Both the position numbers and the translations under genes were made by a program. DNA of 57,537 nucleotides from a virus. Below are positions 1 to 57,537 of this stretch, one piece after another (positions within the stretch are counted from its first letter, which is position 1; every line of letters begins with the position of its first letter). The DNA lies in the IMG/VR virus record IMGVR_UViG_3300019776_001107, positions 1-57,537 of that record; one strand, written 5' to 3'. Under the pieces are notes generated by a model that had not been told where the DNA came from, did no database searches, and saw only the letters and a list, made by a program, of their open reading frames with translations.

Positions 1-54
1 CCACAAACCCTGACGGAGTCAATGAAGAATCTGATCACGGAACTTGCGCAATGA
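1..54 (+). CDS. C-terminal end of a gene entering from the left (partial)
   Basis: Frame 1 is open from the window edge to a TGA at 52-54 and gives 17 residues ending LTESMKNLITELAQ, an amphipathic helix typical of a protein C-terminus. Its family cannot be told from so little. A tRNA 3'-end-like fragment begins only 31 bp after the stop, and such fragments often lie next to integrase genes, so an integrase of a neighbouring element is possible. That is inference from position only. The call that this is coding at all rests on a short open frame. Confidence 0.35.
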   Translation, partial: PQTLTESMKNLITELAQ

Positions 55-85
55 AGTTCATTCGCCCAACAACCGCCACCCACTA

Positions 86-109
86 GTTCGAATCCTACCC
101 CCTCCACCA
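86..109 (+). other. tRNA 3'-end-like fragment (possible attachment-site relic)
   Basis: The bases GTTCGAATCC match a T-arm (G53, TTC at 54-56, C61), and are followed at the right spacing by a 7-nt acceptor-like strand CCCCTCC, a discriminator A and CCA (107-109). The upstream bases do not pair with the T-stem, and no GGAGGGG acceptor partner lies upstream, so this is a fragment and not a gene. Integrative elements that use the 3' end of a tRNA leave such a duplicate at their far end. If so, this marks the right end of an element lying left of the window. Confidence 0.45.
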
Positions 110-137
110 TCGTGGATCGGGGCCAGAGAGGCACATG

Positions 138-155
138 CAAAACCCCAGTGTTTTG
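138..155. terminator. small hairpin after the plus-strand tRNA-like fragment
   Basis: CAAAAC (138-143) and GTTTTG (150-155) form a 6-bp stem with a 6-nt loop, about 30 nt after the CCA of the tRNA-like fragment. The stem is weak and AT-rich, so terminator function is only suggested. Confidence 0.25.
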
Positions 156-280
156 ACGACTCGCGCGACTCGAAAAACGACTCGATTTAGGCAGCGCGAC
201 GCGAAATGCAACGCCGCAGGCGCCATGCACCGAGTTGCATGGGCGCTACAGACGGCCAAAGGAACTGGCCAGAAATGCGA

Positions 281-305
281 AAAACCCTGGAAAAACCAGG
301 GTTTT
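281..305 (-). terminator. intrinsic-terminator-like hairpin
   Basis: AAAACCCTGG (281-290) and CCAGGGTTTT (296-305) form a perfect 10-bp stem around an AAAAA loop. Read on the minus strand the right arm ends in a run of five T, as in a factor-independent terminator. It lies right after the minus-strand tRNA-like fragment (307-330), the expected place for a tRNA gene's own terminator. Confidence 0.5.
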
Positions 306-306
306 A

Positions 307-330
307 CAGCGGAGAGGACAGGATTCGAAC
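307..330 (-). other. second tRNA 3'-end-like fragment, minus strand
   Basis: Read on the minus strand, GTTCGAATCCTGTCC (330 to 316) is followed by the rest of a CCTCTCC acceptor-like strand and G, resembling the 3' end of a serine-type tRNA. The last three bases read CTG instead of CCA. Only some T-stem pairs form and no GGAGAGG partner lies at 380-410, so this is a fragment. A terminator-like hairpin follows. If it is an attachment relic, the element lies to its right, which would place the defence island and prophage in one element. The intact tRNA would then be beyond the right edge, unseen. Confidence 0.4.
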
Positions 331-467
331 AAGTACCAGAGTTCAAAGGAATCCAGCTCATTTCATTACCGCGCGACGCGAAAAACGACGCGCGCCGATC
401 TCAGGGTTTGGAGACGACTCGAAGCACCGACCATCGCTTCGTAGCATTGACTCCGCGGCGCACTTTT

Positions 468-597
468 TTACAGGGTCACGAATTGGGCGACGCTCCGAAA
501 TTGCGGGGTCACCGGATTCCGTTTCCAGGGTCATTTTCAGAGTCACATCAAAATCCCTAGCAAAAATACAGGGTCACGAATTCGGTTTACAGGGTCA
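468..597. repeat. cluster of (T/A)TACAGGGTCA repeats
   Basis: TTACAGGGTCA occurs at 468-478 and 587-597, and ATACAGGGTCA at 567-577. Looser GGGTCA copies occur between them near 507 and 534. CAGGGTCACGAATT appears twice. The same word in reverse orientation, TGACCCTGTAATG, occurs at 54995 and 55038 beside the integrase region. Function unknown; possibly a host-wide interspersed repeat or element-end repeats. Confidence 0.5.
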
Positions 598-630
598 ATG
601 GACTGTGCTGAGAGGAAAGTTCGTTTAGGT

Positions 631-1410
631 TCAAATCGTGATCTGCAATTTGGTCTTGCGCATCTGATCAAGAACCGTGAAAGCTGCTTGTTCTAGCACT
701 GGCAGTTCCTGGCTCGCACCCTCAATCATAGTGATCGTGATTGGTTCGTTTCCGTGGGAAATGTCATTGCGCAACTTCACGACTTTTCTTACCCTCTCAT
801 CGTCGTTTAACAGATCGGGCGCATCTCCGTTCGCGAACAGATCCCTGGTTAGCTGGGCAACAGCTTTTCGAACACCGCCATCGCCCTTCTCCCACGTGGA
901 TTTGTCCGCATAGGAATCCGCTAATCGCTCAATGACGCGCCAGTAACAACAGAAATCGTCAAGAACATCATTGCCAATGAGTCCTTTTCGATACCAACTG
1001 GCAGCGGCAAGATAGCGAGGGTGCTGCTCTCTCAGAGCCACTAATGAGCCGGTTACCCAAGACCATTCATCGTGAGAAAGGATGCGTTTGACTTGCATTG
1101 GCTGTCGAAAGTTTCGACCGCGTTCCTCGCGAGCCTGGCTTTCCTCGATGAAGAACTGGAGTGGACATTGCGTGCAGGCGGTCAACAAATCGCAAAGCTG
1201 AGACAAATACACGATTCCAACCCGCCTTGCAGAATCTGGTGCATGAGCAAGGACATCGAACGTAACTTCTATGCAATCGGATTGGCGGTCAGGAACCAGA
1301 GAAATTTCAGTGAAAAACTCCCTTGAAGGGTGACGAGCCTTTATGACTCGCTCTGCATGGCGAGGAAATTCGTCAGACAGCTTGATAGGGCCATAGATTT
1401 GTACTCGCAT
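631..1410 (-). CDS. HEPN-motif protein (possible RNase-type defence protein)
   Basis: A protein of 259 residues if translation starts at the ATG at 1410; an upstream in-frame start at 1518 would add 36 poorly protein-like residues, so I prefer 1410. Near the C-terminus (about residues 214-219) it has RNDISH within KLRNDISHGNEP, which fits the R-x4-H motif of HEPN domains. Many HEPN domains are metal-independent RNases in toxin and defence systems, while others are non-catalytic. The N-terminal two thirds are not recognised. It follows the response-regulator gene on the same strand after about 120 bp, so it may or may not share its transcript. HEPN class: moderate confidence. RNase activity: inference. 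Confidence 0.6.
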   Translation of the reverse strand: MRVQIYGPIKLSDEFPRHAERVIKARHPSREFFTEISLVPDRQSDCIEVTFDVLAHAPDSARRVGIVYLSQLCDLLTACTQCPLQFFIEESQAREERGRNFRQPMQVKRILSHDEWSWVTGSLVALREQHPRYLAAASWYRKGLIGNDVLDDFCCYWRVIERLADSYADKSTWEKGDGGVRKAVAQLTRDLFANGDAPDLLNDDERVRKVVKLRNDISHGNEPITITMIEGASQELPVLEQAAFTVLDQMRKTKLQITI

Positions 1411-1531
1411 TTGAAACTTTTTTGCTCTAGGCAGGGATGGAAAGAGTTCGTTTGACGGCACACTCAGGCTCCTTTTTGAATGACATTGAAGAATAGCAGG
1501 GGGATAAAGACAGGGCAATCATTGAAAAGGT

Positions 1532-2587
1532 TCACGCTCCAACCAGCTGGTAGGTTCCGGTTTTGCTGGGACCGATGAACTCGATGCGGCCAGCGGCTCG
1601 TAGCGCGTCGAGCTCGCGTTTGACGGTTTTGAGGCTGCAACCCAAATGGGTCGCGATGCTTGTCGAACGGAGTTTCCCGCCTTCGCGAAGAAGTTCTAGG
1701 ATAAGCTCCCGTCGGCCTGATGTGGATTCATTGGATGCGTCCGCTACTGGTTCGACTTTCCGAGCGTCCCGGACTGTGATCCATTCGTTGAACCGATAAC
1801 CTGGTCCGCCACTTCGAATGATGTCCTGCTTCTCGCAAATCAGTCCAAGCTGCGTCTTCAGCAAATCGGAAGCCGAGTCTCGGAATGCTCGGATCGAGCA
1901 AGCGATCGAATTCTGGCCCGATGCATTACCGATCTCGCTAACAAGCTCCGGACCACTCTTGGCCACCCAAACGCCTGTTCGTGTCTTGACGTTGAGAGCT
2001 TCGAGGATCCGTCTCGTTTGCTTGGACCTGGAATAGTAGAAAACCGTCTGACCGCAGAGCGTAACACGGTCTGACATGAAAACCAGTTCTCCGCCTTCGA
2101 ATGGCCGGGTTTCGATCACCGGAGTCTCGCGGACGATGGAGGTGACTTGCGGTTTCGGTCCCTCGAAATCCTTGCCGCCGGATCCGTGAGATTCGAGCAC
2201 GGATTGGATCACGCTCGATAGAGTCCTTCCCTTGCTCGAAAATGGCTTGGAAATAAACTCCCGAACGCCGCTGCGCTGGAGATCTGCCGAGATGTCCAAG
2301 CATTCAGCTAGGTGGGCGGTCATCATAACCACCGGCGGTGGGTTCGGCTTTTTCATCCGCTGGATGTCTCGAAGCAGATTCATGCCATATTGCTTATCGG
2401 CTCCACCACGGTTGGCTTTGGCTGGGATCTGAAAATCCAGCAATACAAGGTCGTATTCTTGGCCGGCCAAGAGCTGTTTGGCATCCTGCTGATTGGTCGC
2501 GACGTCGAACTCGAAGTCCAGCGAAAACAGCACATCCTCAACCATCTCGACGATCGTGGGATCGTCCTCCACAACAAGCACCTTCAT
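1532..2587 (-). CDS. response regulator with C-terminal helix-turn-helix
   Basis: The 351-residue product starts with a receiver domain: KVLVVEDDP at residues 2-10 supplies the acidic pocket, LVLLDFQIP places the phospho-acceptor Asp at 51, and VVMMTAH and the FISKPF lysine follow. The receiver has a short insertion after the Asp (AKANRGGADKQYG). A central region of about 150 residues is not recognised. The last 60 residues (LILELLREGGKLRSTSIA through RELDALRAAGRIEF) form a DeoR/winged-helix-type DNA-binding fold. I chose the ATG at 2587 over a GTG at 2596 because the kinase stop codon ends at 2597. It is the partner of the kinase just upstream and probably controls transcription. Confidence 0.85.
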   Translation of the reverse strand: MKVLVVEDDPTIVEMVEDVLFSLDFEFDVATNQQDAKQLLAGQEYDLVLLDFQIPAKANRGGADKQYGMNLLRDIQRMKKPNPPPVVMMTAHLAECLDISADLQRSGVREFISKPFSSKGRTLSSVIQSVLESHGSGGKDFEGPKPQVTSIVRETPVIETRPFEGGELVFMSDRVTLCGQTVFYYSRSKQTRRILEALNVKTRTGVWVAKSGPELVSEIGNASGQNSIACSIRAFRDSASDLLKTQLGLICEKQDIIRSGGPGYRFNEWITVRDARKVEPVADASNESTSGRRELILELLREGGKLRSTSIATHLGCSLKTVKRELDALRAAGRIEFIGPSKTGTYQLVGA

Positions 2588-2596
2588 CTGCAACAC

Positions 2597-3748
2597 CTAC
2601 TGATTCTCTCGTGGCAACAAGATGGTTACCGTGGTTCCCTCATTCTCGCGACTCTCCAGTCGTAAAAGTCCTCCATGTGCCGCTACGTTGCGCGCCGCGA
2701 TCGGTAGCCCGTAGCCCGTGCTTTGTCGTTTCGATTTGTTCCGACGACCGGGTGTCAACAACAGCGGAGTTCTCAGCTCTTCGTCGCAAATCCCTTGGCC
2801 CGTATCCTCGATCGTCAACGTGACCCACTTTTGGCATGTCGACGCCGCAATCCGAATCGCCCCGGGTCGCATCGTACCGTTGGCTTGGAATGCCTCGAAC
2901 GCGTTCTTGAACACGTTTGCCAGTGCGATCACGATTTGGTGCCGCGCCAGGGGCACGACGATCGATTCTGGCACGTCCTGTTGGACCGATACGAGGTCTG
3001 GGTCGAACTTGGCTTTGCGTACGTTGTCGCGCGTCAGTTCCAGCGCCTCGGCAACTAGAACGACCAGCCGCTCGGGAAATCGCTCGGTGGGGACCGGTCG
3101 AGTAAAGGTGACCATGTCTTCGACCGACGATTCCAGCAATTGCAGATCATTGCGGACCCGGACTCCATACCGTTTCGCTTGGCTGCCTGAGTCGGCGATC
3201 ACTTCCTCGATCAGCGAATAGCAGTTCACCTTCAGGTGAGTCATAATGCTGCGCAAATCGTGGACAATCGAAGCAACCAACATTTCGCTATACCGCTCGG
3301 CCATCCGCAGCGATTTGGTCGCTGCTGCTTTGCCAAACTCATCCTCGATCGCTTGCAACTGCGCCGAAACCTGGTCTGCCGATTTGCGTGCCTTGCCTGT
3401 GGCCCGAATCTCTCGCTTGCGACGTTCGATTGCCCGTTCGACCGAACGCCTCACGTAAGTGTTCGAATCGGCCATGAGCAGATCAGTCAATCGTTGCGAT
3501 TCAGCCTCTGGTAGCACCGGCAGCAAATCCGCGATTGCGGCTCGGACCTCCCATTTCGGATCCTTGGCCAAATGATTCACTAGTAGAAACGCTGTTTCCG
3601 AAGCAGTGCCGACGATAAAGCTCTCCTTCATGCTCTGGGCAAGGCTACGACGCACCCACCAAGGGATGGCATTGGCTCCCCCTTGGAGTTGCTGCAGTGC
3701 CTCGCGCAAGCACGATTCCGAGCTTTCGACGGTCGTCTCAGTACTCAT
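2597..3748 (-). CDS. histidine kinase with HEAT-like N-terminal repeats
   Basis: The 383-residue protein has no membrane segment. Residues about 25-110 look like HEAT repeats (SETAFLLVNHLAKDPKWEVRAAIADLLPVL and next unit). A helical stretch then leads to the phospho-acceptor box SIVHDLRSIMTHL with His163, followed by the ATP-binding lobe: N box NVFKNAFEAFQ, G1 box DTGQGI and G2 box TGYGLPIA. It is therefore a soluble sensor kinase. The ATG at 3748 overlaps the end of the ATPase gene by 11 bp, implying translational coupling. Protein-binding HEAT repeats in place of a transmembrane sensor suggest that it reads the state of another cytoplasmic protein, perhaps the neighbouring ATPase. Confidence 0.85.
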   Translation of the reverse strand: MSTETTVESSESCLREALQQLQGGANAIPWWVRRSLAQSMKESFIVGTASETAFLLVNHLAKDPKWEVRAAIADLLPVLPEAESQRLTDLLMADSNTYVRRSVERAIERRKREIRATGKARKSADQVSAQLQAIEDEFGKAAATKSLRMAERYSEMLVASIVHDLRSIMTHLKVNCYSLIEEVIADSGSQAKRYGVRVRNDLQLLESSVEDMVTFTRPVPTERFPERLVVLVAEALELTRDNVRKAKFDPDLVSVQQDVPESIVVPLARHQIVIALANVFKNAFEAFQANGTMRPGAIRIAASTCQKWVTLTIEDTGQGICDEELRTPLLLTPGRRNKSKRQSTGYGLPIAARNVAAHGGLLRLESRENEGTTVTILLPRENQ

Positions 3749-5624
3749 AGCGACTCTTCCTTGCCTTGAATGCGTTCTCTCCACCTTCGAGCAGATCGAT
3801 AATGTTCTGTTTGCACTCATCGACCGTTCCCACGTTCGCCATGCGAGCGGTCACGCCATCGGAATCCAGCACAAAGAGTCGCTCGGTATTGCCCAGGACT
3901 GGGATGTTGGGATTGTGGGTTACGAAAATCATCTGCCGGCGATCTTTCATCTGATGGATCGCATCGACGACCGCGCCAGAAATGAATCGGTTGTCGAGAT
4001 TGTCCTCTGGCTGATCGACCAATAAGGGATTAGCGCTTTCGAGCAACAATAACGGCAATACCGTCGTGCACTTCTGTCCGGTCGATAGCGAGAGGGACTC
4101 TTTGTACGTGTCCCCATCCTTGAGTTCGATTGTGGGAAGATCCATCAGCTCCACCGTTTCCAGCTCGAACAATACCGGAGAGTTGGCCATGGTCGTGACC
4201 ACTTTCTCGGCTTGGTCTGGATTCAGTTCTGCTCGTTCAATCAGCGCTCCGGAATCGCGACGACGCAGTGCGACCACCAAATCCCAAGGAACAAAGGCAT
4301 CGACAATCTTCTGGGCGACGACTCCATGTTTGACCCGAGCGTTCTTGAGTCCGTCTTCGAGGATCTTTTGGTAACGCTCCGGGTTGCCGTTCTGCGAAAT
4401 ACTGACACGTATCGAAGGAGCGAGTTGCGAATTGATGTTCTTGACAATCGATTCGCGGACCGCGAACCGCTCGTCTCGCTGTTCCGAGAGTTGCCGAATG
4501 AGCGTCTGGCGTTGGGTTTCCAGGTTCCCAAGCTGCTCGATGTTCTGTTGCTTCTGACGTTGCTTAGCCAGAAGGTCGTTTCGGTGGCGTTCCAACTTGG
4601 CTCGCTCTGCCGCTTGCCCTTGGGCTTCTTGGTGCTTTTCGATGAGTGACTGAAATTCCATCTCCTGCTGGCGATGAGTGGTCGTCAGGCGAGTCCCCAT
4701 GGCGGTGACTTGGTTGATCGACTCAGCGATTTTGGTTTTCGCATCCTGGATCATTTGGTCGATCGCGATTCCGCATTGGCTCACAATGTTCAGGAGTTCT
4801 TGGACCATTTGGCCATTGGGTCCGTCGGCGACTTCGCGATCCAGGAGAGAAGCAGCGCTTTGGACCAAGCGTCCTTTGAAGCCAGAGAAATCCTCGTTGC
4901 ATTGCACGAGAGCCTGGTATCCGGAGCGAGCGATTCGGTGTTCGCGGTCGCGCAGAGCTTTTAGGTTGTGTGCCTTATTGATCGTTGCAGCGTCTTGACC
5001 ACCCGCGGCACCGAAGCGGGCCAGATTCTCTTCGACGCTTGCAAGTGCTGCCAGTTCGTCGGTCAGAGCAGTAATCCGCTGCTGAACCGGGATGATTTGG
5101 CTTGCGTTGGCAGCAAGCTGACTCGTGATGTGTTGGATGCGTGATTCGATTTCGGCGATCGAGTCGGCTTGGAATTTGTCCAAGAGTGCCAACTGGGATG
5201 CTTTGCAGTCTGCAATCGTTTCGACTTCGTTCTGGGAGTAGATGTCTGCGCCGAAGAACATGCCGGTTTTGAACGAAATGTCCGTTGGCTGGCGCTCGAT
5301 CGTCAGAACAATCGGTTCTTCGCCCGAGGAGCGGCTGACGATGTACTGCATACCGTCTTTAGTCTCGATCGTGACCTCGACGCGTCCACCTGCGAGGTTC
5401 TTTTCCACGAGGGATTCGATACGTCGTCGTTCGATCGGATGCTCTTCTCGGCTAGGCAGTGCGTCTAGTGCGAAGCGGACGAACTCGAGCATCGTCGTTT
5501 TGCCGGCCCCGCGAGCTCCGATGAAGCAATTGAGGCCGTCGGCCAATTCGAACTTGGTTCCATCGAGAAATCCCCCGATGATGGAGATGCACCGGATTCG
5601 GTGCGAGCTGAAGTGCTGACTCAT
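3738..5624 (-). CDS. SMC/RecF-like AAA ATPase with coiled coil
   Basis: The 628-residue product has an ABC-type ATPase head split by a coiled coil. Walker A is GARGAGKT (about residues 36-43). The C-terminal head carries LSLSTGQKCTTVLPLLLL (signature), LLVDQPEDNLDN (Walker B) and MIFVTHNPNIPV (His switch). Residues about 150-400 are rich in heptad-like Gln/Glu/Ala stretches typical of SMC arms. There is no recognisable nuclease domain, unlike OLD or TrlF-type relatives. The start is the ATG at 5624; a TTG at 5651 is the alternative. It is the first gene of the ATPase-kinase-response regulator operon and may sense DNA ends or phage replication; that role is inferred. Confidence 0.8.
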   Translation of the reverse strand: MSQHFSSHRIRCISIIGGFLDGTKFELADGLNCFIGARGAGKTTMLEFVRFALDALPSREEHPIERRRIESLVEKNLAGGRVEVTIETKDGMQYIVSRSSGEEPIVLTIERQPTDISFKTGMFFGADIYSQNEVETIADCKASQLALLDKFQADSIAEIESRIQHITSQLAANASQIIPVQQRITALTDELAALASVEENLARFGAAGGQDAATINKAHNLKALRDREHRIARSGYQALVQCNEDFSGFKGRLVQSAASLLDREVADGPNGQMVQELLNIVSQCGIAIDQMIQDAKTKIAESINQVTAMGTRLTTTHRQQEMEFQSLIEKHQEAQGQAAERAKLERHRNDLLAKQRQKQQNIEQLGNLETQRQTLIRQLSEQRDERFAVRESIVKNINSQLAPSIRVSISQNGNPERYQKILEDGLKNARVKHGVVAQKIVDAFVPWDLVVALRRRDSGALIERAELNPDQAEKVVTTMANSPVLFELETVELMDLPTIELKDGDTYKESLSLSTGQKCTTVLPLLLLESANPLLVDQPEDNLDNRFISGAVVDAIHQMKDRRQMIFVTHNPNIPVLGNTERLFVLDSDGVTARMANVGTVDECKQNIIDLLEGGENAFKARKSRYEY

Positions 5625-5999
5625 GGTTGCCCCTGCAATCGATACAAACAAAAAAGTTGAAGATTGCTAGCACTGTCGCAGAGGGTGGGACACGTTTGGT
5701 CCATCGAGGAAGAAAAATGGGAGTTCTTTGATCGCTTTGGGTGACCGAAACATGTTCGAGAACAGGGCCCATGCTGCGGGAACTAACTCCTCTCAAACCG
5801 GAGTAGAGACCTCTCTCCAGCCAACTCATCGACGCATTCGGTTGGTTCCGAGAGCTAGAAATCAACCACAGAGACCGATCTCAGTTTGGCTGATTTCTAT
5901 AGAGGATCCGCAATTCCTGGAGAAGTCCACGCCAACGATGGAGCGGGGGCAGTGTGCTGGAATACAGCAAACATCACGTCAAAAGAAGTGTTAAGAAAG
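5625..5999. other. gene-free gap of about 375 bp
   Basis: No believable coding frame lies between the helicase stop and the ATPase start, both on the minus strand. The gap most likely carries the promoter for the ATPase-kinase-regulator operon. I could not pick out a clear -35/-10 pair, a strong hairpin or a tandem repeat. Confidence 0.5.
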
Positions 6000-8822
6000 T
6001 TATCCCGCTTGGGACTCAAGAGCGAGTTCCCTAATCTTGCCATCGTCCCATTTTTGAGATCCAACAACTTCGAGCCAACCGATCAATCTCGCATTGAATC
6101 CACCAATTGAACTGATCAATTTCCGGTGCATCAGCTCACTCTGTAATTTACTCTCAAGAATCCCGAGCAGCAGTTCATTAGGGATTTCCTGCTTACCCGG
6201 TGCGGGTTCTAACTGATAGAGTTGGTCAATTGTCCGTTCCCACGATGGAATCCGTTTGCAATCGGCCCCTACCGCAATAGTGATAATGCAGGTGTGCGTT
6301 TCGCCCCGACTACCCTGAGTTGCCACCTCCCATGTCGCCACGATACCACTTTGCTGGCTTGCCGAAAGAACGCGAACTCCTATTTCCGATGATGGTTCAT
6401 TACGGTATCGCTCAAGATACTCGAGAACCAATGGGTGATCTAAACCCAGTAGCTGAAGGTGTTCCTGCTCCAGCGACTGATCTCGATTATCGGTAAACCT
6501 ACTTGACCAACGTCCGTCCTTACCCCGAAATTCGTAGATGCCATTACCTTTAGCAGTCCACGTCCCGCCAGCTTCTTCTGTAGCGAGCTGTGTAAATCGA
6601 ACGATCCGACTCATGCCTTCGCTGGTATCCGCCAATGGCTGGTACTCGTCGATAGAGAATCCATCGAGATCTTGAAACAACTCGAAAACGGCAGTTCTCG
6701 CCTCGTTAGCATTCGAAAGGGCGGCTTCGAGTTCAACTCGGGTGCGCTTGAGCTCTGGGTCAGAGATCGCCTGCGCATACAGCTGCTCATAGCTCAGCCG
6801 TTCCGACAACTGTCCGAGCACCTGTGACTTCAGGTCCTCTGCAACTTCGCCGTGCTCATCGACTTTGCCTAGAGTCTTCGCAATCTCTTTGAGCTTCTCG
6901 TCCAACAGCAAGTAGATTCGGCCTTCGATCGTATCCGAGAGCACTAGGTTGAAAACCTGCGCAGTGTCTTTCTGACCGTACCGATGAATGCGGCCGATGC
7001 GTTGCTCGAGGTCCATGGGGTTCCACGGCAAGTCAAAGTTAAAGAGAATGCGAGCGTGCTGAAGGTTGATTCCTTCGCGGCCAGCTGCAGTGCAGATCAT
7101 CACACGAGGGCCGTCTGGCTGTTTGAATCTCTTTTCAGCCGCAGACTTGCTACCGTGATCACCGCCCTTCAGAACCACAACTCCTTGCCCGGGATACGCT
7201 TTATCGATTTGCTCGCCGAGCATTTCGACGCTTCCGAGGTAGGTTGCGAAAACCACCATACGCTCTTTGGGGTTCTGCTGCCACAACACGCCCAAAGCGT
7301 GCAGCAAGCTTCGTACTTTTGTTTCAGCCTCGGCAGGAAACTTCTCCAGCAACTTTCGGATTCGGAGCCGTTCTTCTGGCAATGCATATTGAACAGCCGT
7401 GATAGCTGAATCTTCACTGCCAACCGTTTCCGTCTCCTGTGAATACTCGCTGGATAGCAAGGCCAACTCATCGTCGCTCATCTTCTTTAGAAGTTTGCGT
7501 TTGAGATCAACCACTAGCCTTTCTGCTTCAGCGCGGCCCATCGCATCGTCACTTAATCCGTACTCATGCCGCATAAGCTCACGTGCTTCAGCGAATGAAT
7601 CATCGCGAGCTTGAATATCGAGATTGGCGTCATGAAGCAATCCTTCGTGAACAGTCAACGCGATCATTCGGCGTCGAAGTGTTCGGTGCACTGCCGCAAA
7701 GCTACTTGCAGCGATTTTCTGAAAGATCGTCATGACGAATCCCAGAGCACGCCCTTGATTACCCTGCTTCTTCGCCAGCGCAAATCCATCCATCAAATAG
7801 TTGTTCAGCTCGTTGTAGAACTCGCGTTCCGCATCTGTCATTACGAACGATTCGGTATGGACCCACCGTCGTGCAAAGAGCGTCGAGCCATCGGGTCGAC
7901 AAGCGTCTGCTTTGGTGCGTCTAAAGATGACCGAATTCAATCGATATCGCTTCTCCAGCATCTCAGCCGGACTGACAAACAGTGTCGGCTCCAACAACTG
8001 AATCAGCATGTAAAACCGGAAGTGATCACCCTGGTGCGGCGTTGCCGACAGCAGTAGCAAGTCACGGCAATGGTCTCGCAACATCTCGGCCAGCTTAAAA
8101 CTCTCGGTCTTTCGAACCTTAGTCCCGTTTTGATAAGCGCTCAAGTGATGAGCTTCGTCGAAAACGACCAGATCCCAAGGTGGCGCTTCCTGAAGTCTCT
8201 TCAGTCGAGGTTTCATCTTGAGCGTATCAACACTGGCAATCAAAAAATCATGCTTTGAAAAAGCATTGGATTTACGGTCCGTAACGTCGCCCTGTGAACC
8301 AAAGATCTCGAACTTGAGATTGAATACCTCGTTCAATTCACGATGCCAATTGTTGACCAATCCGGCCGGCACAATCATCAGAGCACGCTTCAATTCCCCG
8401 CGGCTTGCCAACTCACGCAACACGAGAGCCGTTTCAATTGTCTTGCCAAGTCCAACCTCATCGGCAATGAGATACCGGCGCGGAGCTGCGGTCGCTATTC
8501 GATGTGTGAGTACAACCTGGTGTGGCAAAAGATCGATTCGAGCCGAAGTTAATGACGCGGCATTTTCGAGAAGAGGAAGTGCGTGCGCCTGAAGAGCGAG
8601 CCACGCTCGGCGCTGTCTTATCAAACCGTGACCAACATTGGCAACAACGAGTTCCGAGCGGCTCATCGCTGCAGTGAGCGCTGCGATTGGAACTTGTCGC
8701 TCGCCGAAGCCAGAGAAGAGAACTCGCACGAAACCGTTTGAAGCAGTCGATAGCACCGCTCCATCGCCAAACTCGGCGTGAGTTATTCTTTGACCCGGGA
8801 CAACTGTTTGCACACTGCTCAT
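6000..8822 (-). CDS. SNF2-family helicase, RapA/HepA-like (BrxHII-like)
   Basis: A 940-residue protein starting at the ATG at 8822; a longer frame to 8990 overlaps the previous gene and reads poorly. After a small beta-rich N-terminus it has the SF2 motifs: Q-like LLPHQ, Walker A DEVGLGKT, DEAH box VVFDEAHHLS, SATPHQGD (III), then the C-lobe with GREGINLQHA and HRYGQ (motifs V and VI). The arrangement matches RapA/HepA-type SNF2 translocases, which act on double-stranded DNA. It is the last gene of the PglZ/DUF1156 operon, where BREX type 3 has its BrxHII helicase. A role in translocating on phage DNA is inferred. Confidence 0.85.
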   Translation of the reverse strand: MSSVQTVVPGQRITHAEFGDGAVLSTASNGFVRVLFSGFGERQVPIAALTAAMSRSELVVANVGHGLIRQRRAWLALQAHALPLLENAASLTSARIDLLPHQVVLTHRIATAAPRRYLIADEVGLGKTIETALVLRELASRGELKRALMIVPAGLVNNWHRELNEVFNLKFEIFGSQGDVTDRKSNAFSKHDFLIASVDTLKMKPRLKRLQEAPPWDLVVFDEAHHLSAYQNGTKVRKTESFKLAEMLRDHCRDLLLLSATPHQGDHFRFYMLIQLLEPTLFVSPAEMLEKRYRLNSVIFRRTKADACRPDGSTLFARRWVHTESFVMTDAEREFYNELNNYLMDGFALAKKQGNQGRALGFVMTIFQKIAASSFAAVHRTLRRRMIALTVHEGLLHDANLDIQARDDSFAEARELMRHEYGLSDDAMGRAEAERLVVDLKRKLLKKMSDDELALLSSEYSQETETVGSEDSAITAVQYALPEERLRIRKLLEKFPAEAETKVRSLLHALGVLWQQNPKERMVVFATYLGSVEMLGEQIDKAYPGQGVVVLKGGDHGSKSAAEKRFKQPDGPRVMICTAAGREGINLQHARILFNFDLPWNPMDLEQRIGRIHRYGQKDTAQVFNLVLSDTIEGRIYLLLDEKLKEIAKTLGKVDEHGEVAEDLKSQVLGQLSERLSYEQLYAQAISDPELKRTRVELEAALSNANEARTAVFELFQDLDGFSIDEYQPLADTSEGMSRIVRFTQLATEEAGGTWTAKGNGIYEFRGKDGRWSSRFTDNRDQSLEQEHLQLLGLDHPLVLEYLERYRNEPSSEIGVRVLSASQQSGIVATWEVATQGSRGETHTCIITIAVGADCKRIPSWERTIDQLYQLEPAPGKQEIPNELLLGILESKLQSELMHRKLISSIGGFNARLIGWLEVVGSQKWDDGKIRELALESQAG

Positions 8823-8845
8823 AGCTGTTATTGATCGTCTGACGA

Positions 8846-9403
8846 CTAAGAGATTCGAGGATGAAAAAGCCCAAGAGCCTTGCCGTTTGAATCCTGAATC
8901 TCTTTGAGATCGGATGCTGCTCCGTTGAACAAGCAGCGGCCAATTGGAATCTGCTGCCCCTTGTATTCGCCACCGCAGTGCCAGTACCACTGGTCTTCAC
9001 TTGTGTGGTAGTCGAGGCGCTGTGGATCAACTACCCAGAAAACCAGTGCTGCTTCTGAGCCGCCTGAAGCCACCTCGCGTTGGTAAGAAACCATTGCGTT
9101 GTAGATGGTCTGTCTCAACCAATCACTCGCCTCCTCGGGAGGCAAAGCGTCGATACAGCCTTCTATACCAGCGACCACCAGAGCCTCTTCATCCACCAGT
9201 GGCAGGTCCGCCTCAGGCCATCCACTGGCGCACAATTGCCTGAATTGCCGCAGGCTGATCACCTGATCGCTGGCACAAAGCCCATTCAACAGATCAGCGT
9301 CCCAAACCAAGGAGATACCTCGGCGGGTCCAAATGTCGTCACAAATCGGTGTTTGCATATATTGCCTTTGCTGAATCTCTTGAGTTCTACTTCTTCTCGC
9401 CAT
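8846..9403 (-). CDS. unrecognised operon protein (185 aa)
   Basis: I do not recognise this family. The protein is acidic and Trp-rich (DLLNGLCASDQVISLRQF, EASDWLRQTIYNAMVSYQREV, DQWYWHCGGEYKG), with no signal peptide or membrane segment. It sits between the lipase and the helicase, overlapping the lipase end by 17 bp if the ATG at 9403 is used; another ATG at 9358 would remove the overlap. Tight spacing to both neighbours (23 bp to the helicase start) says it belongs to the system. It could be an immunity or adaptor protein for the lipase, but nothing in the sequence shows that. Confidence 0.7.
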   Translation of the reverse strand: MARRSRTQEIQQRQYMQTPICDDIWTRRGISLVWDADLLNGLCASDQVISLRQFRQLCASGWPEADLPLVDEEALVVAGIEGCIDALPPEEASDWLRQTIYNAMVSYQREVASGGSEAALVFWVVDPQRLDYHTSEDQWYWHCGGEYKGQQIPIGRCLFNGAASDLKEIQDSNGKALGLFHPRIS

Positions 9404-10646
9404 TGACCAAGGCATCGACTACCGACTGATACGAATCGAGAAAGTGATCGAACACGTTCGGAATGAAGCCCTTGACCACAGGATTGCCATTCTCATCGAA
9501 AGCCGGCTTCTGGGCCTCTTCCATGTCCTTGATTACCTGATCCAGTTCTGTATCACTGAGCGTATCGATCGACTGCGGTGTTTCGTAGTCTTCGCCTGTC
9601 GCACCGTATTTCAGCAAAGGAGGATCAGACTTGATAATCTTGCCGTCTACATAGTGGACCATGAAGCCGAAGTGAACGTAGGGCTCGACGGCGCGAGCGA
9701 CTGGGTCCATATCATTGATGAAGTAGACGTACTTGTCGCCCAGTTGGGAATCGAGCGAAGCCGCCAGATCCTTGCTCACGGTCATCGGTTGACCAAATGT
9801 CATGATTCCAGCGATATCTACTTTTGTGTCCTGAAGTAGATGGTAGGCGCAAACGACGCTCAATGCTCCGCCCAGACTGTGTCCGGTAATCCATACCCGC
9901 GCAGGTTTACGTTGATCCAAAAACTTGAGCACCTGTTTGTGCATTCCCATGTATCCAGAATCAAATCCCCCGTGAATGCTGCCACCGCTCTTGCGACTAC
10001 GGATAAACTTCAGGTCCTGCAGAACATCCGATGGGTCGTCAATCTCTGTTCCGCGAAAACACAGCACAACGGTATCATCAATCGCTAACGCATACCCCTG
10101 CATCGAGCCATCGTTGAGCGTCTCTGATCCGAAACCAAGCTTTTGAAACGCGGCACGAGCGTCTATTGGATCGTCGTATGCTCTGCGACTTAACTCAAGC
10201 ATCAATTCAGCCACTGGCCAGTTCGAGTATCGATCGCGCGTTGACCATAGAGCCTTGAGCAGTTCACCAGTACCTCCGGTTGGTTTGGGTTGCGGAACAA
10301 AGCCATCTCGATCTTCGACCACGGTCTTTCCCGAGTATGGACTGAGAAACAACCTGCTCACAAAGGTCAGCAAGGACGCAATCACCAACAGTCCACAGAC
10401 TGATAGCACCCAGGCTCGCCACTTTGCATCCAACCGAACAAAGTAAGAAACGACGCAAACCAATGCGGCCACGCCAGCCACATAAGACAATAGTCGAGTG
10501 AGAAATACGCCAATCGTCATCAACAAAACGACGAACAGAATTGGTACGGCTTTCGTGGGCTGTGATGGCTGAGTTTCACGAAATCGTTGGGGGTGCAAGT
10601 ATGCTGCGATTCCAATAAATGCCCACCCGATGACTGGTCCCCACAT
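9387..10646 (-). CDS. membrane-anchored class 3 lipase
   Basis: Residues 34-70 and 76-100 hold about three hydrophobic helices (PILFVVLLMTIGVFL, VAALVCVVSYFV, LSVCGLLVIASLL), so the protein is anchored in the membrane. Residues about 150-335 are an alpha/beta-hydrolase of the lipase class 3 family: oxyanion region VVLCFRGTE, nucleophile elbow GHSLGG with Ser257, FGQPMTV, then NDMDPVAR (Asp314) and YVHFG (His325), a complete triad. The start lies 3 bp after the methylase stop, so it is cotranslated with the defence genes. It probably hydrolyses lipids at the cell membrane and may be the killing arm of the system; the effector role is inference. Class 3 lipases are not a standard BREX component. 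Confidence 0.88.
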   Translation of the reverse strand: MWGPVIGWAFIGIAAYLHPQRFRETQPSQPTKAVPILFVVLLMTIGVFLTRLLSYVAGVAALVCVVSYFVRLDAKWRAWVLSVCGLLVIASLLTFVSRLFLSPYSGKTVVEDRDGFVPQPKPTGGTGELLKALWSTRDRYSNWPVAELMLELSRRAYDDPIDARAAFQKLGFGSETLNDGSMQGYALAIDDTVVLCFRGTEIDDPSDVLQDLKFIRSRKSGGSIHGGFDSGYMGMHKQVLKFLDQRKPARVWITGHSLGGALSVVCAYHLLQDTKVDIAGIMTFGQPMTVSKDLAASLDSQLGDKYVYFINDMDPVARAVEPYVHFGFMVHYVDGKIIKSDPPLLKYGATGEDYETPQSIDTLSDTELDQVIKDMEEAQKPAFDENGNPVVKGFIPNVFDHFLDSYQSVVDALVNGEKK

Positions 10647-10649
10647 GCG

Positions 10650-13600
10650 CTACCCCTCCAAATCGAAAAGAGTGCGTTGGATGATCGCCACCTTCGTGTT
10701 CTTGGCTTGCCAAGCCGAGTAAAGCTGTTGCGCGCGCTTGGCTGCGGCTCGCATTTCCTCGGTCGGCGAGTGCTTCACGAACCAAGTTAGCAGTTCACCG
10801 AGGGCAGGATGCGGAACGAAACTTTCGCTACTCAACGTGTCGCTGACTTTGATGCCGCTGTCCTCGTACGACGCCCCGATCAGAAAATATGCCTGGTCGA
10901 AATCTCGAGCCATCGTTCGCCGCGATTTTCCCTTCCAGTCTTGTGCCCAAACTAGCGGATCAGCGATAGTGAAGATCTTCTTTTCTTCCGAGCACCAGCC
11001 GCGATCTACAAACTCAGTGGGAGAGACACCAGTGCCACGTAAGTACTTTTGGATTTGATCTCTGTCCAAACTAACCTTACCTGCAAACAAACGCAGAAAC
11101 TGCCGAGTGTATGGCTCCGCTAACTCAGGAGGTCGTTCGGCTGTACTATCGCTCTCGTCGTCGAGCAACTGGTTTATGCCCACTAACGCATCTTTCACTG
11201 TAAATTCTTCTTCTCGACCTTTCTCGATATAAACTTTCCCATAGTGCCTTGAAAAATACTCTAGTGCCTTACCGCGCCGAATAACTTGTAGATCTGCCTC
11301 TCCTAAACCTTCCTTTTGGTGGTGCTCCAAAATCTCTTGAAGTTGCTGAACATCCTTCATGATTTGGCGGCGTAGTCGAGCCCAGCTAATCGCAACAGGC
11401 TCATCAAGTCGCTTTCTACAAACGTGCACAATATCAAATTCGATCTGCTGCGATCCGAATTCCCCCTTGCCCTTCGATTCATCACTTCTAATCGGAAAAG
11501 TTGCCTCCAACAGAAATCCAGCATCAAAAAGACTCTCAAGAACTGCAATCCATGGCTCGTCTTCACTATGGTGAAAAGTAAATGCAAGAATTCCTGCGGG
11601 CTTAAGAATGCGAGACGCTTCACGCCAACATGTCGTCAAAACTCTTTGGTAAAACTCATCGTGATCACCGGGTTGCCTTGCTTTATTTGCAACTGCTTCG
11701 AGCGCCTTTGGTGTTTGCTCAGACCCAAAATAATCAGGCACGAGTTTGTCCAGCGCTAGTCTCAACCACGCATAAAAAAAATCAGAAAGTTCAGAATAAT
11801 GAAGAAGATCGCCGAACGGAGGGTCAGTAATCACCAAGTCAATTGAGTTGGATTCGATGCCAAGAGTCGTCGAAGATTCACAACTAATTCTCTCTGCAGG
11901 TAGTACCGGATCTTTGGGGAATGTCTTCTCGCTTTTCCCCGTTGTTAACTTTGCGAGATTGGCATCAATTCGCTCAAGCTCGGAAGCCGAAACTAATTCC
12001 CAGGGATCCTGCTTCCATCGGACCGTTTCGATTAATCCAGCAGAACAAGACTGCCAATTCCCTCTACCGAGTTTTGAGAACACACTGTTCTCGATTACGG
12101 TCAGCTTAGGTGCAAAGTTATTGTTGCTAAACAACGGCTCCATTTTGTCAGCGACCGAGTTCCAGATACAAAACATATTCTGATTTCTCAAGTACTGCTG
12201 GAAGGCACCGAGAACGAAAAGGCGAATATCAGGGCTAAAATTCGAGTTGCGTTCGATCGATTTCAACAGAGCTGAATGAACGAGTAACTGGCGAGCGTTG
12301 AAGAATGTCCACCAATGACTGTAACCATGCTGACACAAGGGTCTGTCGATTTGAGTTGTTACCCCGTATGGAACTTCAGTCTTCGGCCAATACTGCTTTA
12401 GATCATCTTCCTTCCGAGCGTCCCACTCTTGAACCGCAGCATTAAAACCATGCTGGGAGTCTTCAGTCTTGAAGAATCGGCCGCCATAAGGCTGGCCTTC
12501 TTGGTCACAACAGGGGCAGTAGCCTTGACATAAATAAATGGCGACTGGTCCGGTCGTTCCAAACTTCCCTAGCGATTCGTAGACGTCTTGATCTAATCCG
12601 CAGGTTTTTTCTTTACACGTAAAAGCCGCGCGTCTTGGAAGTGTCCCACCTCGTCCATCCGTATAGAAAGTCGTGCCGTCGGAAAGGCTTATTTGCTCAG
12701 GCAAACTCCCACGAAACTCCACGACCTTCAAATGCTCTGCTCGCAAGTTGTTCCAATCAATCGTCGCCGTTGAACTATGCGAAGCACTACCACCCAAAGC
12801 TTCCCCATTTAAATTCTTTCCAGGTGCTCCCTGCAGCCATTTAGGATGGATCAAGAGAGTCAAAACAACTTTTTTGTTCTTTGATTTGCCTAATGCCAAT
12901 GACTCTGCATTTGATGCCGCAGTAGGATCCTGAAACTCTTCCTGGCAGTGCGGGCAAGTGTAGTTTCCGTTCGAATCCATAATCGCATGGGCTTTTTCGG
13001 ATTCAGCGACGATTAAGATAGCGGCTGGTGCCATACGTGCTTCCTTCTGCTCAAGGTCGAAGACCTTGCCACAGGAGACACAAGTTTTATCGACCCATGC
13101 CCTTACCGTTAGGGTCTTTACCGCAACTACAGGTGACGTCATAATCGGGGTTCGATGATCGCATTCGGTGGCCTGGCATGGCCCATGTTTCGCCCAAAAC
13201 GTGTAAACGACCTCTGGTCCTTCGTAGATGTATTCGTAACGTTGCTCAGGCGTTAAGGCCAAAGGGTCAAAACTCTCCGGCATGATTTCGCCCGTAGCCT
13301 TTTGCGTCCATTTCCCTTTGTGGCCTCTCGGGCAGTTGCAAGCGTAAAAAGGCATTATCTGAGGCTTAACCTCTGCCTCTATTTCGTCTAGTAACTTTTG
13401 AACCTCGTCGGGTTGTACTTGCGCCATTTCATTCTTAACAACCAACCACGCAACTGGATTCAAATCATTTCCATGCATCTGCATTCCTAGGCGTGAACCT
13501 TCAACGATAGTTGTCCCGCCGCCCATAAAGATGTCTGCAACTTTGAGGTTGCGAAACGCTTTATTGTTTTGGTGGTTACCGTAGTAGGAATCCCAAATCA

Positions 13601-13919
13601 ATTTAGCTGCATCTGCCTGCTCATCAGGAGCTTTCGTTGCTGCAGCAATCAACATAGCCCGGAAGACACTTGATCGTCGGCGAGCCCACCATTTGGACAT
13701 TTGATAGATGGGCTTGCCTGCGTTACCCTCGATCGTAGCCACATGGTTGATCGGCAGAATTGGGAAATCGACCTCTAAGCAAGTTTTCGGGCGATTCGGA
13801 TCAGAGAAATCCACGGTAGGCAAATGGAGCTCTTTTCCTGCGCCGACGGCTTCAGCAACAGCTTCTTGTAGTAGCTCTGCCTTGGTCTTTGACTTCATGC
13901 TGGTTCTTGCTTTGGCCAT
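10650..13919 (-). CDS. DUF1156-type Zn-ribbon DNA adenine methylase (PglXI-like)
   Basis: This 1089-residue protein starts with the DUF1156 hallmark (INHVATIEGNAGKPIYQMSK then WWARRRSS, about residues 57-80). The SAM-binding loop VADIFMGGGTTIVEG is near residue 127 and the catalytic motif DPPFGD near residue 699. The long segment between them holds several Cys pairs (CNCPRGH, CVSCGK, CPHCQEE, CPCCDQEG) that look like zinc ribbons, as known for this methylase class. Motif order (SAM site first, DPPF later) fits alpha-type adenine methylases. In BREX type 3 the equivalent PglXI marks host DNA. Here it is the fourth gene of the operon, after PglZ by 64 bp. Confidence 0.9.
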   Translation of the reverse strand: MAKARTSMKSKTKAELLQEAVAEAVGAGKELHLPTVDFSDPNRPKTCLEVDFPILPINHVATIEGNAGKPIYQMSKWWARRRSSVFRAMLIAAATKAPDEQADAAKLIWDSYYGNHQNNKAFRNLKVADIFMGGGTTIVEGSRLGMQMHGNDLNPVAWLVVKNEMAQVQPDEVQKLLDEIEAEVKPQIMPFYACNCPRGHKGKWTQKATGEIMPESFDPLALTPEQRYEYIYEGPEVVYTFWAKHGPCQATECDHRTPIMTSPVVAVKTLTVRAWVDKTCVSCGKVFDLEQKEARMAPAAILIVAESEKAHAIMDSNGNYTCPHCQEEFQDPTAASNAESLALGKSKNKKVVLTLLIHPKWLQGAPGKNLNGEALGGSASHSSTATIDWNNLRAEHLKVVEFRGSLPEQISLSDGTTFYTDGRGGTLPRRAAFTCKEKTCGLDQDVYESLGKFGTTGPVAIYLCQGYCPCCDQEGQPYGGRFFKTEDSQHGFNAAVQEWDARKEDDLKQYWPKTEVPYGVTTQIDRPLCQHGYSHWWTFFNARQLLVHSALLKSIERNSNFSPDIRLFVLGAFQQYLRNQNMFCIWNSVADKMEPLFSNNNFAPKLTVIENSVFSKLGRGNWQSCSAGLIETVRWKQDPWELVSASELERIDANLAKLTTGKSEKTFPKDPVLPAERISCESSTTLGIESNSIDLVITDPPFGDLLHYSELSDFFYAWLRLALDKLVPDYFGSEQTPKALEAVANKARQPGDHDEFYQRVLTTCWREASRILKPAGILAFTFHHSEDEPWIAVLESLFDAGFLLEATFPIRSDESKGKGEFGSQQIEFDIVHVCRKRLDEPVAISWARLRRQIMKDVQQLQEILEHHQKEGLGEADLQVIRRGKALEYFSRHYGKVYIEKGREEEFTVKDALVGINQLLDDESDSTAERPPELAEPYTRQFLRLFAGKVSLDRDQIQKYLRGTGVSPTEFVDRGWCSEEKKIFTIADPLVWAQDWKGKSRRTMARDFDQAYFLIGASYEDSGIKVSDTLSSESFVPHPALGELLTWFVKHSPTEEMRAAAKRAQQLYSAWQAKNTKVAIIQRTLFDLEG

Positions 13920-13983
13920 TGCTTATTCGTTCACTTCCGTGGTAGTTGATCTGAGTGGCGTGACGCTAGCTCTGTTCTGCGAA

Positions 13984-14994
13984 TTACTTGGAGAGCTCGA
14001 TGAATGGGACAAACACTTCGAGCAACGACAATCCGCCGTGCGCAAGTAGGCGATTGCTTTGCCCACTTACTTTCCAGTTTCGTCGACCTAATACAAACCT
14101 GTGTTTGCCATGCTGAGTTTTCAATTCGAGGTCGATCGGCGGTAGCCATGCCGCCGGCTGTGATGAGTTAGATGAAGATGAATTGGCAGCAGTACGGCCG
14201 CTGGCGAATATCTGCTTCATGTAACTTGCTTGTTCACCGTCGAGATTGCTGAAGTACCCGCATGCCGCATAACCATGGTCGGATGTAATCACAACTCGTC
14301 GACCGCTCGCAAGCTTCTCAACGAAGCCCCAGAAATCGTCGCCAGTCAGAGCGGCATGCGCTTCGCTGGCAAGTCTCTTTAGGCCTTCACCTGGCTTGGC
14401 GAGTTCATGCAATCGATGGTCTGGCCAATGATGCCAGTAAGCGATTGATTCTTGAGCGCCGATGCTTGCAGCGCATTCGGTCCATGGAAGCTCAGTACAC
14501 TCAGTCCTGGCACCGGTTAGCTTGTGCGCTTTGCCGGCAGAGTTATTCTCAAGCGATGATCGCTGTGAGAAGCCTAGCGCTTTGGCGTAGTAGTTCGTCT
14601 CGCTGGGAAGCTCCGAAGCTAGAGCAGCACTGTTGTGAATGGTGTAGCCGCGTGCGGTTGCTTGCTCCAAAATCCAAGGAGACTCGCGAAGCGAAAGACC
14701 ATCGAGAATCAGCAAGGCTTTGCCACCATGGATTCGATTCCAGAATTCGACGACTGCCTCGCTGCCGCGCAGCATGCAAGATTCAAATGACTGCCAAAGG
14801 TCCCAGCACGAACTTGAGACTGCATTCTCGAGCTCGTTGATGGCGCGATCTCGATTTACGATCTCTGCATCGGCGCTTTTGCCACCTGGTAGCGGAGCCG
14901 AGAAGTAATTCCAAAGGTATGCACTAATCGCTTCCCAAGCTTCCTTAGGCGGTTTGCTAGTGATAAAATCGAGTAGCTCGTAGGTCATGCACAT
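13984..14994 (-). CDS. pglZ: short PglZ-domain protein
   Basis: The 336-residue protein has the alkaline-phosphatase-superfamily signatures of PglZ: ALLILDGLSLRES with metal-ligand Asp98, and VVITSDHGYA with Asp239 and His240, ending with HGGLSLLEVFVPFIEL. BREX PglZ proteins are usually about twice as long, so this is a reduced form that lacks the N-terminal part. The ATG at 14994 overlaps the stop of the ATPase gene (TAATG), a coupled start. PglZ is the common marker of BREX and Pgl systems; its exact activity in defence is not settled. The family call is firm, its role here inferred. Confidence 0.85.
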   Translation of the reverse strand: MCMTYELLDFITSKPPKEAWEAISAYLWNYFSAPLPGGKSADAEIVNRDRAINELENAVSSSCWDLWQSFESCMLRGSEAVVEFWNRIHGGKALLILDGLSLRESPWILEQATARGYTIHNSAALASELPSETNYYAKALGFSQRSSLENNSAGKAHKLTGARTECTELPWTECAASIGAQESIAYWHHWPDHRLHELAKPGEGLKRLASEAHAALTGDDFWGFVEKLASGRRVVITSDHGYAACGYFSNLDGEQASYMKQIFASGRTAANSSSSNSSQPAAWLPPIDLELKTQHGKHRFVLGRRNWKVSGQSNRLLAHGGLSLLEVFVPFIELSK

Positions 14995-17753
14995 TAGTTG
15001 GCATCCTTATCGAGTTCGAGTCCATAGGTAACACCATCAGGGAGATCCTTGAGCAGCTTGGCGAGCTGGGCTCCTGTCATCTTCTCCACGCATATGCGGA
15101 TGTTACCGACAGGAGTTCCTGCGTTCACACCCCACGACTCAAGTTGACCAATCAAATTGAGTGCCGAGGTCGCTGGCGCTGTGCGACGCACAACGGTCAC
15201 TTCCTTTACCTGAGGAGTGCCTCCCCCTTGTTCTGATCCGGAATTTCCTGACGAGCCAGAGTTGCCGTTGCCAGTCGTTGGAGGCGTGGTTCCTCCGAAC
15301 AAGTTGGGGAATGGGTTAGGCGGTGTGACGACGGCTGGCGTTGGAGTATCGCCACCGGTGGGCGCTGGCCCCTTGCCACCGCTCGCTGCTGCACTGTCAG
15401 GCAACTGAATGATCGTCTCGTTTAGATGTGAACCCGTGCCAAGCTTGCCCTTCATGCGATTCCACGCCGACTCCGCATCTTCGCCCGGCTTGGCTTGGAG
15501 GTGGTCGGTTCCGCGCACATTGATCGCTATGTCGCCGTGAGCACAAATGCGCAAGAGCTTCTCTTTCACATCGGTTTCACCCAGCCATGGAATGCAGGTC
15601 TTCCCACCTGGACGCGGCTCGCGTAGGTCCTTCAGCAGTTTTCCGACCGATTCATTCGACTCGGCTAGCAGCAAGACGTAGTCTTCAAAGTCTTCGGGAA
15701 TGAAGATCTCCTCCCGGATCGTCTTGTCGATTTCGTCTGGGATCTTGTCACCAGTCGAGTTGAGTTTCGCTTCTTCGAATACACACTTGGCTGGTTCGGC
15801 ATAGTTCCAAACGCTGAGCAAGGCCAAACGGTCGAAGCGTCCCTTGAGCTTGGGAATCAGTTCGTCTTTGCTAAAGGATTTAGCCAGGTCCGCGTAACCA
15901 GCTTTGGGATCGTTCTTGTGCCACTCCTTGGCAAGGTAGACAGCTCGAGCCAATACGACCAGTTCGCGATCGTAGAAAACATTGTCAGTACCCTTTTGCG
16001 GCAGGAGAAAGCGGATCGTATTTCGATTCTCTTGAAGGTGAGTCTTCAGCCACTCGCCGAGCGTGGCATTCAGCTTGTCTGGATACTCTGGCAATACCAG
16101 AACATTCAGACGCTTGTCGTCCCAAGTTTTCGGGTGAAATCGTTCATCGAAGTCGCTCCACGGATCGGATTGCCAATGGGTCTTCAGCATCAGGACTCGA
16201 TACTTGGCCGAGATCTGCGTATCACCACCAAGGACGTACTGGATTACCTCTGCGAGATGTTCAATATCTTTTCCCGCATGCTCACCCTCGCGAAAGAGCT
16301 TGTTATTCTTCGCATAGGACAAGAGTTTCGCGCGGGCGTTCTCTTCTTGACGGAAGAGTAGCCGTCCACCAACTTGATGAATGTTGAAGCTGTTGTCGAC
16401 GATCTGAGCCAGCTCGACCTCAAACGCGTTGTCATCGATCTTCTTGGCTCGAGTGATGTCGATTTGCAGATCTTGCGGCTCTGCACCGCGCATTTGCTCG
16501 ACGTTCAAGGATCGCAACCACAGCGAACTAATAATCTGTTCGGCGTGAGGCAGCACATGCGCCGCATTAGTGACATTGGCGAGAACAGCTTCAAGATTAC
16601 GTTGAGCTTTCTCACGCAAGTCTTTGTGTTGCTGGTTAGCAACTGAATCGAGAAGTGAGCCAACTGCCGATTTCTCATTCGTCAAAGAGAAATCCGCTGC
16701 GGTAACGATTGCGTCTTTCGGATCATGGTGCTTGTACAGATCAACTAGGATTTTGATTAGGTCGCGAGTCTGTTGAGCATCGGTGGCAACCAGGACTTGA
16801 TCGTCCAGCAGTTGCAGCAAGTGCGGAGCGTAGGGCCAAGACTCAATGAACTCTGCTTTCTTCTTGTCGCGATCTTGCTCGGGTGTGTTTTCGAGTCGGA
16901 AGTACTCCGACATATGGGTGTTAATCAGGAAATCGATGTCATTCGGATGCACTTGCACTCGGTTTTCAAAGATACGATAGAGGAGCAGCCGTTTGCGGTC
17001 ACGTTTCGCGTAAGGCCCTTTGAAATCAACGTCGACTGGATTGACGCGTCGAATCTGTTGGTAGGCATCAGAATTGCCGTCGCGGACCGAGACGGCAAGC
17101 ACAAGGAGCTCTGGGTTGCTTTGAGCAATCTCGGATAGTATCTGAATGAAGTTGAACGCCCAGTTGCGACGGGGGTGTTGCTTTGTGTTGGTTAGTCCTT
17201 CGAACCAAGTTTGGAATTCGTCAACGATAAACATCGTTGGCTTTTCCTGAAACATCTTGATCATCAGGTCGTAACTCGGGACATCCGTTTTGTTGTCACC
17301 AGCGTGGTTCCAGATTCCCCGATACACTTCGCCCTTGGGATGGTTATCGAAGAGTACGTCCCAAAGATATTGATACCGCTGGAGATGCATGCTCTCGGCA
17401 ATGACATGGCAGTCGGTGCGAAGCTGAAGTTGCTTGAGCTTTGGATCGCCAAGCGTGTGTGACCATTGGTCAAGCCACTCTCTACCTTCAACTGGGTTCA
17501 TACACAGATGGAACAACGCTGCCAGCAAGTGGGATTTACCTTGGCCGCGAGAGCCGATCAGGGCCAGTGGACGAGATTGGCCAGGGCTAGTCGCTTCTAT
17601 GGTCTTAAGCAAATCGAAAGACGGATAAGTGATGCGCAAGAAGTCTTTAGCGTTCTGCTGCAACGCGCCGGTCTGTGACTGGTTCGTGAAATCGACCGTC
17701 GTCCCTTTGAGTTTCTTGCCTTTGAATTCGTCACGTAGCTGGAGCTCGATCAT
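14994..17753 (-). CDS. DUF499-type AAA+ ATPase (BrxC/PglY-like)
   Basis: The 919-residue protein has Walker A GSRGQGKS at residues 67-74 and a Walker B TMFIVDEFQTWFEG near residue 180, followed by ALSVRDGN-type sensor segments. This fits the large DUF499 ATPases that go with PglZ in BREX and Pgl systems. Residues about 790-850 form a Pro/Thr/Gly/Ser-rich linker before a small C-terminal domain of about 70 residues (VRRTAPATSALNLIGQLE onwards). The start is the ATG at 17753. It is cotranslated with PglZ. The likely role is an ATP-driven assembly platform for the complex. Confidence 0.85.
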   Translation of the reverse strand: MIELQLRDEFKGKKLKGTTVDFTNQSQTGALQQNAKDFLRITYPSFDLLKTIEATSPGQSRPLALIGSRGQGKSHLLAALFHLCMNPVEGREWLDQWSHTLGDPKLKQLQLRTDCHVIAESMHLQRYQYLWDVLFDNHPKGEVYRGIWNHAGDNKTDVPSYDLMIKMFQEKPTMFIVDEFQTWFEGLTNTKQHPRRNWAFNFIQILSEIAQSNPELLVLAVSVRDGNSDAYQQIRRVNPVDVDFKGPYAKRDRKRLLLYRIFENRVQVHPNDIDFLINTHMSEYFRLENTPEQDRDKKKAEFIESWPYAPHLLQLLDDQVLVATDAQQTRDLIKILVDLYKHHDPKDAIVTAADFSLTNEKSAVGSLLDSVANQQHKDLREKAQRNLEAVLANVTNAAHVLPHAEQIISSLWLRSLNVEQMRGAEPQDLQIDITRAKKIDDNAFEVELAQIVDNSFNIHQVGGRLLFRQEENARAKLLSYAKNNKLFREGEHAGKDIEHLAEVIQYVLGGDTQISAKYRVLMLKTHWQSDPWSDFDERFHPKTWDDKRLNVLVLPEYPDKLNATLGEWLKTHLQENRNTIRFLLPQKGTDNVFYDRELVVLARAVYLAKEWHKNDPKAGYADLAKSFSKDELIPKLKGRFDRLALLSVWNYAEPAKCVFEEAKLNSTGDKIPDEIDKTIREEIFIPEDFEDYVLLLAESNESVGKLLKDLREPRPGGKTCIPWLGETDVKEKLLRICAHGDIAINVRGTDHLQAKPGEDAESAWNRMKGKLGTGSHLNETIIQLPDSAAASGGKGPAPTGGDTPTPAVVTPPNPFPNLFGGTTPPTTGNGNSGSSGNSGSEQGGGTPQVKEVTVVRRTAPATSALNLIGQLESWGVNAGTPVGNIRICVEKMTGAQLAKLLKDLPDGVTYGLELDKDAN

Positions 17754-17816
17754 TACGGGGTCGCTCGTAGAAATAGTCGGGTGTCTTGATGAATGCTGTT
17801 AGGAGCTTCGCCTGAG

Positions 17817-18029
17817 CTACCTGGGTTTCGCAACTTGCGGTTCTGCTCGACTGGCTACTTGGTCCAGTAGCTTCTGAAGGTCTTCGCGTCGAAACAGTCG
17901 GTACCCGTTCATGGGATGCCTGCCGGCCGCTAGTTTGCCCGCGTTCACCCAATTCCTGAGCGTGTTCGGCGACACGCCGAGGTAATCCGCAGCCTCCGAT
18001 ATCCGGAGAAAGTCTTTTAGGTTTTCCAT
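17817..18029 (-). CDS. MerR/excisionase-type helix-turn-helix regulator
   Basis: A 70-residue protein made almost entirely of one DNA-binding domain: LRISEAADYLGVSPNTLRNW is a clear helix-turn-helix, followed by the wing GYRLFRREDLQKLL. It is the first gene of the PglZ operon, 63 bp before the ATPase gene, and probably controls the operon or the divergent promoter shared with the Qat genes. A longer frame starting at 18090 reads in another register and is not favoured. Confidence 0.8.
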   Translation of the reverse strand: MENLKDFLRISEAADYLGVSPNTLRNWVNAGKLAAGRHPMNGYRLFRREDLQKLLDQVASRAEPQVAKPR

Positions 18030-18180
18030 TCTTCTGATCCTTGTTCGGTACCGCCACTCGGAGGGAGACCACCACTACAAACCTTACCAAACTTCGTTAT
18101 GATTGTCGATTAGGGATAGCTAGCACAGGCAGGTCTAGGGACATTGCTCGGCAGAACAACTCAATCAAGGACACGAATTC
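18030..18180. promoter_or_regulatory. divergent promoter region between the PglZ operon and qatA
   Basis: This 151-bp gap separates two operons transcribed away from each other, so both promoters should lie here. No palindrome stands out that would be a definite operator for the adjacent helix-turn-helix protein. Confidence 0.5.
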
Positions 18181-20178
18181 ATGTGGACCGACAATGAAAC
18201 AGTCGTGGATTTCTTGGGCTTTAAGGTTCACGCAGAACTAATTCGATCTGTCGTCATCGACAAGAATCTTTTGCCCGTCACGCTTGGCGTCTTCGCTGAT
18301 TGGGGAGGTGGCAAGACTAGCCTCATGCGGATGCTGGAGGAGTCTCTAGATCCTGAAAAGTGGCCCAATGGATCGAAGGAACAAAAGAGTTGTGAGAAGG
18401 TTGTATGCCTCTATTTCAACGGTTGGCAGTTCGAGGGGTACGACGATGCAAAGTCGGCGATCTTAACCTCGGTACTGACATCGATGGGAGAGCACAAGCG
18501 ATTCGGGCCAAAGTTTCGTGACGGATGTACCTCGTTGCTCAAATCGGTCAACTGGATGAGAGTTGCACATATGGGGTTCAAGAACGTAGCTTTGCCCGCA
18601 ATTGCCGCGTATGCAAGCGGTGGTGCGTCTCTTCTGCCTTCGTTCCTTACTTCAATGGCAGGCTACTTTCCAATTCCAGGAATGCAACCGAACGCGCCGC
18701 CAAGCCCTCAACCAGGGCAGCAGCAGGCATCCCCCCCAAGTAACAATAGCTCTACGATCAAGGAAGAAATCAACTGGGAGGATTTGCTTAACAAAGACAA
18801 GTCGCCTGCGAGCCCATTAGACGTTCGAACATTTCGAGACAAGTTCGCGAAGTTACTCAAAGACACGGACATCGATTCCTTGGTGGTTTTGATAGATGAC
18901 TTAGATCGATGCTCTCCTGAACGCATCGTTGAGAATCTCGAGGCAATTAAACTCTTTCTGAATGTGGATAAGACAGCCTTTGTAATTGGCGCAGATCCGA
19001 GGATTGTTAGGCATTCGATCGCATGGAAGTACAAACGATTCGAAGAAAATGTTTCGATTGCAGACGAATCAGCAATAATTAATGACTATCTTGAAAAGCT
19101 AATTCAGTTTCCATATCGGCTACCCAAACTGTCCTCAGCTGAGATTGAAACATACATGGCATTACTCTTCTGCCAGGCACATTTGGATGAAAAGTTTTTC
19201 AAGTCGACGATTGCGGCCTGTGATGCTCAGAGAGCTAAAGACCGCTATTCAGTGTTTAGCTACTCTTCTATCCAGGCTGCATTGAAAACAGAAAATTGCA
19301 ACAGCATCCCCGATGGGCTCGATAAAGCACTCGCATTCACAGCAACCGCTGCACCATTGATCACAGAGGGACTCAAGGGGAACCCACGCCAAGTGAAGCG
19401 ATTCCTTAACGCATTTGTGTTGCGGAAAAAGTTAGCGGAGGTTGCCGGGCTCTCCAACATAAAGGATTCAGTCCTCGTAAAGCTGATGATATTGGAGTAC
19501 TCAAATGAGCCGAAGTTCCGTGAACTCTACGACTGGCAAGCCGCCTCCAAGGGACTTCCCAAACAAATCGAACAGATGGAGCAATTTGTCAAGGTAAAGT
19601 CTCCAAAAAAGAAATCGCCCGATGCAGAGTTGAGTAATCCAATGCAAGAGGGATGGGAAACTCCCAACCTCACTCGTTGGCTAAATATGGAACCATCGCT
19701 TATCGGTGAGGACTTAGGAGACTATTTCTGGATTGCTCGAGATCGCCTGCAATCCTCCATTTCTGGAATGTCACTTGTACCGCCGTTGGTGCGTCGCGTA
19801 TTCGAGAATCTCTTAAGCGAAGCCAGTGGTCAAAGAATAGAAGCAGCGACTAGTGCTTCTGAATTCCATGAATCAGAAAGAGCCATTCTCTTCGAACTCG
19901 CAACGCGATACATAAAGCAGAATACTGGGAACAAGTCGGGTTACGACGCGTACCGAGCACTCATCGAAAAAGGCGTCCATGGCGCTGCATCGGCCTTAGC
20001 TAATGTTTTGCGAGAAGTGCCCGCGAATCTAATTCCAGCAGCAGTGGGGGGGGATGTTTTGACACTCATGAAATCAAAACCGGAGCTGCGGGCAGTGTTA
20101 GAGGGCGTGATAGAAAGTCTAGAAAAGTCGGAAACACAGATAGGAAAATTGATCAAGCAACTCTCCAAATTCAACTAG
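18181..20178 (+). CDS. qatA: QatA, KAP-family P-loop NTPase
   Basis: The 665-residue protein has the KAP layout: Walker A DWGGGKTSL (residues 40-48), the KAP-type CLYFNGWQFEGYDDAK, then an inserted hydrophobic segment (about 125-165, ALPAIAAYASGGASLLPSFL) and a Pro/Gln-rich loop, then Walker B LVVLIDDLDRCSP (about 233-245) and the GNPRQVKRFLNAF motif. KAP NTPases carry such membrane-associated insertions. It is the first gene of a four-gene plus-strand operon whose order matches the experimentally defined QatABCD anti-phage system. Its mechanism is unknown in the family. Confidence 0.92.
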   Translation: MWTDNETVVDFLGFKVHAELIRSVVIDKNLLPVTLGVFADWGGGKTSLMRMLEESLDPEKWPNGSKEQKSCEKVVCLYFNGWQFEGYDDAKSAILTSVLTSMGEHKRFGPKFRDGCTSLLKSVNWMRVAHMGFKNVALPAIAAYASGGASLLPSFLTSMAGYFPIPGMQPNAPPSPQPGQQQASPPSNNSSTIKEEINWEDLLNKDKSPASPLDVRTFRDKFAKLLKDTDIDSLVVLIDDLDRCSPERIVENLEAIKLFLNVDKTAFVIGADPRIVRHSIAWKYKRFEENVSIADESAIINDYLEKLIQFPYRLPKLSSAEIETYMALLFCQAHLDEKFFKSTIAACDAQRAKDRYSVFSYSSIQAALKTENCNSIPDGLDKALAFTATAAPLITEGLKGNPRQVKRFLNAFVLRKKLAEVAGLSNIKDSVLVKLMILEYSNEPKFRELYDWQAASKGLPKQIEQMEQFVKVKSPKKKSPDAELSNPMQEGWETPNLTRWLNMEPSLIGEDLGDYFWIARDRLQSSISGMSLVPPLVRRVFENLLSEASGQRIEAATSASEFHESERAILFELATRYIKQNTGNKSGYDAYRALIEKGVHGAASALANVLREVPANLIPAAVGGDVLTLMKSKPELRAVLEGVIESLEKSETQIGKLIKQLSKFN

Positions 20179-20191
20179 GGCGAGCTCCGAA

Positions 20192-20911
20192 ATGGGAACA
20201 TCAACTGACTATTCAGCCCCACCGAACTGGAGAAATTTGAAAGGGGCCATAACACGCACAGGCGGCTCTGCAACTGTTCCGGAAAAAGTTCGTGAACTAC
20301 TCCGTGCGCACATCGTTACAAATGGTGGTGCAAAACAGATATCTTCCGGGCGTGGGCAGCTGGGAACCGGTCGCACGGCTAAAAGTGTGGGGCGATCACT
20401 GGCAAACTTCGTTTCGTCGGTATCGCAATCCGGGCTCGACCAAACACTGCGTGCTAATGGATTGGGAGAGCTTGTTGGCCGTTCAGTTACAGAGATCTTC
20501 ATCGGCATTGTTTCGCTTTGTGGTGGAACCGATGGGGCAATGGACTCGGCAGATGCGAGGAATGCTCTATCAGCAACATTAGACGAGATCTGCAAAGAAG
20601 CAGATTCGGCTGAAAAACTTGAAAAGCAATTGGCTGCGCAGATGGACGGGGATGGATTGGGTGCTCTTCTGTTCAGGTATTTTGGTAACTACTTGTTTGA
20701 ACAATTCTGTCGTGTCTTTTTTGGTCAGTTGGTGAAAAAACATGGGGACACTTTGGCACACGCATTTTTGCAGCAAATTCGAGACGTGATCAAGGCAGAT
20801 CTGACTTACCGAACCTTCGGCAAAGACCTCTCGAGAGTGAATTGGTTTGGAAGAGAGGGTGCAAAAATCGCGTCGGAAGTAATGCGGGATACATTGGCAG
20901 TATTTGAGTAG
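20192..20911 (+). CDS. qatB: QatB
   Basis: A 239-residue protein 13 bp after qatA. It begins MGTSTDYSAPPNW and has a Gly/Ser-rich N-terminal third followed by a helical C-terminal domain (LLFRYFGNYLFEQFCRVFF). No enzyme motif is visible. The call rests on position between a KAP NTPase and a QueC-like protein plus general resemblance to QatB proteins. Confidence 0.85.
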   Translation: MGTSTDYSAPPNWRNLKGAITRTGGSATVPEKVRELLRAHIVTNGGAKQISSGRGQLGTGRTAKSVGRSLANFVSSVSQSGLDQTLRANGLGELVGRSVTEIFIGIVSLCGGTDGAMDSADARNALSATLDEICKEADSAEKLEKQLAAQMDGDGLGALLFRYFGNYLFEQFCRVFFGQLVKKHGDTLAHAFLQQIRDVIKADLTYRTFGKDLSRVNWFGREGAKIASEVMRDTLAVFE

Positions 20912-20916
20912 ATCAC

Positions 20917-22263
20917 ATGAAAGCGTCAGTTGAAATTAGGTCAAATGGCAAGTGGAGACATGATTGCGCACCAGTCTCAATCTGTATTGAAGGCTCTGAA
21001 ATAGCGCACTTGTATTGCGACTTCACGAAACTACTCAAAACTGTAGGAAATCCAACAGATTTATCGCTCGACTTCTTGTTAGTTGCTGCAACGGTCTATT
21101 CGTTGGATAAGTTGACCGAACGCTCGAAGTCAAGAAACGGATGGGAGAGGGAATTTTCTGTTTCGATTCCAGTAAAAAGCTCCGCACGCTGGATGAAGGC
21201 AAGGAACAAAATTGAAGCCTGCCTAGATTTTCTGAGTGGTGACAACTGGAATATCACATTCACAGAGCGGACTCGCGAGATAGTACGCAAAAATGCGTCC
21301 TTGAAGAAAAAGATCAAGAAGTCGGAACGTCTGAATGCAGATGAGGTATGCCTTTTTTCTGGCGGGCTCGATTCATTGATCGGCACCATTGACGCGCTTC
21401 ATCGAACTGGAGACCGTCGATTGGCGCTTGTAGGTCACCATGATCCAAACATAGGGGGCGTTGAAAAGGACCAAAAACAGCTACTCGAACACCTCGAGTC
21501 AGCCTATCCAAATCGCTGCCACTCGGTTTTTGTTGGAGTGGGGCATTCTGGGAAAGGAAATGAGATATCCATGAGAAGCCGTTCTCTATTGTTCATAGGA
21601 CTTGGGCTAGTAGTGGCTGATCATTTGGGGGAGGGCACCAGATTGCTAATCCCTGAAAATGGAACCGTCGCGCTCAATGTGCCACTAACAGCGTCACGTC
21701 GCGGTAGTTGTTCAACTCGGACAGCACATCCGCACTACCTTTCTCTTTTGAAGGATTGGCTCAATGCAGTGGGACTGCGACATCCAGTCGAGAATCCGCT
21801 TCTCGATAAGACGAAGGGTGAGGCGGTAAAGTCCTGCTTGAACAAAGCCCTTCTTCAGTCGTTGGTAACTAAAAGCACATCGTGCGCAAAGCCGGGTCAC
21901 ACCGTTTGGTGGGTGCGAAGAAATGCGAATGGTTGTGGACAGTGTATGCCATGTATTTTTCGTCGGGCTGCACTGAACACTGCTGGATTGGATACAGAGA
22001 TCTACGGAAACGATATTTGCAATGGTGAGGTAGACGTATTCAATCCGAGTACTGACGCAGCGGATGATTTTCGCGCTGTCCTTTCCTTCCTTAGTTCAAA
22101 GCACTCTGTGCAGGATATTGCCAAGCTACTTGTGTCTAGTTGCCCGTTACCCCCCAATACTGTAATGGATCACGCGAATACCGTTTACCGCGCTATGGAA
22201 GAGGTCCGTGAGCTCATTCGACAGAAAGCCACAAAGAAGATTCAACGGGCTGCAGGAATATGA
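20917..22263 (+). CDS. qatC: QatC, QueC-like protein
   Basis: The 448-residue protein carries the PP-loop of adenine-nucleotide alpha hydrolases, CLFSGGLDSLIGTIDA (SGGLDS at residues 148-153), as in QueC, the 7-cyano-7-deazaguanine synthase. The C-terminal Cys cluster (CAKPGH through CGQCMPCIFRRA, about residues 322-350) resembles QueC's zinc site. An N-terminal extension of about 140 residues sets it apart from housekeeping QueC. In Qat systems it is essential for defence; whether it makes a deazapurine is not known. It starts 5 bp after qatB. Confidence 0.92.
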   Translation: MKASVEIRSNGKWRHDCAPVSICIEGSEIAHLYCDFTKLLKTVGNPTDLSLDFLLVAATVYSLDKLTERSKSRNGWEREFSVSIPVKSSARWMKARNKIEACLDFLSGDNWNITFTERTREIVRKNASLKKKIKKSERLNADEVCLFSGGLDSLIGTIDALHRTGDRRLALVGHHDPNIGGVEKDQKQLLEHLESAYPNRCHSVFVGVGHSGKGNEISMRSRSLLFIGLGLVVADHLGEGTRLLIPENGTVALNVPLTASRRGSCSTRTAHPHYLSLLKDWLNAVGLRHPVENPLLDKTKGEAVKSCLNKALLQSLVTKSTSCAKPGHTVWWVRRNANGCGQCMPCIFRRAALNTAGLDTEIYGNDICNGEVDVFNPSTDAADDFRAVLSFLSSKHSVQDIAKLLVSSCPLPPNTVMDHANTVYRAMEEVRELIRQKATKKIQRAAGI

Positions 22264-22275
22264 TCAGGGTTATCA

Positions 22276-23022
22276 ATGTTAATTGACACGCACTGCCACG
22301 TTGATCGATTTGCTGATCCTGATGCTATCGCTTCCAGCTGCGATGAAGCGAAAGTGTTTACTATTGCTGTCTCGCACTTGCCAAGTCATTTTCAATTTTC
22401 GGCCGATGCTTTGGTTAACACGAGATATGTACGTCCCGCATTGGGATTCCATCCTCTTGCAATGCAATCAGATCGGGATGAGCTACAAGTATTTCGAAAT
22501 CACTTTGAACGCGCTCAATTTATTGGCGAAGTTGGGCTAGATTATTCGGCCAGTGGCCTAAAGACCAAGGAAATGCAAATGCGAGTATTTCGCGAAATTG
22601 TTAAGTGCCTTGCTGATACCCCGAAGATCACGACAATTCACACTAAGAAATCCGCCTCAGACGTAGTATCGATACTCATTCAGCATCGTGTAACCGACGT
22701 TATCTTGCATTGGTACTCTGATTCAACTGCAGTACTGAGAGATGCTGTAGAAGCTGGGTTTTATTTCTCAATTAACTCTGCAATGTTGAGCTCGAAGTCT
22801 GGGCGAACGGTTTTGGAATTAGTTCCAAAATCTAGAATACTAACGGAGACGGACGGCCCCTACATAAGAGTCGGAGGCAAGCCGGCTTGCCCACTAGGAG
22901 TCTCGAAAGTTGTTGAGTCAATTGGTCAATTCTGGGGATTTACCAAGGAAGAAGCCGAGTTAATCATCGAAACAAACTTTCGAACCTTGTGCAAGAAGAA
23001 CTCTCTCGAACTGCCAGATTAA
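22276..23022 (+). CDS. qatD: QatD, TatD-family metal hydrolase
   Basis: The 248-residue protein has the TatD metal ligands in order: DTHCHVDRF near the N-terminus, GEVGLDYS, TIHTKKSASD, ILHWYSDS and TETDGPY. TatD proteins are metal-dependent DNases. It begins 12 bp after qatC and completes the QatABCD set. It ends at TAA 23020-23022, facing the prophage genes. Confidence 0.92.
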   Translation: MLIDTHCHVDRFADPDAIASSCDEAKVFTIAVSHLPSHFQFSADALVNTRYVRPALGFHPLAMQSDRDELQVFRNHFERAQFIGEVGLDYSASGLKTKEMQMRVFREIVKCLADTPKITTIHTKKSASDVVSILIQHRVTDVILHWYSDSTAVLRDAVEAGFYFSINSAMLSSKSGRTVLELVPKSRILTETDGPYIRVGGKPACPLGVSKVVESIGQFWGFTKEEAELIIETNFRTLCKKNSLELPD

Positions 23023-23301
23023 CACTTGTGTAATCAATTGTGCCTCGTCAATCGTCCCCTCATTATCTACTCTCCGAACTAAATTTGGGTACTTTGTCCT
23101 TGGGAGGGTAAGAATCTTGTTAAATTGTAATTGAATCTTATTTGGAAGCTCGCAACTCCTAGGAACTAGGGAAAGCGTTGCTGGTTGTTTGGTCTGGTTC
23201 CTACAAACAAATAACACCCTTGATCACTCATTAGCATTTTTGGATATAAATGTGACTCGTGCGTTTCGCTGCATGGGGCGGCATGACGTAATCTGATTCG
23301 A

Positions 23302-24084
23302 CTATTCGCCAGATTGTTTGAGTATTCGATGCGCCACGAACATCCCCACAGAGTGCGGATAGTTCGGATCGATGTTGAAGACGTGCGTTTGGCCCAGAAA
23401 GTTGGCCAACAGAAGATTGTCCTTGCGACAATGCCATTCGCCGCGAATCCAACCCACGCGGTCCATCAAGCCGAGCGCCGATAACTCTGGGATCACTACA
23501 TACTCCGCGCCCTCACAATCGAGCTTGAGGAGATCGACCTCTTCGATACCAGTTCCCCACACGCGGGACCACAACTCATCGACCGTGATCGCGGGGACTT
23601 CGATTCCGAAGTCCTTGTAACGAGGCTGGATCGATTCCCAGATCATGGGCACATACTCCGCAACGCGACTGTGTGAAACCGGAGAGGCGAGCAAGCATTT
23701 TCCGGGCTTGGTCGAGATCGCTGCGTTAATCCTCAAAATCTGTGACTCTGGGATATGGGCCGTGTTGCGACATAGGAGCTCAAAACTCTCCGGATGAGGC
23801 TCCACGGATACGATGCGAGCTTTGGGCCAGAACTCGTGGCACATCACGGTAAAGCTGCCGACATGCGCCCCGATATCGAGGACGGTTCGAACGTTATGCG
23901 AACGCAATTCCTGGATCTGGTACTCATCGTGAAAGACCGCGTTGGCGAACTGCGCGCTCGCAGGTTCGATGTAGAAATCACGACCGTAGACTTGGTAACA
24001 TGCCGCATGTATCAAGATTCGAGCCCTCCCTGGGTTGGGTGTAAAGACGATGGAATTCACGCGCCAATTGCACACGCTCAGCAC
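23302..24084 (-). CDS. FkbM-family SAM methyltransferase
   Basis: SAM motif I TVLDIGAHVGSFTV, followed by VSVEPHPESFELL and DLLKLDCEGAEY, are typical of FkbM methyltransferases, which methylate sugar hydroxyls among other substrates. The 260-residue frame starts at an ATG inside the preceding glycosyltransferase gene, overlapping it by 107 bp; a TTG near 24016 could be the true start. It is the last gene of the late operon, and its place beside a glycosyltransferase suggests modification of the sugar put on a virion protein. Confidence 0.8.
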   Translation of the reverse strand: MLSVCNWRVNSIVFTPNPGRARILIHAACYQVYGRDFYIEPASAQFANAVFHDEYQIQELRSHNVRTVLDIGAHVGSFTVMCHEFWPKARIVSVEPHPESFELLCRNTAHIPESQILRINAAISTKPGKCLLASPVSHSRVAEYVPMIWESIQPRYKDFGIEVPAITVDELWSRVWGTGIEEVDLLKLDCEGAEYVVIPELSALGLMDRVGWIRGEWHCRKDNLLLANFLGQTHVFNIDPNYPHSVGMFVAHRILKQSGE

Positions 24085-26026
24085 GAGGACAATTCGCCAA
24101 GTGGATCACCTTGGCCTGGGGGACGAACTCCCGGAAACGAGGCATCCAGTACTGCGTGTTCAGTTCCGTTGGCAACGGAAAGAAGGGAAACGGCCGCGCC
24201 TGATGCTCGACCCAAAACTGCTCCGCACAATGCGTCGGCAGAAACGGTTTTGATGGAGGTCTCCACAGATCGGCGTGCTGAGCATCGCAGAGGACGAGCC
24301 CCGTGTTCCAGGTCGACTCCGTGAAATCCATCGAGAGACCTTGGGACTCGAGGATGTTCCGACGCTCTTCGAAGGCCCACTCGTGACTCGGTAGATGAGG
24401 CCAATCGTCGTGCATGGCAACATGACCAGTGGGCACCAGTTCGAACAAGTCCGTCGCTTCTGGTGTCAGAAACACATCCGCATCCACAAACAGCGTGCGT
24501 TCGTAAGCATTGGCAAAGGCATGCACACGGAACTTTTCGAGGCCCCACCAGTCCTGTGTCTTGTTGGTCAACACGACCAAGTCGGCGTTCACACGTTCTG
24601 CATAGGCCTCCATGAGCGGTTTAGTGTATTTCAGCATCTGCTGGAATGCATCGCCCACGGCGATCGTGATGATCAGGCGTGGAGACGCTGGAACAACGGC
24701 ATCGACAACCGGTTTCCATTGCACCTCCGGAATCATCTCGATTGGCATCCGTTCATGTTCGATCCACACGCCGCGCCATATTCCTTCGTCATCGAGACGC
24801 AAATGACAAGTCGGTCGATCGAGTCGCGCTAGCGTGAGGACCGGTTCGCTGCTTACATGGTTGAGGTGCCACAGCCGTTCACATTCGGCGGCCCCTTCGG
24901 TGACGATGCCCTGCGGACCGAGCCGGATCCAGCGTTCGTCGTACCCTACACGGCGGTACAGGGCTCGCGCTCCTTCCAGCGAAGCGATGGTCTCGGACTC
25001 TTCCATGGTCGGAGCTTCATTTTTCCACAGGATGCCACTCCATTGGCTTGCCAGATCCCGAACCAATTGGAAGCAGAGTTCCTCATTGGCCAGCGAATCC
25101 ACAAAACGATTGCCACCGAATCGCCATTTGTCCTGGCATCGATGCTGGAAGACGATCTGACCGCGGAAATCGAACTGAACGATCGTGTGGACATTCCATC
25201 CAGGACCGGCGCTTGGCATCGCATACTCCGTTCCCAAACGCCGCCACCCAAGATGAAAACACTCCTTGTCTCCATAAACATGCTGGAACGTGAAGTCCGA
25301 ATGCTCGGCATAGAATAAGGACAACCGCAGTTCCCCATCGCAACGGCGCTTGTCGATCAGGTACTGGCCCGATTCGAAGGCCCGTTCATGCTGGGCGACC
25401 TCGGGATCTGCCATGTCGTGCATACCAAAAACTCGCCACACGCCAGGCTTGAGCGTCCAGCATGCATAGTCGGGCCAGAAGACCGCGCCATGGCGATTGA
25501 ATTCCTCGCAGTCGAAGAGGTAGGTTGGATCACAAACGACCCCATTGTCCGCATCCAGGAACAGAACTTGCGCGAACGGCGAGTGAAGCGTTGCAAAGAG
25601 CTTTAACTCCCATCCACAGAGAATGCGACAGCGATGTTCTTTTTCCACTTCCCGAGCATCGATGCATTCCACACCGAGGGGTTCGAGGAGGCGCTTCATG
25701 TAGGGATCCATCTCGGAATCCCCGAGATACCAAAGCTGAATCGGGAGCGTGCATCCAAAGTGACGAAGCAGATTCACGTTGACCCACACGCTTGGAAAAT
25801 ATTTCAAGCCGCCACCCGCAATAACGATGCCTCTCTCTTGGGAGTAGGGCATGCGGCTAGGTTTTATCTCATCAACGTAGCGATCGACCAGCAACCGATG
25901 GGCTTCGATCGTATTGTCCCACGTACCCCAGGCATTGGGCCAAGGACCCGGTGGGCAATGATCGATGAGGTCCATCATCTCTTCTGGAGTCATCTCTGGA
26001 TGCGCTTCCATGCAACTAGCCATCAT
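23978..26026 (-). CDS. two-domain glycosyltransferase
   Basis: A 682-residue protein with two glycosyltransferase-A-like halves. The first (about residues 65-270) has GIVIAGGGLKYFPSVWVNVN, LWYLGDSE and the DxD motif VLFLDADNG, resembling fungal-type mannosyltransferases. The second (about 425-665) has ITIAVGDAFQQML, TLFVDADVF as its DxD, and STWNTGLVLCDAQ, resembling family 8-like transferases. It follows the Ser/Gly-repeat protein by 24 bp, so that protein is the obvious acceptor. Substrate and donor cannot be read from the sequence. Confidence 0.8.
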   Translation of the reverse strand: MMASCMEAHPEMTPEEMMDLIDHCPPGPWPNAWGTWDNTIEAHRLLVDRYVDEIKPSRMPYSQERGIVIAGGGLKYFPSVWVNVNLLRHFGCTLPIQLWYLGDSEMDPYMKRLLEPLGVECIDAREVEKEHRCRILCGWELKLFATLHSPFAQVLFLDADNGVVCDPTYLFDCEEFNRHGAVFWPDYACWTLKPGVWRVFGMHDMADPEVAQHERAFESGQYLIDKRRCDGELRLSLFYAEHSDFTFQHVYGDKECFHLGWRRLGTEYAMPSAGPGWNVHTIVQFDFRGQIVFQHRCQDKWRFGGNRFVDSLANEELCFQLVRDLASQWSGILWKNEAPTMEESETIASLEGARALYRRVGYDERWIRLGPQGIVTEGAAECERLWHLNHVSSEPVLTLARLDRPTCHLRLDDEGIWRGVWIEHERMPIEMIPEVQWKPVVDAVVPASPRLIITIAVGDAFQQMLKYTKPLMEAYAERVNADLVVLTNKTQDWWGLEKFRVHAFANAYERTLFVDADVFLTPEATDLFELVPTGHVAMHDDWPHLPSHEWAFEERRNILESQGLSMDFTESTWNTGLVLCDAQHADLWRPPSKPFLPTHCAEQFWVEHQARPFPFFPLPTELNTQYWMPRFREFVPQAKVIHLANCPRAERVQLAREFHRLYTQPREGSNLDTCGMLPSLRS

Positions 26027-26050
26027 GCACCTCGATCGTATTCATTGCAT

Positions 26051-27250
26051 CTATCCACAGCACTTGGGAAGAGGATTCACTTCTTGATAACATTCGGGCG
26101 GGATCCCTAAGTCGGCAGCCAGTTGGCGTGGGTCCGCACCCTGGTACCACTTCACCCAATTGAAAACCGGGTTCGGAAAATAGCAGTCTGTAGGCCGAGA
26201 CTCGGAGCACTGTGCCCAGAAGGAGTATTCGCCATACGTCCCCATGCACTCATTCTTCACAACCCCGACCAAGATTCCGCCAGGTTCGGAGCACAGACCG
26301 CCTCCCAGTCCCTGGAAGTACACCGCGACCCACAGGTTTGGACAGAAACCCGAGGATCCCGATGATCCTGAGCTACCAGAGCCTGAACTCCCCTGGCTGC
26401 CGCTTGAACCATACGATGCCCCCGAGGAGCCGGATTGCCCCGACGAGCCCGAATTGGAACCGCTCGAGCCTGTAGATCCAGAACCGGAGCCGTAGCTGCC
26501 ACTCGAGGGTTTACTCCCAGAGCTCGAACCACTCGGGCCAGAGGACCCAGAACCCGATGGTCCACTCTGGGAACCCGAACTCGAACCGCTACCACTTTGC
26601 GAACCCGAGTTGGATCCGGAACTTCCAGACATCGAGCCGGAACCGGATGATCCAGATCCAATGGTGCCAGAACTACCACTGCTACCCGATGACCCGCTGG
26701 AGCCTGACGAACCGCTGGATCCTGAAGATCCACTCGAACCACTGGATCCCGATGATCCGCTTGAGCCGGAGGATCCGCTGCTTCCTGAGCTTCCTTGGGA
26801 TCCCGAAACTCCACTTGGCTTCGATCCGGATCCAGATGCTCCACTGCTCCCGCTCGATTCCGAGCTACCACTCGATGACAAAGAACCAGACGAACCGGAT
26901 GAGCTCGAAGATCCACTCGAACCCGAAGATCCTGAGGAACCCGATGAGCCACTGCTCCCCGAGGAACCGCTCCCTGAAGATCCACTCGACGAAGAGTCGC
27001 AGCAGACGATTGCATAGACAGGAAGAGTATCGAACCCCACATACCGCATGAGGTACCGACCCATTTGAGGAAACTCACAGCTAGATACTGCATACAATGG
27101 TTCTCCATCGATCATTCCAAGGAAATGTCCGAGCTGACGTTTGGGGCCTTGCCCGGAGCGTTGTTGCACACACGTCGCTGCATACACTGGCAGGTCGTCG
27201 ATCGAGCCGATCATTTTGGTAGCGATATAGCGACGTGAAGTGAGAGTCAT
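26051..27250 (-). CDS. Ser/Gly-repeat protein, putative glycosylated fibre
   Basis: The 399-residue product starts at the ATG at 27250, which shares ATGA with the previous stop. Residues about 1-84 are a Cys-containing head with two similar units (YIATKMIGSIDDLPVYAAT and YLMRYVGFDTLPVYAIV). Then come about 215 residues of SGSSGSSG-type repeats (about 26350-27000), ending in a Cys-rich 100-residue C-terminal domain (FCPNLWVAVYFQG to KCCG). Codons within the repeats vary, so the protein pattern is under selection. The next gene is a glycosyltransferase, as with serine-rich repeat adhesins. Its place at the end of the tail genes suggests a receptor-binding or host-attachment fibre. Confidence 0.8.
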   Translation of the reverse strand: MTLTSRRYIATKMIGSIDDLPVYAATCVQQRSGQGPKRQLGHFLGMIDGEPLYAVSSCEFPQMGRYLMRYVGFDTLPVYAIVCCDSSSSGSSGSGSSGSSGSSGSSGSSGSSGSSSSSGSSGSLSSSGSSESSGSSGASGSGSKPSGVSGSQGSSGSSGSSGSSGSSGSSGSSGSSGSSGSSGSSGSSGSSGSSGTIGSGSSGSGSMSGSSGSNSGSQSGSGSSSGSQSGPSGSGSSGPSGSSSGSKPSSGSYGSGSGSTGSSGSNSGSSGQSGSSGASYGSSGSQGSSGSGSSGSSGSSGFCPNLWVAVYFQGLGGGLCSEPGGILVGVVKNECMGTYGEYSFWAQCSESRPTDCYFPNPVFNWVKWYQGADPRQLAADLGIPPECYQEVNPLPKCCG

Positions 27251-27918
27251 TTGTTGGCATCTACCACCTTGCAATCAAAGATCGTGCTCCAGGTTTTGGA
27301 CGCGACATCAAACTTCTGGACCACACCCGGGTAGTAACCATTCGCATCGGGGATGTTGCTGGTGATGAAGACGATCTCTTCGTAGTTGACGTCGTCAAAT
27401 CGAATGACTGCCCAGCGCACAGCACCCGTGGATTCGATCCATTGCACCGATGCTGGTCCGTGCGGAACGCTGCGCAAGTAACCGTTCTGGCCAGTCAAGG
27501 TTTCGGCGCATGCATATGCGATCGATCCGACCGAGACTCGTGTAATAATGCAGCCGCCAATTGCCGCGGTGCCAATCATGTTGTTTTTGAGCGGTTCCAG
27601 CAGCACTCCAAAACGTGAACCCGTGTTGGCGTTGGGAATCAGGCCTTGAAAACTGATCTGTCGTTTGAACTCTTTGACGTTGGCAACGGGCGTAATAATC
27701 GGTGTGCCCAGCGCGACAATCGAAAATCGATCCAGGTCGATACCCGTTTGATTGCGCACCTTGGCGAGGTTGGTTTGACGTGAACTCCCCTCGTCTTTTG
27801 AGATCTGATCGTGTCGCTGGTTCTTTTCATGTCGAGACAGATCCACCAGCGCATTCCAAGCCTCGGCCGGAATCTTGAGCCGATCTCCAGGTTGCACTTT
27901 ACGGAATTGGTCGCCCAT
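27247..27918 (-). CDS. tail-region structural protein, family not recognised
   Basis: The 223-residue protein starts MGDQFRKVQPGDRLKIPAEAWNA and is rich in beta-type segments (RFSIVALGTPIITPV, IGGCIITRVSVGS). I do not recognise the family. It lies between a distal tail protein and the Ser/Gly-repeat protein, with start and stop touching both, so it probably belongs to the tail tip or fibre base. Confidence 0.7.
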   Translation of the reverse strand: MGDQFRKVQPGDRLKIPAEAWNALVDLSRHEKNQRHDQISKDEGSSRQTNLAKVRNQTGIDLDRFSIVALGTPIITPVANVKEFKRQISFQGLIPNANTGSRFGVLLEPLKNNMIGTAAIGGCIITRVSVGSIAYACAETLTGQNGYLRSVPHGPASVQWIESTGAVRWAVIRFDDVNYEEIVFITSNIPDANGYYPGVVQKFDVASKTWSTIFDCKVVDANK

Positions 27919-27921
27919 GGA

Positions 27922-28713
27922 TCAGACTCCTATTCCGAGTCCTGAGAAATCCCCGTAGGGATAGACCTGTTCCACATAGGCTGCGATGGGACGCTTGATC
28001 AGCGCTTTAGCAGTCGCGTCTTCGTCGTCGATAAAGCGAACCCACAGGTATTGCCAACCTTCTTTCGAGATGCCTGTAATGGCTCCCAACGACAGCGAAG
28101 CAAAGTTCGGGCTCGCCGCGAAGCGAAAAGTGATCTCCCAGTCATCGAGTCCTCGTTTGGAGCCACTCGCGCCCAGGAATAAGACCTCTCCTTTCGCAAA
28201 TCCCTTGAATCCTCCTCCATTCACCTTCCCGGTGAGATTGAACAGCGCCAGTTTGTACGCTGGCGTTACGAGATCATTGAGGATGTAATGGGTCTCGGTA
28301 AAGTTGAAGACGGGGACGGTGATGTCCGTACCTTCGACTCGATCGTCCGTGACTCCGATGGCACCGAAAAAATCTGGGGCAGTGAAACCAGACGCCGAGT
28401 ACTTGCCAACGTTGGATAGGCTTTGAGAGATGTGCTGTGTGCCACCGCCGGTATCGAACGAGTACTGCGATTCGCTCTTCCACTTCACATATCTGGCAGT
28501 TCCCTCCCAGACACCATTCCCCAAATGAACCACGTGAAAGTCGTCGAGGAACAACTCACCAACTTTTGCGGGAAGCGTTGACACCATGAGGGACCTGGCC
28601 GTGGAGTAGTCCTCCGTATTCATGATCATGTAGACCAGATCATGAGTCGGATTGTCCTTGCTCTCGCTGATTTCCTTGGAGTCGAAGCGTTCGATGATGA
28701 TGGGGGCAGGCAT
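27922..28713 (-). CDS. distal tail or baseplate protein (putative)
   Basis: A 263-residue protein if it starts at MPAPIIIERF (28713), just after the tape-measure stop. It has mixed beta content (VWEGTARYVKW, WEITFRFAASPNFASL, QYLWVRFIDDED). Its position directly after the tape measure is where siphophages encode the distal tail protein. The function is assigned by position only. Confidence 0.65.
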   Translation of the reverse strand: MPAPIIIERFDSKEISESKDNPTHDLVYMIMNTEDYSTARSLMVSTLPAKVGELFLDDFHVVHLGNGVWEGTARYVKWKSESQYSFDTGGGTQHISQSLSNVGKYSASGFTAPDFFGAIGVTDDRVEGTDITVPVFNFTETHYILNDLVTPAYKLALFNLTGKVNGGGFKGFAKGEVLFLGASGSKRGLDDWEITFRFAASPNFASLSLGAITGISKEGWQYLWVRFIDDEDATAKALIKRPIAAYVEQVYPYGDFSGLGIGV

Positions 28714-28723
28714 TGGCGGTCTC

Positions 28724-30715
28724 CTATCCAAAGACCAAGCCACCACGTTCGGCTTGCTGTACGAGTTTCTTGGTGTTGGCGGCGACCTCTTCACTGGCTC
28801 GAGCGGTTCGTTCGCCGAGCGAATCGGCTCCGAGGTTTATGGCAGCGATGGGGTTGAATGTCCCAACGACATCCGTTTTCTTCTTGGTCTCCGCCAACGT
28901 TTGATCGAAGGCATCGATATTGGGGAGTGCGATTCCCGAGAGAGAGAATTTTCCAGGCGATCCTGGCGACGTCTCGGCTCGTTTGGCAGCCGCTTCACCC
29001 AACGCTGATTTCCATTCCCCTTTGGCTTTCTCGAGCTCCGCAGCCGAGTCAGCCAACGCTTTCTGATTGGCCGCGTCTAGAGCCGATTGTTCCCGGGCCT
29101 GCATGTCTCCAAGTGCCGACTGCGCTCCTTGGCGATCTTGCTCGATTTGGTTGCGAGCCCTCTGACGTTGCTTCTCGCGATCGAGGATCGTTTGATTCTG
29201 AGAGTTGTTGATCAGTTCATCCTGGCGAGCGCTCTCCTCGTTGATCTTGGCGACTTCGGCTTCTGCGTTCGTGTCGCCAAAGAGTCCCTGAATACGGGCC
29301 CACACCTTTTGGAAGAAACCACTGAACCGATTCCATCCCTTTTGCAACAGGCTGATCAGGACGGTCCAACTATCGGCGATGAAATGGGTGGTCTCTAACC
29401 AGCCCGTTTGCAGGCCTGCCCAGGCATCGGTCATCAGGCCAGCCACGCTAAAGACCGCACTCTGGAATATGCCAATGAAGACCCCCTTGAAGTCGAGCCA
29501 CTTCGATTGCAAGAACGCAATCCCACGTTGCCATTCCATCTTGAGAGTGAGCCACAAGATTTTGCCTGCGAGGGCAATGTCTCCCGTTGCCAGCGCATCT
29601 CCGATCCCTTGCCACGCTGCAAGTGCCGTATCTTTGAGTTCGTTGAATTGCTCGCCCAGCCACTGCATGGCCTGCGTTCCGGCACCGGTCATGTAAACGA
29701 AATAGCCAACCAACGCTGTGAGGCCTGCGATGGTCAGCCCAATGGGTGAGACCAGCGCCGCGATCGCGGTTCCCAGGATGGCGACCCCTTGCCCAATCCC
29801 CACGAGTACCGCCGCGGCCGCGCCAAAGATGGTGCTCAGACCGATCGCTGCGGTACCTACAGCAACTATCGCTGCACCAACGGCCGCCATGGCCATGCCC
29901 ACCTTAAAGACGGTGACGATTAAGCCTTTGTTGTTCTTGATCCAGTCACTCGTGGCGACGACGATTCGGACCGTCGCATCGATCATGGATGAGAGAACCG
30001 GTTCGAGCGCCGAGCCGATGGTGAAGACCGTCTTCTTGAGCACTTTCCACAGCACATCGATCCGATCCCCAAACGCCTCGGCCGCTTGTGCATCGTCAGT
30101 TGCCATGGTCAGTCCCAGTTCGCGGGCTTGCTGTTGCAGTTCTTCGATTCCCTTGGCACCCCCTTGGAGCATGGGAAGCAGCTGCGTTCCCGACTTACCG
30201 AAGATCGCCATCGCGGTCGCGGTTTTCATTGCCGGGTCGGTGATTTGCGATATTCGATCGGCGATCAATTGGAACTGCTTATCGGGGGAAAGTTTGGAGA
30301 GCCTCGCAACACTCAGTCCTAGGGATGCCAGCGTTTCCTGGGCCGACTGGGATCCAGACGCCGCTTCGAAGAGCATTTTCTGCATCTTCTTTAGGGATCC
30401 TTCGAGCGTTCCGAGATCGGCACCCGATTGTTCGGCAGCAAACCCAAGCTCCGAAAGAGCTTCGACCGACACACCGGTCCTTTGGCTCATGTCGACCATG
30501 TCGCTTCCCATGTCGGCAAAGACCTTGGCTGCGCCCGCCAGAGGCGTGACGACTCCCGCACCGAGCATCGCCATCTTGGTTCCGATCCCTTGCAGGCTCT
30601 TGCCAAAGGCGTCCAGTCGTTTAGCGGCATCGTTGAGTCCCTTCACCAGACGTGAGTCTTTGGTGGAGAGCTCGATGTAGGCTGCACCGGCTTTGATGTT
30701 GGAACTGGAAGCCAT
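28724..30715 (-). CDS. tail tape measure protein
   Basis: A 663-residue protein that opens with AAYIELSTKDSRLVKGLNDAAKRL and LGAGVVTPLAGAAKVFADMGSDMVDMS, the typical start of tape measure proteins. Two hydrophobic helical blocks occupy about residues 260-350 (VGMAMAAVGAAIVAVG, GVAILGTAIAALVSPIGL), followed by long charged coiled coil (about 480-600). It sets tail length and so implies a long-tailed (siphovirus-type) particle. At 663 residues the tail would be short to medium. Confidence 0.92.
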   Translation of the reverse strand: MASSSNIKAGAAYIELSTKDSRLVKGLNDAAKRLDAFGKSLQGIGTKMAMLGAGVVTPLAGAAKVFADMGSDMVDMSQRTGVSVEALSELGFAAEQSGADLGTLEGSLKKMQKMLFEAASGSQSAQETLASLGLSVARLSKLSPDKQFQLIADRISQITDPAMKTATAMAIFGKSGTQLLPMLQGGAKGIEELQQQARELGLTMATDDAQAAEAFGDRIDVLWKVLKKTVFTIGSALEPVLSSMIDATVRIVVATSDWIKNNKGLIVTVFKVGMAMAAVGAAIVAVGTAAIGLSTIFGAAAAVLVGIGQGVAILGTAIAALVSPIGLTIAGLTALVGYFVYMTGAGTQAMQWLGEQFNELKDTALAAWQGIGDALATGDIALAGKILWLTLKMEWQRGIAFLQSKWLDFKGVFIGIFQSAVFSVAGLMTDAWAGLQTGWLETTHFIADSWTVLISLLQKGWNRFSGFFQKVWARIQGLFGDTNAEAEVAKINEESARQDELINNSQNQTILDREKQRQRARNQIEQDRQGAQSALGDMQAREQSALDAANQKALADSAAELEKAKGEWKSALGEAAAKRAETSPGSPGKFSLSGIALPNIDAFDQTLAETKKKTDVVGTFNPIAAINLGADSLGERTARASEEVAANTKKLVQQAERGGLVFG

Positions 30716-30717
30716 CG

Positions 30718-31005
30718 TTACGGGATCTCACCTTGTCGGTCAACAAACACATGTTTGAGGGCCTCGATGCCGACCATCGAGCGCGGTTGCATTCGTTTCT
30801 TTCCGTGTGGATTAAAGTCCGCCGGGTGATAGACTTTGGATCGTTTGGCATCGCGATGAAGGTTGGCGAGCATCGCGAGCACACTCGAGGTGTGATTCCA
30901 GAGGATTTGGCTTCTTGCCTCTCCCATGGCGATCAGTTCCCGGAGACTGAATGGTCCGGGATCGATTCCGAGGACTCCGGCCAAGTGCCAGACGAGTTGA
31001 TCCAC
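30718..31005 (-). CDS. second tail assembly chaperone frame
   Basis: A 95-residue frame starting with GTG at 31005, overlapping the previous gene by 73 bp in the -1 frame. It reads GPFSLRELIAMGEARSQILWNH, which resembles the small proteins encoded just before tape measures. It could be made from its own GTG start or as a -1 frameshift extension of the upstream protein, as with lambda gpG-gpGT. I see no classic slippery heptamer in the overlap. Confidence 0.65.
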   Translation of the reverse strand: MDQLVWHLAGVLGIDPGPFSLRELIAMGEARSQILWNHTSSVLAMLANLHRDAKRSKVYHPADFNPHGKKRMQPRSMVGIEALKHVFVDRQGEIP

Positions 31006-31427
31006 TTCTGCGCTTCGGTCTCGGGATCGATCGAATCGAGGATCTTCTCCGCGTGATTGAGGACCTTGTCCCGCACAGCTTTGCCCGCTTCGATCGCCTT
31101 GCGGAGACTCCCCCTCGCGCGGGCATCGGGGAAAAAATCGATTAATTCCTCCACGAATGCATCGGCTGCTTGGGTAATAACATCCCCGGAAAGTGCGCGA
31201 CCGAAATCCTCGTCGCTGATCGATTGCTTGTCAGCTTGGTCCTTGCACAAGCAATACAATACGTCAGCCAGTGTTACCGGATCCGAGACGAGTTTCGAGA
31301 GGGACTTGAAGCCATCGTCGACCAACGCATAGAGGTCGATTCCGAGCAGGCCCCGGATTCGTTTGACGGATGCAACGTTGATCGCAATTTCCCAAGTCCG
31401 TTGGGATGTATCCACAAAACTGTGCAT
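30933..31427 (-). CDS. tail assembly chaperone
   Basis: A helical 164-residue protein (DLYALVDDGFKSLSKLVSDP, ADVLYCLCKDQADKQ, AADAFVEELIDFFP) between the tail tube gene and the tape measure. This is the usual place of the chaperone that coats the tape measure before tail assembly. Its 3' end overlaps the next frame. Confidence 0.75.
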   Translation of the reverse strand: MHSFVDTSQRTWEIAINVASVKRIRGLLGIDLYALVDDGFKSLSKLVSDPVTLADVLYCLCKDQADKQSISDEDFGRALSGDVITQAADAFVEELIDFFPDARARGSLRKAIEAGKAVRDKVLNHAEKILDSIDPETEAQKWINSSGTWPESSESIPDHSVSGN

Positions 31428-31456
31428 ATCGAAAAGCCCTCAGAAGAAGAAATAGA

Positions 31457-31906
31457 TTAGGGAATGGTCATCCAAGCCGGCGGGTTGACGGAGTACGTAG
31501 GTTTGGCTGTGACCGAGACGGTAATGGCTTCCTCGAGGGCTTCATTGCGAGAGAAGTTGGCAATGCGGAAAGTCGCGCGCAAGCCCTGGGAACCACTGCT
31601 GCCCGGTCCCGTGATGAGTCCGTCCATCACCGCGAACTCCAGTGTGGTGTTGTTAAGGAACGCATCTCGAATGGACGTGAAGTCGGTGTCCACGTTGTCC
31701 CACACCATCTCGAATTCGATCGAGGCGTCCTTGAGCGTGCCGACCGTGGCTCGCCAACCGTTATTCGCTCGGGTTGAAACATCGGCCTCCCCGGTCTCGA
31801 GGTTCAACGTGAGATCTCGCACGTTGCCAATCAAGTCCCAAGTGGGTGCCGCATACGTCCCCGTGTTTCTGTACAGCTTGGCGTCCAAGCCTAATTTTGC
31901 AGGCAT
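31457..31906 (-). CDS. major tail tube protein
   Basis: A 149-residue beta-rich protein. Features seen in TP901-1/phi13-type tail tube proteins are present: an N-terminal LGLDAKLYRNTG, VRDLTLNLETGEADVSTRANNGW, and an IEFEMVWDN strand. It lies directly upstream of the tail chaperones, as expected. Confidence 0.85.
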   Translation of the reverse strand: MPAKLGLDAKLYRNTGTYAAPTWDLIGNVRDLTLNLETGEADVSTRANNGWRATVGTLKDASIEFEMVWDNVDTDFTSIRDAFLNNTTLEFAVMDGLITGPGSSGSQGLRATFRIANFSRNEALEEAITVSVTAKPTYSVNPPAWMTIP

Positions 31907-31918
31907 ATCAGTTGCTCC

Positions 31919-32311
31919 TTATCGAATGCTGCCTGCCCACATGGATGGCAGACGGTCTTTGACTTTCTCCAGTGCCGGTCCCATGAACGGTCGCTTGGGG
32001 TATCGTTCCCGTCGAAACCTCCCGCCAAACTCATGGGCTTTGCCAGCGGTCCCTACGACATCGAAGCTTGGTCCAATGAGCGCCACACCCCGCTGTTTAT
32101 CCAGCGCGTACATGATCGATCGCTTGAGTTGGCCGCGGCGCGTATTGGGTGGACTGCCTGGCGTAGCGGCAGTTTTGCGCCTTCGAATGGAACGTCGAGC
32201 AACCAAGCGAAGGGTGGCAGCCGCATGTCCCAGGCTTTTGAAGTTCCCTTGCTGGGCCTTGCGCTTGATTTGGTCGATCGAATGCTTCGTGGTAACCTTC
32301 ACAAGAATCAT
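31919..32311 (-). CDS. HK97 gp10-like head-tail joining protein
   Basis: A basic 130-residue protein with LRLVARRSIRRRK at the N-terminal half and AGKAHEFGGRFRRERYPKRPFMGPALEK at the C-terminal half. The HEFGG...RPFMGPAL pattern is characteristic of gp10-like and phage virion morphogenesis proteins, which finish the head-tail joint. It is 12 bp upstream of the tail tube gene. Confidence 0.85.
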   Translation of the reverse strand: MILVKVTTKHSIDQIKRKAQQGNFKSLGHAAATLRLVARRSIRRRKTAATPGSPPNTRRGQLKRSIMYALDKQRGVALIGPSFDVVGTAGKAHEFGGRFRRERYPKRPFMGPALEKVKDRLPSMWAGSIR

Positions 32312-32319
32312 GGTGGTGC

Positions 32320-33897
32320 TTACGGTGCGGTGTACCCCTGGGCATTGACATAGACCGCAGCACCGGTGGTGATGCAGGCGAAGTTCAGAGCCGTATTGGC
32401 CGTGGTGCGCAGCGGATTCTCAAAAATGATCTCTGCCATCGGTGCGTTGGCAGGCAAGTGGCCTCGCCAGATGATGGTTGCACCATCCTTAAGGACGATT
32501 TCGGTGGCGACTGCTGAGTTGTTGGAAAGCTGCATCGAGCAGATGTAGCGTCGCAAACCCGCACCTGCGGCGGCAGCCAACACCACGTCGGTCGTATTGA
32601 TGACACCACCCGCAGCAGAAGCATAGGACCATTCGAGTTCGGGAATCTGCCAAGGACGCGTAACAAGCACTCCCTGAAGAGTTGCTACCAAATCGGCGAC
32701 ATCTCCTGTTGCGACGCTCGCGTATGCCGCTGTGAGTGCTCGTGCTGCAACCCGTACAGGATTACCGGAAACGACCGCATCATGGGCTGCTTGCCCAGCG
32801 ACGTTCGCGGTAACCGTTCCGATGTTCGTGGAGTTCGCCGTTGCACCCGTGAGAATGACTCCGAGCCCTTGCCCAACGACTGTTTGCCCACGGCCCGCGG
32901 TGATCTCGGCCGTGAGTTCAGCGTAGTCCTGGCAGTTGATGAACTGCGATTGAAAGTTGATGTTGGCTGCAGGTGCAGCAGCAAGAGCCACTTGTCCCGA
33001 GCCAGCAACATACGCGCCTCCGAAGACTGTACCCGTCAGATCGATCGTATTGGCGTCGATCACCGTGGCCGAGTAGTTTCCCCTCACTGCGTTTCCGTTG
33101 TTCGTGACTCCATTGAGGTATTCCACCCAGATCGTCTGCGTTCCGGTGTATCCGTGCGCTGTCGACGTGAGGCGAATCACGTTGCCTGGGCCAGCGACCG
33201 CATTCGATACCGCCTTGAAAGCTTGGTGGTTCATCGAACGGATGCGGACCTTGTATGTGGCTGTTGGATCCGGGATCTGTTGGTGGCGCACGTAGGAGTT
33301 CGACCGCCCGTTCGTCGAATCCATTGCCCGCGAATGAAAGTAGCATTCGTCCGAGAAAGGCTCGAGTTCGAGAATCGAGTAGGTTGCAGTGGAGATAATC
33401 GCGGAGGCTCCGGATGCAATCGGGGCGAGGCCACCGTTTTGCACGCCGTAGACCATTTGAGTCACGGTTGTACTCGCCGCACCTCCGACATCGATGTAGA
33501 GACTGTGTTTTCCGTCGGGGATGCCTGTGATCGGATCTACCGAAACGGCTTCCACAATGTGGTGCGTATTGGCCTGGCGGGTTGCACCCGACTGAACGGC
33601 GACCATTGCACGAAACGGGATCGTGAACATGTCTTTGGAGAGCAGTTCGACGAAACCTCCTGCAGTCGTGCCGGAGCCGATCGTCAAAACACCTCCAGAA
33701 ACAACGGCTGTCGAACCGCCGCTGGTGGTCAGATCCCATAGATCGGTCAGTGGACGCGTCCAGGAATCTCGAAACTTCTTCTGGATCGATTTCACCTTGA
33801 ACATATCGTCCAAGTCATCCAGTCCAGGAATTTCGCGCGTGACTCCTCGCGAGTTGGTGAATTGCATTCGGAATGGACCAATGTCTCCTGTGGTCAT
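32320..33897 (-). CDS. large structural protein of unknown family
   Basis: A 525-residue protein rich in Ala, Thr, Gly and Val. It begins with FRMQFTNSRGVTREIPGLDDLDDMF and has a sugar-binding-like jelly-roll character (SGGVLTIGSGTTAGGFVELL), an HGYTGTQTIWVEYLNGV repeat-like unit, and a C-terminal domain with IVLKDGATIIWRG. I do not recognise the family. Its place between neck and tail genes suggests a decoration or tail-associated protein. Confidence 0.7.
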   Translation of the reverse strand: MTTGDIGPFRMQFTNSRGVTREIPGLDDLDDMFKVKSIQKKFRDSWTRPLTDLWDLTTSGGSTAVVSGGVLTIGSGTTAGGFVELLSKDMFTIPFRAMVAVQSGATRQANTHHIVEAVSVDPITGIPDGKHSLYIDVGGAASTTVTQMVYGVQNGGLAPIASGASAIISTATYSILELEPFSDECYFHSRAMDSTNGRSNSYVRHQQIPDPTATYKVRIRSMNHQAFKAVSNAVAGPGNVIRLTSTAHGYTGTQTIWVEYLNGVTNNGNAVRGNYSATVIDANTIDLTGTVFGGAYVAGSGQVALAAAPAANINFQSQFINCQDYAELTAEITAGRGQTVVGQGLGVILTGATANSTNIGTVTANVAGQAAHDAVVSGNPVRVAARALTAAYASVATGDVADLVATLQGVLVTRPWQIPELEWSYASAAGGVINTTDVVLAAAAGAGLRRYICSMQLSNNSAVATEIVLKDGATIIWRGHLPANAPMAEIIFENPLRTTANTALNFACITTGAAVYVNAQGYTAP

Positions 33898-33900
33898 CGG

Positions 33901-34332
33901 TTACCTCCAAAGGCGAAACGTGAGAGTCAGAACGCTGGTGAATTGACGAAGCTCTTGCAAATGATCGGGGGCGTAGACAGGTGCGTTCTCCACGTTGGTG
34001 CATCGTGCGCCAGGGTAACTGGCCAGAGGATTCGATCGGAAATGGTCTCCGATCTCCTCGACCAGGAGCATCAACGAGTCGATCGATGGAACGTCGTTCG
34101 GTGTCTTCTTTTGGACCGCTATGTCGATCTGATAATCGAAGCTATCCCTCGACCGATCTAGCGACGAGCTGCTCAGACCTCTCGGAACGACAGTTATTTT
34201 GAGATCGGACATCGATTGCAGGTCGAAGACAGGCAGGTAAAGCCGCTGGGCTGTGAACGGCTGACTAAACGAGCTTCCGTTTAGTTCAGCGGTCACTGCA
34301 TCTGCGATTGCCACGATACTTGCCGACATCAA
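33901..34332 (-). CDS. tail terminator-like protein (putative)
   Basis: A 143-residue protein (LKITVVPRG, FDYQIDIAVQKK, VLTLTFRLW) with the alternating strand pattern of tail terminator proteins. Its start overlaps the previous stop. The role is assigned from size and position between head completion and tail tube. Confidence 0.6.
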   Translation of the reverse strand: MMSASIVAIADAVTAELNGSSFSQPFTAQRLYLPVFDLQSMSDLKITVVPRGLSSSSLDRSRDSFDYQIDIAVQKKTPNDVPSIDSLMLLVEEIGDHFRSNPLASYPGARCTNVENAPVYAPDHLQELRQFTSVLTLTFRLWR

Positions 34333-34709
34333 ACGATCCCGATCTGTTTGGTGTGAATCCGTAGTAACTTGTGGTGTGGGTCAGACCATCGCCAAGGTGG
34401 TTCGCTCCCAGGAGCGTTGACCTCGTAGATGTAGACCTTGCCATCCAATGTTTCGCGGATCGTGTCACCACGCTCCGGCAAGACTGGCGAACCAGCGAGT
34501 ACCAATTCATTGGGTGAAATCAGAAAGTCACGGTCGGTCCATTGCATGTGAACGCCACCATAACCATCTTCAAGTTTCATCAACGTACGACCGATGATGG
34601 CCGTTACGTTCGCCTGGTCGGATCCCCTCAAGTAAACGACTGTGGTTGATGCGTGGGTCTTGAGTTGATTGGCGAGCCATTCTTGGCCCGCGCGAAGCAT
34701 ATCGGCCAT
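34329..34709 (-). CDS. head-tail connector/completion protein (putative)
   Basis: A 126-residue protein with MLRAGQEWLANQLKTHASTTV at the N-terminus and a beta-rich remainder (RTLMKLEDGYGGVHMQWTDR, GKVYIYEVNAPG). It lies downstream of the capsid genes, where stopper and completion proteins are found. The family is not certain. Confidence 0.6.
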   Translation of the reverse strand: MADMLRAGQEWLANQLKTHASTTVVYLRGSDQANVTAIIGRTLMKLEDGYGGVHMQWTDRDFLISPNELVLAGSPVLPERGDTIRETLDGKVYIYEVNAPGSEPPWRWSDPHHKLLRIHTKQIGIV

Positions 34710-34722
34710 CGAACAACTCCCA

Positions 34723-35970
34723 CTAGGTCTTGATGTTGGTCGGCGGCCTCGAGTTTTGTTCCATGAGTTTGAGCAACTGCTGGTATTGATCCATTAGCTG
34801 TTGGAACTGGTCGTCGCTCAGCAATGTATTGCCTCGAGACTTTCGAGCATTGCGGATCGCTTGGAGCACCAAGGGCAACCCGTACTGCAATCCCAAAAGC
34901 AAAAGGATGCTGGATGCAGCTGAGGTTGCCACCAATCCCATCGGTGTCCACTGCGGATCTTCAGGTTGCCGAATGGGTGCTGGTGCAACGTCGTCTGGTT
35001 CGCAAGGTGAGGGTTTGAGATTGGGACGATCAACGATCGAGTCGATCACATCGTCTTGAACTTGTGCCTGTGCCAAAAGGTTCACTGGCCAACGCTGGGG
35101 TTCGCCATAAATAGTGGATGGAACCTGAGCAATCATTTGCTCTTCGTCGCTCAGACCGCTTACTTCACGTGTCCCTGCCGGCAGACCTTCGAGAGTTGCG
35201 GGAAGCTTTCCTCGCATTGCGCTGAGCAGAAACGGTGTTGATTGACCGAGCCCTTCACCACCACCGGCCCAAGTTAGGAGTCCCACCACGCGAGGACCTC
35301 CATCGGTGTAGTCGATCAGGCTCGAACCACTCCGTCCCCCGATGGCTTCGGGTTTCCAAGAGAGGATTTGACCTTCTTTGCGATTGAGTCTGAGGACTTG
35401 CAGACTGGGCCATTCGCACCGCGGGCATCCAAAGGTCGTGACAGACGATTGATCGCTGGGGTACCGATCGGCCAGAGGAATTGGATCGACATCCTTAGCG
35501 AACGCTTGGCTGCACTTCAATAATGCAAAGTCAACACTGGTCCCTTTGCCATAGCCAGATGCGATGATCGTTCCGGTTCCTCTTTCACTGACACCGTTGG
35601 TGTTCCACCGTTCGACGTTGACGGTGCGACCTCGCTGCGTCCCAGCAACGTGCGCGTTGGTCAGCACGATCGCGTTCCCCTCGGAGGTTCGACCAACAAC
35701 GGTTCCACTCCCGCAAACACCGCTAACGGTAACCCGAACTGTCGCACGTACGACTTGATCGAAGCGATCTCTGTCGAGTCCGTTGGCTGTTGCCCGCGGC
35801 TCTTGATCCACAAGAGCGAGTTCTTCCCGCAATGGATCAAGAACGATGGCGCCCGGAGTAGCCTGCGCCACCTGACACTTGCCATCGATACAGATTTTTT
35901 CCTGTGCGAATGAAACAGAGGCGATGCAAGATGCCACCAGCAGAAGGAGCGAAAGAGAATTTGTTTTCAT
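34723..35970 (-). CDS. secreted, membrane-anchored trypsin-like serine protease
   Basis: The 415-residue protein starts with a signal peptide (KTNSLSLLLLVASCIASVSF, cleavage near residue 22). The trypsin fold has a full triad: His107 in LTNAHVAG, Asp147 in SVDFALLK and Ser214 in GGRSGSS. A hydrophobic helix near residues 343-368 (LVATSAASSILLLLGLQYGL) is followed by basic residues and a Gln-rich C-terminal tail, so the protein is probably held in the inner membrane with its protease outside. It lies within the head-joining genes on the same strand but has its own 50-bp upstream gap. It is not a standard virion gene; it may be a lysogenic-conversion cargo gene or serve release. Confidence 0.85.
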   Translation of the reverse strand: MKTNSLSLLLLVASCIASVSFAQEKICIDGKCQVAQATPGAIVLDPLREELALVDQEPRATANGLDRDRFDQVVRATVRVTVSGVCGSGTVVGRTSEGNAIVLTNAHVAGTQRGRTVNVERWNTNGVSERGTGTIIASGYGKGTSVDFALLKCSQAFAKDVDPIPLADRYPSDQSSVTTFGCPRCEWPSLQVLRLNRKEGQILSWKPEAIGGRSGSSLIDYTDGGPRVVGLLTWAGGGEGLGQSTPFLLSAMRGKLPATLEGLPAGTREVSGLSDEEQMIAQVPSTIYGEPQRWPVNLLAQAQVQDDVIDSIVDRPNLKPSPCEPDDVAPAPIRQPEDPQWTPMGLVATSAASSILLLLGLQYGLPLVLQAIRNARKSRGNTLLSDDQFQQLMDQYQQLLKLMEQNSRPPTNIKT

Positions 35971-36026
35971 AGTGATTCCTGCGAATGATGGAAACTCAAA
36001 ACGGGATGTCGGTCTGAGATGATTGG

Positions 36027-36356
36027 TTACTGACTGACTCGAATTCGCACCGTGGTGTCTGCTAACGCTGCAGCTCGAACGACTTTTCCGATCGCCTTGT
36101 TCCCTGCGGACGTGGTCGTCACCACGTTGTTGGTGTCATCCCAGTAAAGAATGGTGCCGACGGTGTAGGCGACACCCGTGTTCTTGTTGAAGTCAAAGAC
36201 TCCATCGACCGCGAGTGCACCGGTTTCACCTGCAGCGAGTGGACGGAGGGTGACTCCCACCAGATCCCCTTGCACGACCACGTCCCCGGAAGCAAGGGCA
36301 CCCGCGGGAGTGTGGTCGATGTAGTGACCCTCTTGAATGAACGTTGCCTGTGGCAT
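36027..36356 (-). CDS. DUF2190-type capsid decoration protein
   Basis: A 109-residue protein with the DUF2190 pattern: an N-terminal YIDHTPAGALASGDVVVQGDLVG-like stretch, then a GVTLRPLAAGETGALAVDGVF strand set and VGTILYWDDTNN. Such proteins cement or decorate capsids. It is next to the capsid gene. Confidence 0.85.
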   Translation of the reverse strand: MPQATFIQEGHYIDHTPAGALASGDVVVQGDLVGVTLRPLAAGETGALAVDGVFDFNKNTGVAYTVGTILYWDDTNNVVTTTSAGNKAIGKVVRAAALADTTVRIRVSQ

Positions 36357-36420
36357 GATTTATCAAACCTCAATAAATGGATCGGATGAGTGAATAAAGG
36401 AACAACGTGCCAAGCGAGGC

Positions 36421-38424
36421 TTACACTTCGCCCTTGCACTTGATGGCTGCACGCGGATCTTGCAGCGCGACACCGAAGTCGTGGTAACCACGCATTTGGA
36501 CGCCCAAGACGTTGAAGTCGGCGTCAGCCGTTTCGATGGTTGGGGCTTCTTGTCCGTTGAGGAACGCGACCTCGATCAGAGGTAGATCGTTCGGGTCGGT
36601 AATCAGGTACCATGCCTTGGCGGAGTTGCCGGTGTAGTTGGTGTTTGCCAAATAACGACTGACCTCCACTCGAAACTTTCCGACGTGCGGGTTCGAGATG
36701 GGAGTGCGTGCGTTGGCCGTGTTGTCACGCATTTCCAGCGACTTGTAGAGCTGGGTTCCGATCGCCGAGAGTGCAGTGGGCACAAGAACGATCGCAGGCA
36801 TGGTTCCGATCGGTTTGCCATCGGAATCGACCAGGTCGTAGTATGCGACTTCGGCCTTGGTCAATCCGTCAATCGAGAGGACCGTGTCCGTGCCCGATAG
36901 GAAGTTCTTATTGCCTGCCGTGAAGAACGCCGCATTGTTCATAAAGATCGTCCAGAAGACATCGTTGATCTTCAGGCCTGATCCGCGACCGAGTTTTCGT
37001 GGAACGGTCGTAATCGCTCCGAGGTCGTCGTTGATGATGTCGCGTCGATCGACGGCCATCATCAAGCCGTAAGTGTCCGCTTTGTTGGTGTAGCTCTCGT
37101 TGCCGAGATTCCCATGCTTGAGCTCACCGCCGGGGGCGACCAATTCGTACTGGTCCTTGCCGATCAAGCGGTAACTGGTCACGGTCTTGAAATCCGAGAC
37201 GTTTCGAACCGCACAGATGTTGCGCCAAGTTCGTTCAACACTGAAGAAACCATCCAAAAGGAACTTATTGGCCACGTTGGACAGAATGCCACCGATGTCG
37301 ATGTTGCTCACCGAGCTGGCTTCAATGGAGCTACCGAAGGCAGCTCGCATCACGGCGCGGTGATCGCGAAAGTTGCGACCGGAGTAGCCGTTCGCCCAAG
37401 CAGCTTCCAGGAGCAATTCCTGCAATCCGATCCCACCGCGGAATCGTCTTGCGGCCAAATCGAGCGATTGCTCGTCAGCGACTTCTTCGACGTTCGAGAG
37501 GTTGGCTGCCAGGAAGCATGCGGCTTCCAAAACAGATGCATTGATCGTATTGTTCTGCACATGGATCGCAGGAACTGCAGGGCGCGTCGCCCGGATCTTT
37601 TCGAGTTCTGCCTTTTCAAGGTTCCAGCCTTCACGGATGGCGCGAGCCTCCAAACTCGGAAGAGCACCGTTGTAGATCCGGCGAATCGCAGCGATCCGTT
37701 CGAGTTCGGTCGCATGTGCGGCTCGCATCGCTTCAATGGCTGCAGTCACCTCCGTTGGATGGTTCACTGGCTCGGTTGTTGCCGGCGCCGGAGTGACAGG
37801 TGTGGCAGGAGTTGCGTTGGTATCGTCTTGAGATGGAGTTTGCGAATCGTCCACGTCTGGTTCTCCGGGGGTTGCAGATGCCTGAGCCGCGACGCTCGCG
37901 CTCGTTGCTCCGTCGGCACCAAGGTCTACGAAACTGATCTCACCAAGCGAGGACTTTCGGACGACGTTCACCGGACCGCTGTACTGGGTGCCGTTGACAG
38001 TAACCTTTTGCCCATCCTTGACGAACTCGAATTCATCCACTCCAGCGCCGACCGAGGCTTGCCAAGGGAATCCATTCTTGGAACTCACGACGACTTCCCG
38101 GGCTGCCGGCGTGTCTCGTGAGACGATGCCCGTGGCGATGAGTTGGCCTGCTTCGACTCGGATTGCATCGGTGTGGCCAACGCCCGAGAGTGGGTCGTGA
38201 CCGAAGCGGATCGGGCGGGCCTGTGATGGAATCGAGAGGCCAGCCAAGTCGATGATGACTGGGTATCGCCAGCCAGCCACACGCATCGGACCGCCGGTGT
38301 ATGCAACCATGCGGAACCTTGGCAGCGACGCTGCACTTGAACCGTCTGCTGTCGCATCGATGTCAATGACAGCCGTTGCGGAAATGCTCAGTTGGCTTTG
38401 GTGTTGCTGAGGCTTATGCATCAT
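36421..38424 (-). CDS. prohead protease-major capsid protein fusion
   Basis: The 667-residue product starts at the ATG at 38424, 8 nt after a strong GGAGGT ribosome-binding site inside the portal gene. Residues about 30-175 look like a prohead protease: FGHDPLSGVGHTDAI gives His76 and GEISFVDLGA gives Ser164. A Pro/Thr/Asp-rich linker follows (about 190-235). Residues about 240-360 are helical, scaffold-like. The C-terminal 300 residues (YGLMMAVDRRDIINDDLGAI, VFWTIFMNNAAFF, NFNVLG-like end) match a Mu/HK97-type major capsid protein. One polypeptide thus encodes protease, scaffold and capsid, which must be cut apart during maturation. Confidence 0.85.
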   Translation of the reverse strand: MMHKPQQHQSQLSISATAVIDIDATADGSSAASLPRFRMVAYTGGPMRVAGWRYPVIIDLAGLSIPSQARPIRFGHDPLSGVGHTDAIRVEAGQLIATGIVSRDTPAAREVVVSSKNGFPWQASVGAGVDEFEFVKDGQKVTVNGTQYSGPVNVVRKSSLGEISFVDLGADGATSASVAAQASATPGEPDVDDSQTPSQDDTNATPATPVTPAPATTEPVNHPTEVTAAIEAMRAAHATELERIAAIRRIYNGALPSLEARAIREGWNLEKAELEKIRATRPAVPAIHVQNNTINASVLEAACFLAANLSNVEEVADEQSLDLAARRFRGGIGLQELLLEAAWANGYSGRNFRDHRAVMRAAFGSSIEASSVSNIDIGGILSNVANKFLLDGFFSVERTWRNICAVRNVSDFKTVTSYRLIGKDQYELVAPGGELKHGNLGNESYTNKADTYGLMMAVDRRDIINDDLGAITTVPRKLGRGSGLKINDVFWTIFMNNAAFFTAGNKNFLSGTDTVLSIDGLTKAEVAYYDLVDSDGKPIGTMPAIVLVPTALSAIGTQLYKSLEMRDNTANARTPISNPHVGKFRVEVSRYLANTNYTGNSAKAWYLITDPNDLPLIEVAFLNGQEAPTIETADADFNVLGVQMRGYHDFGVALQDPRAAIKCKGEV

Positions 38425-39871
38425 CGGCGGGGACCTCCTCGTCTTGGACATTGGCGTCTTCCTGATTCGTGGTGGAATTAACCGGCCCTGTAGCGAGACC
38501 GAGTTCCGACATGAGTGCGATTTCCTTCGCTCTCTGGCGAAGTTGTGTTTCCCAGTCTTGCCCTCGCTTGGCGTACTCATCCGCCAATGTGGTGGTGTGA
38601 CTGGCTAAGCGAGTGGCTTGCGCACTGGCTTCCTTAGCGGGATCCACGTGTTCATGACCGTCCCAGAACCATTGGTGTGGCCAATGGACAAACGGCCCAA
38701 GTCCACTTGGAAGCAATCCGGGCAAAAGAGCGGCTTCATCGAGCCATGCGGCAAGAAGGCGATCGAGGACGGCTCGCTCGAGATGCGATTGTTCGACGCG
38801 GATCGCTTTGTAGTACGTCTGGTGATCCAGGCGACCGGAGGCGTAGTTGTATCCCGAGCTATTGCCAGCTGCGACGTTGAACGGCATGTTCAAACAGCGA
38901 GCGATTTCATTGAGCAACTCATGTTTGAACTCTTCATAGGTCGTCGATGGTTGTTCGGCTTGCATCTGAGCCATCTTCCAACCGCCAGGCATCGTCACGA
39001 GGGCTCGCTTCTCGAGTTCGATCGGCTCAAAAGGTTCGGCCGCATCGGCCTCCCCGTTGGCCGGTGCGTCGGTGTAAAGGATCCCAGCGAAGTCGGCTGC
39101 GGTTTCTGCAGCAGCCAGAACGGCGAGAGTGAATCGGCGAAGTTGTGCGAAGAGAGGCAACGCCGGCATGATGTCCGGAATGCCCCGTGTTTGTCCCGGC
39201 CGATCAGCACGGAACCAGTGCAGCACCGCATCTGCAGGGATGCGATCGTAGTCGCTGCGTGCCGAGTAGAAGCTATCGCCAGGATGATTGCGCAGAATGT
39301 GGTACTCGATCGGATTGCCGGCGGAATCGAATACGATCCCGTCCACTGCGATCGTGGAAAGGCGGTCGAGATCGGGCGTCGTGACCTGGTCTGCCTCGAC
39401 AAGGCGAAGGTCGAGTTGGACCTCCGTATTGAGGCGAGGATTGTTCGTTAGAATTGCGAAAGATTCGCCATCCGTGGCGCGTGCCATCCGCATCGTGCGG
39501 AGTTTTTCTGCGAGATGGACTGCACGGGCCCAATGCATGAAGGCTAGCTCAATGCGACGATTGGCTTCCGCATCGCCTGTGAGCATTTGCAACCGGGGGC
39601 CGGTACCGACGACGTCATGCGCGAGGGTTAGAACAATCCCGCGGGCATACGAGTTGTTGGCCGTTTCATACCGAGCACGGTTTCGAAGGATTCGTCGAAC
39701 CTCTGCGCTGTTGGCCGCATTGGGCGATAACCCATCGGCATTGGCCCAATGGCGTCGATTATCGTCAGTGGTTACGGCAGCGTCGTAGCGTGCGCGCACA
39801 ATTCGCAGCGCGCTTGGTATGTGACCGCGCACCGGCTTTTGTGACCACCAATTACGAATCCAGGACAACAC
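38414..39871 (-). CDS. portal protein (lambda type)
   Basis: A 485-residue portal of the lambda gpB family: NADGLSPNAANSAEVRRILRNRARYE, NNSYARGIVLTLAHDVVGTGPRL, RADRPGQTRGIPDIMPAL and NVAAGNSSGYNYASGRLDHQ are all typical. It forms the dodecameric DNA entry channel. It overlaps the capsid gene start by 11 bp and follows the gpW-like gene by 2 bp. Confidence 0.93.
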   Translation of the reverse strand: MLSWIRNWWSQKPVRGHIPSALRIVRARYDAAVTTDDNRRHWANADGLSPNAANSAEVRRILRNRARYETANNSYARGIVLTLAHDVVGTGPRLQMLTGDAEANRRIELAFMHWARAVHLAEKLRTMRMARATDGESFAILTNNPRLNTEVQLDLRLVEADQVTTPDLDRLSTIAVDGIVFDSAGNPIEYHILRNHPGDSFYSARSDYDRIPADAVLHWFRADRPGQTRGIPDIMPALPLFAQLRRFTLAVLAAAETAADFAGILYTDAPANGEADAAEPFEPIELEKRALVTMPGGWKMAQMQAEQPSTTYEEFKHELLNEIARCLNMPFNVAAGNSSGYNYASGRLDHQTYYKAIRVEQSHLERAVLDRLLAAWLDEAALLPGLLPSGLGPFVHWPHQWFWDGHEHVDPAKEASAQATRLASHTTTLADEYAKRGQDWETQLRQRAKEIALMSELGLATGPVNSTTNQEDANVQDEEVPADDA

Positions 39872-39873
39872 GG

Positions 39874-40068
39874 TTACTCGGCCCCCGGTGGAACAATCTT
39901 GTTGAAGACCAAACCACGACGCTTCGATTTCGCGGCTTCCTTGGAGGCTAGATAGCGATCGGCTTCGATTTGGTCAGTCAGCTTGTGCTGTTCCACACTG
40001 CCTGCATCGCCAGATGCTTTGGCAGGACCTTCCGCATTGGTGCGAATGGACTCTTCGATTTCTGCCAT
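39874..40068 (-). CDS. gpW-like small head protein (putative)
   Basis: A 64-residue charged helical protein, MAEIEESIRTNAEGPAKASG to FNKIVPPGAE, from the ATG at 40068. Size and place (between terminase and portal, as lambda W) suggest a head-tail connector, but the sequence itself gives no firm match. Confidence 0.55.
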   Translation of the reverse strand: MAEIEESIRTNAEGPAKASGDAGSVEQHKLTDQIEADRYLASKEAAKSKRRGLVFNKIVPPGAE

Positions 40069-40269
40069 GGGCAAGTAACTCACACGCAAGAGGAACACGA
40101 CCAAGAAGAATGGGTCGGTGGATGTGTGGGTCAATCGGTGGTTGGGTAGAGGGCGATGTGAATCGACGTTTCAAGTTTTAGCAGCCGTTCAACTGCTGCC
40201 TAGAGGCAAAGTCTGGTTTACAAAAGCCTGTTCCATAGATGGAACTCGGCAATTTTTTGCCATGCAATT

Positions 40270-40482
40270 TCAAGGTTGGGAAGGCTCTGTATTTCTGCGC
40301 ATGGACTCTCGACGGGCGATCGTTCCAATCATTCGTTCGGTCGTCAAGAACCTCGTGTAGCACTTTGCGCACTGTCGCAACCGAACGATCTTCGATTCTC
40401 GTTTGCGTGTGTAGACCACATCGAGTGTCTCATGCCCGCACTCGCTGCAGACAAGTCCTCGCTTACACTCAACCTTTGTCAT
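40270..40482 (-). CDS. small zinc-ribbon protein (NrdR-like N-terminal fold)
   Basis: A 70-residue protein with two Cys pairs, CSECGHETLDVVYTRKRES then RQCAKCYTRFLTTERM. The spacing and the final FLTTER closely resemble the zinc ribbon of the NrdR repressor, but there is no ATP-cone. It overlaps the terminase stop by 14 bp. It may bind nucleic acid; its role is unknown. Confidence 0.75.
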   Translation of the reverse strand: MTKVECKRGLVCSECGHETLDVVYTRKRESKIVRLRQCAKCYTRFLTTERMIGTIARRESMRRNTEPSQP

Positions 40483-42748
40483 GGCGATTCCTCTTTCGTT
40501 GGATTTCCGCGAAACTCACCCGTGACCTATTCTGTGAAGCCACCACAGAAAACTCCTTCAATGCCGCACCTTGCATGGACGCAGCAACCGCACAACCGAC
40601 GATGCAGTCGAACCAGTGGTTGTCTCCACGCTCGGGGCGCGATTTCCATTCATCGACGACGCGACCACGCCCTTCGGTTTTGACTCGATACTCTGCCGTC
40701 AGATGTTCTGCAAAGAGTCGGTGCGTCTCCGGTGAGTCACCAAAGAGCGAGAGGCACCCACGATCACCCATGGGAACCGAGAGTCGCCCGTACAGGAAAG
40801 ACTTCCAGTAGTTCGTGTCGTACACTACGTGTCTGACGGCTCGTTTGCCATGGACGTTGGGAACACGCCAATTATGGCCGACGCGATCCCCTGGACGTCG
40901 CTTGTATTCTGAGAACGGTTGGCTGGATGCTCCCACGAAGCGACCGTGGCTTGGCATCACGATCCCCGCATGAAGCGACTGGCGAGAGAACTGGTAGATC
41001 ACATCGGTCGACAAACCCCAGTTCGCATCAACAAGGCATCGATCGATGCGGATCGCAGCGCCGTCATCCCGTTGCCATTCTCGCGAAAGCTGTTTGTTGA
41101 TCAGCGTCTCGAGGCCGGCGTAAATGGCACCTTCGAGCCCGACAGAATTCGAAATCGATGCGAGGGTGTTTCGCGCATCCCGAAGGGTGAAGTACGGACG
41201 CTGCTGATCGGGGTAAGCCCCATATTCGACGATGTAGCCGGTAAAGTCCGATTCCCAAGCTGCCACCACATAGAACAGCAAGTTCGCTTGGACATCGACA
41301 AACATGGTGAGGTGATTGACACCGATGGGAATTTCACCGCGTTGCATGCGGTTGAATTTGCTCGAGATCTGATCTGCGGTAAGTTCCTCTTCACTGGCAT
41401 CGATCTCTGGTAATGGTTCGTTTTGGTACTCCGCAAAGAAGGCCGCTTCGTCTTGCAGCTTGAGATTCATCGCATGCTGGATGGCGGACTGTTCGTCGTA
41501 GTTGAACCGCTCGGTCCAAGCGACCACTGCGCCTTGATCCATCTCGTCTCGGTTCTCGGCATAAAATGCGGTGGCTAGTTCGATATCCCCCTGGGTGCGA
41601 AGGCTCTCGGCTCGAATCTCGCTGTAACGCTGCCAGAGTTTTTCATTGGTTGGGAACGAATAGACCATCTTGGTCCGTTCCCCGTTCCACTCCGGATGGC
41701 GATCACGCGAGAGAATGTTGTCGGCCATGTCCCCGGGGCGAATGACAGTGCAAGGCATGATGCCTGAAATCTTCTTGCCTGGACCTGCGAGCCCAAGGAT
41801 CGCACCGGCGAGAATGCTCTCGCGCGTGGCACATTGGGAGAGTGATCTCGCCGATTCGTCGGTCTGTGGGTCGTCGATCACGACCAGCGTGGGCCGAGCG
41901 GTTTTGCCATCGGCCCGCTTGTATTTCATTCCACGGATCCGACCGGTGATGCCGGCAACCTTGATGATGGCACCCGAGGCTGGGCTTCCATCTATCGTTG
42001 GCAGTACAACCTCTTTGGCGGTCCATCCGATATGGGTTCGTTCTCCCTTGAAGAGCTGGCCATTGCATCGATTGGCGATCCCATCGAGAGCTTGGATCGG
42101 AAACACGACCTCGGGGTAATCAGCCAAGAGCAGTTCGTTCCCATCGAGTTCGGTCTTGATCGATTCCAGCATGTCACATGCATGACCTTCGTCGCTGCCG
42201 ATCAGGCACACGAACTCTCGGTGGCCATTGAGCACCGCCCAGATACATGCGCATTCACAAACGCTGGTTTTGCCACTACCGCGAGGCATCGCCATCGAGA
42301 AGAGTCCACCTCGAAGGACCGCTTGTTCGATTCTCCCGATGACCTTCAAATGATCGTCCGACCAAGGCAGATGAAACGTCTGTGGAAAGTAGGCCTCGCA
42401 GAAGTATCGAAAGTCGGACTTTGCCCGTGACTTGCGATCGGGATCGACGACCGCAGGTAGTTCACCAATATCGCGACCTGCAAGGGCCATCGCTGCATTG
42501 CGAGCGCGAGCATTCTCTTTCATCCGTTCGTACGGATCACCTTCGTTTTCCTTGCGTGGTGCGTGCTTCTCTTGAACAAGCCATGCGATGTACCGAAGGA
42601 GATCGACGTATTTTCCATCACCGATTCGGTTGCCCGCTCGCATGCGATGACGATGGAGTTGGCGATCGGAGAGGACTTCGCCGAACGGTGTAGAGTTCAA
42701 GAGCCGGCATAGCTCGCTCGGCTTGAGCTTTCTGGGATCACTCGCCAC
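40469..42748 (-). CDS. terminase large subunit (gpA-like)
   Basis: A 759-residue packaging motor. The ATPase has Walker A MPRGSGKTS (about 154-162) and Walker B LVVIDDPQTDES (about 280), with FRYFCEAYFPQTFHLPWSDDH preceding. The C-terminal nuclease part has TMFVDVQ and IDRCLVDANWG, and ends DNHWFDCIVGCAVAA, as in gpA-family terminases. The N-terminal 65 residues (PSELCRLLNSTPFGEVLSDRQLHRHR) resemble a small-terminase DNA-binding domain, so this part may be fused in. gpA-type terminases usually cut at cos sites. Confidence 0.92.
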   Translation of the reverse strand: MASDPRKLKPSELCRLLNSTPFGEVLSDRQLHRHRMRAGNRIGDGKYVDLLRYIAWLVQEKHAPRKENEGDPYERMKENARARNAAMALAGRDIGELPAVVDPDRKSRAKSDFRYFCEAYFPQTFHLPWSDDHLKVIGRIEQAVLRGGLFSMAMPRGSGKTSVCECACIWAVLNGHREFVCLIGSDEGHACDMLESIKTELDGNELLLADYPEVVFPIQALDGIANRCNGQLFKGERTHIGWTAKEVVLPTIDGSPASGAIIKVAGITGRIRGMKYKRADGKTARPTLVVIDDPQTDESARSLSQCATRESILAGAILGLAGPGKKISGIMPCTVIRPGDMADNILSRDRHPEWNGERTKMVYSFPTNEKLWQRYSEIRAESLRTQGDIELATAFYAENRDEMDQGAVVAWTERFNYDEQSAIQHAMNLKLQDEAAFFAEYQNEPLPEIDASEEELTADQISSKFNRMQRGEIPIGVNHLTMFVDVQANLLFYVVAAWESDFTGYIVEYGAYPDQQRPYFTLRDARNTLASISNSVGLEGAIYAGLETLINKQLSREWQRDDGAAIRIDRCLVDANWGLSTDVIYQFSRQSLHAGIVMPSHGRFVGASSQPFSEYKRRPGDRVGHNWRVPNVHGKRAVRHVVYDTNYWKSFLYGRLSVPMGDRGCLSLFGDSPETHRLFAEHLTAEYRVKTEGRGRVVDEWKSRPERGDNHWFDCIVGCAVAASMQGAALKEFSVVASQNRSRVSFAEIQRKRNRHDKG

Positions 42749-42944
42749 GAGACATCTCCTTGAGCAACCAGGCTCCGTAGGTCACAAGGCTGATCGTGCC
42801 GTCCTTGTTTTGGGGTGCGCCCGATGCAAGGTCAGCTGCAATGTGTTCTTCCGGAACTCGAATCTTGGCAGCTGCCGAAAGGAGCTTGGCAGCCTGCTCT
42901 GGAGTTAGTCGATTCGGATCGATGGGGGGCTTTCGATCACTCAT
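42738..42944 (-). CDS. small protein upstream of terminase
   Basis: A 68-residue protein (LTPEQAAKLLSAAAKIRVPEEH, GTISLVTYGAWLLKEM). It overlaps the terminase start by 11 bp and is the first gene of the late operon. Small terminase or DNA-recognition partner by position; the family is not recognised. Confidence 0.65.
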   Translation of the reverse strand: MSDRKPPIDPNRLTPEQAAKLLSAAAKIRVPEEHIAADLASGAPQNKDGTISLVTYGAWLLKEMSRGE

Positions 42945-43264
42945 GAGCGACTCCCTTCACGGTTTTCTGGCGACGAGGTCGACACGATCTCCTTCATCGC
43001 GTTCCGGCCATTACTGGAACGATTCATGCAAACCGGCCGCGACACTGCCCCACAAAACGTCTTTCTCGGATATGGCTTATCAATCCCCGACGCATTCAAC
43101 GCGACGCGACACGCGCAAACGTCGTTGGTTTGTTGGCATGCGAAAGATTCTTGGTAATTGCTGTGGATGAATTCCGTAATCGGCTTGCTGTGTTCCCAAC
43201 CGCATGGCTCCTGTGTTGGGACGTTCTTTGGACAACCACTTTCAGACAGACTGGAGAGACAAAC
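42945..43264. promoter_or_regulatory. divergent control region between late operon and plus-strand genes
   Basis: No convincing gene lies in these 320 bp. The right part holds the first copy of a repeated promoter-like element (43183-43224). A minus-strand late promoter is expected in the left part. A very short minus-strand frame (from MNRSSNGRNAMKE) ends in an ATGA overlap with the late operon's first start and could be a leader peptide. Confidence 0.5.
43183..43224 (+). promoter_or_regulatory. 42-nt repeated promoter-like element, copy 1
   Basis: Begins GCTTGCTGT, has CCGCATGGCT in the middle and TGTG then ACG near the end. It aligns without gaps to copies at 43634 and 44884. It lies 82 nt before the start codon at 43265. 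TTGCTG may act as a -35 box. Confidence 0.6.
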
Positions 43265-43537
43265 ATGACGATCGATGAGTTGATTGCACGGCTCGAAGAA
43301 TACCGCGAAGAAATCGGTGGCAACGCCGAAGTGCGATTGATGACGCAGCAGAATTGGCCCTTTGAAAACAACATCTATGGCTTGGCGTCTGGGGCCGAGA
43401 TCAACGACTCCGACGAGGACGACGAGGATGGGGGCGATGACGAAGTTGCGGCCGAGGATTCGGTTTTGTTCATCGTCGAAGGTCGGCAACTCGGGTACGG
43501 AACCAAGCGAGCCTGGGAAGTCGCCCGTAACAACTAG
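43265..43537 (+). CDS. acidic small phage protein
   Basis: A 90-residue protein from the ATG at 43265 (GGAGAG ribosome-binding site 6-11 nt upstream). It starts MTIDELIARLEEYREEIGG, has NAEVRLMTQQNWPFENNIYG, an Asp/Glu run (SDEDDEDGGDDEVAAED) and ends FIVEGRQLGYGTKRAWEVAR. It is a type often seen in phage accessory regions, of unknown function. It is the first of six plus-strand genes all in the same reading frame. Confidence 0.75.
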   Translation: MTIDELIARLEEYREEIGGNAEVRLMTQQNWPFENNIYGLASGAEINDSDEDDEDGGDDEVAAEDSVLFIVEGRQLGYGTKRAWEVARNN

Positions 43538-43633
43538 TTGGAGCGAAGCGTGGCGAAGCTCGCCCAGAAATGGGCGGGCTTCTTCGCATGTTTCGGAAAC
43601 CTGAAAACATTTCTGGAAATGAATGCGGATCCT

Positions 43634-43675
43634 GCTTGATGTATTCCGAACCGCATGGCTCATGTGAGTATACGC
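43634..43675 (+). promoter_or_regulatory. 42-nt repeated promoter-like element, copy 2
   Basis: Begins GCTTGATGTATTCC, with ACCGCATGGCTCATGTG in the middle. It is the closest to a consensus: TTGATG as -35 and GTATAC downstream as possible -10. It lies 81 nt before the start at 43715. Confidence 0.6.
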
Positions 43676-43714
43676 GAAGCGATTCACCACCCTTTCCCAA
43701 ACGGAGCAACGAAC

Positions 43715-44041
43715 ATGACCAACCAGGAGATCGACGTAACGGACCTCGACCTGAAGATCACCAAGATCGAACGACGTACCTCCTGCGGAGGTGCTTGGGT
43801 CCGAGGAACGGTCAACGACACGATGCGATTCGACGCCCTGGTCTTCGCAGAACATGCCGAGTGCGAAGAGTACGAACTCGGACGCAGCAGGATCTCGAAG
43901 CTTTGGATCCAAGACCGGAAGACGAAGACGACCCTTTTCAACTTCGACCGCGGGTTGGATGTACCGGCCACGAGCACCGAAGTGCAGGTGGTGGTGGATT
44001 TCCTGTCGGTCGGATTGGCCGACCTGGTCTGGGGAGCCTAA
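43715..44041 (+). CDS. small phage protein, unknown
   Basis: A 108-residue protein starting MTNQEIDVTDLDLKITKIER, with a Cys-containing CGGAWVRGTVND strand and a C-terminal FNFDRGLDVPATSTEVQVVV. The family is not recognised. A GGAG ribosome-binding site lies 9-12 nt upstream and copy 2 of the repeated element precedes it. Confidence 0.7.
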   Translation: MTNQEIDVTDLDLKITKIERRTSCGGAWVRGTVNDTMRFDALVFAEHAECEEYELGRSRISKLWIQDRKTKTTLFNFDRGLDVPATSTEVQVVVDFLSVGLADLVWGA

Positions 44042-44134
44042 GCCGAAATCCCGACTCGATCGGGATCGTCGCTCGGTAGTGCGAGCGGCCTGACGATGGC
44101 AGCTAACCACGGTTCCACAATGGGAGACAGACAG

Positions 44135-44677
44135 ATGAAGAAGGCAGAGGTCAAGATCGGCGGCAAGTACTACGCGAACGTTTCGGGCAATCGATGCGAG
44201 ATTCAAATCGATGCAGAAAAACCACGCGGCGGTTGGGACGCAACGAACCTCGCGACCGGCAAGAAGATCCACATCAAGAGCACCCAGCGGTTGCAGGGCG
44301 AGGTCGGCGCACGTAAGGGGGCCGCGAAAAACCAAAACGATACGGCTCCCACCGAGCCGGCGGATGCCGCGGCAGAGATCGTACCGATCAAACCCAAACG
44401 GGTCGCTAGGAAGACCGACGGCGACCAGCCCAAACGCCTGAGTGCGTTGGCGGCCGCCCACAAAGTCCTGAGCGAAGCCACCGAACCCCTGAACGTTCAG
44501 CAAATGATCGAAGCGATGGCGACCAAGGGGTACTGGACGAGTCCGGGTGGCAAGACCCCTCACGCGACTCTCTACAGCGCGATCCTTCGCGAGCTCGCCA
44601 AGGGGGACGCTTCCCGATTCGTAAAGACCGAACGAGGCCGATTCGTAGCTGCTATGGCGACAACCGAGTTGGCTTAA
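44135..44677 (+). CDS. HARE-HTH (HB1/ASXL-type winged-helix) protein
   Basis: A 180-residue protein in two parts. The N-terminal 60 residues (KIGGKYYANVSGNRCEIQID) look like a small beta barrel. After a Pro/Ala/Lys linker, the last 80 residues (LSALAAAHKVLSEATEPLNV through MIEAMATKGYWTSPGGKTPH) match the HARE-HTH winged helix found in RNA polymerase delta and chromatin proteins. It probably binds DNA. The start is the ATG at 44135 after GGGAG. It lacks a copy of the repeated promoter element. Confidence 0.8.
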   Translation: MKKAEVKIGGKYYANVSGNRCEIQIDAEKPRGGWDATNLATGKKIHIKSTQRLQGEVGARKGAAKNQNDTAPTEPADAAAEIVPIKPKRVARKTDGDQPKRLSALAAAHKVLSEATEPLNVQQMIEAMATKGYWTSPGGKTPHATLYSAILRELAKGDASRFVKTERGRFVAAMATTELA

Positions 44678-44883
44678 TGAGCAGCGACCCAAATCACCGA
44701 GTCGCAGATGCGATTCGAACCGCCGGTTCCCCAACAACGCCCCACGCTTGCGACGTGTGGGCGTTTTGTCGTCACGTTTCGTCATTACCCCAATAGCGTC
44801 ATCGACGCGCACGTGGCCAAACGGTGGCGTTTGTGGGCATCGAAAACATTCTCCGGAATTCCAAAACATTGCTTCCCAGATTG

Positions 44884-44925
44884 GCTTGATGTGACCGCAA
44901 ACGCATGCGAACTGTGTGTGAACGC
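44884..44925 (+). promoter_or_regulatory. 42-nt repeated promoter-like element, copy 3
   Basis: Begins GCTTGATGTGACC, then AACGCATGCG and CTGTGTGTGAACGC. It is the most diverged copy but has the same length and the same distance (79 nt) to the next start codon at 44963. Confidence 0.55.
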
Positions 44926-44962
44926 CCAACGAATACAACCACGCAAGCACGGAGAATCCACG

Positions 44963-45214
44963 ATGACCAACGCAAACAATCAAGCCAACGAGAAGATCCT
45001 TCGCGACGCCTTTCGCGCGATGGACCCATACCAAGCCCAAGAGATTCGCGAAGCCTACTACAAAGCGGTTGAGGGGCTTTACACCTTGGCCGAAATGCTC
45101 GAGATCGCCGACGCGAAGCAAGCACAACCGGCCGGCCCGCTGTTGAACGAACACTTCCACGCGATCGAAGCGATGGATGCGATGAAGAAAAGCCTTCTTG
45201 GCAAGATTCTCTAA
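44963..45214 (+). CDS. small helical phage protein, unknown
   Basis: An 83-residue helical protein: FRAMDPYQAQEIREAYYKAV, GLYTLAEMLEIADAKQ, IEAMDAMKKSLLGKIL. The start at 44963 follows GGAG; upstream in-frame codons from 44708 read poorly. Function unknown. Confidence 0.7.
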   Translation: MTNANNQANEKILRDAFRAMDPYQAQEIREAYYKAVEGLYTLAEMLEIADAKQAQPAGPLLNEHFHAIEAMDAMKKSLLGKIL

Positions 45215-45232
45215 CCGAGGAGCAACAAAACG

Positions 45233-45451
45233 ATGAGCGACGCCCTCAAGATCGGAGTTCGGATCCGATTGATTTCTATGCCTGAGGATCCAGACCCGGT
45301 TCCGAACGGCTCCTTTGGCACCGTTCGGGAAGTTCACCGTCACCACGACTGGATGCAAGTCGAAGTCGATTGGGACAACGGCAGGCGTCTGATGCTCACC
45401 ATTCCTGATGACCTGATCGAAGTACTCAGGCCAGACAACTTCAATTCGTAA
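45233..45451 (+). CDS. DUF4314-like small protein
   Basis: A 72-residue beta-barrel-like protein: VRIRLISMPEDPDPVPNGSF, GTVREVHRHHDWMQVEVDWD, NGRRLMLTIPDDLIEV. This fits the DUF4314 pattern (P-x2-G-x2-GTV ... WDNG), a family common in phages with no known function. GAGGAG lies 8-13 nt before the start. Confidence 0.8.
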   Translation: MSDALKIGVRIRLISMPEDPDPVPNGSFGTVREVHRHHDWMQVEVDWDNGRRLMLTIPDDLIEVLRPDNFNS

Positions 45452-45463
45452 AGGGACCGAGAC

Positions 45464-45784
45464 ATGTCGACGCGAGCCACGATTGCCTGTGCTGATTCCG
45501 ATGGAAGCTACCATGCTGCCTACTTGCATTTTGATGGCTACCCAGAACACGCTGGGGCGGTTCTCAAACAACAGTACAACTCCATCGAGAAGGCCTCGGC
45601 TCTGATCGCTAGGGGTGAGTTGCGAAGTTTGAATTCGAGTGGTGGGGAGCCCGATTATTTCTCTCGGGCGCGTCCCCCAAAGCATCTTCACGATCGCGGG
45701 TCACTCATGTCTTTCGCACGCAACTGCGATGCGAACTACCTCTACGTCTTCGAAGACGGCCAGTGGCAGTGCCACAAGCTGTAA
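45464..45784 (+). CDS. conserved phage protein, unknown
   Basis: A 106-residue protein starting MSTRATIACADSDGSYHAAY then LHFDGYPEHAGAVLKQQYNS. The STRATI...YLH.DGYPEHAG pattern recurs in many phage and plasmid hypothetical proteins. It ends 2 bp from the facing methylase gene, so the two transcripts converge. Confidence 0.75.
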   Translation: MSTRATIACADSDGSYHAAYLHFDGYPEHAGAVLKQQYNSIEKASALIARGELRSLNSSGGEPDYFSRARPPKHLHDRGSLMSFARNCDANYLYVFEDGQWQCHKL

Positions 45785-45786
45785 CC

Positions 45787-47160
45787 CTACTTCGCGTCTG
45801 ATGGACGCATCGGAATGGGGGATGTTCCGGTACGTTCCAGGATCGCGGGCTTGCCAGTGAACCGTTGATAGCGATCGACGATCACGTCGGCATACAGCGG
45901 ATCGAGTTCCATCAAGTATGCGTTACGACCTGTCTGTTCGGCAGCGATCAAGGTCGATCCGCTACCTCCAAACAGATCCAGCACGTTCTCACCTGGTCGC
46001 GATGAGTACTGCATCGCACGCACCGCCAGCTCGACTGGTTTCTCGGTCAGGTGGATCATTGACTGCGGATTGACTTTCTTGACGTGCCAAAGGTCGGTCG
46101 CATTGTTTGGGCCAAGCCAAACATGCGCTGCGCCCTCAGCCCAACCGTAAAACGCAAGCTCGAACGCACCCATGAAATCCTTGCGGGTCAAAACTGGATG
46201 CTGCTTATCCCATACGATGCTCTGGCTAAAGTACAGCGCGTGGCGTTTGAGGAACGGGGGATAGTTTCCAAGATTGGCGTACCCACCCCAGATGTAGAAA
46301 CCGCGTCCAGGATCGAGCACTCGTGCAATGTTCCCAAACCACGCATCGAGCAAACGATCGAACTCTTCGTCGGTCACGAAGTCGTTCGCCAGCGGACGAT
46401 CCTTGGCCCGGAGTTTCTTGTGAGTTGGAGGATGCTTGGGTTTGCCGGTCTCGTGATCAATGCCAAAGGATGCGGCGTTTCCTTGCCCCCCTTTGAGTTT
46501 CTGCGACGCGCTGTCGTTAGAGAACGATGATAGGCCGGCTGCGATCGCGTTGTTCGAGCGTGGCTCGACCTTCACGTTGTAAGGCGGATCCGTGTTCACC
46601 AGTTGGATCGTCTTGCCACCAAGGAGTCGATCGAGGTCTTCGGGTTTCGAAGAGTCACCGCAGAGCAGGCGATGATTGCCCAAGATCCAAAGATCTCCAG
46701 GTTGGGTCACCGCTTCGTCGGGAGGTGCCGGCACATCATCGGGGTCCGTAAGCCCCTCCTCGACTTCTGTCTTGAGGAGCTTGAGCAACTCATCTTCGTC
46801 AAACCCCAAGAGGGACAGATCGAAACCGTTGGTTTGCAGATCGCCTAGTTCGATCGGGAGCAGATCGTAGTTCCAATCGGCAAGCTCCGCGGTCTTATTG
46901 TCGGCGATACGATACGCCTTGATCTGCTCTGGTGTGAGGTCCTTGGCAACGTGGACCGGTAGCTTTTCGAGACCGAGCTTCTGTGCAGCTTTGAAGCGTG
47001 TGTGCCCGCAGATGATCACCCCTTCGGAGTCGACGACGATCGCTTGGCGAACGCCAAACTCACGGATCGAAGCTGCAACGGCATCGACAGCGTCATCGTT
47101 GATGCGGGGATTGTTCGGGTAGGGACGAATGCGATCGAGGGACCAAACTTCGATTTTCAT
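45787..47160 (-). CDS. ParB-domain DNA methyltransferase
   Basis: A 457-residue fusion starting at the ATG at 47160. Residues 1-100 are a ParB/sulfiredoxin-like domain (LDRIRPYPNNPR, VVDSEGVIICGHTRFKAAQK). The rest is a DNA methylase with the catalytic DPPYNV first and the SAM site LDLFGGSGSTLIAAEQTGR near the end, a beta-class order used by N6-adenine and N4-cytosine methylases. No partner restriction enzyme is visible, so it likely protects the phage DNA or marks it. ParB-methylase fusions are common in prophages. Confidence 0.9.
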   Translation of the reverse strand: MKIEVWSLDRIRPYPNNPRINDDAVDAVAASIREFGVRQAIVVDSEGVIICGHTRFKAAQKLGLEKLPVHVAKDLTPEQIKAYRIADNKTAELADWNYDLLPIELGDLQTNGFDLSLLGFDEDELLKLLKTEVEEGLTDPDDVPAPPDEAVTQPGDLWILGNHRLLCGDSSKPEDLDRLLGGKTIQLVNTDPPYNVKVEPRSNNAIAAGLSSFSNDSASQKLKGGQGNAASFGIDHETGKPKHPPTHKKLRAKDRPLANDFVTDEEFDRLLDAWFGNIARVLDPGRGFYIWGGYANLGNYPPFLKRHALYFSQSIVWDKQHPVLTRKDFMGAFELAFYGWAEGAAHVWLGPNNATDLWHVKKVNPQSMIHLTEKPVELAVRAMQYSSRPGENVLDLFGGSGSTLIAAEQTGRNAYLMELDPLYADVIVDRYQRFTGKPAILERTGTSPIPMRPSDAK

Positions 47161-47479
47161 CGAACGACCTTTCCAAGGGAGAAACGAAACGGAAAGGGTT
47201 CTGTCGATGTGTGTTTGGTTGGGTGGTTGGCTCGGTTGGGTTGGATCGCTGGGTTGGATGGTTGCGGGAAGTTTATGTTTCCCACACACAAAACAAACTC
47301 TCTCTAACTTGGTGACCGTTCCCACGCCCCTCAGGAACGCGAAAATCGTGGGGAGGACCCATGTCAAAGATCGTCGTCAGTGCCAGTTTGGCACGCGCCG
47401 TGTGAGGCCCAAAACAGGCCCGCCGACGCGAGATGTTCTATTGTTGGCCTTGGACCGCGATCACGCAAGTGCGTCGCGT
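47161..47479. other. gene-free, hairpin-rich gap
   Basis: About 320 bp without a believable gene. It has a GGTTGG-rich stretch (47213-47265) and a 13-nt repeat GTTTGGTTGGGTG at 47213 and again at 47499. Hairpins include GTGCC/GGCAC (47380-47394) and a larger one with GTTGGCC (47443-47449) pairing to GGCCAAC (47486-47492) around an inner CGCG...ACGC/GCGT...CGCG stem. It could be a small RNA, a terminator array or a replication-related site. Confidence 0.4.
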
Positions 47480-47779
47480 CTATTGGGCCAACGGTTGCGT
47501 TTGGTTGGGTGCGTGGATTGTGTGGTTGGCGTCAATGCTGATGAGACGATTGGGTTGTGATGTGAAGTGGTCTTGATGATTCGATTCGAACTGCCCACAC
47601 CAGTAGTCGTTGAATACGACGGGAAAGCTTCCTATTGGCTGCAACTCTTCAGACACCACGGGAGGGTTCCGTCGACACTCACCTCCACCACGAATCTCAT
47701 CTCCCGAAATGGATATCCGGTCGGGTCGATCGGAAGGTGGGTAACCGAAGTAGTGCCGGCACTGATCACATCGTCGCAT
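47480..47779 (-). CDS. small Cys-rich phage protein
   Basis: A 99-residue protein. MRRCDQCRHYFG, then GECRRNPPV and WCGQFE supply C-x2-C, C and C, probably a zinc site; this is a recognisable small phage protein class of unknown function. The last 35 residues (HTIHAPNQTQPLAQ end) are low complexity and run into the repeat-rich gap. Confidence 0.7.
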   Translation of the reverse strand: MRRCDQCRHYFGYPPSDRPDRISISGDEIRGGGECRRNPPVVSEELQPIGSFPVVFNDYWCGQFESNHQDHFTSQPNRLISIDANHTIHAPNQTQPLAQ

Positions 47780-48195
47780 AGCAGACTCCTAAAACATGAA
47801 GAGAAGAAAAACGTTCTGACCTTTTTGCCATTAAACCGCAGGCTCGCACGAGCCCTCACGCACACACGTACGCGCACGTGCGCGTGTGATGCGTGTGTAT
47901 ATATGGACATAAGTAGAGAGATATGTTCTATAGATATAATTCTGCGACCCCCCTGGCCAAATGGTAGAAAGGCCACAACACCACATTCCCTGGGGAAGAC
48001 GCATTTTTTGACGGTGCTTTTGGCCGTTATGTCCGTCTCGGCTAAGGCCTCTTGGACACGAATTATGTCCATGGAAGCCTTGGTCCGATGCCACTTCCGA
48101 CCTGGACAAATAGCAGACGGCATCCATACCCCAATTCGCTTTCTGCCAGCACGGGCCAAATCGACGGTTGTAAACGTCCAATTCGAGTCGCCAAG
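47780..48195. other. gene-poor stretch with two weak minus-strand frames
   Basis: Two overlapping minus-strand frames lie here: one starting at 48199 with an ATGA overlap to the primase stop (MTWRLELDVYNRRFGP), and one from a TTG at 48159 (ARAGRKRIGVWMPSAICPG). The second reads more like a protein up to about 47940, the first has the better start. A frameshift between them is possible. Neither family is recognised, and both run into a non-coding-looking alternating tract. The right part may hold one short gene. Confidence 0.35.
47857..47905. repeat. alternating purine-pyrimidine tract with palindrome
   Basis: Bases 47857-47888 alternate purine and pyrimidine without a break, and 47889-47905 continue the pattern out of phase. 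A perfect 16-bp palindrome ACGCGCACGTGCGCGT spans 47870-47885. Such tracts favour Z-DNA or cruciform formation. A TATATAT run follows. Confidence 0.6.
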
Positions 48196-50433
48196 TCATG
48201 TTGCACCTCGCTTCGGAGATCGCAACCGATAGACGATCTTGGGACGGCCGCCAGAGACGAGACTGTCAGTCTCGATGCGTTCTTGGTCGATCAGCGCGTT
48301 GCGGATGTCTTCGTGCTCGCGGCGATTCCAGCGAAGCTTGCGACTGATATCACGGTATGGCATCCAGGTTTCACCGAATTGCTCCGACCATTTTGAGAGC
48401 AAGTCGATAACCTTTTGACAACGCATCGCAAAGTCATTCTCGTTGGAGTATGCGTTAGCCATGAAAAGCATCCTTCGCGTCTGATGCATCATGAGGGCCG
48501 ACGCCCAATTGGCTGCATCAACACCGATCTTCGGATCTACATGGTTTTCACTGATCGCATAGAGTAGCGCAAGCTTTCTTGCCTGCTCATTGACTCGACC
48601 CCAGACTGTCGTCCCAACAGAATCATTCTGTTCTTCCGCTTTGCGATACTCGGCCTCGGCCTCGAGACGATTATCCCCGAGGACTTCGATCGCCTCTACC
48701 GACTGCGGCACGATCGTTGGAACCGGATGCCAGGACTGAAGATTGCCATTGCCAGGCATCGAGTCCTTCCACCATTTCGCCGTGGAAATCACCCGTTCCG
48801 GAATATCCAGTACTTTGGCGTCTTGGCCTGCACCACGTGCACCGCACTCGAGGATGATCATTCGAGCGAAGAAGCCGTTGGTGAGCATCCGCTCGGAAAG
48901 TGCCTCGTAGTAGTGATTCGGGATCGCGGTACCGAAGACCACCAAACATGGCTGGTCGATCGCTCCCGGAGACTCCTTGCCGGCTTTGCGGCGCATCGGA
49001 TAAACCGAATTGGCCGATGAATACATCGTGAGCAGAGTCGACATGAGATTTTCATGCCGGCCGTCGCGCGACTTGCTCATCGACTGAAGCATCCCGTCGA
49101 TTTCATCCGTTTGAAAAAGCATCGTCGGGGAAAGATAGAGGGCATCTTGGATCCCTTCACCACTTGAGAATCGTTCCCCCAGACATCCCGCCGCTCCGAT
49201 CTCGAAGAGGATTCGTGTGTTGAGTTTTCTTGGCCAATCCTTGCCGGCAGAGGAGTGCGCGAGGCCAAGCAAATACAAATTGGTCCGATTATCACCTGGG
49301 TCACGTACCTTGCGGCCGGCCAAGAAGGCCTGCAGTGCAACCGCACCGCAAAAAGCCATAACATGATTCGGGTATGGAGCGGTGGCCAAGCAGAGGTCCA
49401 TCACCTCCGAGACGAAACCGGGAATGCGCAGCATCTCCAATGGCACTGGGCCTGGATCGACGGGTGATTGGATCGGATTCGCATCGATCATGATTTCCGA
49501 TGATTCAATGATCCGTGTAGTGCTTCGCACAACTGGATCGCCGCCATAACCTTGCTGGCGTAGCATGCGAGCTGCCATTTCAAAATCACCTCCGTGTTCG
49601 AGCCATGTGTAAACCGCAAACGGTCCATACGCGCGGTTCGGTTCGAAGGGCGTAGCATTCCCACTGAAGACGTAGAATGACTTGTCCTTCAGGGATGCCG
49701 ACCAACCATGGGATTTTCCTGGACGTCGCCAGAGTTCATTCTCGCCGGCCTTCACGAGCGTCCAGCCGTGCTTGTTCAGAAGCGATCGCACGTCCCCTCG
49801 ATTGTTGAAATCGTCCCCCGGTCTATTCTCGGATACGAACTGTGAATCTGCAGGAACATCTGCAGTCGGCAAGTATTCGTTCAGTGACCAAGCAGTCTCC
49901 AGAAGCGTTTCACGCTCTTGCGGTGTTAACTCAGGAACTTGCGTGAGAGACCCTTGCTCGATCGAGTAACCTACAGTCGGGGCGCAAAGGAAAAGCCCAC
50001 CTTCGCCACGAGTCTCAATCAAGGTCACGAGCGCGCCATCACGAAAACCCATCGCCAGTTTCATGTTGCCATTGATCGGTTCTGTGCAACGATAGATCAC
50101 ATGCTTGCCGCCGGACTGGCTAGATTCGACCACCAGCCGAGCAAATAGCTCGGTCGGGATGTGCTCCTTCCATGCATTGAAACGATCGCCACCTCGATCG
50201 AAGTCAAGCATTTCGAGGTTGCCGCTCACCTGTCCCGTGACGATGCAAATTGCATCCTCAGGCTTGGAAAACCATTCGGCGATTTGCCGCTCGTGCGGAA
50301 TGCGCAACTGATAATTCTTCCAGCCCGACAGTGCAGGACGTTTCTGAAGGCGCAAAGCCGGGAGGACGGAGAGACCACACTCTCGATATGCCAAAGCGGA
50401 CTGGAGCAACGGTGCGGAGTTAGATGAAGTCAT
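48196..50433 (-). CDS. primase-polymerase with DUF3987-type helicase domain
   Basis: A 745-residue protein. The N-terminal 200 residues fit a bifunctional primase/polymerase: ALAYRECGLSVLPALRLQKR, ICIVTGQVSGNLEMLDFDRG and SGGKHVIYRC. The C-terminal half fits DUF3987: YLLGLAHSSAGKDWPRKLN as the P-loop region, LFQTDEIDGML and MSTLLTMYSSAN. It probably primes and unwinds phage DNA. Its ATG overlaps the upstream helicase stop (ATGA). Confidence 0.85.
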   Translation of the reverse strand: MTSSNSAPLLQSALAYRECGLSVLPALRLQKRPALSGWKNYQLRIPHERQIAEWFSKPEDAICIVTGQVSGNLEMLDFDRGGDRFNAWKEHIPTELFARLVVESSQSGGKHVIYRCTEPINGNMKLAMGFRDGALVTLIETRGEGGLFLCAPTVGYSIEQGSLTQVPELTPQERETLLETAWSLNEYLPTADVPADSQFVSENRPGDDFNNRGDVRSLLNKHGWTLVKAGENELWRRPGKSHGWSASLKDKSFYVFSGNATPFEPNRAYGPFAVYTWLEHGGDFEMAARMLRQQGYGGDPVVRSTTRIIESSEIMIDANPIQSPVDPGPVPLEMLRIPGFVSEVMDLCLATAPYPNHVMAFCGAVALQAFLAGRKVRDPGDNRTNLYLLGLAHSSAGKDWPRKLNTRILFEIGAAGCLGERFSSGEGIQDALYLSPTMLFQTDEIDGMLQSMSKSRDGRHENLMSTLLTMYSSANSVYPMRRKAGKESPGAIDQPCLVVFGTAIPNHYYEALSERMLTNGFFARMIILECGARGAGQDAKVLDIPERVISTAKWWKDSMPGNGNLQSWHPVPTIVPQSVEAIEVLGDNRLEAEAEYRKAEEQNDSVGTTVWGRVNEQARKLALLYAISENHVDPKIGVDAANWASALMMHQTRRMLFMANAYSNENDFAMRCQKVIDLLSKWSEQFGETWMPYRDISRKLRWNRREHEDIRNALIDQERIETDSLVSGGRPKIVYRLRSPKRGAT

Positions 50434-52097
50434 CAGAACGGAACCTCTTCGTCATGGAGTTCATTGGAAAAATGTTGTCGGTCGAGCGGTTCCGGCATTG
50501 GCCCCAGCTCGTAATCCACGATTCGGTCGAACTCTTCGCCCGAGACGCTTCGGACAGTGATCGCCAAGGTTGGAGCTACGGCGCCCCCTTCGATCCGCAT
50601 GAGGGCTTCGTCGGTTGTTTCGGGGACCGGATCAGGAGAACGCTGTTTCCACCAAGCCACGGCGCGTTGTCGTGCGTATCCCGAGTGCTCAAAGCAGATC
50701 CACTCGGACTTGTGGGCTCGCCAGCCGACCATGTAGTCGACTCGCATCGATCGCGGAGCATCCTCGGGTGCCCCACGCTTGAGATGGCTGTAGTAATGCG
50801 TGTCGGTCACGTCATAGCGAGTCAGGGTCACCTGACCTGACAAGATCGCCGCCTCGGATGCTTTGGCTTCGTGATTCTGCTTTTCAGGTGGTGGAAAAGC
50901 GAACCCACACTCCGGGCAGGTCGCATACCCCATCGCGATGAGTGCATTGCATTCGGGACATTGCTTGGCCGGCGCTTCGCCAGTGGATTGACTCCCAGCA
51001 GGTTTGATGCGCAGGCAATCGACCGGTCCATGCCTGAGGACATTGCCACCAAAGTCGAGAACCAAACAGTTCTGTTTGCTGGGGTGAAGTCTGAAGCCGC
51101 GACCCACAGCCTGATAGAACAGACCCGGTGACGAGGTCGGCCGGACCAGGGCCACGCAGTCGATGTTGGGTGCATCGAAACCGGTGGTAAGGACGTTGAC
51201 GTTGCAAAGGTACTTCAGATCACCACTGCGAAACCGATGGAGCAGTTGGTCGCGATCCGCCGAGGAGGTTTCACCAGTGACGAATCCACATTCGATCCCA
51301 TGCTCCGCGTGCAATGTCTCGACGATGTGGTTGCCATGCCGAACGCCGCTGGAGAAGATCAGAACTGCGTTGCGGTCGGTTGTTTGCTCAACGATCTCAC
51401 GACAGACCGACTTGACCAAGGACTCACTATCCATCAAGGCTTCAACCTCATCGGCGACGAATTCGCCACCACGGATGTGGAGCGAGCCGAAGTCGATTTG
51501 CTCTTTGCCTGACTTCGAGACAAGTGGACACAGAAATCCGTCCCGAATCAGTTCTTTGATCCCGACCTCGTAGCAGATCGTGTTGAGGATGTTCTCAGGG
51601 GCACAGATGGGTCCATCCTTGAGTCGAAACGGTGTGGCCGTAAAACCGATGATCCGCAAATGAGGATTGACCTTCTTGGCAACCGCGAGGAATTGTTGGT
51701 ACATCCCTTCGCCATCCGGCGGAATCAAATGCGCTTCGTCGATGATGATCAGATCAAAGCGATCCAACTCGCACGCACGTCGAAACACCGATTGGATGCC
51801 GGCAACAATAACCGGATTGTCGGTGTCTCGACGTTTGAGGCCTGCCGAATAGATACCGAAGTTCACCTGCGGACACACTGCCGTTAGCTTGTCGGCCGTT
51901 TGTTGCAGCAGTTCCTTGACGTGTGCCAGAACCAAGACTCGACCATTCCATAAAGTGACCGCATCCTTGCAGATCGTGGCCATACATGGGGTCTTTCCAC
52001 CCGCTGTGGGAATCACCACGCACGGATTGTCATCGCGATCCCGAAGATGGTTGTAGACGGCATCGACAGCCGCCTGTTGGTAGGGACGTAGCAACAT
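50433..52097 (-). CDS. SF2 DEAD/DEAH-box helicase with zinc ribbon
   Basis: A 554-residue helicase from the ATG at 52097, after GGGGGTG. Motifs: LLRPYQQAAVDAV (Q), VIPTAGGKT (I), IIIDEAHLIPPDG (II), GFTATPFRL (III), VLTTGFDAPNID (V) and QAVGRGFRLH (VI). A C-x2-C pair zinc ribbon (CPECNALIAMGYATCPECGF) follows the helicase core. This UvsW/RadD-like type is common in phage replication modules. Confidence 0.9.
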   Translation of the reverse strand: MLLRPYQQAAVDAVYNHLRDRDDNPCVVIPTAGGKTPCMATICKDAVTLWNGRVLVLAHVKELLQQTADKLTAVCPQVNFGIYSAGLKRRDTDNPVIVAGIQSVFRRACELDRFDLIIIDEAHLIPPDGEGMYQQFLAVAKKVNPHLRIIGFTATPFRLKDGPICAPENILNTICYEVGIKELIRDGFLCPLVSKSGKEQIDFGSLHIRGGEFVADEVEALMDSESLVKSVCREIVEQTTDRNAVLIFSSGVRHGNHIVETLHAEHGIECGFVTGETSSADRDQLLHRFRSGDLKYLCNVNVLTTGFDAPNIDCVALVRPTSSPGLFYQAVGRGFRLHPSKQNCLVLDFGGNVLRHGPVDCLRIKPAGSQSTGEAPAKQCPECNALIAMGYATCPECGFAFPPPEKQNHEAKASEAAILSGQVTLTRYDVTDTHYYSHLKRGAPEDAPRSMRVDYMVGWRAHKSEWICFEHSGYARQRAVAWWKQRSPDPVPETTDEALMRIEGGAVAPTLAITVRSVSGEEFDRIVDYELGPMPEPLDRQHFSNELHDEEVPF

Positions 52098-52101
52098 GCG
52101 C

Positions 52102-52320
52102 TCACCCCCAGTCAAGCATCGAGAAACCGTCTTCCAAACGCGATTCGTACGTTCGTTCTGGTTCATCGATCAGAACACGGTCCAGATCAATACCGACACG
52201 TTTTCTATGTCGCTGCGGTTCCGCGCGAAGCAGCTTTCCGCATGCTGGACATTCCTCTTTCCCGTTTTTGACGAGGACACCGCAATCGCGGCAACAATAA
52301 TCCTCAAGACTCTCTGTCAC
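52102..52320 (-). CDS. small zinc-ribbon protein
   Basis: A 72-residue protein: CCRDCGVLVKNGKEECPACGK is a four-Cys zinc ribbon, followed by a charged tail ending FSMLDWG. It sits between the RusA and helicase genes with gaps of 3-4 bp. Function unknown. Confidence 0.7.
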   Translation of the reverse strand: MTESLEDYCCRDCGVLVKNGKEECPACGKLLRAEPQRHRKRVGIDLDRVLIDEPERTYESRLEDGFSMLDWG

Positions 52321-52323
52321 GAT

Positions 52324-52692
52324 TCACTCTTCCATGCATTTCGAGATACGCACAAAAACCATGCCGCCAGGGATCGGTTCGCGTTTCCATGTGTCTAGGT
52401 GGATGATTTGGCTGTCGTCGTGGTACGCTCCACCTTGCCCAAGTACATCGAGCAAAGCTTTTTGAGAGTTATCCACGTCTCGGCGACGACGGTCCGGTGG
52501 ATAAAGTTCGATGAACACCTCAAGTGGCCCATCGAGTGGGCGAACGCCGCGCGCCGCGAGGATCGACACAACCTGATTACGGAAGAGTCGACCCCCGCGG
52601 CTGATGAGCGTCCGTGCTCCAACCCGCCGCCAGTAATGGTTTACCGACGGCGGGAACGGCAGTTCGAGTTCGATCACGCGGGACGTCTCCAT
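52324..52692 (-). CDS. rusA: RusA-like Holliday junction resolvase
   Basis: A 122-residue protein from the ATG at 52692. It has the RusA pattern: LELPFPPSVNHYWRR at the N-terminus, PPDRRRRDVDNSQKALLDVL with the metal-binding Asp pair, and AYHDDSQIIHLDTWK. RusA cuts four-way junctions made during phage recombination. Its start overlaps the DUF669 gene by 19 bp. Confidence 0.92.
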   Translation of the reverse strand: METSRVIELELPFPPSVNHYWRRVGARTLISRGGRLFRNQVVSILAARGVRPLDGPLEVFIELYPPDRRRRDVDNSQKALLDVLGQGGAYHDDSQIIHLDTWKREPIPGGMVFVRISKCMEE

Positions 52693-53132
52693 GGTGGAGT
52701 CGTGTGGCTCGCTTGCTGAGGCTGAGCCGTAGCCGCCGCAGGTTTTGCATACCCTCGGATCTCGTTGGAGATGTCCCCCGTGTCCTCGCGCTTGCGACAC
52801 TTGACCGTGATCACCAGCGGCAAGTTATGCAGTTCGACCGAATCACCTGGAGTGAGTACTCCGACCGCACGGCAGATGGCCGACAACTCCGCTTGAGCGA
52901 TCTGCACCGCGGTCGCATTGGCGTTGTGGAGGTTCAGTCGGGACCAAAGGAATCGACCTTTGTATTCCCCTTCGATGATTTGGAAGGTCAGCTGCAAATA
53001 GCTTCCCGATCCAGACTTCGTCGGTTTGAGTTCCGACTCCGTGATCACCGCTAGGTACTTGCCAGCCGGGATCGGTTCGAAATCCGATGCGGGTTCGACT
53101 TGGTTCGCATTGAAGTTGTTGAGATTAGCCAA
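52674..53132 (-). CDS. DUF669-type ssDNA-associated protein
   Basis: A 152-residue protein with FEPIPAGKYLAVITESELKPT and GSGSYLQLTFQIIEGEYKGR, the DUF669 pattern. The family accompanies phage recombinases and is thought to bind single-stranded DNA. The C-terminus is a Pro/Gln/Thr tail like that of SSB-type proteins. It overlaps the Sak4-like gene by 8 bp. Confidence 0.85.
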   Translation of the reverse strand: MANLNNFNANQVEPASDFEPIPAGKYLAVITESELKPTKSGSGSYLQLTFQIIEGEYKGRFLWSRLNLHNANATAVQIAQAELSAICRAVGVLTPGDSVELHNLPLVITVKCRKREDTGDISNEIRGYAKPAAATAQPQQASHTTPPWRRPA

Positions 53133-53937
53133 GGTTCGTTACTCCTTCTGGTACAGAAACAGGGTTGGACAGTTCGTTGGATGAGCCGAGGATGCCGCCA
53201 ACAATCGCATCCCAAGCCAAGGGAATTTCAGGTTTGAGCCGGTAACGGTTCTTGGCTACGCATGAGGGACCGCCGACCGTTTTGAGAATGCGTTCACCAC
53301 CGGCGGCGCCGATCGGTGCTGCGATCGCACGCTGGCGACCAAAGCCGCTCTCTTCGGTACGGGTGGTGAATCGTTTGGTGGCAAACAGAACCGCATCGCA
53401 CCATTCGGTGATGATGGCACCGGCGTGTTTGTGGAGGCGAGGTGAGTAGCGGTCGTAGGCCGGCGCTTCGGGATCCTCGAACTTCTCGACCTTGGCATGA
53501 GCGATCAGTAAGATCATCATGCCCCGGTCGCGATGGAGGTTGCCAAGCTTCTCGATAAGCTTGCGCCAGTAATCCAAGGCAAGCGTATAGCCTTTGCCGT
53601 ATCCACCACCGACCTTCTCGATCGTGGTGGCAGATTCGCGTCGGCACACGGCATCCCAAATCAGACGCTCGAGCCAATCCAAGGAATCGATCGCGACGGT
53701 TTCGTACTCATGCTCCTGAGTTTCGAGCTCTGTCAAAGCCGCAAAAACATCCTCGAGAGATTTGGACAAAGGAAACTTGTCGCAATCGATCTCGCCAAGG
53801 CCATCTTCGGTCTGAATGAAGATTGGTTTCGGGGTGGTGGCTGCCAGGCTACTTTTTCCGACCCCTTCGGTGCCGTAGACCAAGATGCGAGGTGGCAGGT
53901 GGGATCTCCCACGCTGCACTTGCTGTAACAAACTCAT
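53125..53937 (-). CDS. Sak4-like RecA-fold recombination ATPase
   Basis: A 270-residue protein from the ATG at 53937. Walker A is YGTEGVGKSS (residues 21-30), Walker B-like segment YETVAIDSLDWLE, and sensor-like GMMILLIAHAKVEKFEDPE, matching phage AAA_24/Sak4 single-strand annealing ATPases. It works with the exonuclease, DUF669 protein and RusA in the same operon. Confidence 0.88.
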   Translation of the reverse strand: MSLLQQVQRGRSHLPPRILVYGTEGVGKSSLAATTPKPIFIQTEDGLGEIDCDKFPLSKSLEDVFAALTELETQEHEYETVAIDSLDWLERLIWDAVCRRESATTIEKVGGGYGKGYTLALDYWRKLIEKLGNLHRDRGMMILLIAHAKVEKFEDPEAPAYDRYSPRLHKHAGAIITEWCDAVLFATKRFTTRTEESGFGRQRAIAAPIGAAGGERILKTVGGPSCVAKNRYRLKPEIPLAWDAIVGGILGSSNELSNPVSVPEGVTNLG

Positions 53938-53991
53938 GTGCTTTTTCCTTACAGAATCGAAAATCAGAAAAATGGGTGAATGAAGGCAGCA

Positions 53992-54070
53992 AGCAGGTGG
54001 GCACAGGGAGTCCCGACGCTCCGTGCCCTGGTCGTCCGTTGACCGGGAGCGACACGCCATCCCACCTGCT
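53992..54070 (-). ncRNA. structured intercistronic leader before the Sak4-like gene
   Basis: AGCAGGTGGG (53992-54001) and CCCACCTGCT (54061-54070) make a perfect 10-bp outer stem. On the minus strand GGGCACGGAG can also pair with CTCC and GTGCCC to make an inner hairpin that reuses the CCC of the outer stem, so the two folds compete. It lies in the 145-bp gap between exonuclease and Sak4-like genes. A regulatory RNA element or small RNA is possible. Confidence 0.35.
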
Positions 54071-54082
54071 CACTGCGCTGGA

Positions 54083-54889
54083 TCAGATGAAGTCAAAGAT
54101 GCGAGGCTCTTCGTATCCCGTGGGCCAAGAGTGGTTCGCGATGCAATAATGCAATCGATCGATTGCCTGCTCGTTTTCCTTCTGGGCGCGATTGAGCACC
54201 TCGTCGGCAAGCCGCCATACGCCGCAGCGGTAGGGTTCTTTCTTCTCCACTGCGATCAGATAGACCGGAGCGTAGATTCCCAGAACTTTGGAGAGCACCG
54301 CTCGGTAGAAGGCCAGTTGATGTGCGTATCCGTAACGACGCGAGTCGGCTTCGAACCATGTCAGGTCATCGCATGTCTTGAGATCCACGATTCCCTGGAC
54401 GGGATCGAGCCAATCGATCCGAATCTGGCAGGGCATGCCGCAGTACTCGGCGCGTGCGACCGCCTCTGGGATGCCGTATTGCAAAAGCTCAATCGCCGTT
54501 TCGTGCGTTGCGACCGATTCATGCATGCGCTCGACGATTTCGAACTGAGAATCGGAGAGAACAGGTTTACCGACAGTCGCGGCCCATTCGGACCAGGCTT
54601 TCGTGGCCGATCCGAACGGCAACCCGGTTCGCGAGTTGATAGGGCCCCCAACGGCAAAATCTTCGCGAAAGCGTTCGAGCCCCTCAAGGATTAGCACATG
54701 GGCCGCTCGGCCGACTAGGTACGCGGGCGATTCTTCCTGGGTATGTGGTTGGTTCTTCTTGCGGTAGTAGAGTTGGGGGCACTTACGAAAGTCGGCCAGC
54801 TGATGGCTCGATAGATAGTGCTTCGCTTGTGCATGGTACTCGTCGGCGGATTCGTGGATCAGAACCGACATGGATGGGGACTGGGACAT
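54083..54889 (-). CDS. RecE/DUF3799-type PD-(D/E)XK exonuclease
   Basis: A 268-residue protein with ADFRKCPQLYYRKKNQPHT near the N-terminus and the nuclease core QIRIDWLDPVQGIVDLKTCD (D ... DLK), then YAHQLAFYRAVL (QxxxY motif). This is the exonuclease VIII C-terminal type, which makes 3' single-strand tails for annealing. It is the first gene of the early minus operon. Confidence 0.9.
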   Translation of the reverse strand: MSQSPSMSVLIHESADEYHAQAKHYLSSHQLADFRKCPQLYYRKKNQPHTQEESPAYLVGRAAHVLILEGLERFREDFAVGGPINSRTGLPFGSATKAWSEWAATVGKPVLSDSQFEIVERMHESVATHETAIELLQYGIPEAVARAEYCGMPCQIRIDWLDPVQGIVDLKTCDDLTWFEADSRRYGYAHQLAFYRAVLSKVLGIYAPVYLIAVEKKEPYRCGVWRLADEVLNRAQKENEQAIDRLHYCIANHSWPTGYEEPRIFDFI

Positions 54890-55205
54890 GGCAAACTCCT
54901 GCGTTATTGATCGTGGAAGCGTTGTGCCTCCATCTAATTGTTTGCCGCTCGACCCTCCACTTCGCGCGCTTCGCTTTCAAGTCACGTGAGTGCCTGACCC
55001 TGTAATGTGTGGCCATATGTAGTCACATATGGGCGAGTGACCCTGTAATGGCTCCCACATGGGGACACATGTGACACATGTGGTCCTGCAGTGTGGCCCA
55101 TATGAGTTTTCAGACTCCATGGATGACCCTAGATACGAGCCCCTGTAATCCTCGAACAATGGCCTCGTGAACGAAACCACTACACGAGCCAATCGAGGAA
55201 TGAAC
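54890..55205. promoter_or_regulatory. divergent early control region with palindromic operators
   Basis: Between the early minus operon and the plus-strand sigma-like gene. CCATATGT-AGTC-ACATATGG (55013-55032) is a perfect inverted repeat. CACATGTG occurs twice in tandem (55066-55073, 55075-55082), flanked by CCACATG (55055-55061). TGACCCTGTAATG is repeated at 54995 and 55038. The layout looks like a lysogeny-type operator region. Confidence 0.55.
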
Positions 55206-55724
55206 ATGAGCACGATCGAGAGCCATCGACCGACAGAAAAGAACATCGCCAAATGGATCTTATCTCGCGCCCGGCGCATGGGCTTCCGCCGGCACGACAT
55301 CGAAGATGTCCAACAACAAATCATGATGGTCTTGATGGACTTCGAATTCGATTCAGAGAAATCCAATGGAGCTTCGCTTCGAACAGCCATCACTGCAATC
55401 ATCGATCGACAGCTGCGATACATCCGTCGTTCCCGCCTGCGCTATACGGACCGCGTCACGGGTAGCGAGAACATCCCTAGCGAGGTGATCGACACTTCGT
55501 ACGCCACCAATGCAACCAAGCGATTCAGCATGTCAGAGGATCTCGCGATCGCCCGTTCTCGTCTTTCACCGTTGGCGCAGCGCATCTGCGATGCCCTTTC
55601 GGAAGGTCAATCGATCCATGAGATCTCCCAATCGATGCATCTCAATTGGCACACGATCCGCAAACATGTGGATGCGATTCGCGAGTGCTTCGCATCGCTC
55701 GGATTGAGTGACTTAGCCACCTGA
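55206..55724 (+). CDS. sigma-70/ECF-like regulator
   Basis: A 172-residue protein from the ATG at 55206 (GAGGA upstream). The N-terminal half resembles sigma region 2 (FRRHDIEDVQQQIMMVLMDF), and the C-terminal half has a region 4-type helix-turn-helix (RLSPLAQRICDALSEG, IHEISQSMHLNWHTIRKHVD). It sits where a lysogeny regulator is expected and may direct transcription of prophage genes, perhaps from the three-copy element. Whether it is a true sigma factor is open. Confidence 0.75.
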   Translation: MSTIESHRPTEKNIAKWILSRARRMGFRRHDIEDVQQQIMMVLMDFEFDSEKSNGASLRTAITAIIDRQLRYIRRSRLRYTDRVTGSENIPSEVIDTSYATNATKRFSMSEDLAIARSRLSPLAQRICDALSEGQSIHEISQSMHLNWHTIRKHVDAIRECFASLGLSDLAT

Positions 55725-55883
55725 ACCAACGAAACCAACAACCTTTCCAAAGCCATCGAAAGACTGCGAAAAGCGGCTGGACTTTCACTGGTAAGTGAGC
55801 CTCCTGTGTGATTCGGACATCTGGAGCTCACGAACCCGACGGACGACGAAGACTTGGGTTTTTGAGAGAAAGCGAGATGACCA

Positions 55884-56123
55884 ATGGATAGTCACGAAGC
55901 GATCGCTCCGCTGGCGGTCAACGGCAAAGCGGCAGCGAAGATGCTTGGGGTGTCGGAGAGGATGTTTTGGGAGCTTCGCAATCGCGGAGAGATCCCACAC
56001 ATCAAGATCGGACGCCTGACGCGGTTTGCGGTTTCGGACCTCAAGCGGTTCCTGGAACTTAAACGCTACGAGACCGAAGAAGACGAATCCAACGGGGTCG
56101 ATGAGCCACCAGATGAGGCATGA
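55884..56123 (+). CDS. excisionase-like helix-turn-helix protein
   Basis: A 79-residue protein with NGKAAAKMLGVSERMFWELR, NRGEIPHIKIGRLTRF and VSDLKRFLE, the MerR-like fold of excisionases. Its stop overlaps the integrase start (ATGA), as in xis-int pairs. It probably steers the integrase. Confidence 0.85.
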   Translation: MDSHEAIAPLAVNGKAAAKMLGVSERMFWELRNRGEIPHIKIGRLTRFAVSDLKRFLELKRYETEEDESNGVDEPPDEA

Positions 56124-57355
56124 ACCATCCCATCCCATCAGAGAGAAATTTCATGGCATCGATCACCAAAGCAAAGTCAGGTTGCAAACGAGCACTGTTC
56201 TATGACGAAACTAGAACCCGGCGCACCGTGTATCTGGGACGTGTTTCGGACAAGGAGGCCGATACGATCCGACGTCGTATCGAGGGAATCTTGGCCGCGA
56301 AGATTCTCGGGAGCCCGATGGCGCAAGACGATGCGGCTTGGCTCAGCAAGTCTCCTGCCCTCCGCGAGAAACTGGTCGCGGTGGGCTTGGTCGAACCAGA
56401 GCCTATCTCCGCGAGGATTGTCATTCCAACGCTGGAGGCGTTTCTCGAGGACTATATCGAACGCCATGGAAAGAGCCGCAAACCGGCAACGGTTTCGATT
56501 TGGAAGCAAGTGGTCGCCAACCTCAAAGAGTTCATGCCCGAGGGAATCAAGATCAACCAGATCACCGCCGGCCATGCGAAAGAGTTTCACGAGAAATTGA
56601 AAGCAAAGGGGATGGCGACCACGACGATCCACAAGCGGATCCAGTTTGCGCGCCAGTTCATGCACGACGCAGTCGATTGGAAGATCATCGACGAGAATCC
56701 GTTTTGCAAGGTAAAGACGCAGAAGAGTTCGGTGAAGGTCAACGAGTTCGTGCCACGCGAAGTAGTTGACAAGCTCATGAAGAAGGCTAACCCGGTTTGG
56801 CGCGTGATCTTGGGCTTGAGTCGCTATGGTGGGCTGCGAACGCCCTCGGAAACCTTGTCGCTGCGATGGGACGACATCGACTGGGAAATGAACCGGATGA
56901 GTATCCCCGAGCCGAAGGTTGAGCACCACGCAGGACGCGGGATTCGCAGCTGCCCGATCTTTCCAGAACTGCGGCCGATCCTTGACGAAGCATTCGAGAT
57001 CTTTGGTTCGAACAGCGAATTCGTGGTCGCGGCTCCACAGTACCGAGCGGCAGCCAATACGAAGATGGGATGGAAGAATGCCAACCTACGGAGCGAGATG
57101 TTGCGACTCCTGCGCCGCGCCGGCATTTCGGGTTGGCCACGATTGTTCCACTCGATGCGGGCGAGCCGGCAAACGGAACTCCAACGCGAGTTTCCATTGC
57201 ATGTGGTCTGCTCTTGGCTTGGCAACTCCCCACGGATCGCACAACAGAGTTACCTGCTGGTTACCGAGGAGGATTTTGCGAAAGCGGCCGGCGTGGCGAA
57301 GAAGGAAGGCAGGGGCGATGCGTGCCGCCCCCCAAATGGGCGATCCCAATGGTGA
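56120..57355 (+). CDS. int: tyrosine integrase
   Basis: A 411-residue tyrosine recombinase. A SAM-like core-binding domain spans about residues 103-190 (TLEAFLEDYIERHGKSRKPA). Catalytic residues are Arg240 (RYGGLRTPSETLSLRW), His344 and Arg347 (LFHSMRAS), Trp366 in VVCSWLGNS and Tyr378 in QQSYLL. It is at the right end of the prophage reading outward, the usual place next to an attachment site. The site itself is not seen in the last 180 bp. Confidence 0.93.
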   Translation: MNHPIPSERNFMASITKAKSGCKRALFYDETRTRRTVYLGRVSDKEADTIRRRIEGILAAKILGSPMAQDDAAWLSKSPALREKLVAVGLVEPEPISARIVIPTLEAFLEDYIERHGKSRKPATVSIWKQVVANLKEFMPEGIKINQITAGHAKEFHEKLKAKGMATTTIHKRIQFARQFMHDAVDWKIIDENPFCKVKTQKSSVKVNEFVPREVVDKLMKKANPVWRVILGLSRYGGLRTPSETLSLRWDDIDWEMNRMSIPEPKVEHHAGRGIRSCPIFPELRPILDEAFEIFGSNSEFVVAAPQYRAAANTKMGWKNANLRSEMLRLLRRAGISGWPRLFHSMRASRQTELQREFPLHVVCSWLGNSPRIAQQSYLLVTEEDFAKAAGVAKKEGRGDACRPPNGRSQW

Positions 57356-57537
57356 AGTGCACTCCGCCCCACCAACTCAGTTGAAAAAATAGTTAGCGTT
57401 CTGATGCGTGGGTGGCACTCAATTCTCTCCTCGCAGCTTGAATCCGTTCAACTATTCGATACTAAAAGATTCGCCTCCAGCTCGTGAACCTAGCGAACGC
57501 CAGACCTCAAGGTCAATTGAGTCGGAGATTGGTTCAA

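Follow-up and report, generated by a model that had tools for sequence, protein, structure and literature searches.

The Ser/Gly-repeat protein REP, encoded in the window (the whole stretch of 57,537 nucleotides analysed, an IMG/VR virus record of a planctomycete phage), is probably a tail appendage that carries O-glycans on its serines, attached by the products of neighbouring genes, as judged from sequence comparison across homologous loci. Phage virion glycosylation is known from few cases, and in the uncultured phage tail family described here a Ser-rich tail component seems to be coupled, at a single locus, with sugar enzymes of various kinds. If this reading is correct, the family would provide a naturally occurring set of matched substrates and enzymes for studies of Ser-specific O-glycosylation, along with new glycosyltransferases that have methyl- and sulfotransferases as partners, and would bear on the role of tail sugars in adsorption.

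Gene order and domain make-up of the tail operon

The window encodes a tape measure protein, a portal, a terminase, a head protease and an integrase, and is thus viral. Its minus-strand tail operon runs in the order tape measure, UP2, UP1, REP, GT and FkbM:

28724..30715 (-), tail tape measure protein (PHROG 8462, E 4e-45)
27922..28794 (-), UP2, conserved tail-operon protein used as survey anchor, with relatives in viral contigs
27247..27918 (-), UP1, conserved tail-operon protein, fused to Ser-rich repeats in relatives
26051..27250 (-), REP, Ser/Gly-repeat protein of 399 aa (ORF with ATG at 27250), kept at the same place in relatives
26999..27250 (-), REP N-terminal domain, 84 aa, probable tail-attachment part (75-87% identity in close relatives, 34-46% in distant ones)
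26351..26998 (-), REP Ser/Gly repeat region, 216 aa, presumed glycan acceptor (58% Ser, 31% Gly, Thr 2/216)
26051..26350 (-), REP C-terminal domain, 99 aa with 8 Cys, presumed tip (homologues only in loci L013 and L014)
23978..26026 (-), GT, two-domain glycosyltransferase of 682 aa (PF11051 Mannosyl_trans3 + GT8-like; Pfam, DxD motif)
23302..24084 (-), FkbM-family methyltransferase (PF05050/TIGR01444), true start possibly at a later codon

These genes overlap or nearly so (UP1 and REP share 4 bases, REP and GT are 24 bases apart, and GT and FkbM overlap by up to 107 bases), and are therefore read as one late tail operon. The original prediction of a repeat of about 215 residues with a Cys-rich C-terminal domain, followed by a two-domain glycosyltransferase and an FkbM methyltransferase, agrees with them to the base.

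The N-terminal domain of REP holds three internal motif copies (LPVYAATC, EPLYAVSSC and LPVYAIVCC), and the repeat region contains 125 Ser, 66 Gly and 4 Pro among its 216 residues. By hydropathy, REP has no signal peptide, membrane segment or hydrophobic N-terminus (maximum over 19 residues, 1.14). Residues 65-270 of GT match PF11051 (E 2e-31; 109.8 bits against a Pfam gathering cut-off of 22), a family whose name, Mannosyl_trans3, does not fix the donor sugar. Residues 502-583 give a weak GT8 match below Pfam's cut-off (E 8e-4), and the DxD-type motif VLFLDAD is conserved in 36 relatives. The methyltransferase matches PF05050 (E 1.5e-12; 48.4 against 22.7 bits) and TIGR01444 (E 1.4e-23; 84 against 37.7 bits). 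Hydropathy reveals no clear membrane segment in GT or FkbM, and since GT is of this kind and REP lacks a signal peptide, modification would take place in the cytosol, before lysis.

A search of solved structures with GT and FkbM gave no usable match. Comparison of structure models of UP1 (mean pLDDT 66) and UP2 with the PDB gave no trustworthy match to a solved tail protein, the best for UP2 being an unreliable one to a neck protein (Z 5.8), and in BFVD the UP2 model matches mainly unnamed phage proteins. DNA glycosylation as the role of GT is set aside, though not outright, as no base-hypermodification gene was found among the window proteins searched and GT sits in the tail operon.

Next to FkbM lies a complete QatABCD anti-phage defence operon (18181-23022, plus strand; PADLOC QatA 7e-100, QatB 1e-12, QatC 1e-96, QatD 8e-65). 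A second probable defence or modification block (10650-17753, minus strand) comprises a DNA methyltransferase-like protein (1089 aa, HmaB/PglX/DUF1156-like) and a 919-aa partner; a protein of similar appearance comes after GT in locus L106. The head and tail genes include a trypsin-like peptidase with a signal-like N-terminus (34723-35970, minus strand; PF13365).

Conservation of the locus and pairing of Ser-rich proteins with glycosyltransferases

Viral contigs and planctomycete genomes yield dozens of relatives of GT, UP1 and UP2, and the order tape measure, UP2, UP1, REP, GT (with FkbM in some) holds in close and distant relatives. The UP2-type tail family is present in 42 of 392 sampled planctomycete genomes (about a tenth), and no relative of GT or UP2 occurs among 50,697 phage records (isolate phages). 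One contig labelled Bacillota (L108) carries a planctomycete-type GT and is probably misbinned.

The C-terminal domain of REP falls into several unrelated classes among relatives. The N-terminal domain of the window protein is 83-87% identical to that of proteins bearing a CCCPC-type C-terminal domain, while its own C-terminal domain is related only to those of L013 and L014, which points to a tip swap in REP. Such exchange between relatives resembles that of receptor-binding tips. Relatives with the CCCPC-type domain include two loci encoding an extra small Cys-containing protein between REP and GT, which has no Pfam match (L002:7289-8008 and L099:7457-8008).

For the survey anchored on UP2, some loci were fetched by UP2 alone and others by GT or UP1. 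Removal of redundancy at 90% UP2 identity, with a minimum of 3.5 kb of downstream sequence required, left 63 loci; 62 were scored, as L110, with broken genes, was left out. A protein was called Ser-rich at 40% Ser or more over 60 residues with few Arg or Cys, as scoring Ser and Thr together gave out-of-frame false matches, and glycosyltransferases were sought via Pfam families or homology. After UP2/UP1, an adjacent glycosyltransferase gene is found in 33/33 loci with a Ser-rich protein and in 5/29 without one (Fisher p 1e-12, kinship not corrected for). Some type A loci, defined by a PF11051 enzyme, entered through GT itself, which biases the set towards pairing; with type A left out altogether, the counts are 19/19 Ser-rich loci against 5/29. 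Since some loci had already been seen while the idea was forming, the count was repeated on Planctomycetota chromosomes found with UP2 only, where a glycosyltransferase gene is adjacent in 8/8 Ser-rich loci and 2/29 others (p 1e-6; the enzymes were sought with a sequence panel from the first set, so that negatives are perhaps under-called, and some loci share a genome). This co-occurrence at homologous loci in both samples lends strong support to the claim that the glycosylation genes after the repeat protein are its own.

The sugar genes might instead modify the host envelope, causing receptor change or superinfection exclusion, with the site beside the Ser-rich gene serving as a cargo site only. 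Phage glycosyltransferases that alter host serotype are known, as mentioned in PMC12619734, and five Ser-poor loci carry glycosyltransferase genes (L160, L169, L213, L244 and, weakly, L233), so that such genes can occur without a Ser-rich neighbour. However, the pairing at every Ser-rich locus of the two samples against 7/58 of the others, the position of the sugar genes inside the late tail operon and the lack of visible membrane segments in GT and FkbM make an envelope role unlikely.

Repeat composition and diversity of the sugar cassettes

The 40 Ser-Ser-Gly units of REP are written in 33 different 9-base encodings that use all six Ser codons, and no exact 9-base tandem repeat was found in the region; the variety of encodings and codons argues that the repeat reflects neither chance nor recent slippage and is held at the protein level. 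In the Ser-rich stretches of type A loci, median Ser is 52% against 1.3% for Thr, and over all loci 44% against 2.5%. Thr is one base change away from Ser, and its near-absence from the repeats would suit an enzyme acting on Ser only. The triplets of the Bacillus exosporium protein BclA are Thr-rich.

REP could also be a common trimeric tail fibre of the collagen-like kind, built of G-x-y repeats and unrelated to the sugar genes, as it matches Pfam Collagen (E 8e-8) as well as PHROGs of collagen-like tail proteins, and 18 of its 72 Gxx triplets are consecutive, with up to 31 consecutive in close relatives. The repeat nonetheless varies among relatives in length and type, from (SSG)n to SGESSG, (SSGP)n and poly-Ser. 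Relatives at the same place carry (SSGP)n in which no more than 2 triplets are consecutive (L035, L027 and L037), a broken SGESSG or poly-Ser, and Pro is scarce in the window repeat. As the uninterrupted G-x-y phase is not conserved, a collagen fibre is rejected as a general explanation, and for REP itself it is very improbable. UP1 itself carries the Ser-rich stretch as a fusion in L076, L078, L123, L131, L137 and others; in L086 the stretch belongs to a separate protein with a Hint-like domain. Embedded Hint/intein-like domains occur in two Ser/Gly-rich tail-operon proteins, L086:11196-12533 (PT-HINT, E 7e-4) and L207:10823-12478 (by eye).

The 33 Ser-rich loci divide by enzyme into 14 with PF11051, 6 with GT4 and GT2 (GT64/LicD being occasional extra members), 9 with a methyltransferase and a sialyltransferase/MptE-like enzyme (type C, recognised only weakly by Pfam) and 4 with GT25 together with a sulfotransferase, GT32 or GT8. 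The partners thus comprise at least four unrelated glycosyltransferase types, and they go with Ser-rich proteins of different build. The best UP2 tree shows the cassette types intermixed, with 19 type changes in all and at least 9 among Ser-rich loci, for example between the strongly supported sister loci L033 (type A) and L139 (type B). Independent contrasts of Ser-rich protein and glycosyltransferase on well-supported branches give 2 in the same direction, 0 in the opposite one and 1 tie, and REP and PF11051 change together in 3/3 supported independent pairs, both too few for significance. The evidence for pairing is weaker than the plain Fisher values imply.

The Ser-rich and sugar genes may alternatively co-travel merely as neighbours in linked block exchange, the Ser/Gly region being no more than a flexible linker. 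This is in keeping with frequent recombination at the tail-end region (C-domain swaps and cassette changes), the typical linker composition of Gly and Ser, and the small number of phylogenetically independent pairs. Against it, unrelated glycosyltransferase types repeatedly meet unrelated Ser-rich proteins, 0/41 Ser-rich loci are without a glycosyltransferase, and Thr is avoided though all six Ser codons are used, and mere linkage therefore has a low probability.

L169 encodes a fusion of a PF11051 enzyme with FkbM, suggesting that the two work in one pathway, although L169 itself has no Ser-rich protein. GT25-sulfotransferase fusions directly follow Ser-rich tail proteins in three loci (L135:10247-11722, L238:9057-10385 and L207:13715-15298); they suggest sulfated glycans, and their position would fit glycan decoration of the tail protein.

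Proposed glycan and its possible role, compared with known systems

Under the proposal that REP is a glycosylated tail appendage, its N-terminal domain would anchor it to the tail beside UP1, the Ser/Gly region would form a flexible stalk, and the exchangeable C-terminal domain would be the tip meeting the host. The adjacent cytosolic GT would add sugars to stalk serines before or during assembly, its two catalytic halves possibly building a di- or oligosaccharide, which FkbM would then O-methylate. The glycan may stiffen and extend the stalk, shield it from proteases or aid sticking to polysaccharide. The description of REP as a fibre in the original prediction draws indirect support from the tail operon, the UP1 fusions in relatives and the exchanged C-terminal domain, from which a location in the particle is inferred. 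As for the methylated sugars, the gene and a fusion of the two enzymes exist, and from the family of FkbM and the fusion in L169 it is rather likely that FkbM methylates the REP glycan.

More broadly, it is about an even matter whether planctomycete phages carry a Ser-rich tail stalk together with a dedicated set of enzymes for building its glycan (glycosyltransferases plus methyl- or sulfotransferases), the whole module being exchanged at a single fixed position in the tail, which would be a phage counterpart of mucins and proteoglycans with glycan type as a variable virion trait. Searches of the open literature found no planctomycete phages with glycosylated tails and no Ser-rich tail appendage accompanied by a changeable sugar cassette of its own.

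The parallel originally drawn with serine-rich repeat adhesins (Fap1, GspB and SraP, from accessory Sec loci) holds for a Ser-rich stalk followed by glycosyltransferase genes and is otherwise an analogy only, as REP lacks a signal peptide and membrane segment, and its repeats are Ser-Gly; no accessory SecA2/SecY2 gene was noticed among those of the window proteins that were searched. The closest working analogy is instead staphylococcal SdgA/SdgB, cytosolic glycosyltransferases encoded beside Ser-Asp repeat (Sdr) proteins, which they glycosylate on Ser (PMC3794999). Both systems have a single Ser-X dipeptide-rich region and glycosyltransferase genes adjoining the substrate gene, whereas the Sdr proteins are bacterial cell-wall adhesins and the window holds a phage tail operon without a wall anchor, with another glycosyltransferase family (PF11051) and a methyltransferase.

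A fibre decorated with methylated sugars had been considered unusual for a virus; the recurrent module is so, but virus-encoded virion glycosylation, including that with methylated sugars, already has precedents, and the locus is ordinary in its parts. Mycobacteriophage virions are glycosylated by phage-encoded glycosyltransferases (Freeman et al. 2023, as cited in PMC12619734 and PMC10877033), although the targets named in those citing papers are capsid and tail-tube C-termini and not a Ser-rich appendage. In chlorovirus PBCV-1, A064R is a virus-encoded glycosyltransferase joined with a sugar O-methyltransferase that methylates the capsid glycan (PMC9614988). It resembles what is proposed for the window enzymes in that a glycosyltransferase and a sugar O-methyltransferase act on a virion glycoprotein, but the glycans there are N-linked and sit on an algal virus capsid. 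The exosporium filament of Bacillus, BclA, has a collagen-like stalk with an O-glycan ending in a methylated sugar (PMC6222408); it is, however, a bacterial spore protein, and members of the REP family do not share a conserved triplet phase.
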